DNA from: Collybia mongolica
Lineage: Eukaryota; Basidiomycota; Agaricomycetes; Agaricales; Clitocybaceae
DNA length: 64,000 nucleotides
Assembly (NCBI GenBank): GCA_013420905.1
Contig: JAAXNY010000005.1
Coordinates: 310,001 to 374,000, forward strand
Reading direction: 5' to 3'
Positions 1-64,000 of this stretch are shown in pieces; position 1 is the first letter of the stretch, and every line of letters begins with the position of its first letter. The position numbers and the translations under genes are program-made. The notes under the pieces are model-generated. The model saw only the letters and a program-made list of their open reading frames with translations. It ran no database searches and was not told the DNA's origin.

Positions 1-2590
1 TATGATAAGCACGGTAGTATGTCTCCATTTGTCTCCTTACTTTGCAACCCAAGCACTCGGGTCCAGTGTCGGTACGACGGTGTTGCTGGTTGGGACTGAC
101 ACATTAGAGAGGGCACCCTATTGATGCCTTACATTAGAATGTTGACTTGAAAAGACGGTGAGATAAAGGCGGAGTGTTACCTGAATCACTCTGACATCCA
201 TGACGCAGTGACAGTTAGTTTGATTAATCGCATCCTAGTAATCACGCTTACTTCACGAAGCGATCGATATCCTTTTGGTATTCAATTTCGTTCTTCTTGT
301 GCGCCGCTGGAACCCTGGTGTCCCTATTATCGGAATATCAATAATGACACTCGTGGATAACGCAAGACGTTGTTACTGGTCACCAATTTCTGTCATAAGA
401 ACCTAACACGGAATGCGTCAGTAAGCATATCTTCCAAATGCTGTGGAAACCAACACACATTGTGTCCAGCATTGACAAGAAGCCGAGCGAATGTGGCACC
501 AATCGGTCCAGAACCCGCGATAAATACCTAGAAGGGCGAGCAGTCAGCACCTGGATATGAAGATATGTCGGGCAGGACTCTCGCACGTCGAACTCAGGAA
601 TTCCCGATTCTTCATGAACGGGGTGAAGTTTAGTGTCAGTGTTCAAGGTGGTGGGAGGCATTTGATTCGCTGAAAGGGGGATACTAGGAAACTGGGATCA
701 TTCATGCCATAGTGACCTAACTTTTATACCCCAGATGTGAGATATGTATACATGTATTCGTAATGGGGTTCGAGCGAATAAGGAAAGGCCGTGAAGGGTG
801 GCAATTAATGGGTCCGGCCGATATCCTGGGAGGCTTGTGGGTCTTGTGAGATGGGTGCCGATATCTGTTGGGGCCAGACTGGGCATAGCTAGAATTGGCA
901 AGCTTCTCTATCTTGGGAATATGGTAACCTGGGGCATATGAGAGAGTTTGGACATGAAATGACGTTGAGAAGCGGCGATTTCTACTCCAATGTATCCCTG
1001 GTCTCAACTGTAAAATCGACGGGTCGGTGCAAATGCGCAGCAATTATTCCGCGATCCTGGGGTATCGGGACTGACTAACGGACTGTGAGGTTTTGCGTTG
1101 GATGATATTGCAGAGGAAAACCCAAGAACCACCAGTGGAGGTGAAGGTGGCTGTGCCTTTAGGTTATCCAAAGTGTCACAACACACCATTCTCTGGGCAT
1201 TGCCATCTCGTTTTGAGGGGTGCGGCCTTTTTGATACCCCATCGGGCACAAGTAATAGATGTTTTGAATAGATTTTAAGGGTGGCAAATGTTCATTCAGT
1301 TCCAGAAGGAAACCCCACGAATCCGGGACGGAGTTTTCGAGTTGAAAATATCTCACTCACGCTGGACAGGGAAGTAGAGTGGACCGCAGACGAAAGCTTT
1401 TGGCGAATTGGACCTTACATCATGGCCTCCGGTTTGCGTGGGTGATCAGAGATAGGTCAGAATAGAAGCTTGCTATGGTCACATTGTCGGTCTTCCAGAA
1501 GGTGCCGTGAAGCACTGAACACTTTGTATAATCAAGTAGCGGTACCGGATGGCTGTATTTCGGTGCTGTTGCTGATCTGGATTGCGTCTGATAGAAGCTT
1601 GTAGTATGGTAGCGGTTATATTGTCGATCTTACAGAAAGTGCTGTGAAATGACTGCGAAGCCTCCGTATTCCTGACAATGGGATAGCAGCTCTCGACCAA
1701 CGGATATAGGTGCGACCGAGGGATGACGCCTAGCAACTCCAGTGGTGCATCAGCGCAGCCCGTCTGGGTCGAAGAGGTCATGACTTCAGGTTGAGGGTTA
1801 AAGTTAACGTTTGCTGAGTTGCGAATTGTGGTCAGGTTGTTTGTTGGTATTGTGTTTGGTACTGAACTTTTTGATCACAGCGGCCATGATCTCCGTGCTT
1901 CATCCCATACATACGCATTTTTACCCAGGGTGATGGTAAGAGTGATTTCAACTGAATGCTCCATTGTGGACGCTCATTCTCAAAAGAGTGATATCTTATC
2001 AAATTCCACGTCGGGCCGACACGAGATGTGTTCATTTTGAACTTGCAGCTTCGAATCCTTACACACACTTAATCGCCTCAGGTCTTATGATTCTTGCGAT
2101 CTGTATGGAGCTTCATGTGCAGTGCACCGGTGCTTTTCTTGTTATTCGCATTAGCTCGGATATATATCTTGACACACTATTGAACACGTCATTCACGATT
2201 ATCCAAGTGCGCTTATTCAGCCCTGGGAGGCGCCGACGGCTAAATCTCCAGACAGTTAGGGAAATCATGGCGTTCAGAACCTCCACGTTTACCGGTTTAA
2301 TGGGAAACGGTGAGTCATTCAATCTCTTGGAATTCAAAATACGTAAACGGTATGCTTCTTGATAGAACATGCTATTCTAAGCTTCAGCATTGTACCTGTC
2401 GCGGTGTGTACCACGGACTCGACATCGATGCCACATGCCTTGAGTTATCAAACCTGCAACCGCAATGCGGTAGTCTAGAAGATTTAATGCAAACCGGTCT
2501 CCACATTTTACGTGATTGAATTCCTTCAAGGCTGACGAGATATGCTCCCTTCAGGGGATGATTTGTTACTCCAAACTTAGCCTCGGCCCG
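1..2590. other. No supported gene
   Basis: Only short overlapping open frames are seen on both strands, without consistent splice-linked protein similarity. A local degenerate duplication (1463-1655) is listed separately. The right end is the upstream region of the AUDH-like gene. I see no RNA gene or transposon terminus here. Confidence 0.5.
1463..1655. repeat. Degenerate direct duplication
   Basis: Two copies of a roughly 55-bp segment lie about 128 bp apart (1463-1517 and 1591-1655). Both begin ATAGAAGCTTG and share the order ATTGTCG, TCTT, CAGAA and GTGC-GTGAA. They look like a decayed tandem repeat, possibly remains of a repeat-protein exon on the minus strand, but no intact frame survives. 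Confidence 0.45.
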
Positions 2591-2595
2591 ACCAG

Positions 2596-2602
2596 TATAA
2601 AT
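2596..2602 (+). promoter_or_regulatory. TATA box of the AUDH-like gene
   Basis: TATAAAT lies about 47-53 nt upstream of the ATG at 2649, a usual distance for a fungal TATA element serving a short 5' UTR. Confidence 0.5.
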
Positions 2603-2648
2603 CAAGTGAAACTTCCTTCACCACGTTACACTAACACTCTCGTTCACG

Positions 2649-5600
2649 ATGTGTTGCAACAGTTATTCAAAGTCGGCCACTGCCAACGATGATAAATCTG
2701 TCCATGTCAACGAGAACATTGTTGCAACGCCTCTGCCGGATGGTTACTGGCTGAATGCCTTCCCATTCTCCAAAGACTCCAAACTGCCTGACCTTATAGG
2801 CTACGGCTTAGGCTTTGAAGGCAAACCCTCAGCTATCAAGCTCTTCCAGAATTCCCAGAACGCCGGGTCAGTCAATAACTCTCATATGATGAAGGTTTTG
2901 GACGATTCGAACGTTTGAGTAGCTGCGAAGGCTGGAAGCTGACTGAAATTCAGAGCCTGGACTTCCCCGTCGCAATGACGTATGCAGATCTTACTGGTGA
3001 TGGATTCAACGACCGTGAGTTCTTTGCCCAATTTTTACTTTGGGTCGTTGCGGGTTATTTGATAACGTCGAACAGTCATAATATGCGATCGTTATGGGCC
3101 AAGTATGAGCAACGTGAGTGTATTTTTCCTTTCTTTCCCCGAGGGCTCGACCGTTTACAGTTTCGCAGCTTTGGGATGCGGAAACGAACAATGGTGGACG
3201 AATTCAGTGGCTGCGAAACCCCGGCGACCGGAGCGCCCAACATTATTGGGAAGCGCACACTATCGGAAACTCGACTGGCATGCATAGGTAATTTCATTTC
3301 CACACCAATTTTAGAGGAAAGGTTGATCTTCGTCTTATTTCAAGGCTTGCAGGTTTGTAATATATATATATTCTAACGACGATATCCTACCTAACCTTTA
3401 TTTCTCAGTTGGGCACTTCACTATCCGAGACCACCTCCAAGTAATGGGTCTTCCCATCATCCGCGCTTCGGACGACCTCACCTCCCCGGCGCCCATCATT
3501 ATCTACACACCAACTTACGATGCCGACACCGGCAAGGGCCCTGTGGATTGGTCAGAGAAGGTCGCATTTGGGAAGGAGTTCCGCCTAATACATGATGTCA
3601 AAGTCCTCCCTGGTGCGAATCACGGCCTCGACATGGTACTCGTCGCTGGACGTGAAGGTATCGTCCTCATCTGGTTTGACGAAGCACAGAAGAAGTGGGA
3701 GCATAACGTCGTCGGGACTGGCCTCCCTCGACAAGAAGGAAATCCCTACTGGGGCTCGAGTTCCGTCGACGTTGTACGCGTGCATGACGATGATGTTGGA
3801 TATATCGCCACTTGCGAGGTAGGGATACTTTTTTTGCGACACGTTGGCGTTTATCAAGTCGGGATTGTCCTTAGGCATTCCATGGCAACATTGTGTCTGT
3901 ATATGTGAAGAACAAGGAGGCTCCAAAGGGCGCTGCATCTTTGAAACACAGCTCATATTGGACGCGAGTTGAGGTGGACGATTTTGGGCCACTTGATCCC
4001 AAACAACACACCGGGACGATTCACCACTTGGCGGCAATCAAAGTTGGTGACAACGGTGTGTGTTCTTTCGTCGTTGCATGTATGGGAGCGCGTAAGTTTT
4101 TACCTTTCTAATCAAGAGTAAATTGGGTTTATAACATTGTTCCTTCCACCAGCTGTTGAGAAACGTAAGATTTCGCCTATCTTTTATCCAGCCAGTCATT
4201 TAATCACCTTATCCGGCTAGCGGAAAACCAAGGCGTATTCATGTATACACCTCTCGATCTCGCGAAGGGCCATTTCGTCAAAACCCGAATCATGAGCGAG
4301 TCCGCGGGGCGGGTCGCGATCGCCGGATACACCAATCCCATGCGAATGGTATGCCATCATACTCCTATCCCTTACCCTTTTCCTTCTCTTCCTTTTCTCA
4401 CTCGATCCCATATTTCAAAAACAGGACGTCGCCTCCATATCCTACTACGTCCCAGGATACCATACAGGTCCCCATCCACCTAGCATCCGCATTAACACGC
4501 TCGACGTGGGGAACCCGAGCACCGCCATCTCTGCCATTAGGCTCAACAAGGAAGTCCTAATCCGTGTCCCGCGCCCCGGGATCGTCCCCAGTGGGCATAT
4601 CCCGACTCTGCCGATGATAATGATGGCGGGGCGGAAGCTGTCCCTCGTCGTCCTCCCCCCCGGAGCGAAAATGAAGCTCGCGCACAGCGACGGGGCCAAG
4701 GTCATCCACGGTACGTCCGCACCAAGTATCTTTTCTCAAGTCATTTTCCAACGATCCGGCGCCTCCAGGCCAGATCGAGATGACCGACAAGCACGGGAAG
4801 ATGACCGTGCGCGCGATCGCCACCAAGGCGAAAGACATTGCGACGACGTATATCGTGTCGCACGACGGGCATGTCACCGCAGGTAACGACGGGGCCGTGT
4901 TCCTGCGTCTCGAGGAGCTGCGGGGCGAGTCGCAGGGGCCGTTCACGACGATGCGCGAGGTGACGACGACGAACACGTTCCCGTGCTCGGCGCACGTGGG
5001 TGCGGACGTCCGACGCATGGAGTTCCCTTTCTTGAAGGTCGAGACGCTGGATTGGGCGAGTGATGGACGTGAGTGTCGTTTTTATTTCATTGTGTGGGGT
5101 CCGTTTGGCTGGTGTTCTGATTTTGTTTTTGTTTTCTGATTCAATTCAACGGCAGTGTGGGATGATTTCGAATTTTACAACATGACGGGCTTTTATGTGT
5201 ATTTCAATGATGATGCGATGGAGGAGGTCGTGCATATCCAGGCATGGACGCTGGGGATCGGCGAGACGGTGCGTTTCTGTCTCCAGTCTTCAATCGTATC
5301 CGATCTTTTCCTGATTTGAGCTTCTGTGTCCCCAGGCGCGATTCCGTACGTTTACTCAGGCCTAATAACTCCTAAAGAAGCGCAACCTCACCATAAAATA
5401 CACAGACAACCACTCCGACAAGTCCTTCTGTGAAATCCACTACTGCCTCACGAATGGCGGCGGCCACGGCGGCATGGCACGTCCTCCTCCCCCGCCTCCC
5501 CCATCCTAACACTAGTACTAACACCCCACCCCCCCGCAGCGCTACTTCCCCGACGACTACACCGACCCCATCGACACCGCCGCCGAGCTCACACGCGAAT

Positions 5601-5930
5601 ACGTCGAAAAGAACAGCACGCTCCTCGTCGTGCCCGCCATGCACGAGCACGGCCCCCTCTGGAAGATCCAGCCGGGCTACGAGGCGCGTCCGCAGCTGCG
5701 CCCGAACGACACCGCAGACTACCCGTGGCATGCGTGGCTCGCGAGTGAGTTTGGGGATTTTCAGATCCCAATTGCGCCGCCGCTGGAACGGGAGAAGCAG
5801 AGGTTTGATGTGTGGATGGCGTGAGTGTTTTTGTGATTCTCTTTTGGTTGTGGTGTTTTTGTTTTAATTCGAGAATTTTGGTGCGGGGTGTTGTAGGTTC
5901 GAGTTCCCGACGTCTGCGTTCCAGTTCTGA
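2649..5930 (+). CDS. Aldos-2-ulose dehydratase/isomerase-like protein (AUDH)
   Basis: AUDH dehydrates 1,5-anhydro-D-fructose and glucosone towards microthecin and cortalcerone, downstream of pyranose 2-oxidase. Sixteen exons join in frame: 2649-2866, 2923-3014, 3076-3113, 3169-3287, 3345-3352, 3409-3818, 3875-4091, 4154-4165, 4221-4348, 4425-4710, 4769-5068, 5156-5268, 5336-5345, 5406-5476, 5540-5820, 5897-5930 (2337 nt, 778 aa). The N-terminal part resembles the beta-propeller of the Phanerochaete enzyme (LDFPVAM.YAD, HTG.IH). The C-terminal part has the cupin metal motif HNH-x6-E-x-H at about 651-662 and MHEHGPLW at about 708. The protein stops right after FEFPTSAFQF, so the extra C-terminal domain I recall for the roughly 900-aa Phanerochaete protein is absent. 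Three exons are 8, 12 and 10 nt long. The intron at 5477-5539 needs a GC-AG splice. Family is recognised from memory of the protein; activity is inferred. Confidence 0.92.
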
Positions 5931-6549
5931 GCGCGAATCGGGTTTGGGTGGGGCTTGGACTGGGAGGGGCTTGACATTGAGCTTGGGCTCGTGGAGGTTT
6001 GAGGTGTTTTGTACATGTGAGCGTTGGAGCCTTGTAGGATTAGTCGTTGATACTTCTCTTTTACTTCTTGGATATATTTAAATCATTTTCCTGACACGAT
6101 CGTGCCCAACCATCCGTAGCGGTCTGTTGCTAAGAGTCACCAAGGATATTTCGCTGCGCCAGAGAAAAGGCCGGCGAACTCTACATTACTTACCTACCCG
6201 TTTGACCTAAAGGAAGAAAGACCCGCAGCCACTAACACCATATATCCATTGCACACTACGATGGAACAGTAACTTCGTGAAACCAGTCATGCCCCCAGAA
6301 TTACACCAATACCTTGAGGTTCAAGGTGTCCAAACTTCAGCAGCAACATGTTGGGGAACTACACACCATCCCCAACCCGCCGGTCAGAATGGCACTCAAG
6401 CGCCAACAACTATCAGGTAGGTGATTAGATATTCGATTTTGGTCCGGATCTCCGAAGGGAGAGTTCCCATAGGAGTCAAGGTAACACACCAGACGAACCG
6501 TCGAGTTTGGGCGGATGGGCCCTGGGCTAGATTCGGAGTGAATTCATTA
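5931..6549. other. Intergenic, 3' flank of the AUDH-like gene
   Basis: Contains the presumed 3' UTR of the preceding gene. The longer open frame on the plus strand (5812-6081) is a read-through of the last intron and terminal exon. Nothing else is supported. Confidence 0.5.
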
Positions 6550-8058
6550 ATCGTTCAATAATACGTGCGTAACATCCCTACCGTTGTTAAACTTAAAGCC
6601 TCGTTGCGACTCTCTTGAGAACCAGGGACCCTTGATACAAACTAAAACATTGTGATGTGCTATCCGAAAAATAAACATGTGGTATACCTCGAGGCGTTCC
6701 AGGTTTTCTTGGAAACGGACACCACTGACACTAACCACAGGAACGTTCCCAGTTCGAAGCCGTCGGCGCATATTCGATCTGAGTGCGCCTGTTATTATGT
6801 AACTCAGAAGCCAGGGGAAGAGAACAACTTACAATGCGAAGAATGAGTTTGAGTACACTTTGAAAGTACAAGTGAGAGGGGGACTAGATATATGAAAGGA
6901 CATACATTTGGTGGTGACCATGAACATTGCAAACCAAATTTCTGAATTCGGGGACGCAGATTACAAGCAGATACCTTTCAAAATAGCATTCAACATACCA
7001 GCCTGTAGTTTTATGTAAAACTGGAGAATACCCCATCAATGTCAATGTTTCAAGTGACGAGGGATGAGCGCGAACACTAATCACGATTCCAACAGATGCA
7101 GCACTTTATGTCTGTGTGAGCTGCCACGTTCATCCACCGAAATAGTTGGGATGATACTACCTTGTGATTAATCCAGTTTCTACGATTATGAGCCGTCATT
7201 GCAGGCGGGTTCTTATGATAAAGCACTCACGAATAATATAAAGCATTAATCCATCGATGAGCTTCGACGTGCTAGATAAGCCCTCATACAAAGAAAATCT
7301 CATACTGTTTCAAGCGCTCGCTGTGCCCAAGTTGTCGCAGACAATAGCAAAGGTAAGCCGCGATCAATACATCAACGAAAGCGCCAACAACGAAGGTCAG
7401 GGTATTCAACCAAGAAAATTCAGTTACAAACGTGACAGTGTTGGGTACTCGGGGAACATCAATGAAACCTTCTGTGATGAGCGCAAGGCCACCTCCTAGA
7501 CGAAGCAGGGATAACGCCCAACATAAGATACTGATGTACAGAGTTCCAGACAGACGATAGATTCGAAGTGCAAAAAATCCCTAATCATATGTCAAATGAC
7601 GCCAGTATAACGGTGGCAGCTATTCATGCTTACCCTGGACTAGTGCTGTGATTAACACCTCAGAGATAACATTTATCGTTAATAGGTAAGAGTTTGGGCC
7701 CCTCCAGGGATGACTGTATAGTGATATGTCATGGCTATTAACAGAGACGAGTGGACATTTCCATGACACTTTGCGGACGAATGTGTGACAAATCAGCGGT
7801 GGAAAAAGGGGCATAATTTGAAAGGGCGCCTTACAGAACTGCCGTAGCCTGCAAGAAACAATGAATTTCAAAGCATGATAGTTTGGGATTAGGAGATCGT
7901 ACCCATACTCTAAGAAACAAAGTGTCATTACCCGAACGTTGATAAAACACGTAGCCTTGCAGAATGGCGATGCCGCAGAGCACAAGGCTTATGGAAAGCC
8001 CAATTACCGTGGCACCAAGGATGTCACTAGTCAGCAAATTAATCATGGGCTTCTCCAT
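6550..8058 (-). pseudogene. Decayed multi-pass membrane protein (DUF6534-type)
   Basis: Read from 8058 leftwards, the order of segments fits agaricomycete DUF6534 proteins: a first membrane segment (GATVIGLSISLVLCGIAIL, then an aromatic YVFYQRS), HSSLLIAM-x-YHYTV, EVLITALVQ, GFFALRIYRLSG, DVLIAAYLCYCLRQLG, LMLYI, TGLIT, and a C-terminal VYSNSFFAL plus basic tail. The segments fall in different frames that canonical introns do not reconcile: near 7700-7770 (two shifts), near 7630, and a shift with an in-frame TGA near 7290. I therefore call it a pseudogene. Some introns near the 3' end (7040-7240) can still be drawn with GT-AG sites. Function of the family is unknown; the fungus has many copies of such genes as a rule. 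Confidence 0.55.
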
Positions 8059-11053
8059 GGGCGTAAAACGAATGGAAGTAGGCTATACGAATTTGCGCCT
8101 AGATGATAGAAACAAGAAGAGGGGCTGGGGACCAGGAAGACTGTCATTTCCGACGTTCTTGTACCAGCCCATGTGATCCGATCTTTGTTTGCGTCAGGAA
8201 TAGAGGGGGGAATACCTGGTGCTCTGGATCGCGTCATGAAAGTCACTACCATGACACGACAGATGAATACAAGGTTTTGACAGGGAAAAGCGCTGCTATG
8301 TGACAATTTGGATGGATGAATAGCAGCCACGAATACGTGCATATCTCGCTTCATGTAGCGCCGTCGCCGTTCAACCTGTTGCAACTTACCAGTGCTTCAA
8401 AACTCAAAACGACGCACGTGCACCATAGGGAACTTGGAAATCCTCTTGTCTTTTCGTCGGTTGAATTCTATTGAAAGAATCCCCCTTCCTCCGTCACCAA
8501 CTTCTCCTCCTCCTGCGGTTCACAAGACGGTCTGAGTGATCAAAGTGGGCTTCAAAGAAAAGTCAACGTTAAACGCTAAACGTTCAGGCACTTAAGCGCC
8601 CCCATCAACAAGTCATGTACGACAAAGACCGATGATAGACCGGAACTCCGCTCGGCATACACCGCAAAAATTCGCAGGTTGCTCTGGCAATCTACTCCTC
8701 ACGCCGAATCTATCATTGGTACCAGTAAACCCATTGCGTACTAATTCTATGTCTTTTAGTAAGAATATCAACAGACTACCCGTTCTTTTTCATTACGAAG
8801 TTATTGCAGGGTTCCTGGTTTCCGGGCTGCCAAGTTTCCCAAACTTAGAAAACAGCAAAAACCTAGAAAACGTGGAACTTCGCCATTCTGCTGATGCGCC
8901 TCAGGACGCTCAGAGGCTGTGGCCATTGGTAGTTCAGTATGAACGTTGAGAGCCCGGGGTTTATGGTACTCCCCATCTATAGTTTCAATTATTGTTGTTT
9001 TTTAATGCTATTTAACCAGGGCCTAGGAAGAAATTTGCGTGCTAAGCACTGGACTCGAGGAACATGGGTTCAGTCTCATCAAGTATCGTGGCGCCGCGCG
9101 GCGCTAAAAGCTCGTTCGTTAGACGTACGCCAACTCCCCAAACAGCCATACCTTACCATCATCTCAAAGGGAAGAATTCATATCAAACCCAAAGACTCAG
9201 GTCGATCCACAGACAACTCGTCAACTCGAAAATCCCAACTGCTGCCCCTCAAGATCAAATTCCATACCTCCAAAATCCCTGTGCGTTAACGCACTGCAAA
9301 ATAATTTCTCAGGCTACACGAACATCCCAAAATAAATCAGCCACACTCAACGACAGTCCCCACATAAAATGGGAATTCCCACCATAGTGACGCTCAAAAC
9401 TGGGACCTCGCTTGTGACCGGAGTTGTACCCCGACTATCATTGTCCCAAGAACAGGGGACTTTGGATACCTTGAACTGCAACACCACAAGTCGTCCGCAA
9501 ACCCTACCAGTGAGTAAACTACAAATACGTGTTCCTCGAGGCGGGGGTTCACCCGAAACTCAAGTCCGTTCCCGACGATGGCGGTGAGTGGCATGACGTG
9601 CCCTGTCCGGAGGTATCGGCGGACGTGTAGGCTGGGCGGACGGGGTGGCGTTAGCTGGTGAACTTGGCCAACTTGGTGCTGCTACGGTCCACTCGAAATG
9701 GGTTTTAGTTATTATCGGCAGACTTGTGAGAGTAATAAAAGCTGAAAACCACTACACTCTGCAGTTATAGGCACGACTCAGCCAAATTATCCAAATCGCC
9801 ATGAATTTCCATCATTCAAGTGACCTTCTGGGTGAAATATGACACCGCAAGAACATGAAACGATGTGATTCGATTTCGTACGTCCTATGGTATTGATAAT
9901 TTGACGAATTGACCTAAAATGGCTCCCGGTACCAAAAACGTTCCGACGGGTGATTCTATTATTACTACTTGAAATCCCTTGAATATCGTCCTTCTAGAAC
10001 CTGTCGGGCCGACGATTACCACAAAAACAAGCATTCCAGCTAAACTTATAGTGACAGGCTGGCACTCCTCCCGAAATTTATTTTATATCGACAAGTCGAA
10101 ACGCCGCTGCCTGGCAGGAAAGGTCCTAGAGACACATGCGCTCCAAAGGGGCACGACCCAGCGGTAGAGTAACGGCTGGAAGTCTTCCTCTTGTTTTGGC
10201 GAAAATCCCGACTCGCGTAATCCAAAAAATCGCTGCGAGGAACGAGCATCATCCGATCACTAATTCGTGTGTGGTCGACATAAATCCCTCTCGGTCAAAT
10301 TCCCGCAAAATTCCAGAATGACAAGAAAGCCTGGAGCATTCGTCGCGAGACAGACATCAGATGCGCGCGGCAAGGATCAGGGGGGAAGCATCAAGGACGC
10401 AAATATGCTTACTAGATTCTCAAGGCAATGCAGCGGACAACATACACACGTACTCTGGATGAAACTCGTTCAAGAAAGTAACAGATATAGGTTTCAAAGC
10501 CATTCTTTCCGGAATTCAGATAACGTTGTTGGTGAGTTGTAACATTGACAACACTCAGGTAAAATAAGGCGATTCAGTTTACTCGCATTCTCGCATCTCA
10601 CCCGGCCCCGAGTTTATATAGAACGATAAACCGCTCATTCCGAAATATTTTCTATGAAAGTCCCATGGGAGCGAGGCAGCGAGTCCAGTCTGCCCCACTT
10701 CCCTTTCACCTTGCAGCACCAGGCGCGCTAGCATCAGCTTGTGGAATTACTCGAATATAGCTCCTAAACCATTCAAATCGATAACTCCTAGCTACCGGTC
10801 GGTGTGTTCTTTTTCAACCTGAGCTTCAGAAGTTCTGTCGATCCAGTATGAGAGCAATACATGAAACTTTTATTGGGGCTCTATGGTCCTTCAATTGACG
10901 ATATTTCTACATAATCTCAAGGACGCCAACTCGAATTTCTGACGACCAGAGATCCCACGCCAGACACGGATAGGTCAACCCAGGCACGATTCCAACAGAC
11001 GCTGACTTTCCTCTGATCGATATTCAAATTCGCACTGAAATGGCATGGGCACT
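8059..11053. other. No supported gene
   Basis: About 3 kb with scattered open frames of 60-130 codons on both strands (for example 8632-8949, 9064-9387 and 10267-10542 on plus). None has recognisable domains or splice-linked continuation. The right edge is the 3' flank of the P450 gene. Confidence 0.45.
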
Positions 11054-13073
11054 CTAGAGGAAAGGTGAGCGATACTTGGCAGAAGAGAGAAGTTCTTCAT
11101 ACAAAAATAGCCCCTCGTTCGTGAACCTCTCCTCTACGTGAATCTCGGCGCCACGTGAATCTTTCGCCTTCTTGATATTGAAGACAGCGAGAAGGCGAAC
11201 CGCCATAATCCAGATGGCTGCCTCCGCAAAATGTCTCCCAGGGCACAATCTGCGGACGTCAGCCATTGTAAATCTGATAAGTGAAGGTGAGAGCGCACCT
11301 CCTGCCAAACCCCCATACAAAGCTGGTCTCATCTTCTGAAGAAAGCGTGCCCTCCTTGGTGATGAATCTCTCCGGGATGAATTTATCTGCATCCAAAAAT
11401 TTGTCAGGATCTCGGGACATGGCCCTGTGAAATGAAGAATCAAGGTTAAGGCAAGGTGTGTGGGGGCACAGGTGTTACCACAGATTTAGAATTATAGCTG
11501 TGCCTGTTCTGTACCGTTAGTTACCAGGCCCAATTACCTGAAATGCATCACGACGAACCTGCAGGAATGTGATAGCCTTGATACAGATCATCCTCGGTAG
11601 CTGAATGACCCGCTGCAGGCGACGAGAGAATAAGATATAAACTTGAGTATCAGCAGTATATAACGACGTACTCAATGGAACAGGACAATGCCACCTCAAA
11701 CTTTCGCGGCAGATAGCGGATATGTAGGGCAGACTATTTTGATCTTCAAAAGTTGGCAGTCTGTGGGGACCAACTACTCGGTCAATTTCGGCCTGCGCAC
11801 GAAGTTGAACATCAGGATTCAACAGGAGAGCAAATATAAGTGTCTGAAGGCCAGATGAGGTCTAGCTAATAATTAGTTTCATCTGTGCGACCTCCTCTTC
11901 TCAGATAACGTACAGTCTCGCCACCACCTGTGGTTGGGGTCAGTAAAATATTGATAGGAAAGGAGAGCTAGACCTGTTATCATAGATCCCACAGCATCTT
12001 TGACATCATCTTCAGAAGTCCCTGATTGGTTCCCCATTATATTATTTTCGATTATATCAGCAAGCCAAGACGGCAAATGTTTCTCAGTTGGCTGAAACGC
12101 AAGAGGATATCCCGATTCAAAACAACTTGAATTTGAGTAGGGAGAAAAACAGACCATTTGGGCTTTCACAAGGTCGTAAGGCTCATTGCGCATTCGTGAT
12201 GTTAAACGACGTTGCTCCGCACCGGTCCTCTTAAAGCCAGCGCCTGGGAACCAAGAGGGAAGATATTTCACTAAAAATGAAAACGTTGGTCGTGAAATCT
12301 TTTAGAATATATTTTGACTCACATGCAGGGATTGCAAATAAAGCTTGGGAGCCAAAGAATAAGGACAGAGACATGGATGCGACAGCCTCGGTATTAAAAT
12401 TTGTAATATTGTCATATTCTTCTTTGTTGGACAAACCGAGTAAATGCTCCATATTGCTATGGGTGGCATATCTTTCCAAAAATCAGGCATCGCTGCCCGT
12501 CAGGTCAAAAATCACTAACCTCAAAAACTGATCCTTATAATCCCCGAGAAGATTAGGGAGGCGAGAGAGACGGCGGTCGCACTCGGCAATGAGCAGCGCA
12601 TGTATATCGGAAACGGAAGCGGGGCCCAACCCTGCATGGAAAAGACGGCGAATTTTCCGCCATCTAGGATCGTGATAGCGAATAAATGCCAAGCTGTAAT
12701 CCCATCCTGCAAGTTGGATCATCGCGAGTTCAGGTCGGTCAGAGTATATGCTTGATCGCTTGTCCATTAGCTCGGCGGCGAGGGATCTAGAATTTATCAC
12801 GAGGAAGTCGCGCCCAAGGATATTCAAGTGATTAAAGTCGCCTTTCCATCGTTTGCGTCGTTTAGATGGCGATATACTTGTGACGTATGACTTACCATAT
12901 ATTTGTGCCCATCGCAAAAACGTTTCCCAAGGAGCTATACGGTCAAGCTGAAAAACATTTCCGAAGAATGGCAAAGGAGCTGGTCCAGGAGGGAGGTTTT
13001 CCCGATGGACATACCGGTGGCCAAGATACCACACGGCAAGGACAGCAAGGATTCCAGTGGCGATGACTATCAT
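11054..13073 (-). CDS. Cytochrome P450 monooxygenase
   Basis: Eleven exons join in frame (1470 nt, 489 aa): 13073-12896, 12841-12520, 12471-12323, 12270-12155, 12091-11974, 11927-11914, 11843-11672, 11612-11559, 11503-11479, 11424-11299, 11249-11054. The start at 13073 puts a hydrophobic anchor (MIVIATGILAVLAVWYLG) directly before the proline hinge PPGPAPLPFFGN, typical of ER-anchored microsomal P450s. Also visible are helix C RWRKIRRLFHAG, the oxygen-binding GGGETT at 295-300, ExxR (ESLR, 346-349), and the heme loop WGFGRRLCPGRHFA with its Cys ligand near 427. The sequence style matches the basidiomycete O-methylsterigmatocystin-oxidoreductase-like group (CYP64-like clan); the substrate is unknown. 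The exon 2/3 junction is the least certain, because the stretch after it (YATHSNMEHLLG) is a poor match to relatives, yet frame is kept. Confidence 0.94.
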
Positions 13074-15208
13074 CAGAAAGCGGTTGGAATAGAATGAACT
13101 ACGATAGCAGCACTTGTGATGTTTTATAGCTATCGGGAAACGCCACAGACAGCCCACCACAGTAACACGTGCACAGCCAACCAATACCATGCCCTTCTAG
13201 GTAGTGGTGGTGTGATAGATAATCTCAAGACACGAGGTTCCCAGTGAGTCAGAATTGCGAGGCGCCTCTCAATACCTTAGTTGGGTTTGGTCAACATTCT
13301 ACAACACTAACCCAATTTTTTTAGGCCTCTTTTTGGCCCCCGTCACACTGTTCAGGATTAAGTCAACAGTAATTGGGGTCTCCCTATCTAGAGACTTATA
13401 CTACGTGGTTTAGAAACTCGGATCAGCAATCATAGTTTTACTTATGCCAGTTCGCACTCACCATTTCACCAATAAGGCTTGGACTCATTGACAAACTTTA
13501 TTTTGGAAAGTTGAACGCGCTAACTTGAATTGCGCCGTGTACAAGGTCTGTGCAGAGGTCATTGTCTGAACAAACATTGCAAAGGACTAACACGTAATCA
13601 AACCGCCCCGCTGCCGAGCACTACAGTATGCATGAATGATCGAACGAGCCGACTTGGCTTTTACCCCTACTGAAGAGGTAATCAGATGGGGCGAAACTGG
13701 GAACATGTTGCAAAATCTAGGTTTACGATAACACCAACTTTGCGGACTACGGGTATTTTTGCCTTCGTCCACTGGAGTGATTCTGGCTTTATTCTGTCAG
13801 CCAAAACCCTGTATATCATTTAGATCATGTTACGATTTTACGTTGATGTAGGATAGTTGCATCCAAAGAAAATAGTACTACATACCTGTGTGGAGTTGAT
13901 CGTGTCCGGTTTGTTTATCATAACCACATGGATGAGGTGCATCCCCCTTTGCGCCAGCCTTTCCCTGAAGCCTCATCCACCCCTTTAAGCCCGAAAACAC
14001 CTCGACGCGCCCAGGCCGCGCCCGAGACTAGAAGAAGAAAAACGGGTCCATACATGAATAGCATTGAGGCTGTCCTGACACTCATACACCACTAGTATTG
14101 GAAGGTCGGTAAAGGGGCCTGCACGAGCGTGAGTTGAGGGTTAGTTAGAAAACCGATTCCGATACAGCCGGAGCTAGGGTGCATCCTCTCCACTATCAAA
14201 CGATCCGCAGTTCTTTGTACACCAGCATTGTGGCAACCGAACAAACCTCGGCGACGCCCGACGTGGCCGCAGTTAATTCTAAATTACTGTTAAATTGAGT
14301 TAATGAGCTGGAAGAGTTCTGGGAGAGACCGCGGTTGTCTTCGGTGACAGCATAGGACTGGGCTCACAGTCCCATTGCGTTCCAACCTGCGCCTTCTCGG
14401 CTCCAAACCCTGTCAGGAAGTTACCAGGGTGCCCAGCTAATCCAAAAACGGCTGCCCAACTTAGCTACAACTCGGCGATAAACACCGTCCTTACAGATAG
14501 GAGGGACCGGGCAATGACGGATGAGCAGATCGTCCGGATGGAGGCATGTGTGATCCCCCATCCTTGCTTTTACTGCTTTGCTATGGATTTCATGGAAAGA
14601 CCTTCAGGAGTTTTTATGCTGACGAAAAATAAAAAGGCCCATTCCTTCCTGTGGCATTAGTGAGCGTGATTATTCAATAACGTTAGCGTTAGCATGCTTA
14701 ACATGTATATTTACTGCCTCAGGGCACCAAGCAAGCATCTAATCGAGCTGTTGTAGGACACTTTGTCTCTGTCTGACGAAGCGAGGGTTATCGGAACATC
14801 CTGGCCTTCAAAAAAGTATGGGATCGAGATACATCGACGTAAGGGGAGCACTGGAGGTCCAGTTGTGTGTTTGTAGAAACAGTCATTTAAAATTGACTGC
14901 CTTGGGCATCGCTTTGTAGGCCGTAGCGGTGGTTAGTCCATATAGTTCCATTGTTCCGGGGCAGGGTGCTTACTTTCTCCAAAAAAATTCCTCTCGAGCT
15001 CCTTTAGTCAGGCACTAAAATGCGATGGTGTACGCATGAATGTCTTTTGTGAGTAAGGTCAATCAAACTATCAAGGGTAAATTCGGCCACTTGTTCGGAC
15101 CACCCTTAGAGGATATCTCAGTCTTAAACCATGCCCAGTATATCTAGGTAAGTAGGTCTTTGATAATTACAACGCTGTAAGATTCACGGGCCGTGTAGAA
15201 TGAAAATT
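13074..15208. other. Intergenic, one small open frame
   Basis: Begins with the promoter side of the P450 gene. A 55-codon frame on plus (13928-14095, starting MDEVHPPLRQPFPEASS, rich in Pro and Arg) could be a first exon, but I found no continuation. Nothing else is recognised in the remaining sequence. Confidence 0.4.
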
Positions 15209-18142
15209 TCAATCGACTCCTGTGTCATCAACTTGCGCACTTGGCACTTCGTTATCGTCGTCATCAGAAGAAGAGCTGTCGACGACCGGGGCCCTACCCC
15301 AAAAACGGCCTAAGATGTTTCTCAAGATACGAGGCATGGGCTTATGAAAAACGACGACCCGAGTCAGATACGAATCAAAAGTGAAACGAACCTAAGCGTA
15401 CCGAAACATCTTCCTCGTCCTCGTCCTCGTCTTCGCCAGCATTATCGTCCCAATCATTGCCTTCATCAAGCGGATCAGGGTTCTCATCTGCAAGGGCGTC
15501 TTCTTGCATTTGTCCTTCAAAACCTGGCATTTGTCCAGGCATTTCCCCGTGTCCTGGCACCTCTCCGCCACCAGGGGCTCCGAACATTCCGGCTCCCGCT
15601 CCAATCAAAATGTCCTCGACAGCCTCAGGTGGCAGCTGATTGATCATTTGCATAAATTGAAGAATCCCGCCAGGGAACTGTTCGGCAAGTTGTGGGTGTG
15701 CTTCGAAAAATGCCTATACAGAGAAATCTATAAATAACCCAGACGAACATCCAATAACAAGTTACTGACCTCGAATTGCTGGCGGAAAGCGGCGTCCGGT
15801 ATGGCTTGCTCCATCCTCCGCTGGAGTGCTGCACGCTGGCGCCTGGATGCCATTGCAGGGTCCACCAGTTCCCCAGCGCCCTGGAAAAAGTCGTCGTCGT
15901 AGGTCGTGATAGTGGTGGGCGGTGGCAACGGATCACAAACCAACCCCTTCGTGTTTCCTACTGTCCGAGGCATGAAAGCAAATAAGCGTTGATAGGTCCC
16001 TTCGAGAACTATGATATGGCGGTAGGCCGAGTAGCGAATGCTTTCGTGTGTGAGGAGAGCCATGAGCTCTTCACGTTGTTTTGTCACAGGTAATGTTGAT
16101 GGCAGAATAGAAAAAACATCCGTGACAGTTGTGGTAAACCAAGAAGCATGACTTGGTTCTTTCCAAACACTAAATGAACGTTGGACATAGAGATGAGATA
16201 ACAAGTGCATAACGGAGGTTGAGGCTCCGAGAGAACTAGAAATCGGATCAGCATTTGCATTTTCGAATAACAATAAAGCATTCTTACCTTCCATCAGTTT
16301 CGATCCTAAAGTCGCGATGGGATCTGATCGCTAGCGGCAGTGACACATCTATTTTATCTGCCAGTAGAGGAACAACCATAGGAAACGAGGTTACGGCTTC
16401 CTTCAGAGCCATTGTACTAGTTACATGATCCTAGCTGGCATTGAGTGACCATAGTAAAGCGAAGAACGACCCTTGATACTCACTGTATCTTTCTTAGCAT
16501 TTTCGATGTTCCTCAAGGCCAACGCTCTTGCGTATGCCCATCCCGGAAGGACGCTGGGATCCATACGCGTATCCTTCATGTCCTGGTTCTGTGCCCGTTG
16601 GGCACGCTGCCTTGCAAAAAGGTCATACATATCAAGCAGCCACTGGCTCATGCCAGCTTTTAGCGCGAGTTGATCAAGGTGATACAACGCGCCATGCGGA
16701 TCATTCCATGGATCTAATGCATATAAAAGTCGTGCGAATTCAAATGCAGTTCTAACACAGCCTCTACGCTGTAGGTCCCTGTGTTCATGTCAGCCAGTCG
16801 ACGGGGCGGCCCGGGAAAATGTGCATACGTAATTTGCCTGTGGATCGCAAGGAAGAAAGGCCGGTTTTCTACATGATCGAAATCGAGGCGGTTCGTACCG
16901 CTCGTGAAGTTGAATGCCCCGATAAATGCTCGTTCATAGGTGAAGATTGCACGATCGACGAAATCAACCGCTTGCGCATATTCTTAAATATCATGTGATC
17001 AGAGGGGTTGATAAAGGGAAAGATAAAAAAGGCTTCACCTTCACGATGCCTATACACCTCGGATAACTGCAGCAGTGTATCAGCGTGCCATGGCAGCTTT
17101 CTGAGAATTTCCCAAAATGCTTCCGGATCTGAAAGGGGCGTGAGTGAACGCAAACACGACATGCAGCGTTCCATGTACCGCCAGCCATAACACTTCGAAT
17201 GAACGCCTTGGTTGCGCTTTTGTACCGTTTGCTATAATCCACCGTCCACCACTTTTCGTCCGTACGCCTCTGGCCTTTCAACTCCATTTCTCCACCCGTT
17301 AAAGGACGAATAGATAGGCCTTCGCGTTGACTGGCAGGCCACCAAGTAGGCTGGGGACGGGTCAAGTTAGACCTTTGCGCCGTGGCCTGCCTCCTCGACG
17401 ATAATCCCGGTGCACCCGATGGCCCCGATTTGTTGGCCTGTACGACTTTGGCGCCAAAGAATTTACGCATCTCAGCTTCACTATCCAGGTGCGACAAAGA
17501 GACCGATAATAAGCTCGCTAATGACTGGGCGTTGGGGCCATGACTCGTAGACGCCTGTGACTCGGGATATCTGTGCTTGGGATCAGTCGGAATTGATGTA
17601 TATTGTACGATAGAAATCCGTACTTCATAGTAAGCTCAGCAAGCGCTTTGTCCAGTTCATCATTCACCGCTTTCTTCTCCCTCGCCTTTGCCTTCTTCAA
17701 AGCCTTCTTTTCATTCTTCACGGGGGGCGTCGCCACAGGGGGAGTGTTTCGCGCTGACTTAGGAGTGCCAGGAGGCGAAGCAGCTGTGACTGCTTCAGGA
17801 ATTACAGTTTTCTTCTTCTTTTTCTTCTACTGGTTTATCCCGTTAAGCTGATGAATATTTGAGTGTTAGAATGCCGACCTTCCGTGATTTGGTAGGTTTC
17901 ACTAACCCTTCATCCTCACTATCGTCTTCGATATCATCCATCACAAGCAGCTATATCTGATATCAGGTAATGCGCCATAATTCGCTGGAATAACGATCAC
18001 TCACGCTAGAGAATCCTGCCGAAGCAGTTTTTGTGATTGTAGATGTCTCATCCTCGCCGGAGACATCTGGATCCGAGTGACCCCCTAGTGCTTCGAGTTC
18101 TTCGAGCTCTCTTTGCTGGCGCTTATTGAGTCGAGGCGGCAT
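15209..18142 (-). CDS. RQC1: TCF25/Rqc1 family, ribosome-associated quality control protein
   Basis: TCF25 (NULP1) is the metazoan counterpart of yeast Rqc1, a subunit of the complex that marks stalled nascent chains on 60S ribosomes. Exons: 18142-18005, 17950-17903, 17826-17624, 17570-17179, 17128-17039, 16970-16829, 16778-16484, 16416-16288, 16235-15770, 15713-15402, 15340-15209, about 719 aa. Seen in order: MPPRLNKRQQRE start, acidic DDIEDDSEDEG, Lys-rich stretch, HLDSEAEMRKFFGAKVV, the core WHADTLLQLSEVYRHRE, RRGCVRTAFEFARLLYALDP, SVWKEPSHASW, CDPLPPPTT and an acidic C-terminus. The match to TCF25 runs along the whole length. One oddity: the exon pair meeting across 16484/16416 is off by one base with the only usable acceptor (an extra T at 16416). 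This is either an assembly indel or a real frameshift. Confidence 0.91.
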
Positions 18143-18888
18143 CTTTCGATATTGCTCGCCAAAGAGTAGTCGAAGAGAGCGCGCACCAAGCAATTTCCAT
18201 AATCCAACGATAATTATGTAATTGGATTTTATAATTATTACTTTCTGACTTAGATAGGGTTGAGTCCCTGATTGATTTCTTCGACTGACTTACTCCTCAA
18301 TCTCGAATAATTGGACGTGTTACCTACAGAACTGATAGGTACATGGATTGCCCTGCCGATATCTCTCCATCATCGATGGCTTAAGGCACCAGCTGAGTCT
18401 TGGCCCGTACTTTTTGCAAAATTTCGTTGCCTTTTCCGAATCGGTAACACTTGAAGCGTCGCAGTTTACATGATGCTCTCGTTCGGGATCACTTGTATAT
18501 GATTGCCCTGCCTCTCCACCCTCGGATCCTTGAGTGGTGTGGCAGAGAGGAGACATAGGCGTTAAGGCTTGACACATGTCTATCCTGTAATGGGCGTGCT
18601 ACGCTCCAAGGAAGGTCAGATGCTTCCTCCCCGGACATGTTTTCTGAGGTGCCGGAAATACCTCTGAAATTTATCGCCGATCAGAGCAACCCTCCCAACG
18701 AAGCTCGGAGACGCACATGGACAAATAAATTGGCTCATATCTTCCGGATTTTATCCCGAGATTTTCCAGGGCTGTTATGATCCTTGTCTATGACCTTCTT
18801 GCCGCTCGGGCCCTTTCAATTGAGTGGCCTTGTGAACCCCAGTCAGGGCGGCTGGAAGAGCGCCAATTCTTATAAGCGTTGACTGGGG
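18143..18888. other. Intergenic between divergent RQC1 and LPMO genes
   Basis: Head-to-head intergenic region that should hold both promoters. A minus-strand frame at 18320-18577 (85 codons) shows no recognisable family and is not called. Confidence 0.5.
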
Positions 18889-18895
18889 TATAAAA
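18889..18895 (+). promoter_or_regulatory. TATA box of the AA9 LPMO gene
   Basis: TATAAAA lies 59-65 nt upstream of the ATG at 18954, followed by a pyrimidine-rich leader (18925-18950), the common layout of strongly expressed basidiomycete secreted-enzyme genes. Confidence 0.55.
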
Positions 18896-18953
18896 TGGCA
18901 TTATTCCCCACACTGTTTCTGTATCTTCTTTCCCCACAACCCACTTCGGAACG

Positions 18954-20443
18954 ATGAAGTCTGGTCTCTCCTCGACTGTATTAGCTGTGCTGGTGGCCAC
19001 GGCCTCAGGACACACGATTTTCCAGGTACGGGAAGCATCGCGCACATCCTAACTAATTTTAGCTCTGATCATACTCTTTTTATAACAGGAACTCCACGTC
19101 AATGGTGTAAGCCAGGGTCATATGAACGGTATTCGAGTGCCTGACTACGATGGGGTCGGTCGATTATCATACATACTCTATATTTTTCTCAAGCTAATCT
19201 TACTTCAGCCGATCAGTGATGTCAACTCGAATGGTGAGTCTATATTTATGCTTCTTTCACCACTGCAACATCCTTACAATCCATGTCCCGCCAGACATAA
19301 TCTGCAACGGAGGCATCAACCCATATCACCAGCCCGTATCCCAGACTGTGATCAAAGTTCCAGCTGGGGCAACCGTCACTGCCGAGTGGCATCACACACT
19401 AGATGGCGCTAATCCCTCAGATTCCTCCGACCCAGTTGACTCTAGCCATAAAGGCCCAGTCATTGCATATCTGTACGCCACCAAGTCATTCACCCAACAA
19501 TAGTTCTAACCGAGACGCACACAGGGCTAAGATCCCCAGCGCCACCCAGACCAGCGTGACTGGCTTGAAATGGTTTAAGATCTACCAAGACGGCTATAAC
19601 GCAGCTGATAAAACATGGGGTGTCGACCGCATGATCGCGAACAAGGGAAAGGTCACATTCAAAATCCCATCTTGCATCGCATCTGGCCAATATCTGTTGA
19701 GACATGAAATGATTGGTGCGTTTGATACTGCGCCTAAATACGGATATTTCACTTACCGTCCTACAAGCCCTGCATGGCGCCGGCTCCTACCCCGGAGCAC
19801 AGTTCTATGTAAGCAATCCCAGCCAATAATGATCAGTCCACTGATAGAGCCTCAAACAGATGGAATGCGCGCAGCTTGAGATCACTGGTGGAGGGAGCAC
19901 ATCGCCAGCCACTGTCAGCTTCCCTGGCGCCTACTCCGGTAAACCTAATCGACCTAGACCCATTACGCCACTGTTGACACCCCCCTAGGTTCTGATCCTG
20001 GCATCAAGATCAACATCTACCAAACTCTCTCTAGCTACACCATTCCCGGTAAATACACCGAAAAACACACCTTCCGAACGTCAACTCACCTCGCTTGCTA
20101 GGGCCCCCGGTTTTCAGCTGCAGCGGTTCCAACCCTACCACCACCAACCCCCCTGTGACTACGACTACTACCACCAGCGCACCTACCACTACGACCACAA
20201 CAAGCCCAGGAGGAACAGTTCCCCAATGGGGACAATGTGGCGGTATCGGGTAAGTAATTTTCTGTGGCGCAGTTTTGAGTGGTGCTTAATCTGGACGGAT
20301 CATGGATAGGTACACTGGCCCAACAACCTGCGTCTCACCCTTCCAGTGTATCAAGACGAACGATTACGTATGTGTCCCACCTTCATATCGTTGTCCGATG
20401 CTGACATGCGTCCGTGCTCTTTCAGTATAGCCAATGCCAGTGA
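18954..20443 (+). CDS. AA9 lytic polysaccharide monooxygenase with C-terminal CBM1
   Basis: Copper enzyme that oxidatively cleaves cellulose or related beta-glucans outside the cell. Eleven exons join in frame (936 nt, 311 aa): 18954-19025, 19089-19154, 19209-19233, 19295-19472, 19525-19715, 19768-19808, 19860-19938, 19989-20048, 20102-20249, 20310-20367, 20426-20443. A 19-residue signal peptide ([19 protein letters not shown]) precedes HTIFQELHVNG, so mature His1 of the copper brace is present. The second brace His lies in AEWHHTLDG, and the axial Tyr in [15 protein letters not shown] Thr/Pro/Ser-rich linker leads to a complete CBM1 with its Cys pattern ([13 protein letters not shown] ... 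[10 protein letters not shown] ... YYSQCQ). No lesions were seen. Substrate range and C1/C4 preference cannot be read from sequence alone. Confidence 0.96.
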
Positions 20444-21571
20444 TCGGGGCGCCTAAGGAAGATATCAGACATCATGTACGACAAGTATTAGTATCTGTAT
20501 CCAATAATCTGCTCGCAGGAAATCATAAACCAATAATTGTTTTTGGGACAAACTCTTTGATCTGAGTCAATAGAGGTTTCATTTTGTCCCAAAACTAGCT
20601 ACAATTACATCTCACAGACTGTTGAATGAACGGCGGAGTATGAACAACCTCTTCCAACGCACAATTCAATGAGACACCAATCAACGGACCATTATGACGG
20701 CCATTTTCAGGGTGGGCTCCGTGAAGTCAAGGGTATTGTGGAGAACCAACCTTTCAGACGGTACCCGCCTCTAGCATTGTCTAATCAAGTGTCATACATC
20801 ATCTGGTATGCATTGACTAGCATTTAAGGTACTGAATGCAATGTTGGAGGAGAATGTTAAGGCAACTATTACCGAGGACGTCGCCCAAATGAGTTGTGGT
20901 ATTCTTCACAAATTCACAAATCGCGATATATGACTCGAAGCTTGAGCTTCCTATAGTACTTGCAAATACATGAAAGTCATGTCACCGTAACAGTTTTTCG
21001 GGCCTCTCAAAGGTTCCAAATTTTCTTCATGGTTAACGATTCTCCATTGATTAACTTTATTCTAACTGTATCTCAGATTCTCCGAATATCCCCTCAGTCA
21101 AATTGTACGCCTACTACTGGGTACTTCCCCAGAGGCATCTCTGGGGGTTATTACTCTTCGATTCGGAGGTTGCTTACAGCAGTTTCCAAATGGAATGGCA
21201 CTTGCGTGAAAGATTTTCGACGTCATGATTTCACAAAATGACATAAATCCCTTTGTGGGACCCCCATAAACACGTATAACCTCGCAGGAGTATATGCCGA
21301 TGGCAGGCAGTTATCCGATGAATATAGCTACCTAACCAGACGCCCAACACCGTCCCAAAAAGGACATTTTACGACATTTGTGAAATCGTGACGTCAAAGA
21401 AATTTCACGCAAGTGCCATTCCATTCGAAACCTGCTGTAAACAGATTGAAAATATACCCATAACGTATTTTAGTGATCGATAAATGAACAACGTCGCTTG
21501 CGTAGATTTGACCAACATGCAGCTCAATGGAACTCTACGGCCCAAGTCACACACGAAGGACAATATAGTAG
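20444..21571. other. Convergent intergenic region
   Basis: 3' flanks of the LPMO (+) and the kinase (-) genes. The sequence is AT-rich; no gene, repeat array or transposon end is recognised. Confidence 0.5.
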
Positions 21572-24194
21572 TCAGTTCCATTTCTCTACAATCTCAACAA
21601 CCTTGTGGGTATCTAATCTTGCGGACGGTATCTGGCTCCAACATTGTTCAATCAAGTTCCACACACCATCCGTCATGGGTCGACCCGTATCTGAGCTCGG
21701 TCTTTGCGGACGCTTGCCCTCCAGAACCTGAAGCATGACCGCAGTTTCGTGGATGACACCTGCAAACGGCGCTTTTCCCGTGTAAACCTAATGGAAGTCT
21801 TATTGAGGCGACACGCAACGGTGAAAGGTCCACAACACCTCAAGACACACACAAGCAAAGGCATAAACATCACTCGCAGGTGTTCGCACGAACCGATCGA
21901 ATCCGAAAGACTCTGGTTGGTGTAATTCCGGTGCCATCCATCTCACCGAGCCGTTCCGGTTCGATGTTTGCGTTGCCAACGTTGCGTCGGACACTACAGT
22001 TAATCCGAAGTCTGTTAAGCAGGCTTCCCACTTGTCGTTTATGAGAATGTTATTCTGGTCACCGGGCGTTACACATATCGAATGGGATGTGTAAGACTGA
22101 CTTACCCCGCGAAGATCCCCATGCACCACTCCCTGCGAATGTAGATAGCTGAGGCCTTGGGCAATCTCACTGATCTAGTCGTTCAAGTCAAGGTGAATAA
22201 GCTATTATGCCCTCGAAGTGACAACCTCACCAAATTATTCACATTTACACCTTTGTTCTCTGAAAGGTGTCGCAAAATCGTGCCACGGGGCATCCACGGA
22301 GAGACCATACATAGATTGGGTGAAAACGTTGAAGAATCTACACCAAGAAACGGGAGGACGTGTGGGTGGTGAAAGGACTTCCAGAGTAGAGCTTCTTTAC
22401 AAAACGCCTACACAAAAGCGGGTAAGATACCCTTCGGTTGCAAATTTATCAGGAGACGACATACTTTATGGATTTCGCGTCGTTCCTGACCACGTTGGAA
22501 TATCCTCATGCGTTTCAACGCAACTTCTTGGCTGTTATAAGAAGCCTTATAGATATCTGCAAACCCCCCTCCGAAGATCGCCTCCCTCTCCAGCAGGACG
22601 ACACCGTGGATTGTCAATGACACCGGGATGACACCGGAAACTTCCAAGAGCTTGACAAGCAAGCGGCGTGCACGGCGCGAGAACTCAGGATCCCCACTCC
22701 GGCGGCTATCAAGATACTAAACAACTTCATCAGTACACTACTACGATGTGACTCAGCCGCAGGGAGTACCATTTGTAAGAGATCCATGAAACCCTGAGCA
22801 TCTTCCTCTCCAAGTCCGGCTATTGCTTGATCTCCCGCGACGAGAATTTGTTGCAATAGCAGGAAAATATGTTCCTCGTCATCTTGCAGGGCTTGACGCA
22901 CAGATGAGTTTCCCTGGATTTCCAGATTGGAACACATCTGCACAGGAGATGTCGGTTGACATAATATTGAATCAAGCTGTATATCTTACCTCCATTAACT
23001 GCGCCCGATACTGGTAGGACCGAGACAGTGCAAGGAGGTTGTTGTCCAATGACGCCAAAGTTTGAGACGCCCTTTGAAGAGCTTTCTGAATTCTACAAAG
23101 TGAAGTTAATTTATGATAAATATTATCATATCTGAAAGTTTAGCACCGATTTCGAATATTATTGTCAGGGGACCGTACTTCTTGACCAATGACGTTGGAA
23201 AGGTTCTTTAAAAATGTCATAGATGGTCACGCTGATGTTTTCGGGAATGATGGATCCTTACCTGGTACAAACCGGATCGACTACCATCTGTTGAGACCTC
23301 GGACAACAGATGAGTCTGCTTTGAACCCCATGTAATGGGTCGATGGCCTTGGGATGATTCTGCGCCACCTTGGTAGTCCAGCTCAACTTCAGAATCGAAG
23401 TTCTCATCCGTCCCCCATGCATCAACACCCTCATCGTCAATCCCATCTCCTAAGTGTTCAAGCATAGCCCGTGTTGGCCCCCGTTCTTTATCCAATATAT
23501 GGCCTATGGGGTGCCCCCCATACTTGTAGCCCAGATGAGAATAGCCCAGGGCGTCTATAGATGGTAGTCTACGCGGCACATCCACTTTTACAACTCCGGC
23601 ACTCCCAGAAACCTCTAAAGGACTTCGAGGTGTCGCCCGCAGCAAGTGAACAATACCGTTGATTTGCTTACTCGAAGGACCTTCTGGATTCGCGTTGTGG
23701 GGGTCGCGACCACGACTATATTCTACATTTTCAGCGCTGCTGGTCCCCGGCGTTGTGTATAGTGTTCGATAAGCCCGATTATATTGGGATTGATTCCATT
23801 TCGTTGCATTTCCGCCGCCACCACCACCACTACCAGGGCCAACACCTTTTCTCCATTGATGAACAGACGTAGCAAATGCTGATGTGAGTTTTGAAGCGTT
23901 TTCCGATGTGTCCCCTAACAGGCGCAGTGGTAATAGACGATCTTCTTTAATTGTTAGTTGATTTTTTGTTGAAGGAGTTAAAAGTCATTCGGGAAGCAAA
24001 GACTAACTCATTTTTACGTGTTCGCCCCCCCTAAAGGCTCGGCCACCCAGTCCGAGTTTGCGGTACGAGAGAGGCTCTGAGGAGATCATAGTGCCTATGG
24101 GTTCCTTCGCAGCCTTTTCCGTCTTCAGGCGCGGAATAGTATCTCCCATCTTCCCCACCAGTTCACGAGATTTTGACTTCACGTTGGTGGTCAT
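21572..24194 (-). CDS. Protein kinase, agaricomycete TKL-like type, with long N-terminal region
   Basis: Ten exons join in frame (2130 nt, about 709 aa): 24194-24008, 23944-23262, 23205-23147, 23092-22990, 22937-22770, 22716-22465, 22407-22231, 22174-22106, 22054-21839, 21787-21572. Kinase landmarks: glycine loop FGGGFADIY (about 448-456), VALK lysine (about 468), catalytic loop HGDLRGNN (about 561-568; HGD replaces HRD, as is common in this group), DFGLTV (about 581), MAPEL, and a complete C-lobe ending EKWN-stop. The first 400 residues contain Ser/Gly-rich and acidic stretches and a helical region (ASQTLASLDNNLLALSR) without a recognised domain. A seeming TAG stop at 22177-22175 is the acceptor of a 56-nt intron with donor GTGAGG. 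The ATG at 24194 is a choice; 24215 is also in frame. A broken paralogue lies at 57.5-59.4 kb. Confidence 0.86.
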
Positions 24195-24485
24195 ATTGTG
24201 GCTTGTAATGACCATGACGATCTCAACTTCAGCTCTGTGGCACACAGGTTTGCTGGAAAGCTACTTGTTCTCTGGCGATTTGTGGGCGAGTGTTGACATG
24301 AGAGTTGCAGCTTCAGAACACGAGGCATAGTTGCAGTGCGACTAGTAATCAATTCCAACCTTGCCAAAAAAACACGAGAACGCAATTACCGATCAATGTG
24401 TTGTATTTTCTTCCCACGATATCAACCATTGTTACAAAAGGAGATGGTTTCTGCCCAGGACGTTTGCACCTAGATAGTATTAGTA
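24195..24485. other. Upstream flank of the kinase gene and edge of a transposon
   Basis: Carries the 5' side of the kinase gene and ends at the inferred left terminus of the Tnp2 element (TA followed by CTGTCCTGATACGACC). Confidence 0.4.
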
Positions 24486-24509
24486 CTGTCCTGATACGAC
24501 CTACTCTTC
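24486..24509 (+). repeat. Left terminal inverted repeat of the Tnp2 element, outer block
   Basis: Twenty-four bases nearly identical to the reverse complement of 45594-45617 (one clear mismatch near the tip). The inner block of the same repeat begins only at about 25075, about 560 bp further in than expected from the right end. Confidence 0.65.
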
Positions 24510-24645
24510 AGTCACACGTCACAACGGTCTGTGAAGTGAAGAGATACGGCCCATGTCATCGGTCACAACGAGTTTTGAAGACCGTGACGAAAATCACTTG
24601 AAATTTTCCTAAAAGGGAATATTCACAGCTAAAAAATTTCTAAAT

Positions 24646-25032
24646 CTACTCCTCGTCGCTGCCGTCATTCGCAACCCAAAAACTCGACGAATAGAGGACG
24701 TTTGCACGCTTCTTGCGCTTACCACGTCCTTCTACGGCTTGGCAACCCTGAGTTGCATCAATGATCTCGCCATTAACGGATTCCCTTGAAGCACACTCTG
24801 CATCAGCAGTTGACACAAGGCCCCCTTCCTCCCCCGCTATGTACAGCTTGTCGTCGTCATCACAATCCATAGAGTCGGCGCATTGTGTGTGTGTAGAAAT
24901 GACATCAGCCATGGGAACTTCGCTGTCATCACCATGAATATCAATAGCGCTCTCGTCAAGATCAAGACTTAAGTGCGCGTCAAGCCGACATCGCGGCGCG
25001 CGCACCAGGAAGACTTGCTCATGTGACCGCAT
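24646..25032 (-). CDS. Hypothetical acidic protein inside the left end of the Tnp2 element
   Basis: A single 128-codon frame. It is rich in Asp and Glu in the middle (DSMDCDDDDKLYIAGEEGG), has a basic patch RGKRKKRA near the end, and closes with an acidic tail NDGSDEE. It lies in about 560 bp that separate two blocks of the left inverted repeat and have no counterpart at the right end, so it may be inserted or captured DNA. No family is recognised, and no upstream exon was found. Could be a chance frame. Confidence 0.4.
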   Translation of the reverse strand: MRSHEQVFLVRAPRCRLDAHLSLDLDESAIDIHGDDSEVPMADVISTHTQCADSMDCDDDDKLYIAGEEGGLVSTADAECASRESVNGEIIDATQGCQAVEGRGKRKKRANVLYSSSFWVANDGSDEE

Positions 25033-25092
25033 ATGATGTTCAGCGTGATTAGGTTTGAAGAGATTTGAGGTCTGTCACACAGGTTTCCCAAT

Positions 25093-25132
25093 CTTGAAGT
25101 CCAGTCAGAAGTCCAGTATTTGGAATCAATTA
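25093..25132 (+). repeat. Left inverted repeat of the Tnp2 element, inner block
   Basis: About 40 bp matching the reverse complement of 45512-45551 with few mismatches, including CAGTCAGAAGTCC followed by TATTTGGAATCAATTA. Confidence 0.7.
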
Positions 25133-25360
25133 GGAGTGTTTACCATGCTTTGTATCAATTGTTTTCCATTAACGCCGCTCCCATTCTCACATCTTTCATC
25201 ATCATCTCAACAATGTTGGACACGGTTGGCTCTCGATTGATGCACAATAGTTACTACATTGTTCATTCGGTCAATTTCAATTCAATCATTTTGTTTCAAG
25301 TTTGACATTCACAGATACGGCAAATTTAGTCCAGTCTGGTAATAGCCCATGCTCACTGAC

Positions 25361-28300
25361 ATGTCCTCAACGTCTCGCCCTCGTCCTAAGCGTGCACCAC
25401 GCAATCCATACTCCCAGACATCACTGGACCGTTCTCTAACTGCACTTCTAGATCAACGCCCCACCCCAGTAATAGGAAATAAACGGACTCGATCACTGAA
25501 CGATGCAGAGGAGCGCCCAAGGCAAAGGACGCGGGTGGATGTGATAAATCCCCAGGTGTGTAATGCCATACAAATCTTCCTCGACAGTGCCTCACACAAT
25601 TCTAGACAAATCCAGTAACTGTTCCCGGCTCAGTTGAGAGTGATCTGAATAGAGGAGATTCACCACAAATTGATCAAGAAAACCCTCCTCAAGTGCATGT
25701 TGAACAGCCCGAAATTCCTTCCCAGCCTCCTGCTACCTTCGAGCGCGAACCCGGCCTTGATTCTACAATCAACGAAATCCAGCGTACTGCAAAATTCATC
25801 GAATGTTTATGTGCAGCTACTCTTGATAATAGTTGTATGTCTAAAGAGGCTGTCACACGATTGCGCAATCCACAACCCGAACCCTTTCTGGACACTGAGG
25901 ACAAACACTTTCAGAAGGCCCTCGAATCCTTTTTGGCAGTGACAAATGCCTCTGAGGAGACATACAATCGAAACCGGCGTGCTATGATGAGATGTTACCC
26001 AGACGACCCATTCCTTTCGTTCAAACAAATGAAGAGCCGTGTTGAGCAACTCAGTGGGATCTCTCCGATCTGGGAGGATATGTGTATCGACTCCTGTGTG
26101 GGCTTCACGGGACACTTTGCGATGCTTAATAGCTGCCCTGTCTGTGGAAAAGCACGGTATCGACCTGGAGGGAAACAATCCTACCGACAATTCCCAACGA
26201 TTCCCATTGGCCCGATAATCCAGGCGCTTTATAGCAGCCCCACAATGGCTCAGAACATGCACTATCGAAAATGTACCACACAAGCAATTAGAGACTTGGC
26301 GCGCGAAAACGGAGGAGTGATCCTCGAGTATCAGGACACCTGTTCTGGACTCGACTACCTCCAATGCGTAAACTCGAATGAGATATCCTCAGACGATGTG
26401 ATGTTTCAATTATCACTCGACGGCGCTCAGCTCTATCGTGATAAGCAATCTGACTGCTGGATGTGGGTCTACATTTTCCACAACCTTTCGCCTGATCTTC
26501 GTTACAAAAAAAGATTTGTGTTCCCTGGAGGGTTTGTCGGTGGTCCTCAAAAGCCTGTGATCCAGGATTCCTTCCTATATCCGACATACCACCATATTGC
26601 AGTGCTTCAGAAAGAAGGATTGCGCATTTGGGATGCCTCAACGCGATGCTATATTGAAAAAGCACGTCCGTTTTTCGCTTTTGCAACTGCCGATGGCCCT
26701 GCGATGGCGGATGTATCGGGAATGGTGGGCCACAGCGGGAAATTTGGCTGCCGAGTCTACTGTGGACTTCCTGGACGTCGCCGTACAAACGATGGACATT
26801 ACTACCCAGCAATGTTGAAACCGGTCAATTACAGTGTGCGTGGGTGCACACATGAAGACGTGACATTTGCGCAGCTCAAGATATATCGTCAAGACACTGT
26901 TGCTCGATACAACGTGAATCTACAGCTTCTTGTCTCCTCTGCTAACCGAAACCAGTATGAGAAGAACCGACTCAAAACTGGATTAACGAAACAAACTCTT
27001 CTTTCAGGCCTGACACATACTCTCGGTGTCCCTAAAATGTTTCCAATGGACATTATGCACCTCGTAAGCCTCAATGACCCCGATCTACTTCTCGGACTCT
27101 GGCGTGGTACGGTTAAGGTTTACGCTCCTGACACGCGGGATAACTGGGACTGGTTGGTACTTGTAGGTAAAGTTTGGGATGCCCATGGACGAACTGTCGA
27201 GCTTTTGACACCATATATTCCATCTTCATTCGGACATGCACCACAAAACCCCGCTACAAAAGGAAATACAGGATACAAAGCTTGGGAGTACCAGCTTTAT
27301 TTTTATGGGCTGGGTCCTGCTCTACTTCGACACATTCTTCCCGAGAAATTCTGGATCAATTACTGCCAGATGACGGCTGGGGTACGACTTCTACAACAGT
27401 GGAGCATCCCAACTACTGACGTTGTCGTATCAACTCACCATATACACAAATTTGTTGGGGGGTTTGAAGAGATGTACTACCAACGACGCGAAGATCGCAT
27501 TCATTTCATCCGCCAGAGCATTCATCTTCTCCCCCATATCCCTGCTGAAACAGTCCACAGAGGGCCTCTTGCTTGCTATGCACAGTGGACACTCGAAACT
27601 GCAATAGGAAACCTTGGAGAGGAAATTCGTCAGGACCGTGATCCTTATTCGAACATTGCACAACGAGGTATTCTACGAGCGCAACTCAATTCCATTACAG
27701 CCATGCTTCCCGACATTCTTCTATCTGACGAATCACTTCCACGCGGTGCAAAAGACCTTGGTGACAAATATGTTTTGTTACGTGCATGCGAGGATACCCC
27801 CAAGCCCGTTACAACTGCAGAAGCAGTTGCAATTATGGATTACTGGGAGACACAAGGGTGGCCAAATCAAGATCAATGGCCACGCGCTGTTGCACGCTGG
27901 GCTCGACTGCGACTTCCCAACGGACAAACTGCTCGGTCAACTTGGTATGAGGAGTGCGCCACAAAACCTCTTCGCAAAACTTCTTGTGTGAAGGTACGTC
28001 TCCACCATTGCACAAGAACACCTGTACTTCAGCTAATATCCTCATCTAGTTTGGACTAAATCAACAACGAACTCTTCTCGCAGATATCAAATACTTTTTT
28101 AGGATCCGATTTGGCGATATCTCCCACACACTTGCCGTTATATCAGTTTTCTCTTCTAGGGACGAGGAGCTTTTCCAGAAATCTCATGGGACAGTATATG
28201 TATGCAGACACCAAGGTGACGCAGCACTGAAGGTCATCAATGTCAAATCAATTGAGTCTGTTGTATCCATGTGTCCCGACTACCAGGTTACATCAGAAGG

Positions 28301-28439
28301 GGTGATCATTCGTCCAGAGAACCAATTCTTTTTCATGGAGGCACCATTTCTGAAGGTCACTTCACTCTGGGGACAGGCAAACGATGAAGATGATAACGAA
28401 GGTGATTTTAGACTGGACGATACAGGTGTAACACAATAA
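25361..28439 (+). CDS. Tnp2-family transposase (En/Spm, CACTA-like)
   Basis: Three exons join in frame: 25361-25559, 25616-27993 and 28050-28439 (2967 nt, 988 aa). The first donor is GTAATG, chosen because it alone keeps frame. The central part has features of basidiomycete Tnp2 transposases: a zinc-knuckle-like C-P-x-C-G-x-x-R segment (SCPVCGKARYRPGG), LSLDGAQLYRDK with an Asp of the presumed catalytic core, FVFPGGFVGGPQKP, ATADGPAMADVSGMVGH, and CRVYCGLPGRR. The long middle exon has no stops, and both introns are canonical, so the protein looks complete. It should bind the element ends and cut and rejoin DNA in the nucleus. An upstream in-frame ATG at 25349 is possible. The accessory gene on the same strand follows at 29132. 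Confidence 0.88.
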
Positions 28440-28484
28440 TGATACAACATGTTCAACACATGTTTGCTAGTGCAATGACTGGTT

Positions 28485-28904
28485 CTACTTATCCATCAGC
28501 TGTTTTGGATTGATCTCAACAAGTGTGGTGTCGGCTGCATTGGTGGAATCATAGTCATCTTGCTGTCCAGACGTCGGAAGAGCTGATGGAGGTGGATTGA
28601 CGCGGTAAACAAGATATCGACCTGTCGAATTGATATACCGAGTGCCAAGGATGGGGAATTCGTCATTGGAGGTAATCATTAACTTGGTATCAGAGTAAAT
28701 GCTCCTGGTATTGAGTTCTTCGCTATGAGCAAGCATGGTCATTATATGCATCTTGTTTATGGTATGCACAAACCGTAATTGATTACACTCCTCAACAAGC
28801 TCCCTGTATGCAGCATTTCCGCTCTCATGTAGGAGTTGGTGAGAAGCAGAGGATATAATAGCAAGTGACAAGGTAGTATTGGAGCTGTCCAGAGGGAGAC
28901 ACAT
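28485..28904 (-). CDS. Hypothetical protein between the Tnp2 transposase and accessory genes
   Basis: A single 139-codon frame, convergent with the transposase (45 bp between stops). Composition looks protein-like, with hydrophobic and polar segments and an Asp/Thr-rich tail, but no domain is recognised. Its start codon lies about 230 bp from the oppositely oriented accessory gene, so the two may share a promoter region. Confidence 0.45.
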   Translation of the reverse strand: MCLPLDSSNTTLSLAIISSASHQLLHESGNAAYRELVEECNQLRFVHTINKMHIMTMLAHSEELNTRSIYSDTKLMITSNDEFPILGTRYINSTGRYLVYRVNPPPSALPTSGQQDDYDSTNAADTTLVEINPKQLMDK

Positions 28905-29934
28905 TGTTGGTTGTCGACAGTAGAGTTCAGGAGGCTAGGAGCACTGGCAGCAATGACTGTAAATATTATGACGTCCTTTTACACCACAACCACCACCATC
29001 GTATACCCAATATTACGCACATTCTCGAAGTCAATTCTTATTGTATCAATCCAACTCTTGTTCTTTTCCTGATTTCACAGTTTCCTCAACCCTTCTTCAA
29101 GTTTTTCTTTTTTAATCCAGAGGCCGCATATATGTCACCCGAAGCAGCATCACCGTCAGTAACTACACTTTCTTCACACCACGCATCTTCTTCTTCCTCT
29201 GCCATACAATCCTTCCATCATCCAAGCCTCTCAAGTCCATATGAGTCCTTCTATGCTGGACACACTCACGATTCAAGTATCTCATCGGCGCGCGTGAGTT
29301 TTTAATTTGTCTCATTTGTTCGATATTTTGGAGTGGTGTGTTCTTACATACAGGATCTACAACTTTCATTCATGCGAGAAGAGATAGATGGACTGCGAAT
29401 GAAGAATCATGTGCTGGAAACTGAGGTTATTGTTTGGAAGACACGCTTTGAGTCAACGCAGTAAGTACTTACAATCCCAAGCTCAATGCTTCGCCGCCTC
29501 ACTTTCTCTAGGGAGGCCATCAAGATGTTCCAAGATGGCGCAGGTTCTGTAATGCTCCCGAACAATAACTCCAATAGCCTACCTGCTATCAAAACAATTC
29601 CACCACCTCTCAGTCAACTTTTGTTCATGAAGGTCAAGTTTTGGACTGCACGCGATTATGATCTGGAATGCAAAAAACTAGCTGGGGAGACTAACGGACT
29701 TGCAACACGTATGAAGAAGCGTGGACGACCCTCAAGAGCCGATTCTGATGAACTGGACGATGACGACAAACATCAATACCTCGAAGACTCCTCAGGAAGA
29801 CCCATATCTCGTGAGCTCCTGACACAAGTAGGACACAAGGCACGTCGCCTTTGGCAGGCCCTCAAGAAACAGGAATGTGCACCGACTACATGGGGGAAGG
29901 CGAGCGAATTTGCATATTCATACTACGCTGGGGA

Positions 29935-29941
29935 GATGCTC
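29935..29941 (+). repeat. Target-site duplication of the KDZ element, left copy
   Basis: GATGCTC directly precedes the element; the same seven bases follow it at 43979-43985. With the neighbouring base the match is 7 of 8 (A versus G), fitting the 8-bp duplication reported for KDZ/Zisupton elements. Confidence 0.85.
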
Positions 29942-30225
29942 CACATATGTAAGCTACAATGTAACGTACCATACGGTCCAGCGGGCATATACAATGTAGT
30001 GTATGGTACGGTCCGCGGACGCTACATTGTCCGCTACAATAAAAATATGTAACTACATGTAATCGTACCATGCGGTTCTAGCGGACCACGCACGGCCCCA
30101 ACGGATAGATATGTATTTCCGCGTGGCCGTACGGCATTCATATTCGGCATGGACTACATGTAGTCCTCGGCCATGCGGCAATGATAGTGGGCCACACACG
30201 GCCCCATCCGTGTGGCCGTACACCA
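29942..30225 (+). repeat. KDZ left terminal inverted repeat
   Basis: Matches the reverse complement of 43695-43978 along about 284 bp with roughly ten differences, several in the outer 12 bases. Contains GTAAGCTACAATGTAACG near the tip, then palindromic pieces (GGTCCGCGGAC) and GGCCACAC/GTGTGGCC motifs. A weaker further copy of the subterminal unit continues to about 30360. Confidence 0.9.
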
Positions 30226-30422
30226 AGTTGTACCATACGGTTCCAGCAGACTACGCACGGCCCCAACGGATAGACATGTTTTCCCGTGCGGCCATCCAGC
30301 AATCACGTTCGGCACGGACTACATATAGTCCTGAGCCATATGGCAATAGTGTAGCATCAATGGCCAACGGCTAGATTTGTATTCCAATACTGAGAGAGCA
30401 GCAACAGTTACATACATATATA

Positions 30423-32582
30423 CTACAAATATTCCCCATCAGATCCAGAACCTGTATAGTCCAGCCAGGTGTCGGGAACATCTCTAAAAGACTCCGCATT
30501 GTATGGACCTGGATGTACAAGTGGTTCATCATCTGAAGATATCATGGCCACTGCATCGATGGCCGACATTGCAGCGGCTGAAGCGGAACCACCTTCCCCG
30601 TCCGAAGCTGAGCCACTATGACTTCCCTCATCTGATGATATCATGGCCACTGCATCCAGGACCGAAATTGCAGTGGCCAAAGTAGAGCTATGATGATTTC
30701 CCTCATCCGACGATATCATGGCCACCGCATCCATAGCCGAAATTGGAGTGGCCGAAGCAGCACCACTTTCCGCATCCGAGATCATAGCCAATGCAGCAAG
30801 AGCTGACAATGGATTGGCTGCACCCCCATGACTTCCCTCGTCAGATGAGATCATAGCCACAGCATCCCGGGCTGAAGCGGAGCCATGATGACTTCCCTCA
30901 TCCGATGATATCATGGCCACTGCATCCACGGCCGAAGTTGGAGTGGCCGACGCGGCATCACCAACCCAATCCGACATTGTGGCTGCTGCAGCTATGGTGG
31001 GTACACGGGCTGGGGCTTGCGTGATACGTTGGGGGGGGGCTGATTCATCATCTGAAGATGCCTGATCTACTGGCCGGGCTTTAATAAACACACGGTGGTG
31101 CGGGGCCGAAGGAGTAGGCAAAATTGTAGGCATGGGAGATGCCAGCGCTGGTGCCAGTGAGGAAGCAATCTGATCGGCCGCCGGAATGTCAGTGGAAGAA
31201 ATGAAAGATATATTTGCTTGGGGGGATAAGGGACCTGCCTGACTATCTGTGGACATATGGGTATCTTTGTTTAGTGCTAATGGGGTAGGATGGGGTGCGG
31301 GGGACGGTGCAGTTGAACCAACGGCCAGCATGGCCGAGCTCGGCATGCCAGGGAGATCCAGACCAGGAGTGTGAGTAGGGAGTTTTCCCGATGGATACCT
31401 GCCACTGTGTCCTGATTTTCCAAACCTTAAAGGCCAAAAAGAAAAGTGAGATGGTATTTGAAGGGGGGACAGCTCAGGAGGATCCTGGATATCCTTGCTG
31501 AGTGGGCTGAAGTGTACATCACTAGGGAAGGTTTCATCGGCATCAGAATAACTGCCACTTTCCGCGCTATCGGCCAGGCTTGCATCATACCCAGAATGTG
31601 GCTGTGCAAAATCACGGTTATCTGAGCGCACAAGCTGGCGGACATCATCCATAGATAGAGTGATACCAGCGGACCATTTGAGGAGTGGTGCTGACTCTAG
31701 CCGCTGTTGTTCTGCACGGGCTTCATCCTCTACAGTGTGGCCGAGGGTGGCTCGCTGCCGCATTGGCAGCGGATTGTCCCTGAACACGGATTCAGTCTCT
31801 TTCAACACGGCAGCTTCAAATAATTCATTAAAGCCAGAAGCGCGCCGGATAGTTTGTCTCATTTGGCTGTACTGAGAGATTATGTGAGCATCAACCCGAC
31901 GCTGCAAACCTTGGAGGGCCATTGGGAAATCAAGCCGAGCCGATTGGCCGATCGGCCATGTGTTTGCTGATACTGGCATATCAACGGCAGATGGTATTGC
32001 TGCTTGGGCCACTTCAGAACGATACTTCAAATCGAACCTCAGCGCTTTTCCAATAGTCTTGCTGTTGATATAGTGGGAAGGGTTTGCCAGTTTTGCACGG
32101 CCGACCCACCAGCTCAGTTGATATTTGGCAACAACTGCAGTAGGATCGTTGTAGGTGGTGCTAGCATCAAGTAACAACTTGAATGGCTCTGAGTAGTCAA
32201 GCATTTGCTGATCGGATGTGGTGAGTGACCGAGCGGCAGCAAGGGATCTGGTTATGATTGGGATCTGTATGTTGCGGCCAGTGGCAGTGGCCGATCCGAT
32301 GCATGCCAAAGCAAAATCCTGAAAATTTGTTGGAATGTACACAAAAACATGCCAAATTAGGGGACATACCAACTCATTAAAGAGGTTAATCTGTAGTGCT
32401 TCCTGTGCCCTGCTGGATGCTTGGGCAATGGCAGATAGTGCTGCTCGGAAGCGTGATTCACAATAGAAGATCACCCTTTGTAGACTATCCAGATCTTCAA
32501 TTAAAGTATCTGCTCCATTGATAATGAGGGGGTCAAACAGAGTGAGGTAAGCTTTGGGCATCTTAAGACAGTTTGTAGGCAC
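30423..32582 (-). CDS. KDZ-element accessory protein with VAMISSDE repeats
   Basis: A frame of 719 codons. Inside it a canonical intron can be drawn near 32368-32319 (donor GTATGT, acceptor TTTTCAG), giving a protein of about 700 aa. The first third is helical and Ala-rich with no recognised domain (FALACIGSATATGRN, YQLSWWVGRAKLANPSHYIN). The middle is Pro/Ser-rich. The C-terminus holds six imperfect copies of DAVAMISSDEG-type units ending in VAMISSDDEP, a hydrophobic core followed by Ser and acids, which resembles SUMO-interacting motifs. It lies just downstream of the transposase on the same strand (65 bp between). Function unknown. Confidence 0.75.
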   Translation of the reverse strand: MPTNCLKMPKAYLTLFDPLIINGADTLIEDLDSLQRVIFYCESRFRAALSAIAQASSRAQEALQINLFNELVCPLIWHVFVYIPTNFQDFALACIGSATATGRNIQIPIITRSLAAARSLTTSDQQMLDYSEPFKLLLDASTTYNDPTAVVAKYQLSWWVGRAKLANPSHYINSKTIGKALRFDLKYRSEVAQAAIPSAVDMPVSANTWPIGQSARLDFPMALQGLQRRVDAHIISQYSQMRQTIRRASGFNELFEAAVLKETESVFRDNPLPMRQRATLGHTVEDEARAEQQRLESAPLLKWSAGITLSMDDVRQLVRSDNRDFAQPHSGYDASLADSAESGSYSDADETFPSDVHFSPLSKDIQDPPELSPLQIPSHFSFWPLRFGKSGHSGRYPSGKLPTHTPGLDLPGMPSSAMLAVGSTAPSPAPHPTPLALNKDTHMSTDSQAGPLSPQANISFISSTDIPAADQIASSLAPALASPMPTILPTPSAPHHRVFIKARPVDQASSDDESAPPQRITQAPARVPTIAAAATMSDWVGDAASATPTSAVDAVAMISSDEGSHHGSASARDAVAMISSDEGSHGGAANPLSALAALAMISDAESGAASATPISAMDAVAMISSDEGNHHSSTLATAISVLDAVAMISSDEGSHSGSASDGEGGSASAAAMSAIDAVAMISSDDEPLVHPGPYNAESFRDVPDTWLDYTGSGSDGEYL

Positions 32583-32647
32583 AATGATAAGAAAAGGATT
32601 TTATTTTATCAATATTGATCAGTATGGTCAGCTGTTACATAAGCCGG

Positions 32648-35600
32648 TCACGCAATCCGCTCAAAGTTCGGATTCACGGCCTCAAACTGCCATTGAGCGG
32701 CCTCGGCAATTGTAACCCAAGTGGCCGATTTCCGTGCAGCGTATGCCTGAGCGCCAGCTGAGTTCCTGGTATCTATTCGTCTTTCCTTCCAGATGTCTGC
32801 TTGTCGACGGTAGTAACGGACTGTCCATTCCATCTCATAGCCAACTAATATTGCTTCCTCATTCCAGCGATGTTTATGTGCTCGGGCGCGAAGCCAGTGC
32901 ACACGGTTAACTAGATTATTATTAATTAGCACTGTGCGGCTTGGTTTACAAGCATACTTACATTCAAGAAGTGATGCTGCATCCATATCATTGACATTAT
33001 GATATTGCCAGATCCATGACAGCTTCACCTTGGTTGATCCTGGTATATTTGGGTCCAAAATAGCAGTACTGCTCTTTACATCCTCCCTTTGCAATAATTG
33101 ATATTTTTTCAGGGTGTCAGCATCGGCGCCGAGCCGGATCATGGCCACACGGCATCGGCCATATGCACGGCAATGCAGTGCAATCTGATCATTTAATTTG
33201 GATATCTGGTTCCGTGAACGGGTTGTAACTGCCTTCCGTGGAGCATTGCGGATGACGTGTGAATACTGGAAGGATTTGTCTGCAATCACAGCACGAAGGG
33301 CAGATAGATGCCGATCGGCCATCTCTTCCCGTTGCCGGAGTTCCATTACACAGTACGGATGGGTGGATGGCAGGCATGTCGAGGGCATAGACAGTACCCT
33401 ATCTTCGGGCGGAATCAAAAGTGGCTCCTCCAGGCCAATCCCTGCACTGGCCAGTGGATTGTTGTCTGTGGAATATGAACTAATGCCATCAATATTTTCA
33501 AAGTGTCCGAGCATATTGCTGTCCTCAAATCTGCGTAGCTCGTGAAAGCCTATGCGGATTTCCTCTTTCACACTGTCCAAACTGTCCATCAATGCAACCA
33601 AGAGTTGCCGAAGCCGTTCCACTTCTTGCCGATTGTCCTCCCGTGGGTTTTTCCGGAGGCGGAGAACCCGATCTTGTAAGTCCAGCCTAATAGGTTATTG
33701 AGTATTTTAATTGCAAGCCATAGGTTTACAACACACTGTTGCTCCTCAATGCTAAGCGCTAACTGTATCCACCTTTCACCTTCACTTGTGCCAGTGTGCA
33801 ATCCGACATTGGCCGAATCCGCTTCCGGATCCGAACTGACTTTCCGTGTTGCAAGGACATCCATCATGGCTGGGTTATTGCAATGCTGGTCCTCTGCCAT
33901 CTTTATTTCCTGTTCCCACACCTGAGTGTTCTCTATTGGGATGGCATCTGTCATGTTCATGAAATATTGATTAGCATGCTTTGCCATGGTCTGGGCCTCT
34001 TCAAATTGTTTGCACAATGAGGACACTGAAAATATTTAGCAACAAGATTGGCCTAGTGGAGTATGTACACACCCATGTTCAAGCCTTTCTTGTGATTTGA
34101 ATCTGTGACATGATCATCCATCATTTCAGCCCAATGTGCCAGCGTTGCCGTTCGCATTGCCGGTGATACCGAATTCAGCCCTGCCCACAGAGATTCCAGA
34201 ATTTCCCCTGCAACCATTCCAGCACCTGCTATGAATGAGGTAGCATACCGAAAAAAACACTGTTCCTTGTGCCCATGAACATGAAATAGACCAATTGCAG
34301 GATCTACTTGCAATCCGGCCGGTAGCAAGTGGCCGATCCGCCAGTGTAAATAAACCCAATATTGGCAGACAATATCATATATAAATGTCACACCTTGATC
34401 TGGATCAATCCCAAAAGCCTCCAGGGCTTTGAGAAATGACCAATCAATGTTTTTTTGCTGTTCACCTTGGTAAAGGTTAGCAATACTGTTTGGAACAAAA
34501 CATCCATGACGGGCACATGCAATAGCCACAATTCCTGTGATATCGCATGCCTTAGATGCAAGGAGAGCCTGTTCTACTGCCCGGAACTTGTTTTCACATG
34601 GTGCTTTCTGAGCATATGCAGTTTTTTCAATCATTCTTATCTTCAGCAAAGGGGCTTACCGTTTTGCGTTCCCTAGCAGAGAGCAAAAATTGCTCATAAT
34701 CAGCTCTTTTCCCCATCATTCCACCACCCTCTGATAGCCAGACATCCTTCACAATGCCCTTCTGCCGCACATGGTCAGCCTTGAAGTTTCCATCAGCCGT
34801 AAGCGATGGCCGATATACCCATCTGCAACCCCACAGATGGTTATGCAATGAGAACCAGACACTGGATTGTATCTTACCTGTTCTCATCTGTTTTCCAATC
34901 ATCACGCAGGTTGATTCCAGGTTGGGGGCAGGTGGGACAAAATATGGCCATTTCACCCGGTGCCGGATTCTCCGGATTGGCCTTTCCATGGCCGAATCCG
35001 GCCCACTTCAACTTCTTAATCCATCGCCAAATACGAGAAAGCCTACGCAGTTCATGGTATATATTTGGTACCATTGCTGGAGCCATGGGGTTTGTGTAAC
35101 GCCTGAGCAGCTGAAAATATTGATATGCTGAAGCTTTAAGCTCTAGACTAGAGAAACGAAAATCGTCAAGGACAGCCAGTGTAAACACTGTCCGGATTGT
35201 TTCAAAGCTTGTTGGCATCAGACCGGAAAACACAAGGTCTGATGGAAGGCAATCCGATCCCTGACATGGACAGGAAACAAGTGCCAGGTGATGTATGCCA
35301 TTTGTATGAACCACGCGGACATAAGGATTGACCAGAGCATCTTGGCGAGGTGGCCGTCTGGCTGCATTTTTGGATGCCGGATTGACCGATGGCAGGTCCT
35401 CGGCCACATCTGGCACGGCAGGTACACGGAAGCCCAATTCATCTTCCACTATGTGTTCTTCATCATCCTCTTCGAGCATAGTGTCTCTATCTGCCTCATT
35501 ATCATGATCTTCTCTTTGCCATGATGGTAAATCCATGCAATCCGAGACCCTGTGATACTGAGTTGCCGATGCCGATGCCGATGCCGATGCCGATGCCGAT

Positions 35601-36387
35601 GCCGATGCCGATGCCGATGCCAATTCCGATTCCGATGCCGATGCCGATGCTGATGCCGATCTTGAATTTCCAGCTGGTGCCTCAGATGCCTTTTGCTCCT
35701 CAGCAATATCAGTACTTTCTTCTAACATGTTTAGAGTGTGCATCTGCTTCTTTAAGGCCTCACATATTGGTGCTCCATTTTGATGTTGAACCAACATGTA
35801 GACACCCGCCTCCCAGAGTGCCGCATCCCGGAAATACTCCCCAGTCCAATACTGAATGCGATGCAACTGATTGTCCTGATGGTAATGTCGGAAACACCCA
35901 CGGCACATCATCCGGCCCCTATGACAATCTCGGCAACGCCAGCGAGCCTCCCGTTCGGCACATACATTGCATTTGCCTTCTGGCAAAGATTCACGTGCTA
36001 GGAGAGCCTGTAATATACCTTCCCAATGTTTCGCATGTTCTTGCAAGTAATATGATTGGTCCTGCTATGCATTTAGTATGTTTCAGACTCTTTTCATAAT
36101 GCACTTACCTTCCCCTGTGATGCCACCGGCTGGCTATTATCCAGATCAATTGGGTCATTGCCAGTATCAATCAATGTCTCAGTTACACTTTCAACCCATG
36201 GTTGACCTGATACCCCTTGTCCACCATGTATTGCTGGACATAGTGGTACTTCCACTTTTTTCTCCACAATGCCTCGTTGTGTTTTCACTTGTACACGCTC
36301 TATGGTAACAGAATCAAATGCAAGATCATCATCTTCATGCAGGACATTTTTCTTGATGCGTCTCTTCTTTGCAGGTGGATGGGACAT
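32648..36387 (-). CDS. KDZ transposase with CxC2-like cysteine cluster
   Basis: Seven exons join in frame: 36387-36109, 36061-34878, 34822-34660, 34607-34073, 34025-33737, 33686-32962, 32910-32648 (3438 nt, 1145 aa). It begins with a basic MSHPPAKKRRIKK, then a cysteine cluster of the type associated with KDZ transposases (CNVC-x7-WRCRDC-x6-CRGC-x-RHYH, about 123-150). A Ser-Ala repeat follows, then an acidic spacer and the typical HLALVSCPC and FTLAVLDDFR-like block. The catalytic region includes GIVAIACARHGCFVP, FIYDIVCQYW, HVHGHKEQCFFRYA and GEILESLWAGLNSVSP. The C-terminus ends with the conserved WLRARAHKHRWNEE and EMEWTVRYY. All introns are canonical and no stop interrupts, so the enzyme looks functional. 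Its start faces the divergent gene at 36676. Confidence 0.93.
35563..35660 (+). repeat. (GCCGAT)n hexanucleotide tract inside the KDZ transposase
   Basis: About 14 units of GCCGAT with a few ATTCCG/CTGATG variants. On the minus strand it encodes an alternating Ser-Ala run in the linker after the cysteine cluster. Length is a multiple of three, so frame is kept. Confidence 0.9.
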
Positions 36388-36675
36388 TGTGTTCTGCTAG
36401 TAATTGAGGTGGGGATAGGTGTGCAATGCACATATGTTTTATCAAACCCATTTTATCATTACTACCTCAAGCTAGAAATAGCCAATAGGGCCAATCAATC
36501 AATCAGGCCGGTCATGAGGGGCAATGATGACACTTAATCTCATCATCATCACCACATGGTTTGTTATCTGATTGCAGATTTTCCGATCATGTGGATTACA
36601 CCCAGCATATTTATTAAGCATGCAATCCACCCTGCCGACTTAAATTGGAACCCTTAATTCTTCCTCAGGCACAAC
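36388..36675. promoter_or_regulatory. Divergent promoter region in the KDZ element
   Basis: Separates the starts of the transposase (-) and the 799-aa accessory gene (+). It is the only place from which both could be transcribed. Pyrimidine-rich tracts are seen, with no certain TATA box. Confidence 0.4.
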
Positions 36676-39431
36676 ATGGCAACTTCTCCACGGAAAGCCC
36701 GCAAAGATTGTATCTACACTCCTGATGAACGCAAAGTGCTTGATGGATTTAAGGAACAATATTTCTTGCAAATGGACAGAGCTGGCAGAGGTAATGTACT
36801 AAGGTCACAAATCTTGCCAGCCATGTTCAATTTCTGGGAAATGCGTGGCGAGCAAAGTAGTAATGAGGAGGAAAGGTTGGGACGGGCAAGGGTGAATAAA
36901 CATATTGCACATGTCACACCAGGACTGATTGTCAATGTAGAACCTTGCAAATTGGATATCCAATAATTGGCGGACAAAAGCTAACCATGCATTACCAAAA
37001 CCCACAATCCATGTCAAACGGTTAGATATGGTTTGGAGGCTCCATCCACAAGAGGTTTGCAAGGAGGTCAAGGAAATACTTGGACTGGAAGGTGAACCAA
37101 CTACTGAACAACTTTTTGAGAAACGAAACAAGGCAGCAAAAGCAGTGTATGACAAAATGGATGATATGGCCCGTAATGTGATTTTGCAGAAAGTTGAAGA
37201 GACTAAGCAGCAGGGCCATGATCCAACAAAACAAAATGAGTGAGTCCATGCCAACTCTGGCCAATCCGACCCAATCCGTGTGGCCGATTGGCAAACCGAT
37301 CCTATCCGCGGTGGCCGCCATTGGCAATCCGATCCAATCCGCGGTGGCCGCCATTGGCAATCCGGTCCAATCCGCGGTGGCCGCAATTGGCAATCCGATC
37401 CAATCCGTGGTGGCCGATCGGCACATCTTGTGGGCAATCCAATCCAATGCAATGTGGTTGATTGGCATGACATTATGCTCATCTGTTTGCTAGGCTGGCT
37501 GCTAAACAGGGGGATAAACGGGTCCAGCAATGGGCCATGGAACGATACCTGGAAATGGGGATGTTGACTCTTACATTCATGGTCTACCACACCACAGATG
37601 GTAGGTTAGTGGTAGATGCGTAAGTATTTTCCACATTATACCAGTTGCTTCAAACTGACTAGGTACTACAAGGAATGACCAGATGGCTACAAACATGGGT
37701 GTACCATCTCCAACGTTTCTTGATACAGAAAAGGATCTTGTCTTGCAGTTCAAAAGAAAATTATTGGACTATGTAAAGTCACTTCGTACTCGGGAAAGTG
37801 GTGGTGATGGGGTGGGCAAGCCATCCATCCCACCAGAGTTGGATATCAAAGTGCCAAACACCTTCCCAGAGTTGTCACCAATATCCAAATCCACATCACT
37901 CAAAAAACTTCAACTCACTGACCTGCTACGGCGTTACTGGGGATACCACTACAGTGAGTACTTGAAGCAGTTTTTTCAGTTTGGAGAAGTTAGAGATCTC
38001 ATGTTGATAATAGAGCTTGCAACCAACAACCGTACTACTCATGTCCCCTATCGCCAAGTTATATTGAATCCAGAGTTGTACATTCCCAGCAAGTACTTGC
38101 CAGACCACATAAAAATCCAAGACCCACAGAACATGCGAAAGGGGGAGATATTGGATGTTTTACAGCATATCCATGAGCGCCAAGTCCTGTATGGTGCTGC
38201 GGCAGCATTCCGGTTTTCCCATGTGGTATATGGAGAGGACCGATGTGTGGCCGAGTATACCACCCTATATAATGATGGAGTCCCCAGTGTTGCCACAGGA
38301 AAGGGCAAGGGTAGGCATGTAAATCCCAGGAAGCCCAGGCCGAAGGATGTGGCCACAATGGCAGCCATCCAGTTCCCGGCCACAAAAACATTGGCCGTCC
38401 AACCCCCAGCAACCCAAAGTTTGGCCATAGGAGCCTCAGCTGTGGAAACACCAGCGGCAGAAGGTTTCTATTGGCCTTGTAGCACCCAAGAGGTAATGGG
38501 ATTGCAAGGCGCTGGTTACAACATGCTGCCTGTCAACGGCCCAAATGATGGAGAACCGCTTTATTTAGTTTCCAGCCAGATGACCCAATATCTTGGCACC
38601 ATTGCAGATACACACTCTCAGCATGCCGTGCCCGACAACACTACGACAGGCATGACGGCAAATTCAGCACAGGTCACTATTCCAATTGACCCTGAGTTGC
38701 TTGAGCAACCTCCGGCCCATCGGCCACACCTGCCGTTGCCTAACACACAGTCACCACCAGCCATTCAGCTTGATGAGCAACCTCCGGCCCATCGGCCACA
38801 CCTGGTGCACCTGCCATTGCCTGACACACAGTCACCACTGGCCAGTCAGCTAGATGAGCAACCTCCGACCCCTCGGCCACACCTGCCGTTGCCTAACACA
38901 CAGTCACCACCGGCCAGTCAGCTAGATGAGCAACCTCCGACCCCTCGGCCACACCTGCCGTTGCCTAACACACAGTCACCACCGGCCAGTCAGCTAGATG
39001 AGCAACCTCCAACCCCTCGGCCACACCTGCCGTTGCCTAACACACAGTCACCACCGGCCATTCAGCTTGATGAGCAACCTCCGGCCCATCGGCCACACCT
39101 GGTGCACCTGCCGTTGCCTGACACACAGTCACCACCGGCCATTCGGCTTGATGAGCAACCTCCGGCCCATCGGCCACACCTGCCGTTGCCTGACACACAG
39201 TCACCACCGGCCATTCAGCTTGATGAGCAACCTCCGACCCCTCAGCCACACCTGGTGCACCTGCCGTTGCCTGACACACAGTCACCACCGGCCAATAGAC
39301 CTATGCCAAGGAAGAAAGGAGTCTCAAGAAAGATGGTGAATGCTGATGCACTGGCTGCTGAGGAAGCAAAGAAATATGGAACTTCTGCCAAGCGGACCAG
39401 ACAGAAGAAACTCCGGGCAGATTATGATTAG
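36676..39431 (+). CDS. KDZ-element accessory protein with Pro-rich repeats
   Basis: Exons 36676-36891, 36941-37239, 37494-37619 and 37673-39431 join in frame (2400 nt, 799 aa). The N-terminal half resembles proteins often found in agaricomycete genomes, I believe near transposons: YTPDERKVLDGFKEQY, NWISNNWR, DMVWRLHPQEVCKEV, LTLTFMVYHTTDG, and ELYIPSKYLPDHIKIQDP followed by a VLQHIHERQ block. From about residue 500 come at least eight imperfect copies of a unit such as LDEQPPAHRPHLPLPNTQ. The tail is basic (SAKRTRQKKLR), suggesting a nuclear protein. The second intron (37240-37493) contains a minisatellite. Function unknown. Confidence 0.8.
37258..37440 (+). repeat. Minisatellite in an intron of the 799-aa gene
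   Basis: About five copies of a unit near 36 bp built from GGCAATCCGATCCAATCC followed by GCGGTGGCCGCCAT-like sequence. Copies in the middle are almost identical. TGGCCG and ATCCG are also frequent in the element ends. Confidence 0.88.
38698..39295 (+). repeat. Coding tandem repeats, 72 or 81 bp
   Basis: Units share CAACCTCCGRCCCMTCGGC, CACACCTGCCGTTGCCT and ACACACAGTCACCACCGGCC. Some units carry a nine-base GTGCACCTG insertion. Frame is kept throughout. Confidence 0.88.
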
Positions 39432-39515
39432 AAATATATTTACATGTATGGTATATTGATGAGCACTGATATTTACATGTACAAGATATGAACAAATATG
39501 TCTACAAGAAATCAA

Positions 39516-42255
39516 CTACTTTCTAATTTTTTTGGTGGAGGGCACTTCCGAAGAGCTGGGCTCCAGAGGCCGCTTACCAGGCTGAGGTGATAACCGTATT
39601 GGAGTGCCCTCATCTCCTGGCTGGGGGCTAATACTTCTGGCATGTAGGCGGGGAGAACGCCTGTGAGGCATTGGTGGGGGGTTGAGTGATGGTGGAACAA
39701 GCAATTGGGGACCGGTAGGCACTTCCTGTGATGTAGCTGGGGTTGCAGGAATGAGCTGCACAATTGGATTGGACGATGCAGCTGAGGATTCAAGTGTAGA
39801 TGCTGCATCCATTCCGTGTTCTGCCATTGAGTTGGGCTGTGCCACTGCCGAAGTTTGTATTGTGGCCGGAGGTGTTGTGGCTGAAGGAGGTGCTGTGGTG
39901 GCCGCAGCCGAAGGAGTTGTGGCCGAAGCGGGTGGGGTGGTGGCCGAAGGAGGTGGGGTGGTGGCCGTGGGCATCCTGGTGGCCAAAGCCACCTCCGTTT
40001 CCGGTGCCATCTGAGTGGCCTGTGCAGCTTCAGTGGCCGGTTCACTATCCACATCCATGTCAGTAGCCGCTCCCGACACCATTACTGGTGGTGCTTCCGT
40101 GGCCAATATGGAGGCCTGCCTCGAGGGGCTGTCCCCCGCATCACTACTCCGCAGAAGAGGGGGGGGTTGGTTGTGAGTGTCAACTTCCCTTACCCTAGGG
40201 GTTTGGACGCCCTCAACTGATTGCTCCCTCTCATACTTTGCCTGAGCTAGCCGCGCCTTCATGCGTTGCATTGTTTTGCGCTCCAACCATGCCTCCCCAT
40301 CGTCAAACTCACCCCCATACTGTAGCCAAGTCTTTACCCATTCCTGTGTTTCCTGTGCTGGCCGTACATCCGTTACAATAATTGGCCGTCGGAATTCGTC
40401 GTAGCGGTTTCGCGGTTCCCGTGGCAAACCTTCCAGTGGTAATCCAAGATACTCCGCGATATCACGATAGACGACCGTTAAGGCATCAACTTGATTCTCC
40501 AGAGTTGAAATTTGTGCCATAGCATGACCAAGGAGGGAGGGGACATCTGCCAAGCCAGGTGCTCCCTCTGTACCTGCAAATAATGCCCCTATGTGAGATG
40601 AGGCAGCAACTAAGCGTCTGCTGGCCTCCGCGAGCGACATGTCGGCATTTTCACGAGGAGGGACACGGCCGCGGCGGGTTTGACCGGCAGCAAAGTGTTT
40701 GTCTTGTGGCCCTGCAATGTGCATTTCAGTAAGCATTGTAGTGTGTGGAAAGGGAACAACTTACGTTTTTCCGCTCGGCGTTCCGTCCTCCATTGCTCTG
40801 AGGGGCTATCGTCCGTGTCTTCATCCGGCCGGGGTTTGTCCACACGTCCTTGGGCCGCCGCTTTCCCTGTTCGTTTCCGTTTCTTGGCCTGTTCCACCAC
40901 TTCCTCTTGTACATCGGAGGGATTATCTGAATCTGGTTCAGACTCTTCAAGAACCTTCTTCTTTTTCCCCCCTCTTGGGCCGCTATGGAGGCATTTCATC
41001 TTTGCCTCATAGCATGCAACGCACGCTCCACCCATGGCTTGTTTCTCACATGGAAGATTTCTTCGTATGCATTTTAGACACTTCTCGGCATGGTAGCGGC
41101 CTGTCCGCTGAGCTCGGCGCCGTGGCCTATTGTCAATCCGTCGCTTCTTCTGTGTCGGTTCTGTCTCCCCCTCGGTTTCTCTGGCAGTGCCCTGGACATC
41201 CGGTATATCCTCTTCCTCATCCTCTGAGAGCATAGCGAGCTCCTGAAATGACCGGAATGGGGCCTCATCAACCTCCATGTTGGTATTTTGCCGGTGACGG
41301 GAGGGGCCAGGACTCGCATTTCGTGGTTGCAAACGACGAGGAGCACGGGGCTGATTGGTTCTGGCACGACCCTCATCCATGGCTCCATCAGCTCTGAATT
41401 GCTGCCTAGCACCAGCAGATTGCTTCCCAGGCGCAATGTAAATGGATCCGGAGTCGTCGGATGGCCTTTCGCCAGCCTCGGATTGCGTTGCCTCAACTGC
41501 GGATTGCTTTTGACGCCTGCCGGATTGCCTCACGCCGCCTTCCAAGCCCCTTCCATCACGATCGGATTGCTTCCCTCGCCTACTGGATTGCCTTGCTCCT
41601 GCTCCTAACGCCCTTCCGTCACCCATGGATATCCTCCCGCTCTCGTCGGATTGATTCCCCCTAATACCAGAATGTCGGCCACCACTGGCCGAGCGACGGC
41701 CAGGAAGTGCGGATTGCTTTTGGTCACGGCCGGGGGGCACGGATTGCCTAGCATTGGTGTCGGATTGCTTTTGGTCACGGCCGGGGGGCACGGATTGCCT
41801 AGCATTGGTGTCGGATTGGTTTCGGCCACGGCTGGGGGGCACGGATTGCCTGGTGTCGGCCTCGGATTGGTTTCGGCCATGCAATCCGATAGCCGTGGGC
41901 GCCCGGCTGGCTGTTCCGAGGCCTTGTACTGGACCCTCTGTGTCTGAAATGATGAACATGTTTGATTTATATATATGTTCATTTGCCACTTACCCTCATG
42001 ATTCCGCTCCCACTCCTTTAGGATTGCTGGTAATCGTGATGCCAGGACAGGAATGGGTTGTCGCTTTACAGCCTCTTTGACAAACTCAAAAATGAACAGG
42101 TTTGTGTTGCCGACGGATCCTGTCAGCTCGGCCTTGATGCTTTTTACCTCACGCCAGATCCGGTCATATTCATTTTCAAGTGTCCCGGATTTGATTGTGG
42201 ATCGGATCTTCTTGTCAAGCAAGGAGATTGCAGAAGTTTTGGTGATGTGTTGCAT
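39516..42255 (-). CDS. KDZ-element accessory protein with cysteine-cluster domain
   Basis: Exons 42255-41994, 41943-40765 and 40711-39516 join in frame (2637 nt, 878 aa). After a helical N-terminus the protein has repeated Gln-Ser-Arg units (such as RDQKQSDTNARQSVPPG), then an acidic patch and CLKCIRRNLPC-x8-CVACYEAKMKCLHSG. That Cys spacing resembles a fungal Zn2Cys6 cluster. A basic GKKKK stretch follows. The last exon has a helical region (AQISTLENQVDALTVVYRDIAEYLG) that could be a coiled coil, then a Thr/Pro/Ala-rich tail. A DNA-binding, transposase-helper or regulator role is inferred. Its start faces the plus-strand gene at 42445. Confidence 0.78.
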
Positions 42256-42444
42256 ACTGAGTTTGATGGATGAGAGGCGGCAGGGATTACAACGGCAGCT
42301 TGTGGCGGTTGAAGATAAACGGCAAGCATCAAAAGTTTTTAAAAAACACAGACATTACGTAAGTATCACGTGACCCGTTCGGCCTCTCTACTTGCAGCCG
42401 TCTGATCTCCATCATCCGATCGACTCCCTTCCTTTGCATCCAGA
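42256..42444. promoter_or_regulatory. Second divergent promoter region in the KDZ element
   Basis: Short 189-bp gap between the starts of the 878-aa (-) and 161-aa (+) genes, so both are probably driven from here. Confidence 0.4.
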
Positions 42445-43039
42445 ATGAATACACCCTCTGGATATACCACCATAGCCAATGCAGATGGGAATCCCATCAT
42501 TATACCAACTTATATGATTGATGGTAAATCAGTCATCATCCCAAAGTACCTGCTGCCGGCCACAAAGCATGCCCTAGCAGCAAAGAAAGTCCAACAAGGC
42601 CTGGATCTTGCATCCAGCAGAGGTGTGAGTCACCTTCTAACCTAACCTGAACTGTAACACATTATTTACACCACTAACACAGCCATTCAATCCATCTGGA
42701 GTGTATGGCAGCATGGTGGCCGAGGGGACTGTGATGGTACCCATAGATCCAGTAAGCCTTCTCAATATATCTACAATTTCATTCTGTTTCATGCAAAATC
42801 AGAGCCTTACAGACAGAGAAATGGTCTCTCTACATGCTGAGGCTTTGTCCATGCAACAGCAATTGGGTATCAGCTACAAAGATGCTGCCCATCGCCTCTA
42901 CCTGGCTGAAGTAGAGAAGTTAAAGGCACAGGACATTACCTACAAGGCACTCAATGCTATCCGGGATGACATTTCCCAAGCCATTGCATACCGGAACTCA
43001 GTGGATAGCAAAAATGATCAAGAGGCCTCCCATAGCTGA
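42445..43039 (+). CDS. Small KDZ-element accessory protein
   Basis: Three exons, 42445-42624, 42683-42751 and 42803-43039, join in frame (486 nt, 161 aa). The start MNTPSGYTTIANADGNPII is followed by a hydrophobic/basic part (YLLPATKHALAAKKVQQG) and a C-terminal helical region (SMQQQLGISYKDAAHRLYL). No domain is recognised. Both introns are 50-60 nt with GT-AG ends, which supports a real gene. Confidence 0.7.
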
Positions 43040-43242
43040 ACCTGTTGTATATGCACAGTAATTGTAACTACTAAATTGCACCTATGATTTATTATATTAT
43101 ATACTGTGGTCAAATTTTCACCTCAATTGTATGCTCCAAGGCCAACAGTCATGTGCCGAGGGTCTGTTCCATTGTGGCCGAACTTCGGCACCAATTTCAG
43201 ACTGCAAAGCTAATCATCACAAGCCGAGTCTGTGCAAAACAT

Positions 43243-43800
43243 GATTGACGTACGGCCACTCGGATAGGCTGTAGGTGGCCCACTATCATTGCCGCATGGT
43301 CGAGGACTCATATGTAGTCTGTGCCGAATATGATTGCCGTACGGCCACACGGATTCGGCCATGTGTGGCCCGCTAGAATTGCTGCATGGCCGAGGACTCA
43401 TATGCAGTCTGTGCCGAATATGATTGCCATACGGCCACACAGATGGGGCCGTGTGTGGCCCACTATCATTGCCGCATGGTCGAGGACTCATATGTAGTCT
43501 GTGCCGAATATGATTGCCGTACGGCCACACAGATTCGGCCATGTGTGGCCCGCTAGAATTGCTGCATGGCCGAGGACTCATATGCAGTCTGTGCCAAATA
43601 TGATTGCCATACGGCCACACAGATGGGGCCGTGTGTGGCCCACTATCATTGCCGCATGGCCGAGGACTCATATGTAGTCTGTGCCGAATATGATTGCTGT
43701 ATGGCCACACGGATGGGGCCGTGTGTGGCCCACTATCATTGCCGCATGGCCGAGGACTACATGTAGTCCATGCCGAATATGAATACCGTACGGCCACGCG
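43243..43800 (+). repeat. 90-bp subterminal tandem repeats of the KDZ element
   Basis: GAGGACTCATATG or its variant recurs at 43302, 43392, 43482, 43572, 43662 and 43752, exactly every 90 bp. Two alternating variants are visible (GCCGCATGG with GTGGCCCACTATC, and GCTGCATGG with GTGGCCCGCTAG). The left end has only one or two such units. A 199-codon minus-strand frame across the array is a by-product of the 90-bp period. Confidence 0.92.
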
Positions 43801-43978
43801 GAAATACATATCTATCCGTTGGGGCCGTGCGTGGTCCGCCAGAACCGCATGGTACGATTACATGTAGTTACATATTTCTATTGTAGCGGACAATGTAGCG
43901 TCCGCGGACCGTACCATACACTACATTGTATACGCCCGCTGGACCGTATGGTACGTTACATTGTAGCTTACCTACCTG
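43695..43978 (-). repeat. KDZ right terminal inverted repeat
   Basis: Reverse complement of 29942-30225. The outermost bases read CAGGTAGGTAAGC on this strand against CACATATGTAAGC at the left, so 9-10 of 13 tip bases agree and the rest of the repeat is nearly identical. Confidence 0.9.
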
Positions 43979-43985
43979 GATGCTC
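43979..43985 (+). repeat. Target-site duplication of the KDZ element, right copy
   Basis: GATGCTC, identical to 29935-29941; the interrupted reading frame continues right after it with AACGACACTGAT. Confidence 0.85.
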
Positions 43986-45511
43986 AACGACACTGATTTC
44001 GTTTTTTTTCAATACTGCAAGAGTAACTGGAAACTGGACCGTTGGACAACTAAAACATATGCATCCTGGGCCCGAAACCATATGCGAACGCCATCAAGAC
44101 CCTCAAAGAAGCCTAAACATGAGATCCTCAATGACTCAACACTCCTGAAGATGGACGATGACTCCCCTAGTGCTCCTGGCGAACACATGTTGCCTTTCCC
44201 TAACACTAGTTTCGAGACGACCTCAATACCAGCAGAGGTACGAGTTGTGTATGGTAACGTTTATTGTCTTATCTTTTGTTCAGGTGCAATTAGCAACAGT
44301 GCTGCCGGAGGAGAGGTTCGAAATCCTTGATCCACTGTGAGTGACAATTACATCGTCACTTGTTCCCTCACAATCCTTTACAGGGATAACGACGACCTTT
44401 ATGCCCCAATCAAAACCACCAACTTGGCAACTGCATCGATGGCCGCTACCACTGAAACAGAACCCCCAACCTCGACTGCCACGAACCAAGCCTTTGAAAG
44501 TTTCTCCACTCAAACAGCCACCACACAAACCAACGATCTGTCATTCGAAACACGTTCAACTACAACTCCCACCACCGAAAGTCCCCATGACGGATCCATA
44601 GCCCTGAACGAGGCTCCTGCGCAGGCTGCATCCCCAACACCCCCAATGACCAGAGCCCCCACAACTGGAACCCACGAGCAACCCACAACCCCGAACAACG
44701 TTCCTGCACCCCCAACATGTCCAACAACCGCCGATGCACAAATTGTCCCCGCCGCCCCACCTGTAACGTTGCAATCTTTAAATCCTGAACCAACTGTATC
44801 CGAACCTGCAAAAGCAAAAGTTATGAAAAAAGCGAAAGCAACGCTGGCCGTCATTGGGTCAGGATACACAGACAAGTAAGTCTTAATGCTATTATTTATC
44901 AGTGACTCATCCACTCTAGAAACTGGGCAATGCGAGCTTGGCTTACGACACATCCTGGAGGCCTCAAATCCGACTTCGAAGCACACTGGAAGAATATTCC
45001 CATTGGGGAAAAGGTGGTGCGTATGCTGACCGACGTAATCTTTCCCTCACTGATTTCACGTGCACATACAATTGTAGGTTTTTGCCCAAGAAGCGAAAAT
45101 CGCGGTACGTCGTCAGATGGTCCACCTATTGCGGCATTAGCTGATCTTGTCGCCCATAGAAGAAGGCCGCGAAGTAGATCCGGGCCACAAATCCGCTACC
45201 ACTTACAGCAACAATTGGGACACTACAAGTTGCATTTCGAGGGCAAGTGTAGGGCAGCTGTATGCAGGGGCACAGAATAGCAGTATATGTGTGGATACCG
45301 CCATATTGTACTGAAAATTTACTGTAATTGTTCGTGACTAAACGAAATGTATCACAATTGAAAAGATTCGTTTCGCAAATGTTATCGTCGATTATGAGCA
45401 GTTCGTCTGACCTCAACATGTAGTAATCGAAGATAATCGTGTTCTGTCTGCTGGGATATGCTATTGAGTAGGGTGTCAATTAAAATATGTTATTGCGGAA
45501 GGTAATCGATC

Positions 45512-45617
45512 ATAATTGATTCCAAATACCGGACTTCTGACTGGGCTTGAAGAGTCAACTAGTCATTGAAATCTGTCACATGTCACAATGCATGAAGAGT
45601 AGGTCGTATCAGTACAG
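45512..45617 (-). repeat. Right inverted repeat of the Tnp2 element
   Basis: Both blocks of the left repeat are present, only about 45 bp apart. The tip reads CTGTACTGATACGACC on this strand. Confidence 0.68.
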
Positions 45618-46138
45618 TATGTACGAGTTGAACGGCACAGCAACGAACTTTGTTCCTCACCCCAGAGCTCGGATGTCGATGATATTATGTCGATGACTGG
45701 CTTTACGGATTCGCCCTAGTACTACAGCTGGTCGGAAGTGTTGATATATTCTCACATATAATTGGGGCGTTCCAACATCTGCCATTCTGTCAGGATATGC
45801 CAATTATCTCAGCGCTTGCGGAAGATTTCAGACGTCAGACATCAGCAAACCCTGATTTTTCTCACAATCAGCTGACAGACCCTGTAGTGCCCATAGTCAT
45901 CCATAGATGTTGTACTGAACTCTGCAGTGCTTTGCAGTTATGTGTAGAATCCACCATGTCTGTCCTGATATCCATAGTGGCTCATACCTTCTATACAGTT
46001 CTGTATATTTACCACCTCATCTGCCCAGGGGTATGCTTGATTTGATTGGCTGTGCAGAATTGGGCAGAACTTATTCAAATGACTTCATAATTCAACATGA
46101 TTATATGTATGCAAAATACTACTAGGATTGGTCATTTT
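45618..46138. other. Flank and possible left end of a Plavaka-type element
   Basis: No gene. From about 45871 the sequence has motifs (CCCATAG, TCCATAG, CTGCCCAG, CTGTGCAG) shared in inverted order with 56.8-57.06 kb; see the composite element. Confidence 0.45.
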
Positions 46139-49100
46139 CTACTGATCAAGGGCATAAAATGTTTCCTTATCAAAATACTTGTTCAATAAAAAGTCTGTGC
46201 TGTATTCAAGGGTTGTTTCTTTTGTCAATCTTGGGTCAGCCTTTTTACCAAACCGTGGGATTAGGTCCACAGGGGTTCGCAATTGAGACAAATGGATGAT
46301 GTCACCCATCATTGTGTTGTCCCTTCTTTGTGCACGTTTTAAGATAAACATTCCTGTTGTTGGATCTGGATATGGCCCTGCTGATTCTGACATCCCTTGG
46401 TTGATTTGAGAAATAACATTAAAGCGTTGAACATAGGCAAGGAAGTGGTCTGTTCCTGCCAAAGTCTCAGTATGATTACCACTGACAACACGGAAGATAA
46501 GTCGAAGTTGTACAGGACAGTGACCTAGGATAGATAATATATAGTAAGCATTTTGAACATAATAATTAGCCAACTACATACCTTCTAAGCCACTATCTGG
46601 CCAGATCTTGTCCTGATCAATATTGATCAAGACTGTATCAGCATGTCCCACTGGCCATGCAGAAGAAGGTGGTGAAGCATTGACAGTTTGTGCTGGGAGT
46701 GCATCATGTGGCTGATGATATGTATAGTTTTGGAGCCGAACTTTGGTCCAAACCTCAAGAGCCTTGACATTGATTGGCATTGGAGATCCAGTTGTTGCTA
46801 TGCGGCGGGTACCAACCACAGGATTGTAATTGTTTCCAAGATTTAGATAGTCAATAAGAGCACAGTGGAGATCTGGGAGATGGAACATATCAGCTGTTTC
46901 ATTGACACTCATGCGTTTGAAACTTGGATCACGTGCGAGATGGAGGGCTGTGTTAGCAGCCAAGAAGGTTCGTTGGAGGTAGGGGGTCTCAGATGAGGGC
47001 ATATTTTCAAGATCAGCAGCTAACTGGAAATAATCAGCATTGATACGAGTAGCACCAGCCAATGGATGAGTTGGATCTATGTTTGATAAGAGAGAGGCTG
47101 TTGTATTGACTGTCTCAAGTTGTTCATTCTCTTCATCATCATCATTGTTAATGTCCAATGAGTGGTCAGGCAGGTCATGGAAATCAAGCCGAGCCTCACG
47201 AACAGCAGTGGCAAGATCAAACCGACGGCATTTATCTTCACGGTCCAGGTAGCGGCAGATTTGTGATTCAAGATTCTGATTGTTGCTTGAGGCTGATGGG
47301 TTTTTTATTTCAGTAATATGAGCACGCTCTGTGATATCTGCAGACCACTGGATGGCAACACCATTGTTGCGAATGTTTGGGACAACACTTTGCAGGAATT
47401 CAAGCTTTGGAATGGACCAAGCTTTAGCAACTTTCTTCTTCCCTGTGCGAGCCCCAGCTTGAACAATAGCTTCCTTGTTATCATGAAACTCTTTTAAGGC
47501 TGATTGGATTTGCTGACATGTATCTTCACTGATTTCAGGTGTTTGTGCCAGATAACGGAAGTCCATGAGAGCACGAATTGCAATGAGAAAGTTCTTTGGA
47601 ACAGCTCCATCAATAAGAGCTACAATAAATCGTTGAATGTCACGATGTTCACGACCTGTGACCTGCTTGAGTTTGGATATTCCCCCTCTGAAATGTCGAT
47701 ATCCTGTGTGGGGATGAAGGACAGAGAACCGAAAATCAATTTCGGCATGGCCAACTGCATGAATGCACCACTTTGCATCATGATCCCAGAACATCTTGTG
47801 CCAGTGGTGGAGAGGTTCAGGGGTGAGAAATTGATAAGGTTCTGCCATTGGCCAATCTCTCCAGAATGGTCGGTGAACACCATTTAAGCGAAACTTTTCC
47901 AATGCAAGAGTTTTGTATGCAACAAGATCCCAAGGATCAGTAGTCTCCTCAAGAGCATGTAACTGTGCAAGAGTAGTTGATGCAGTACGTGGCTCATGTT
48001 GAAATGGATCACCAAATTGCTTGAAGGTTGCCATTGTGACAGATGAGGTTTTACCAGCTACCCCAGACAAAACAGCTGATTCAGGAGTGTCAACGATGTA
48101 TGCAGCCAGCACAGGAAATGTATATCGAAGGTTTCCAAGTGGGTCTGACATCATTATGCCAAGCTCAGCAGCTTTTTTCAGTGGCTGTAGAATAAAGTCA
48201 AGACATTCATGAATAAGCCGAGATTCCAGTACCCCATGGATTTTGCTATCCGAGTGGATAAATTTTGGTACTGGGAGGAGGGCAAGAAGGAGAAAGGCAT
48301 GGTTTGAAGCTTTCATACGAAATCCCATATCAATATTAGCAAGGCTTAAAAGGAGTGGGTGAGCCATCTGTCCACCAGTCATTGCAGAGATGTTAGTTTT
48401 GTCTGAAGAAAGAACAGTTCCAAGAAGGGTTCCCCCGACTGGCAGTTGTTCCTATCAAGAGGTTAGATGGGTATGATAATAGAAGTGAGAGGTCATACCT
48501 GCATTCTCCATGCAACATTGCCTGTCATCCACTCTGTGTAGACACGCATTGCCCTTGCTGCTGTTTTATAAATACGCATTGGGGTAAAGTGTAAGTGGTC
48601 CTTAAGTAGTGGGTTATGGAGAAGTGACTGTATACATTCTAGTGGGTCTCGGTAGAAGAGTTTAAGATCAGCTTTTGTTGGTATGTTTGTTGTCCATGGC
48701 TTGCATAGCCACTCTGGACCTGTTGGGAGCATTTCGGCTTGTCCACGGAGCTGCTTGGCAGAGTGAAATGATAGGCCTAGTTGTTTAATCTAAGGTATTA
48801 CATATCAGAAACCTGGCATGAGTGAAGGATGATAGAACATACAAGAGAAAGAGAAAGGAATTTGTTTATAGATGCTACACTCAGGTTTGAACGAAGGAGG
48901 TATGATGCTAATTCCCACTCGTCTCTGGATGCAAATGGATAGTAGACATTTTCTGTGCGTTTTGATGCATGATCATCACTATCAAAGTTGTCCATAAATG
49001 TGGTTCCACCATCCTGTTTTGCAGCTGCTCCACTGAATCTCTCAACAAACTCCTCATCTTCATCCTCAGAACCTGAAGCTGAGTCTTCATTTTCATCCAC

Positions 49101-49334
49101 ATCCATTGGTCCACCTTGTTGTGACCATTGTTGATCCAGATCCTCAAATGCAGGTGCATCAGTTGTGATTTTGGTATTAGAATGTTCTTGCTGACGACGA
49201 TAGTGTTCAAGTTCTTCTGCAATGTTGGAAACTATATTGAAATGGTTTTGGCAAGATCCAGAAGGTTGGTTCACATGCGAAAGGACTGCCCTTCTGTCAA
49301 TGAACTTCCGGCCGCACTGTAAACATGAAGGCAT
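46139..49334 (-). CDS. Plavaka-type transposase (DUF6830 region)
   Basis: The start at 49334 opens with MPSCLQCGRKFIDRRAVLSH and a later Cys, a C2H2-like zinc finger typical of these proteins. An acidic segment (GSEDEDEEFVERFSG) and WELASYLLRSNLS follow. Exon 2 continues with LGLSFHSAKQLR and GPEWLCKPW. The third exon carries LLGTVLSSDKTNISAMTGG, then the long core with IPKLEFLQSVVPNIRNNG, IQWSADITERAHITEIK and ICRYLDREDKCRRFDLAT, which I know as the DUF6830 region of Plavaka proteins. A final exon ends at 46139. Introns lie near 48840-48790, 48490-48450 and 46590-46527. No stop breaks the frame. An upstream in-frame ATG at 49403 overlaps a plus-strand gene fragment, so the shorter start is preferred. 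Confidence 0.85.
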
Positions 49335-49399
49335 GATGAAGTGAGGTCGTGGGAACATCCTACCACCCAACAATCCTGTTAACTGCGCCGCAAACCCTG

Positions 49400-49860
49400 T
49401 CATCTATCTGGGCAATGACCAGTGTCAACTTCATTCTCCCATACTTCTGTATCTCTCTCGCACTCAACATCATCTCCACCATCGCCATTGTTTTGCGACT
49501 CCTCTACTACCGCCATCACATCATGTCCATGCTGGGCAGTGCCCACAGAACGCAGTACATGATGATTGTGTCGATGCTCATCAAATCTGCTGCAGTGTAT
49601 TCCACCTCTTCTCTACTCTTCCTCATATGAAAAGTCCAACAGTGCCAGCAGCGCAAACATTGCACCAGTTTGGTTGAAGATCAGTTGTCTGGGTTGTCAC
49701 CGCACTGAGTTCCATGCGTCACAAAGGTACTCTTGCTGTTACTCCCCCTTCAAAGCTCATGTGCTTTTATAACCAAAGTCAGCAGTGCCTTTTCCTATCC
49801 TTGCACATCAAAGATTGCGACAGTCAATGCAATGCATACCACAACCACTACTACTTCTCT
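49400..49860 (+). pseudogene. C-terminal fragment of an agaricomycete multi-pass membrane protein
   Basis: Translation shows the last membrane segments of a common basidiomycete family: VNFILPYFCISLALNI, ISTIAIVLRLLYYRHH, AVYSTSSLLFLI, and, after a frame change, NIAPVWLKISCLG. The N-terminal half is missing and the left side abuts the Plavaka gene at about 49400. The frame change near 49628 can be an intron or a lesion. Family function is unknown. Confidence 0.5.
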
Positions 49861-49871
49861 CTGACAATCCA

Positions 49872-50696
49872 ATGGACATTGTCCCTGACTCTGAACCTCT
49901 GCGAGACGAGTCTGGGGAATCATCGAGGAGAACCCAAAGTCCTACCAAGAGTCCCATAAAAAGAGCTTTTGCAATATCAATCCTGCAGAAACGATTTTTG
50001 ATTCTCTTGGCCTTGGTGAGATTTTTGAAAGACCAGCTCGAGTATCAATACCTTCACTTCTTCAAGCAGCTATTCGACATGTCAACGCTGAAGTTTCAAA
50101 AGTCATGATCTGCGAGACGTACAACAAACTTGCCTCAACTTGGCACAGCAATTTTAGCGAAACAGCACAAAATGAAATATACCATGAAGTGGTGGAGGTG
50201 AATGCCCTTGATGATTCTTTATAAACTCTCTTGACCTTCTACGAGACAGCGTTAGATGAGCTGGATACTAAGCCTTTCGTTGAAGACACTTTGGACGATA
50301 GCAGAACAGTGGGTAGGTTGTATCGGCTGTCTTTGTCTGGTACCACGGTCTAATGTAAATGTCAGTAAAGACATCGGCTCAAAAGCTTATCGCTACTATC
50401 GACGCAAAGTCTGCATTAAGCGGGTCTGATCAAACAGAAGGAAGAGGCCAGCATAAGCGTCCAGTGAAAATGATGCTCTATTTCAATGAGTCGCATGAAC
50501 TTGTGTACAAGTCCGCTCATGAACAATGCGTACAGGACATTACCCGTCTGCTCTCCTTGGCTGCATCATCTATCTCATTGCTCACCCTTCCTCAAACCGA
50601 TAGACCGGACGACGGTCTCCCACAAGGTGAAGAAAGATCGGAGCAGTTTGTCCTCGAAATCAGTGAATACTTTGAGCGGCTTGATGCGCTGCTTGC
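49872..50696 (+). pseudogene. Gene with Med11-like C-terminus, cut at its 3' end
   Basis: Exons 49872-49938, 49989-50197, 50246-50312 and 50366 onward join in frame. The first 115 residues are unrecognised (ERPARVSIPSLLQAAIRHVN, WHSNFSETAQNEIYHEVV), vaguely like a kinetochore Nnf1-type helix region. The last exon has ELVYKSAHEQC, ITRLLSLAASSISLLTLPQ, a SEQFVLEISEYFERLD segment, which I recognise as Mediator subunit 11. The expected closing part of Med11 is missing: at about 50696 the sequence switches to a sterol glucosyltransferase in another frame. Two genes may have been joined here, or one predicted gene may span both. Confidence 0.55.
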
Positions 50697-51364
50697 CATC
50701 ATGGAGGGGCAGGAACCACTGGGGCCAGTTTGAGAGGTGAAGTTTAGAATTTATCGCCTCTTTACTTAAGTTAAAACGTGCATAGCTGGGATTCCTACTA
50801 TTATACGGCCCTTTTTTGGGGATCAACTCTTCTGGGCGGATCGTGTTGAAGCTTTAGGTGTTGGATCGGGAGTCCGGAAACTCACTGTCCAGAACCTGAC
50901 AGAGGCTTTGGTCGCGGCTACAACTGACGTGAAACAAATCGACCGCGCAAAGTTGCTTGGTGAACAAATTCGCGGAGTACGTCATTTCCCCTTCCATCAC
51001 AAAGGCAGATAAGGATAATGAGGCACGGTCACCATATCAGGTCTTGTGCAAGTCTTTGAACAGCGTCATACAAGAAGATATTTTCATGGTTCACTTGTCC
51101 ACCAATCTTCACAATCCAGCGCCCCTGGACATCCGCGCTGGCCTGCCCGGGACGTGAATCCAAACACCCTTCTCATGTCTCGTCATGAAAGTGCGCTCAC
51201 GCTCTGAATCCGTCATAAGCGGGGCCAGCACACCTGGTGGTGGCGCGTTCAGAAGTCTCAGCGAAGGGGACCTGAAGAAGGCAGATGCAGCACTGAGTCA
51301 AGTAAACGGAACAAACAACAGCAATGACACAGTCAACGCAAAAGCCAGTTATATACCCGTGTAA
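50697..51364 (+). pseudogene. 5'-truncated sterol 3-beta-glucosyltransferase
   Basis: Starts abruptly with HHGGAGTTGASLRAG (50697-50736, intron, 50786 on). It continues IPTIIRPFFGDQLFWADRVE, ALGVGSGVRKLTVQNLTEAL and TTDVKQIDRAKLLGEQIRG to 50976. This is the UDP-sugar-binding C-terminal region of UGT80/Atg26-type enzymes that glucosylate ergosterol. The N-terminal two thirds are absent. A TGA lies 12 nt upstream of the first codon in this frame, so no upstream exon can be joined directly. Beyond 50976 the frames are less clear; a Ser/Asn-rich open frame ends with TAA at 51364 and may be the old C-terminus. Confidence 0.75.
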
Positions 51365-51813
51365 ATCAGTCTCACGATCTGAAATAAAATTAGCTTGTAT
51401 GAAACAGCACACATCGCCGATAACCAGTATTTCAGTTGTACATTATTGTTAAGCTTTTCTCTCGACGTTTCTTGTCCTGTCGGGGATCTATTTACCTTGT
51501 ATGAGACACGTACGTTATATATGGCGACGTGTATTGGACTGAAACCTTGGAATTGATGTTCTCATGAAGCTCCCTTTAGGGGCAACTCGGACGAACAAAT
51601 GTTCACAATACTCACAAAAAGGACCCATCTAGTAGAATGTCACTGATGACAGCTGTTCAGTTACATAGTTCAAATACTTTGGTTTCTCAATGGCGATTTC
51701 ATAGCCCGAGGACGGGGGCGCGGCATGATGTTTCACATTAATCATATGTATAGTTCGGACAGCAGCGTAGATAGTGTGGTGGCGTGTCCCTCTCCCCACA
51801 TACAAACGAGACG

Positions 51814-52660
51814 TTTAGATGAAGCCGATCTGAGAACGAAGATTTTTTTTAGTCCGATAATAAACTAAAGGGGAGAGTGTATGCAAACCTTGTTAGCGAC
51901 GTCCAGAGCGTCGTGGTCAGGCGTCAATCGCACGTATGCCTTCTTCTTGCCATCAGGTCTTCACCTCATTGTTAGACAAACCTTTGTGGGACGCGCGGAA
52001 AAGGAACATACCGAATGGGTGTGTTAATTTTAGCAGCCTGAACATCATACAACTTCTTCACGGCATCCTTGATCTGGCGTTTGTTTGATCGGAGGTCGAC
52101 GATAAAGACAAGAGTGTTGTGCTCTTCAATATTCATCATGGCTGATTCGGTGTTCAAAGGCCTGGGTACGGGGTTACTCTGTTAGTCTCGGGTCGCAAGC
52201 GTACAAGTGGGTGAAGCAAGACTGGGAAGCTGTGCTCGACCGAAACGGCCCTCCCATGGTCCAGTCAACGGTCTCATCCCTCCGTACACGTTCAATTATG
52301 CACCTTCTGACAGCCTTAAACTTCCCAGCCCCTTCTAACCTAACGCATTCTTTTCTCTCTCTCCAGTCGATAGCAGGAATAGACTCACGAAACAATTGTC
52401 CTAAACTGATCCATCCGGGGTGCGTGAGGAATTGACTTGCGGGGGTACTTCAGTGCACGCGCAAGCCTCAAGGTGTTCAGTCGGTGGAATGATATGGATG
52501 TCCTCGTCTTCCTGGAGGCATGAGCATGGGCCCCCTGCAGCGCGGCCTTTTTCGCTGCCCTAGCCTTGCTCTCCTTGGGCGAAGTTTTGGCTGATCATAA
52601 TTTCGTTTTTAGTCCTTGGTGCTGCGGTAACACAATGGTCGATTTTGTTGTCGTGGCCAT
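51814..52660 (-). CDS. RPL25: 60S ribosomal protein L23a/uL23 (yeast Rpl25), copy with doubtful first exon
   Basis: Exons 52590-52389, 52161-52012, 51958-51889 and 51828-51814 join in frame. They give [99 protein letters not shown]-stop. uL23 sits at the exit tunnel and contacts SRP. The 227-bp second intron is longer than others here, as often in ribosomal genes. The likely start MATTKST (52660) cannot be spliced in frame, because the donor position reads TT instead of GT. Several residues (FHRLNTL, MMNIEE, NTPIR) depart from what I remember as nearly fixed positions. It may be a decaying second copy. Confidence 0.72.
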
Positions 52661-53941
52661 GGCTTAGAGGGAGGAGGAGAACTTGCCTGAAGGCTACTTT
52701 ACATAAGCTACCATCTCTGATTGTTGGACGAAGGGGTGGCTGTGTAGGGTGGCTGTGGAACTGTACAGTTCCATATCACGTAATCAACTGCCAGCCCGGT
52801 CAAGCCGATAATCATGTACAGAATCAGTCAGTTCCTTGAGATGAGTCGGACGGCCGTGACGCTCAGTGAAAAAAAATTGTGTTAGACGGTTCCTAGTCCG
52901 AAATTTCGACATAGCCGGGGAAAAGTTGTGTTAAAAAATCAGCTCAAAGTTAGCCGAAATTTATATTTTTTTTTTTTTGACTAATGTCGAAATTTGTGAC
53001 TATTTTTTTTTACTGAGCTTGACGACTCTGGTGCTCTCTGATCTCTCGTCGCACTTGTTGGCCTTGGCCCGTTGACGGCTTGGAGTCCGCTGAAACCGGT
53101 GCTTGGTGAAGCTTGTGTGTAGAACTGTTGTATTCGACCGTGTCACACTTGGCTTTCTGTCCATTGGGCTAGCGATACACAACGGCTCTTCCAGTAAAAC
53201 CACTCTTCAAGCCAATCAAAGCAACCGTCAACACCGTATCTTGTAATTAACTGAATTCATGGAACCTGATGGAGGCTTCAACCTTCGTGAATTGATGTGG
53301 GACGCGAACAATACCAACTATTTCGTAGGTGAGTAGGTTGGCTCGTATGACCTTTCTGACACTGATATATTTCAAAGTTGCCTCGTTGACTTTGCTCATG
53401 TTCGTCAAATAATTTAAACCTCGAATCGGGACAGTTCGTGTCTAATATCATGTCAGATATGACTACCTCATCAGTTTACGTGAAGAAGTAATAACACCTC
53501 CACAAGCTCTATGTCACTATAGATACTGACACGTGTGCACAAGGTCGACCTGTATGGAAGAGTCATTGGAGTATAACAAAAGGTGTATATGTTCGTCTTA
53601 ATCTACCTGTTTCGACTTGCAATTTGTTTGACTCACCATGCGGACAGAGTTGGAGACCACTAAAGAAGGACTGGGAGTGGCCCAAGCAAAAACGGTTGAG
53701 TCCTCCCAGGCGGAAGTAACAACGTCGCGTGCAGATCTGGTGGTGTCCAAATATGTCGTGACAGCTCTGGGGGCGGAGTGGCTGCAACTTTGTGCATTTA
53801 GGGTTGTATAATATTATTTGACACGTGATTGCATACTGAACCAAATTCACCAGTCACACTGCCACGTCCTACTCACCTGGAGCCTATGCACAACACTCAA
53901 AACATCGTCTCATTGACCATCCTTCTGTAACTCTCCCACTC
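52661..53941. other. No supported gene
   Basis: Upstream of the RPL25-like copy. Contains poly-A/T tracts near 52870-53020. A short start (MEPDGGFNLRELMWDANN, 53259-53328, followed by a GTGAGT donor) might be a first exon of an unknown gene, but the continuation is not found. Confidence 0.4.
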
Positions 53942-56674
53942 ATGGTGCAAGGCAAACATATACTATCGGAGGATGAGGATGAGTGTCAGCAACCGGTGAA
54001 CAAGTCACAGAGGACAGCAGACATTGAAGGTGAGCATTCACATACTCCTGTCATATTCACGTTATCAAGTTAATCTTTAGAAACTCAGTTGATACGACCA
54101 TCCCAAGGTCACGAGGGTAAGCTTTGTTTTATTTATTACCTTTTGCATTATGAGACATTCCCATCCAGGCCACAGTGACAAACGACCAAAACGGGCTAAC
54201 CACGGCAAAGGAGGAGTAGTCGCCCAACTTCTAAAGGTGGGCAAACAGATAACTCAAACACGCAAGAAGAAACCAATCACAACAGAATTGGGAAATAATA
54301 TGCCTAAAGAAGTAACTCTGAACATAATGGCTCCGCCAGTAGTGAAAACCAGGGTTAGAAAAGGCATGGAAAGCATTGTGAGTACTTGGCTTTTCATCTC
54401 AATCACAACTGACATCAATAGCCCACGATTATCCCCTTGCATAAGGAAGACCCTCCCCTTGGATCAGGTCCTCCACAGCCTATTGCCCAAAACCACATTG
54501 ACAACACAGACACTCGCTTCGGGTTCCGAGCTGGTCCACGTGGTACACGTACATCACATTCAAAAGCCCTGGGATCTCACATACCCATTCCAGCCACTCA
54601 CGTGCCAGCCTCAATAGTACATCGAAGACCTGTGCTACTGCCCAAATTCCAACTGCACGCGGACCATCAAAGCCAAGTAGAACAAAAGAAACTCAAGCAA
54701 GCCACGTCTAGGGTTGCCGCAGGTGAAAAACATTGCCCAACTCTTCTATCAACAAAAGCCCAAATTCTGGACTGTATACTGACACCTCAACCAGACCGTG
54801 CACTTTCTGAGGTTATTCCAGACTCTGAAGAAGAGCATCAAAGCTCCCACAGTGATTCGGAACAGAGTCAAAAAGACAAGAGTGACAGCTGTAGTGGGGA
54901 GGAGGATGGAGGTTCCAAAGGCTCAGTTCGCAGCGACAGTGGGGGGGACAGAGAGAACCCTTTTGATGAAGGCCAAGGTGATACAATAGTTAATCTCCTT
55001 GATTTGGTTGATAAACATGACCCAGATGACATGATAGAAATGCAACAAGATCCGAACGCAAATGATGCATACAATGAAAACCGTGAGTTTCTTGTTGACA
55101 ACTACATTTCTGACATCAACTTTAACATAGAAAATATGGATATTGATGAAGAATCACCAGGCGAAGAGGATGAACATTATGCTCGGGAACTTCACCGGCA
55201 TTCCATCCCAGGTAAGCATAAAGTTTAGTCGGTTGCATCAATTTCACAGCAGTATTATACTTCTATAGCTGATGCACCCCAATCGCCTGACGCATACTCT
55301 GTGCTGGCTTTGCACCATGCAACGAACCGAAAAATCCGTGCCCCAGATCCCATTGATCTTGATCATCCTAACAGCCACCGAAACCCTATCACCAACCCTT
55401 CAAGGCACCGCCGCAATCATTCACATGGCACTAAGGGTGCCAACAATGAGGACGTCAATGATGAGGATGTCAACAATGAGGATGCCAGTGACGAGGATGC
55501 TGATGATGGGGATGATCCCATACTGCCCCCCTCGAAGACCCGCATGCCACGGAATTCTCAAAATATTACTGACAAATCCCCAACACGTACACAGTTGGGT
55601 TTCTACAGTGACAGTCCTGTGTGGATGAACCTTATTGAGTTTGCGAAGAATCACCACCGCCTACATCTCTATACCAGCAAGAACAGTTTCCCTGAACGTG
55701 CAGCAGCCACCTTGGGTATTGCATTAAAAAGTATTATGCAAGGTATCTTGATTCATGAGAGTGATCCTGACTCTGAGCCTCTCGATGACTGTGAGTATTT
55801 GAATTTCACACCACTTCATGCTGAATCATGCTTTTCGTTAGATTACTTTGATAAACATGCTTTGTCAATTCTTGTATGTCATATTAACATCTCCCCCTTG
55901 TATTTCTAATCTCGTGCGATTTCAAGATATTTGAGGATGGTGCATCCTACCATGGTAAAATGAAGACTATAGGCCGCGAGATTTTGCTCGCCCACTTCCA
56001 AGATGTTCTACGGCCCCGTCTAGACAAGAAGACCTTCAAAAACAAATCAGTGCGCCTTGCAAAAATTGTTAGTGATGTCAAGGCCTTGCTGCACCATGGG
56101 TCATTTTTGCGAGGTGGTCTTGATAAAAATGTATCGGATATTTTCTTCGGGTTTGAAAATATATATTAACCTTCCTCTATACCAGGGAAAGACAAAGAAC
56201 TTTGGACATGCCGTCCTTGCAGACCTATGTCAACAATTTTATTACGGAAATAAAGATAGTCTGGGTATTTTATTTCCAAATCATTTCTGCTCGGAGCTCC
56301 CGCGCCCATGTTTAGCCATGGCATGTGCTTGTGTATGTTTAGTATTTGAGCCTCAGCCTTGCCTCACTAACCCTAAAAACACCTTGCAGCTTGTTAACTG
56401 CCTCCGCGAATATGTGACAGGAATACACATTTCCATCAGCTTCGAAGGCAAGGTGTTTGGACCAGTACAGACTTCAATGCTTGACCTGATCCATGAGCTC
56501 GATAACCATACCTATCATAGTTCCCGAATTACTCAGTTATTGGAGGACATTGCTTGGGCAGGAGGGTATGTAGTTTTTGATCAATCATTTAGTGGTGCTG
56601 ATATGGTATTTAGGGTACAATCAGGGAAAGATTCTAACAAGATTGACCTCGGTTTTTGTAATGTTCTTGATTGA
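53942..56674 (+). CDS. DUF6532-domain protein
   Basis: Begins MVQGKHILSEDEDECQQ. Several small exons up to 54380 are joined by GT-AG introns, then a long Ser/Glu-rich region (54437-55212) with acidic clusters, and a tandem NEDVNDEDVNNEDASDED stretch (55438-55510). The C-terminal part matches the basidiomycete DUF6532 pattern: FPERAAATLGIALKSIM, IGREILLAHFQDVLRPRL, KIVSDVKALLHHGSFLRGGL, KNFGHAVLADLCQQFYYG, ACACLVNCLREYVTGI and MLDLIHELDNHTYHSSR. Introns near 55791-55841, 55873-55926, 56132-56187 and 56335-56389 keep frame. Function is unknown; such genes are often plentiful and I recall them near transposons. The last 90 codons are less certain. Confidence 0.75.
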
Positions 56675-57057
56675 TTGTTGGACTTAGCTACTAGAATCCT
56701 TGTTACCCATTAAATTCGTAGACAATGGCCCACCACACCAAAAATATGGCAATGTAATGGAATACTGTTTGCCCTATTCTTCCAGGCTGTACAAATCTCA
56801 AAAGCAAGGGGTGTATCTGCAGACTAGAACTGTATTCTCTTATGCTCTGCACAGTAATAGGTGTAATCTCCTATGCTCTGCCCAGTAATAAGTGGAGCTA
56901 TTCAGAACCTTGTAGCACTTTACAGGAGGGCATAAATTGAATTATGACTGCTGAGAGCTGTGGAGGTCTGCACAGAATTGTACAGCAACAGAACCTACTC
57001 TATGGCATCTATGGCACTATGGGTGTCTATGGGTATCTATGCAGGGCTGCTAGCAGA
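56675..57057. repeat. Subterminal repeat cluster
   Basis: Two close copies of CTTATGCTCTGCACAGTAAT / CCTATGCTCTGCCCAGTAAT (56838-56890) are followed by CTATGG-rich sequence (57000-57040). These resemble, in inverted order, 45870-46060. No gene. Confidence 0.5.
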
Positions 57058-57169
57058 TCTCCACAGGGGACCCAGGATTTGCTGATGGATGGCACAATAA
57101 ATACCCCTACTCGCAGAATTTCGATTTTGGAGGAAGTCTTGTGTCGCCACAACGCTGCCTACGGTTATT

Positions 57170-57365
57170 TCGGGAAGCATGCTCCGTTTTCTCTATCTCT
57201 GAATGGAAAAATCGTCATCAATGTCCCTGGGCGCGCTTCCCCCAACGTGATTCGGCGCCTAATGCAAATGCGTCTGACATGGTTGGGATCTTAGATCGGC
57301 CTTGGATCCTTCCATCTCAGAGCAACTATTCATTAACGCGCAGCCGGTGATGGCGGATCCAAGAA
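57170..57365 (+). repeat. Dispersed duplicate of 61345-61560
   Basis: Shares CATGCTCC/AGATGCTCC, TCGAATGG-like, TTCGGCGCCTAATGCA, GGATCCTT-CATCTCAG and CAACTATTCAT blocks in the same order. Identity is patchy, so the copies are old. Neither keeps a convincing reading frame. Confidence 0.5.
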
Positions 57366-57469
57366 TATGGCCCTTTGAAGTTGTCAGTTTTGTTCGCAGT
57401 TGCTGAATCCGTTTGTGACTTTCTATCCTAAGCGCAAACAATCCAAATGGCTTTAAACGGTAGTCGTTT

Positions 57470-59420
57470 CCAAGAATTCCACTGCCCCGTAATATTAATT
57501 ATCCTCTGAATATCCAGTCTTTCAGAAGGCATTTGCCTCCAACGTTGCTCAATTAGGCGCCACACATCGTCTGACATGTATTGGTCTGCGTCTGGTGACG
57601 GTCTCTGCAGACGCCTCTCAAAGCCTGTAGCATGACCGTACTGTCATTGGCGATATCCGCGAAGGGTACTCGACTCGTGTAAACCTGAATGAGGTCTCAA
57701 GAAAATTGATGATGATGACAATAGCCGTTAAAATATACCTCGAGGCATACACAGCCAAATGCATAAACATCGCTCGCGAACGTTCGAAGAAATCGACTAA
57801 AGCCAAAAAAACTCTGGATCGTGCAATTCGGGCGCCATCCACCTTATTGAACCATGGCTAGATGATGTTTGCGTTGATAGCGTTGTTTCGGATATGACGG
57901 TCAATCCAAAATCTGCGAGGCAGGCTTGCCATTCATCATTTATAAGTATATTACCCTGATAATGAGTTTAACCGTTAAACTCAACTTTAACGTCGCGCGT
58001 ACAAGAGATTTTTGGCGACTCACCCCGCGTAAATCGCCATGTACTACCTTTTGCAAATGTAGGTGGTGCAAACCTTGCGCAACCTCCCATAGCTAATAAG
58101 TATTCATATCAGCCAGGTTCCGAACTCTGAAATTGTTAGTGGTGGCCTCACTAATTTATTTATGTCAACGCTCTTGGTTTCCGACAGGTGCCGCATGATT
58201 GTGCCACGCTGCATCCATGGAGATACCATACAAAGATATGGCGAGAAAGTGTCAGAATCTACACCAAGGAATGGAAGGACATGTGGATGTCGAAAGATTG
58301 CCAGGTAAGGGCTTCTTTGCAGAACGTCTGCGAGGGCAGGTCAGATACACGCCGTAAGGGCATCAACAAGAAAGTATGCTCGGTGGATCTCATGGCGTTC
58401 TTGTTCACGCCGAAATATACGCATACGTTTCAGGCGAATATGCTATCCTTATAGGAAGCCCTGTATATGTCAACGAAGTCTCCACCAAAAATGGTGTCTC
58501 TCTCCCACCCTGAATCGCCAATGATGTCGTAATAATCCCGGATACTTATGAAAGTTTAACAAGAAAGCGGCGCGCACCACGCCAGAGCCCAGGATCATTT
58601 TAATATCTATCGAGTGTCTAAGAGAGTTAGTCAGTACATTAGAAGCACATTGCTTGATCTCTCATAAGTGTCGTTTGCAGGAGGTCCATGAATTATTCGG
58701 CATCATTTCCTTTGAGACTAAATACCGCTTTTCTAGAGCCTTTGGTGGAGACAATTTGTTGCAGCAGTAGATATATCTGCCCCTCATCCTTTTGTAAGGC
58801 TTGTCGTACAGACGAGCTGTCCAATATTTCCAAGGCAGCACAAAGCTGCATAGACAAGATTATATTTTTGCGACGTTTAACGAAGCTGCGCACACTAACT
58901 CCATTAACTGCGCCCGAAATTGATGGGAGTGCGGTAAAGCCTGAAGGTCGTTCAACGGCACTAACGACTTCCAGGCCTGCTCTAGGGTTTCCTGAATTCT
59001 ATAAGATTTACATCAGCCCTTATAAGCAACATGAAATTAGGATAGGCCACACCGGTCTACACCCTTATGATCCGGAAATGCAGTTATTCCCTGACGAATA
59101 TGATTACAAAGGTTCTAAAATAACATACCACTGTTGACACAAATAAATTTTGAACGAATTGAACCCCGTACCTGGTACAGATCATTGCGAAAATGCACAA
59201 TACCATCCGTCAATGCATCTGGTAACTGTGACGTTTCCGGTGCTGCGTAGAGGAGGAATCCCCCCATTTTTTTGTTGGTTCAACTTCAGAAAAGTCATAT
59301 AATTTAGCCCTTTGATCCCAGAGTCCATCCACGAGTTTGAGTTCACTCTGAAATGGATGCTGTGCGCTATTGGGTACATTGACCTTGCATACCCGCATCG
59401 CAACACTATTGTCCACTTCG
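57470..59420 (-). pseudogene. Broken paralogue of the 21.6-24.2 kb protein kinase
   Basis: Exons occur in the same order as in the intact gene: N-terminal KKWGDSS and a LYQ splice end (59172), SSVRQALQKDEGQIYLLLQQI, FGGDFVDIYRASY, VVHGDLRG, ILINDEWQACLADFGLTVIS, GSIRWMAPELHDPEFF, VYTSRVPFADI, MSDDVWRLIEQRWRQMP. Lesions: one base lost in the VALK segment, an extra T in the T-run at PEFF (about 57814), a frameshift before the C-lobe (about 57605), and Gly-to-Asp in the glycine loop. It cannot encode an active kinase. Confidence 0.8.
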
Positions 59421-62400
59421 AAAGGCAGGATTATGAAGACAAAGACCTCCATGGCTGGATCGTAAGACACGACCGATTCCTGAATAGTGTTATCCCCTGT
59501 TCGTCGAAGGTCGTCAAAGGTTATCCAATCAAGAGCTGGGTGCTGCAGATTCAGTTCAGGGCGATAGTTAGCATTCGCGAAGAGTGCACCCCGCTTGCCA
59601 CAGTGAAGGAATTTGTGCAGCTATATATGTGAACTATCCGTAAGTTTCTTTAGGTGAGCCATAATTTGACACTCACACCAAATTCCCCCAAAATATATTC
59701 TGTGGTTTGTATCCAACCTAAGAGTGACGAAACGCTTTCATTCCCGTGCGGGGATAAATTCCAGTTAATTTTAGATTTCCCCTCGAGGATTGCGTGCTGT
59801 ACGGGAAGGGAAGGCCGCGCCGTTTGATTCGATGATGGTGTAGCCCTAGGATGGTTTTATACCTGGTCTGTCATCATAGAGGACCGTGCTATCAGTATCG
59901 CCCCAGCAGCTCCTCCTTGCTCAACCCATTTGCCATCATCAATACGAGTCGTATCACCGCTTACGCATCCACTATCACTGAAGCCTCTTAGAATCTGGTC
60001 CAGCGGGTCGGATAGGTCAAAACGCAAGGGCTGACCCTCTCTCCCTACAGCTTACATGATGAATGCTTTTATTTGCTCTAACAAATGCGTTGCATCTTCC
60101 TCCATCTTGGCATTTTTGGCTGGGAGCAACACCTTCTGATTATTAGCATTGTTCCCTGTGTCCTTCCGTATTATGACCGACTCTGTTTTCCGGGTACCCA
60201 GAGGGACCGTCGTCACCATCTCTTTCTCTTGACCGAATGTCGTTCCCGCCATTTCCAGAGGTTTCGGCATAAATGATGATAGCCGTTAATGATGAACAGC
60301 AAAGCGTGTCTTCAGTGACGGGTTGTGATAGAACAGGATAAATTCAAGCTTTGAAGAAAAGGAGCGCATGAGCCTTAAATGGTACTTCTGCTCAACAGAA
60401 GGCCTATGTGCGGAGCAGCATTGAAACGGTTGATGTTGGTGTAGGGTCGACATGCAATTTGGCCACCGTGACGGACTTGCGGACTTGCGGAGAACCGTTG
60501 TTTGGTCAACTCCTTTTCTGCAAATCACGCGCCGTGAGAAAGCTAGAACTTCCTATGCCATCGTTTATTATCGACCGTCTCGAGGCAAATGCATCTGTCT
60601 CGTTATAGTTGCAACATGACCACGACATATCAATCGTCTGATTCTTTTGTGAGATTTCATTCCCTTTTATTTTATGGTGAATTGCCACGAGCCTTCTCTG
60701 ATTAACGTTGGGTTTCAATCCTGCAATCGTTGACTCGTTGGTTTATTTGGGAAGTGGCACTGCATCGTCGGACACGTACAACGTTGCTAACAACATTCAG
60801 CCTGGGTTGGGAGCGACAGGTCATTTTTGATCATGGTGAGTCTTTGCCGCAGTTATCTCAACAGGCATATTTCGACGCAGCCATCAGGACCACTTGAGAT
60901 CATGTTCGTGCCATCATGTCAAACGAACGCAGCTACAGTTGGAATCTCAGGGGAAAAAATATCACAAAAGACATAACCGTCTGGATCCTCGTCTTCCGGA
61001 AACATCGACTGTTTCGAAAGACTGCAACAGGACAGATGTCTAGCTGTAAATCAGGACCTGATCTGATGTGATCTGTAGTCCAACCAAATACAGGACGCGT
61101 CCACTGGTAATCCGACAAACTACGTCAGCTTCATCTCGGGTTTTGACATTCACACTCAACAATGGTCATCATAAACCGTATCCCCACCTTACGTCCCTTC
61201 TGAGCATGGGTGAACTTTGTTTGATCAGCTGGACCGGGCATAGAAGCACACAAATCACGCTTGGTCGGGGCGCCGTAAAACCATTACTAATAGGAAATGA
61301 TACCCCCGCTACCAACCGTTGGGGACCATTTCAGAAAGCACCCGCGAAGATGCTCCATCTTGTACCCTCGAATGGTAAAACCCATACAAACGTCCCTGAT
61401 AATGTTTTTGTCATCACCTCCCACTCAAAAAGTCTAATGCGGTTCGGCGCCTAATGCAGCTACATCTGACCTGAGGACATTTCGGGTCCACTTCGCTCAT
61501 TAGATCCTTTCACCCCAGAACAACTATTCATCAAAACGCAGCTGATACTGTCCGACCCGAGCATAAGGCTCTTCGCCTATCGCTGCTCAATCGCCGTTTC
61601 ATTCGCTTCGATTCCTCTGACCTGTCTTTCTCTATACACGAAGCGTGATGCATTCCAGCTGTCTCTATCGTGTGTGATATGTATCCACCACGTTCTCAGA
61701 TGCGTGGACTCCTAGCTAAAGATCTCGCCCTTAATCGCGATCCCATCATCGGTGCAATCGGCGTGAATCTTCTATCGACCCTCCTGGATATACTTCTAGT
61801 GGCTTTCGAGATTTGTGGTATTTCCCATCCCTTTAAAGTTAGAACGTTTATTTCAATGCCTGTTCCAACATCGCTAGCTTGGGTTATTGTTACACGCTAC
61901 AGCGCCATTCTCGCAATCGACAGATGGACGACTCAGAAAGACATACTTCTCGTTGGATCGCTATATGTTCAAATCGCAGTATTGTGCATCCTTCAGGATG
62001 TTTGCCTTGTTCAAGTCCGATAAGAACGGGCTCCTTGACCGTTTCGATTTCCAGTCAAAGGCACTTGGTTATCTGCGGACTACTTTGTGGAGATCGGCGT
62101 TATTTGGCACAGCCATATAGCGTTCTCGTTTACAGACAGGTCGGTACTCTCGTTGCTCGAAACGGAATTCTTCTGACCACCTGAACCTCTGTTCATCAGG
62201 GCTGTAAGGGCCATAATAGCCCTTGCCCTTGTCGCGGGTCTCGTGATATTCGCGATATTCGCTATGATTGTTGAGCCTATGCGTGAGACTGGGTTGACAC
62301 CGACCAAAGTATTCCATACGACCGATTGGTTCTACGATTTTGACATGGCTGTACCCGTATGGAGTAACATTGCAGTACGTGTTCCTCAGCGTTCGGGAGG

Positions 62401-64000
62401 TACGACGAAAAAGATTTATTGGCAAAAAATAGTTCATTGATATGTCTATTCCGGTAGCCTCTCTGGTTGACGGCTTCAAAGCCTCCGTGAAAGTAACTCC
62501 ACTGTGGGATAAAAGAGGTGTGCACGTACCTGAGTTCAATTCAGTTATGATTCACTAACTGGGATACTTATATGTAGGGTCGAAGCCCGATTGTATCGCT
62601 TTACCTGGGAATCAAACCTTTGGGGGACACGTCCAAGGCGTTCAGTCGGACCCGTATATACAAACGATTATCATATTCTGCCCCAGCCGCCTGCACTATG
62701 CTGTTACAGGCAAGTTTTCCTGCGAGGTACTGTCGCAAACGTGGCCAGCTGACAGATTTCTTGCAGCCCGAGAAGCTATGTCGAAAAAATCCTCCAACGT
62801 GCCACCAGACTAGTTAATTTCAGTCGATTCTACCTCTCTGGGGATGAACTCCGATTCACTCGACGATGCGCGACAAAGGACGGCTTCGATCCTAGTAGGG
62901 CTTACTAATAACACCGCAGATGTCGTTGCGAACACGGTCCCAACGCCACCCTTTCCCGGATCCCACTTGTACGGAAACGTCTCCCGGGAACCCCGACAGT
63001 GTCTTTCCAGGCCTCCTTTAGCGTCTCTTGGGATTTTCAGCATTTGTTTTTGTTTCAGTACTTACGCCCTTTGGCTATGTACTTACCAGGCGGTGTCCAG
63101 TCCTCAAGAACTTTCCTAGTAAGCGATCTGATCGCTCTTGTACCTGATCCTTCTCCTCTTGTACCACATCTGGACAATACAGTAGCACTTCACATCTACG
63201 GGCAGAATGGCTTCTTTGAATGGACGATCAACTAGGAATACAGGGAAAAGTCCGTGTGGGGTGGATTGCTGCCGTGGGAGGTTTCTAGACTTTTATAAAC
63301 GGATATTTGCCCTTGTGTTTGGTACCGGTTTATTGCATATGTTTTAGTGAATAGGTTCTATGTTGTTGTGTAATAATCCACAGGTGACATATAGATTTCT
63401 TGGTGTAAAGCCGTTTTCTGTCTCTGTGCTTCTCGAGGGTTCACAGCGAGACTGTATTAGCTACGCGTTCAATACTGAGAATCCATTACTTGCGAAGGAA
63501 AGACACGCAGATCAACGTGACCTTATAAATTCCCTACGCGAACATGTGGTTGATGCGGATCTCATCACTAACAGAACCGTGGGCGAGCATTGTTCTTTGG
63601 ATCCAGCGGCGTAAGTATAGACTGAACCACTGAGTGGGTACGGTTGTGTTCCGAGGGATTTTGGCTTGACATAACTTCGTAGAATGTCCAAAGCCTTGGA
63701 ATATATGGTCAAATGCTTTGTATTATATATTCTGTTGATATTTGTATTACCAGTAGATGATTGTCAGGACGTGTCGGATGCTGTTAAACACCCTATTACG
63801 CCCCCAAAGTAAGATAGTTTTCTGAATAACATGTGTTGCCCTGGGAACCCACATCCCACTGTGTATATCCGAGGAGGTACTAACGGTAGAATTCATTACA
63901 GCGGGCCTAGCCGAAACTTCTCGTTGAATGTACAAGGGTGCAGGTTCCTCCGGGTAAAAATATAATTACCTCCGGTAAGGTTACAATAAGTGAAGTCCAC
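59421..64000. other. No supported gene; degenerate sequence
   Basis: Frames of 60-150 codons on both strands lack recognised domains. A hydrophobic plus-strand frame (61670-62023) may be the remains of a membrane protein. 61345-61560 duplicates 57170-57365. A minus frame at 60052-60270 (KMEEDATHLLEQIKAF) looks protein-like but isolated. No transposon end, tRNA or rRNA was recognised. Confidence 0.4.

Follow-up and report, generated by a model that had tools for sequence, protein, structure and literature searches.

The window, a stretch of 64,000 nucleotides from Collybia mongolica whose coordinates are used throughout, contains three DNA transposons lying one inside another. The innermost is a KDZ (Kyakuja-like) element of 14,037 bp at 29942-43978, recognised by its inverted arms, the ends it shares with other copies, its domains and its target-site duplications (TSDs). 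Its terminal inverted repeats (TIRs) occupy 29942-30226, starting with CACATATGTAAGC, and 43694-43978, ending with CTTACCTACCTG; the two arms of 285 bp match at 276 of 285 positions, have their outer limits at 29942 and 43978, and are consistently asymmetric in their terminal eight bases. Tandem repeats of 90 bp lie beside and inside the right arm (43185-43848). GATGCTC stands on both sides, at 29935-29941 and at 43979-43985, and the repeat is exactly 7 bp long because the bases outside it are unequal at the two flanks (A/G before, C/A after). A sequence-only reading of this DNA had proposed the same duplication and the same base-level boundaries; the former is exact and the latter are right to the base. 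An 8-bp duplication was also considered and ruled out, given these differing outer bases and a longest match of 7 in all 15 pairs of ends of this family found in the genome.

Membership of the KDZ superfamily comes from a transposase domain exon on the reverse strand (34053-34655; PF18758, E 3.2e-39, 135.3 bits vs a cut-off of 26.6), next to a CxC2 cysteine-cluster domain of the kind associated with KDZ transposases (34874-36064, reverse strand; PF18803, E 4.3e-15). These two frames were the only ones above cut-off in a Pfam scan of ten open frames of the element, the frame at 42641-43039 being left out. When the KDZ exon is compared with a family about 74% identical to it, the differences fall mostly at third codon positions. 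A genome-wide search for TET/JBP domains found one place only, outside the KDZ element.

The same ends recur across the genome. Had the boundaries been misplaced, the sequence-only reading expected other copies to end elsewhere; among the 40 well-matched ends, however, 22 start exactly with CACATATG, 17 with CAGGTAGG and the remaining one has a single change. Only 40 of 79 candidates were scored, so these copy counts are lower bounds. Leaving out the 10 ends (of 40) with no partner within 20 kb, an exact 7-bp duplication next to the same ends was found in 15/15 paired copies, all with CA..TG termini, against 0/210 mispaired flanks, and a different TSD stands at each of the 14 other pairs. Two further targets of KDZ insertions, a copia and a LINE-like element, also exist as uninterrupted copies, and these contain the predicted empty site. 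An internal probe of 4 kb matched nearly end to end at 12 places; seven of these, including the window, were printed as 100%, which makes the window copy identical, as printed, to six sisters over 4 kb. With several copies this similar, the family is probably young and may still be mobile. The insertion in the window is a further case of a known kind.

What the KDZ element interrupts is a predicted gene on the forward strand, which we call the accessory gene. Its exons 1 and 2 lie at 29132-29293 and 29354-29460. Exon 3 is split into a left part stopping at the insertion (29512-29941) and a right part (43986-44237), across whose junction the relatives align. Exons 4-7 follow at 44284-44336, 44384-44875, 44920-45016 and 45078-45140, the last including the stop. 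Excising the KDZ element and one repeat joins YYAGEML in frame to NDTDFVFFQY, just as the sequence-only reading had it, and its count of 1653 nt over eight exon parts also holds: the joined coding sequence (29132-45140) comprises seven exons, one of them in two parts, and 551 codons, or 1653 nt plus the stop. The frame across this site is longest (273 aa) when the right flank is trimmed by 7 bases, and measures 150-213 aa when 0, 5, 6, 8 or 9 are removed. At another KDZ site, C16:254074, longer frames occur at offsets other than 7, and of the nine sites that lack a long frame, eight do best with some other offset. The suggested search for an uninterrupted accessory gene succeeded in part: all 13 other loci detected at the protein level align through the junction, with 22-31% identity (in four of the 13 the stretch shown at this point contains a stop), whereas the part of the gene to the left of the insertion, searched as DNA in the assembly, occurred once and gave no empty copy. 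The empty site of this insertion, predicted to read GGGGAGATGCTCAACGAC, therefore rests on the protein relatives, the frame and the other KDZ copies.

The gene belongs to the element in which it lies, as the earlier reading had supposed. It is situated between the ends of a Tnp2-like transposon (25100-45545; 6,402 bp without the KDZ element and one TSD) that has TCCAGTCAG and CTGACTGGG at its two ends, and 12 of its 13 relatives are downstream of a Tnp2-like transposase and on the same strand; nine elements hold both genes inside the same ends. The transposase of the window has a main open frame of 817 aa without a stop (25606-28059, forward strand). Its Pfam score is weak (PF02992, E 1e-5, 25.3 bits vs a cut-off of 28.6), as in all four proteins scored, but it is clearly homologous to a canonical Tnp2 that this genome also encodes and that itself scores 88.2 bits for PF02992 (27% over 513 aligned columns, E 9e-41), which bears out the Tnp2 identity claimed earlier. 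Residues D272, D363, C382, C386, H640, H644 and E664 are invariant in the four aligned transposases. The aspartates, histidines and glutamate fit the CMC pattern, in which an H(3-4)H motif precedes the E of the D, D, E triad, and by analogy would be the catalytic and motif residues; the cysteines are spaced C(3)C in all four rather than C(2)C. When solved structures were searched by sequence with the alignment of these transposases, the hits were two de novo proteins, at E 0.7.

This Tnp2-like element has its own duplication, CTTGAAG, at 25093-25099 and 45546-45552. The 7-mer is single in two of three paralogous copies of the target, as expected of an empty site, and the third copy is broken at the Tnp2 site. 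Nine of the ten elements tested from this lineage are inward-facing pairs of terminal 13-mers, and exact 7-bp duplications flank nine of ten, against 0/90 mispaired; in the exception (C4:1539293) four extra bases lie between the shared 7-mer and the left end. The termini are CCCAGTG..CACTGGG in nine relatives and TCCAGTC..GACTGGG in the window, and thus not the CA..TG that the CACTA/CMC clade most often has. At three additional Tnp2-like loci (C12:436k, C16:190k, C11:1310k) an inverted-repeat search did not reveal the ends, nor was a right end located for the canonical Tnp2 family of this genome, from which a duplication length could have been read. The inverted repeat at 24484-24510 and 45593-45619 was tried as the boundary of the Tnp2-like transposon and rejected, since the relatives end in CCCAGTG/CACTGGG and this outer repeat is part of a different element.

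That other element is the outermost layer, a DDE_1-type remnant at 24486-45617 (about 679 bp without inserts) with CTGTNCTGATACGACCTACTCTTCA as TIR and TA flanks at 24484-24485 and 45618-45619. Other copies are 93-98% identical and share its ends: the left segment is present at four other places, three of which also have the second segment. A transposase was sought in the remnant of the window and not found, and a fuller copy has a DDE_1 domain above cut-off. We take the element to be of the pogo/Tc1-mariner type. The sequence-only reading had included neither this third layer nor the termini of the Tnp2-like element with their CTTGAAG duplication.

Since one element lies within the other, the Tnp2-like element came first and the KDZ element later, an order that had been read from the sequence and that agrees with age: the KDZ copy has sisters printed as 100% identical, while no second DNA copy exists of the interrupted gene's left part. 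We are nearly certain that the locus arose by nesting of three DNA transposons through ordinary staggered-cut integration, each presumably cut and pasted by its own transposase. The first to insert was a DDE_1-type element that targets TA and of which a short remnant is left; the 6.4-kb Tnp2-like element, with transposase and accessory gene, then entered it, duplicating CTTGAAG; and most recently the 14-kb Kyakuja-type KDZ element entered exon 3 of the accessory gene, duplicating GATGCTC. The last step presumably inactivated this copy's accessory protein, for which a TnpA-like helper role in DNA binding or regulation can be envisaged.

Three other explanations were weighed. Sister KDZ copies nearly identical over 4 kb could mislead assemblers, and the KDZ junctions of the window might then reflect misassembly, or else recombination, rather than an insertion; an exact TSD at a unique site, the restored frame and the different TSDs at the other 14 pairs are so unlike misjoins that we give this almost no credence. 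Hardly more credible is that the accessory gene is a host gene into which the Tnp2-like element landed or which it captured: its protein matches no Pfam family at E<=0.05 and nothing at E<=1 among 7,988 scored candidates from a large protein collection, as this explanation would allow, but its relatives keep their place and strand beside the transposase in 12 of 13 loci and lie inside the same ends in nine. Less remote, though still unlikely, is that the 7-bp duplications flanking the Tnp2-like elements were made in trans by another transposase acting on CCCAGTG ends, with the Tnp2-like protein as a passenger. The KDZ duplications of this genome are also 7 bp long, and the lengths reported for the Tnp2/CACTA clade in PMC12730594 are shorter; however, the Tnp2-like ends are wholly unlike the KDZ ends, and all nine 13-mer pairs, inspected for these two genes, have a Tnp2-like transposase together with the accessory gene between them. 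We consider it rather probable that the CCCAGTG-ended elements, with their C(3)C motif and conserved accessory gene, form an undescribed CACTA/CMC lineage whose transposase makes a 7-bp stagger.

For two groups of fungal transposons that have been little studied, the nest fixes the ends to the base and at the same time gives the length of the duplication. Its unusual part is the host element, with 7 bp in nine of ten copies as against the 2-5 bp that PMC12730594, where it describes the whole CMCT clade, gives for TSDs. If this Tnp2-like lineage does make 7-bp duplications, then the length of the duplication varies more in the CACTA/RAG1-related clade than one would expect from the published range, and the contrast of 2-3 bp with 7 bp becomes a natural pair in which to study how the stagger is set by the geometry of the transposase.

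Comparison with known systems places each layer. The outermost resembles DDE_1 elements in the domain of its fuller relative and in TA at both ends, and differs in having shrunk, in the window, to a short remnant. Animal TRC elements (PMC1636069) and the fungal CNIRT6 and CNEST (PMC12810828) have a transposase homologous to Tnp2, like the middle element, and the TRC termini begin with CCC (one is CCCAGTCAAC), like those of its nine relatives; plant elements of the clade also make a second, helper protein, to be compared with the accessory gene. The TSDs differ, at 2-3 bp in these animal and fungal elements (3 bp in CNIRT6, TA in CNEST) vs 7 bp here. The KDZ element is called Kyakuja-like for its 7-bp TSD and CA..TG termini. 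These are traits that PMC12730594 gives for the lineage, shared, with the KDZ transposase, by Kyakuja of Agaricomycotina; Zisupton and Dileera have TSDs of 8 bp, as against exactly 7 in 15/15 pairs here. Two TET-carrying Kyakuja families described there have no TIRs, whereas the window element has well-matched arms and no TET/JBP match; absence of TIRs may not be what defines Kyakuja. KDZ1-3 of Cryptococcus neoformans (9-11 kb; PMC12810828) likewise combine long TIRs (139-241 bp) with a KDZ transposase, but their TSDs are of 8 bp (KDZ1) or 4-8 bp (KDZ2/3) rather than 7 bp, and they carry CxC1 where the window element carries CxC2.

The 14,037 bp enclosed by two GATGCTC repeats (29935-29941 and 43979-43985) form a KDZ transposon. 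Its inverted arms of 285 bp match at 276 positions, and its minus strand encodes KDZ transposase and CxC2 domains. We searched the genome (46 Mb in 26 contigs, the window being C5:310001-374000) with the left arm, which gave at least 101 listed matches, and took the 40 strongest of these as element ends, a lower bound since 40 of 79 candidates were scored. Their outer sequences start exactly CACATATG in all 22 left-type ends and exactly CAGGTAGG in 17 of the 18 right-type ends, the remaining one carrying a single change. Left and right ends differ reproducibly over their outermost 8 bases, beyond which they are nearly identical. Of the 40 ends, 30 pair up facing inward, giving 15 pairs; the other ten, one of them close to a contig end, lack a partner within 20 kb and were left out of the duplication count. 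The boundaries proposed by the sequence-only reading are borne out, since 39 of the 40 ends start exactly as those of the window and all 15 pairs are flanked by an exact 7-bp direct repeat, none longer, which was found in 0 of 210 mispaired flanks used as a control.

The pairs span 3.2 to 18.1 kb, seven of them 13.9-14.4 kb. Length differs among sister copies, and the window element contains minisatellites at 35540-35683, 37287-37416, 38702-39407, 41710-41879, and 43185-43848, with units of 12, 33, 72/81, 51, and 90 bp, respectively. Short derivatives of 3.2-3.5 kb with KDZ ends and 7-bp target-site duplications (TSDs) occur at C8:309100, C9:2905836, and C1:5024818, and one short derivative sits within the start of an alcohol dehydrogenase gene. 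Two large open frames, 37659-39431 (plus strand) and 39516-42354 (minus strand), have no Pfam match above cut-off and are putative cargo. No TET/JBP domain match falls inside the element, the sole match of the genome search lying elsewhere (C5:4428003-4428410). Probed with 4 kb of internal sequence, the genome shows nearly full-length matches at 12 places, and these near-identical copies may be read as a recent burst because seven, window included, are printed at 100% identity (scores 7183-7216). Comparison of the window element with eight other KDZ loci gave six usable alignments and none for two. Against one locus (L003, 74% identity), the KDZ exon has 28, 16, and 66 changes at first, second, and third codon positions, and the other five lean likewise to the third position, a pattern as would be expected of a protein under selection.

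The KDZ element cuts exon 3 of the accessory gene of a Tnp2-like element. As the sequence-only reading had claimed from the GATGCTC copies, the joined gene has 1653 coding nt; it runs from an ATG at 29132 through seven exons to a stop whose last base is 45140. At the DNA level the left part is single-copy in the genome, and a protein-level search found 13 other related loci. In each of these, one continuous alignment crosses the junction (22-31% identity), and the 13 look alike in a pattern W...Y...M / F...W K...Y..W; four have a stop in the segment printed around the junction. Twelve have a Tnp2-like transposase upstream in the same orientation; for the relative at C1:6387430, no such transposase appeared among 55 hits scored of 185 candidates.

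Joining the flanks of other KDZ insertions gives a copia gag-pol frame (Retrotran_gag_2, Pol_BBD) at C5:799330, DUF6535 genes at C16:254074 and C1:5070078, the start of an alcohol dehydrogenase (ADH_N) at C9:2905836, and at C8:309100 a 338-aa frame without Pfam match that looks LINE-like. When the number of right-flank bases removed was varied, removal of exactly 7 gave the longest frame across the junction at five of six long-frame sites (the window, C5:799330, C1:5070078, by 6 aa only, C8:309100, and C9:2905836); the exception is C16:254074, where longer frames arise with other offsets. Among the other nine sites, whose frames reach just 55-105 aa, a single one has 7 as its best offset. The joined 400 bases of the copia and LINE-like targets were also searched against the genome. 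The whole query, to within 2 bases, is spanned by 19 of 28 listed matches for copia and by all 40 listed for the LINE-like target (40 of 82 candidates scored). Four copies of each, compared letter by letter, are gapless, with 393-395 (copia) and 398-399 (LINE-like) of 400 bases identical; within the 7-mer, the copia copies show one mismatch to the KDZ site. Uninterrupted copies thus show the predicted junction at other insertions of the KDZ family, a direct form of the check proposed by the sequence-only reading. The order of events first proposed, Tnp2-like element and then KDZ element, was right. As an event, the nest is ordinary nested transposition; what raises the finding above this is the 7-bp duplication of the host element.

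That duplication is well supported within this one genome. A pattern search with terminal 13-mers from two subfamilies of Tnp2-like elements returned 24 hits. Nine inward-facing pairs (five and four) each enclose an accessory gene together with a transposase, and the other six hits are unpaired (C8:2525379, C9:1065217, C15:66093, and C16:715641 in one search; C1:4363938 and C10:2815502 in the other). As controls, the same searches with reversed patterns yielded 1 and 2 hits. Counting the window element, nine of ten elements have an exact 7-bp TSD, found in 0 of 90 mispaired flanks; the exception, C4:1539293, is flanked by GATCAAT on either side, with four additional bases intervening on the left. 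The window element ends at 25100 and 45545, between copies of CTTGAAG at 25093-25099 and 45546-45552. Without the KDZ element and one TSD it measures 6,402 bp; six of its nine relatives measure 5.8-6.6 kb and the others 7.7, 9.0, and 28.2 kb. Of three copies of its target, two (C6:3159720 and C10:1602160) have a single CTTGAAG followed by the predicted sequence, and the third (C10:3215380) is broken at the insertion site. Relatives with CCCAGTG..CACTGGG ends and 7-bp duplications occur in C1, C5, C6, C8, C10, C11, and C12. The TSDs GATGAGG and CCTCATC, at different sites (C10:2723368 and C12:414542), are mutual reverse complements, which may hint at a target preference or be due to chance.

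The Tnp2-like element is itself hosted by an outermost layer, the remnant of a TA-flanked DDE_1-type element (24486-45617). Four other places match the first part of 24484-25092 at 94-96%. At three of them the rest, 129 bases, follows 3.7-6.9 kb later, so the window copy would be internally deleted or the others would hold inserts. The left end is common to all five copies and the right end to three of four, the fourth being the broken copy at C10:3215380. TA, the target of DDE_1 elements, stands at both ends in the window, where no longer duplication was found, and DDE_1 scores above cut-off in a more complete copy. A Plavaka transposase with a DUF6830 domain (46574-48451, minus strand) directly adjoins the nest, and an open frame with a DUF6532 domain lies at 56024-56674 (plus strand). 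The KDZ, Plavaka, and DUF6535 families of this genome would fit an Agaricomycete.

PF02992 scores below cut-off in all four Tnp2-like proteins (25.3, 18.9, 18.7, and 12.3 bits). The window protein can be aligned to a canonical Tnp2 protein encoded elsewhere in the genome (PF02992, 88.2 bits), with 27% identity across 513 columns and an E of 9e-41; the Plavaka transposase beside the nest gave no alignment with the window protein. The four aligned proteins have D272, D363, C382/C386, H640/H644, and E664 invariant, residues that by analogy would match the D-D-E with H(3)H of the CMC clade, with C(3)C here where the clade has C(2)C. The literature describes KDZ and CMC elements in C. neoformans (PMC12810828), motifs of KDZ terminal inverted repeats (PMC8290104), and TRC elements of animals, whose ends are CCC and whose TSDs are 2 bp long (PMC1636069); PMC4455052 and PMC9674265 gave nothing decisive. 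Among the titles and abstract openings listed (in two of the listings, 10 of 214 and 10 of 12), mostly excluding subscription papers, none mentions TSDs of 7 bp for a Tnp2/CACTA element. In the available text of PMC12730594, Zisupton has TSDs of 8 bp, and two Kyakuja families have 7-bp TSDs and CA..TG ends without terminal inverted repeats. The same text gives 2-5 bp for the CMCT clade, a range that the 7-bp duplications of the Tnp2-like elements exceed.
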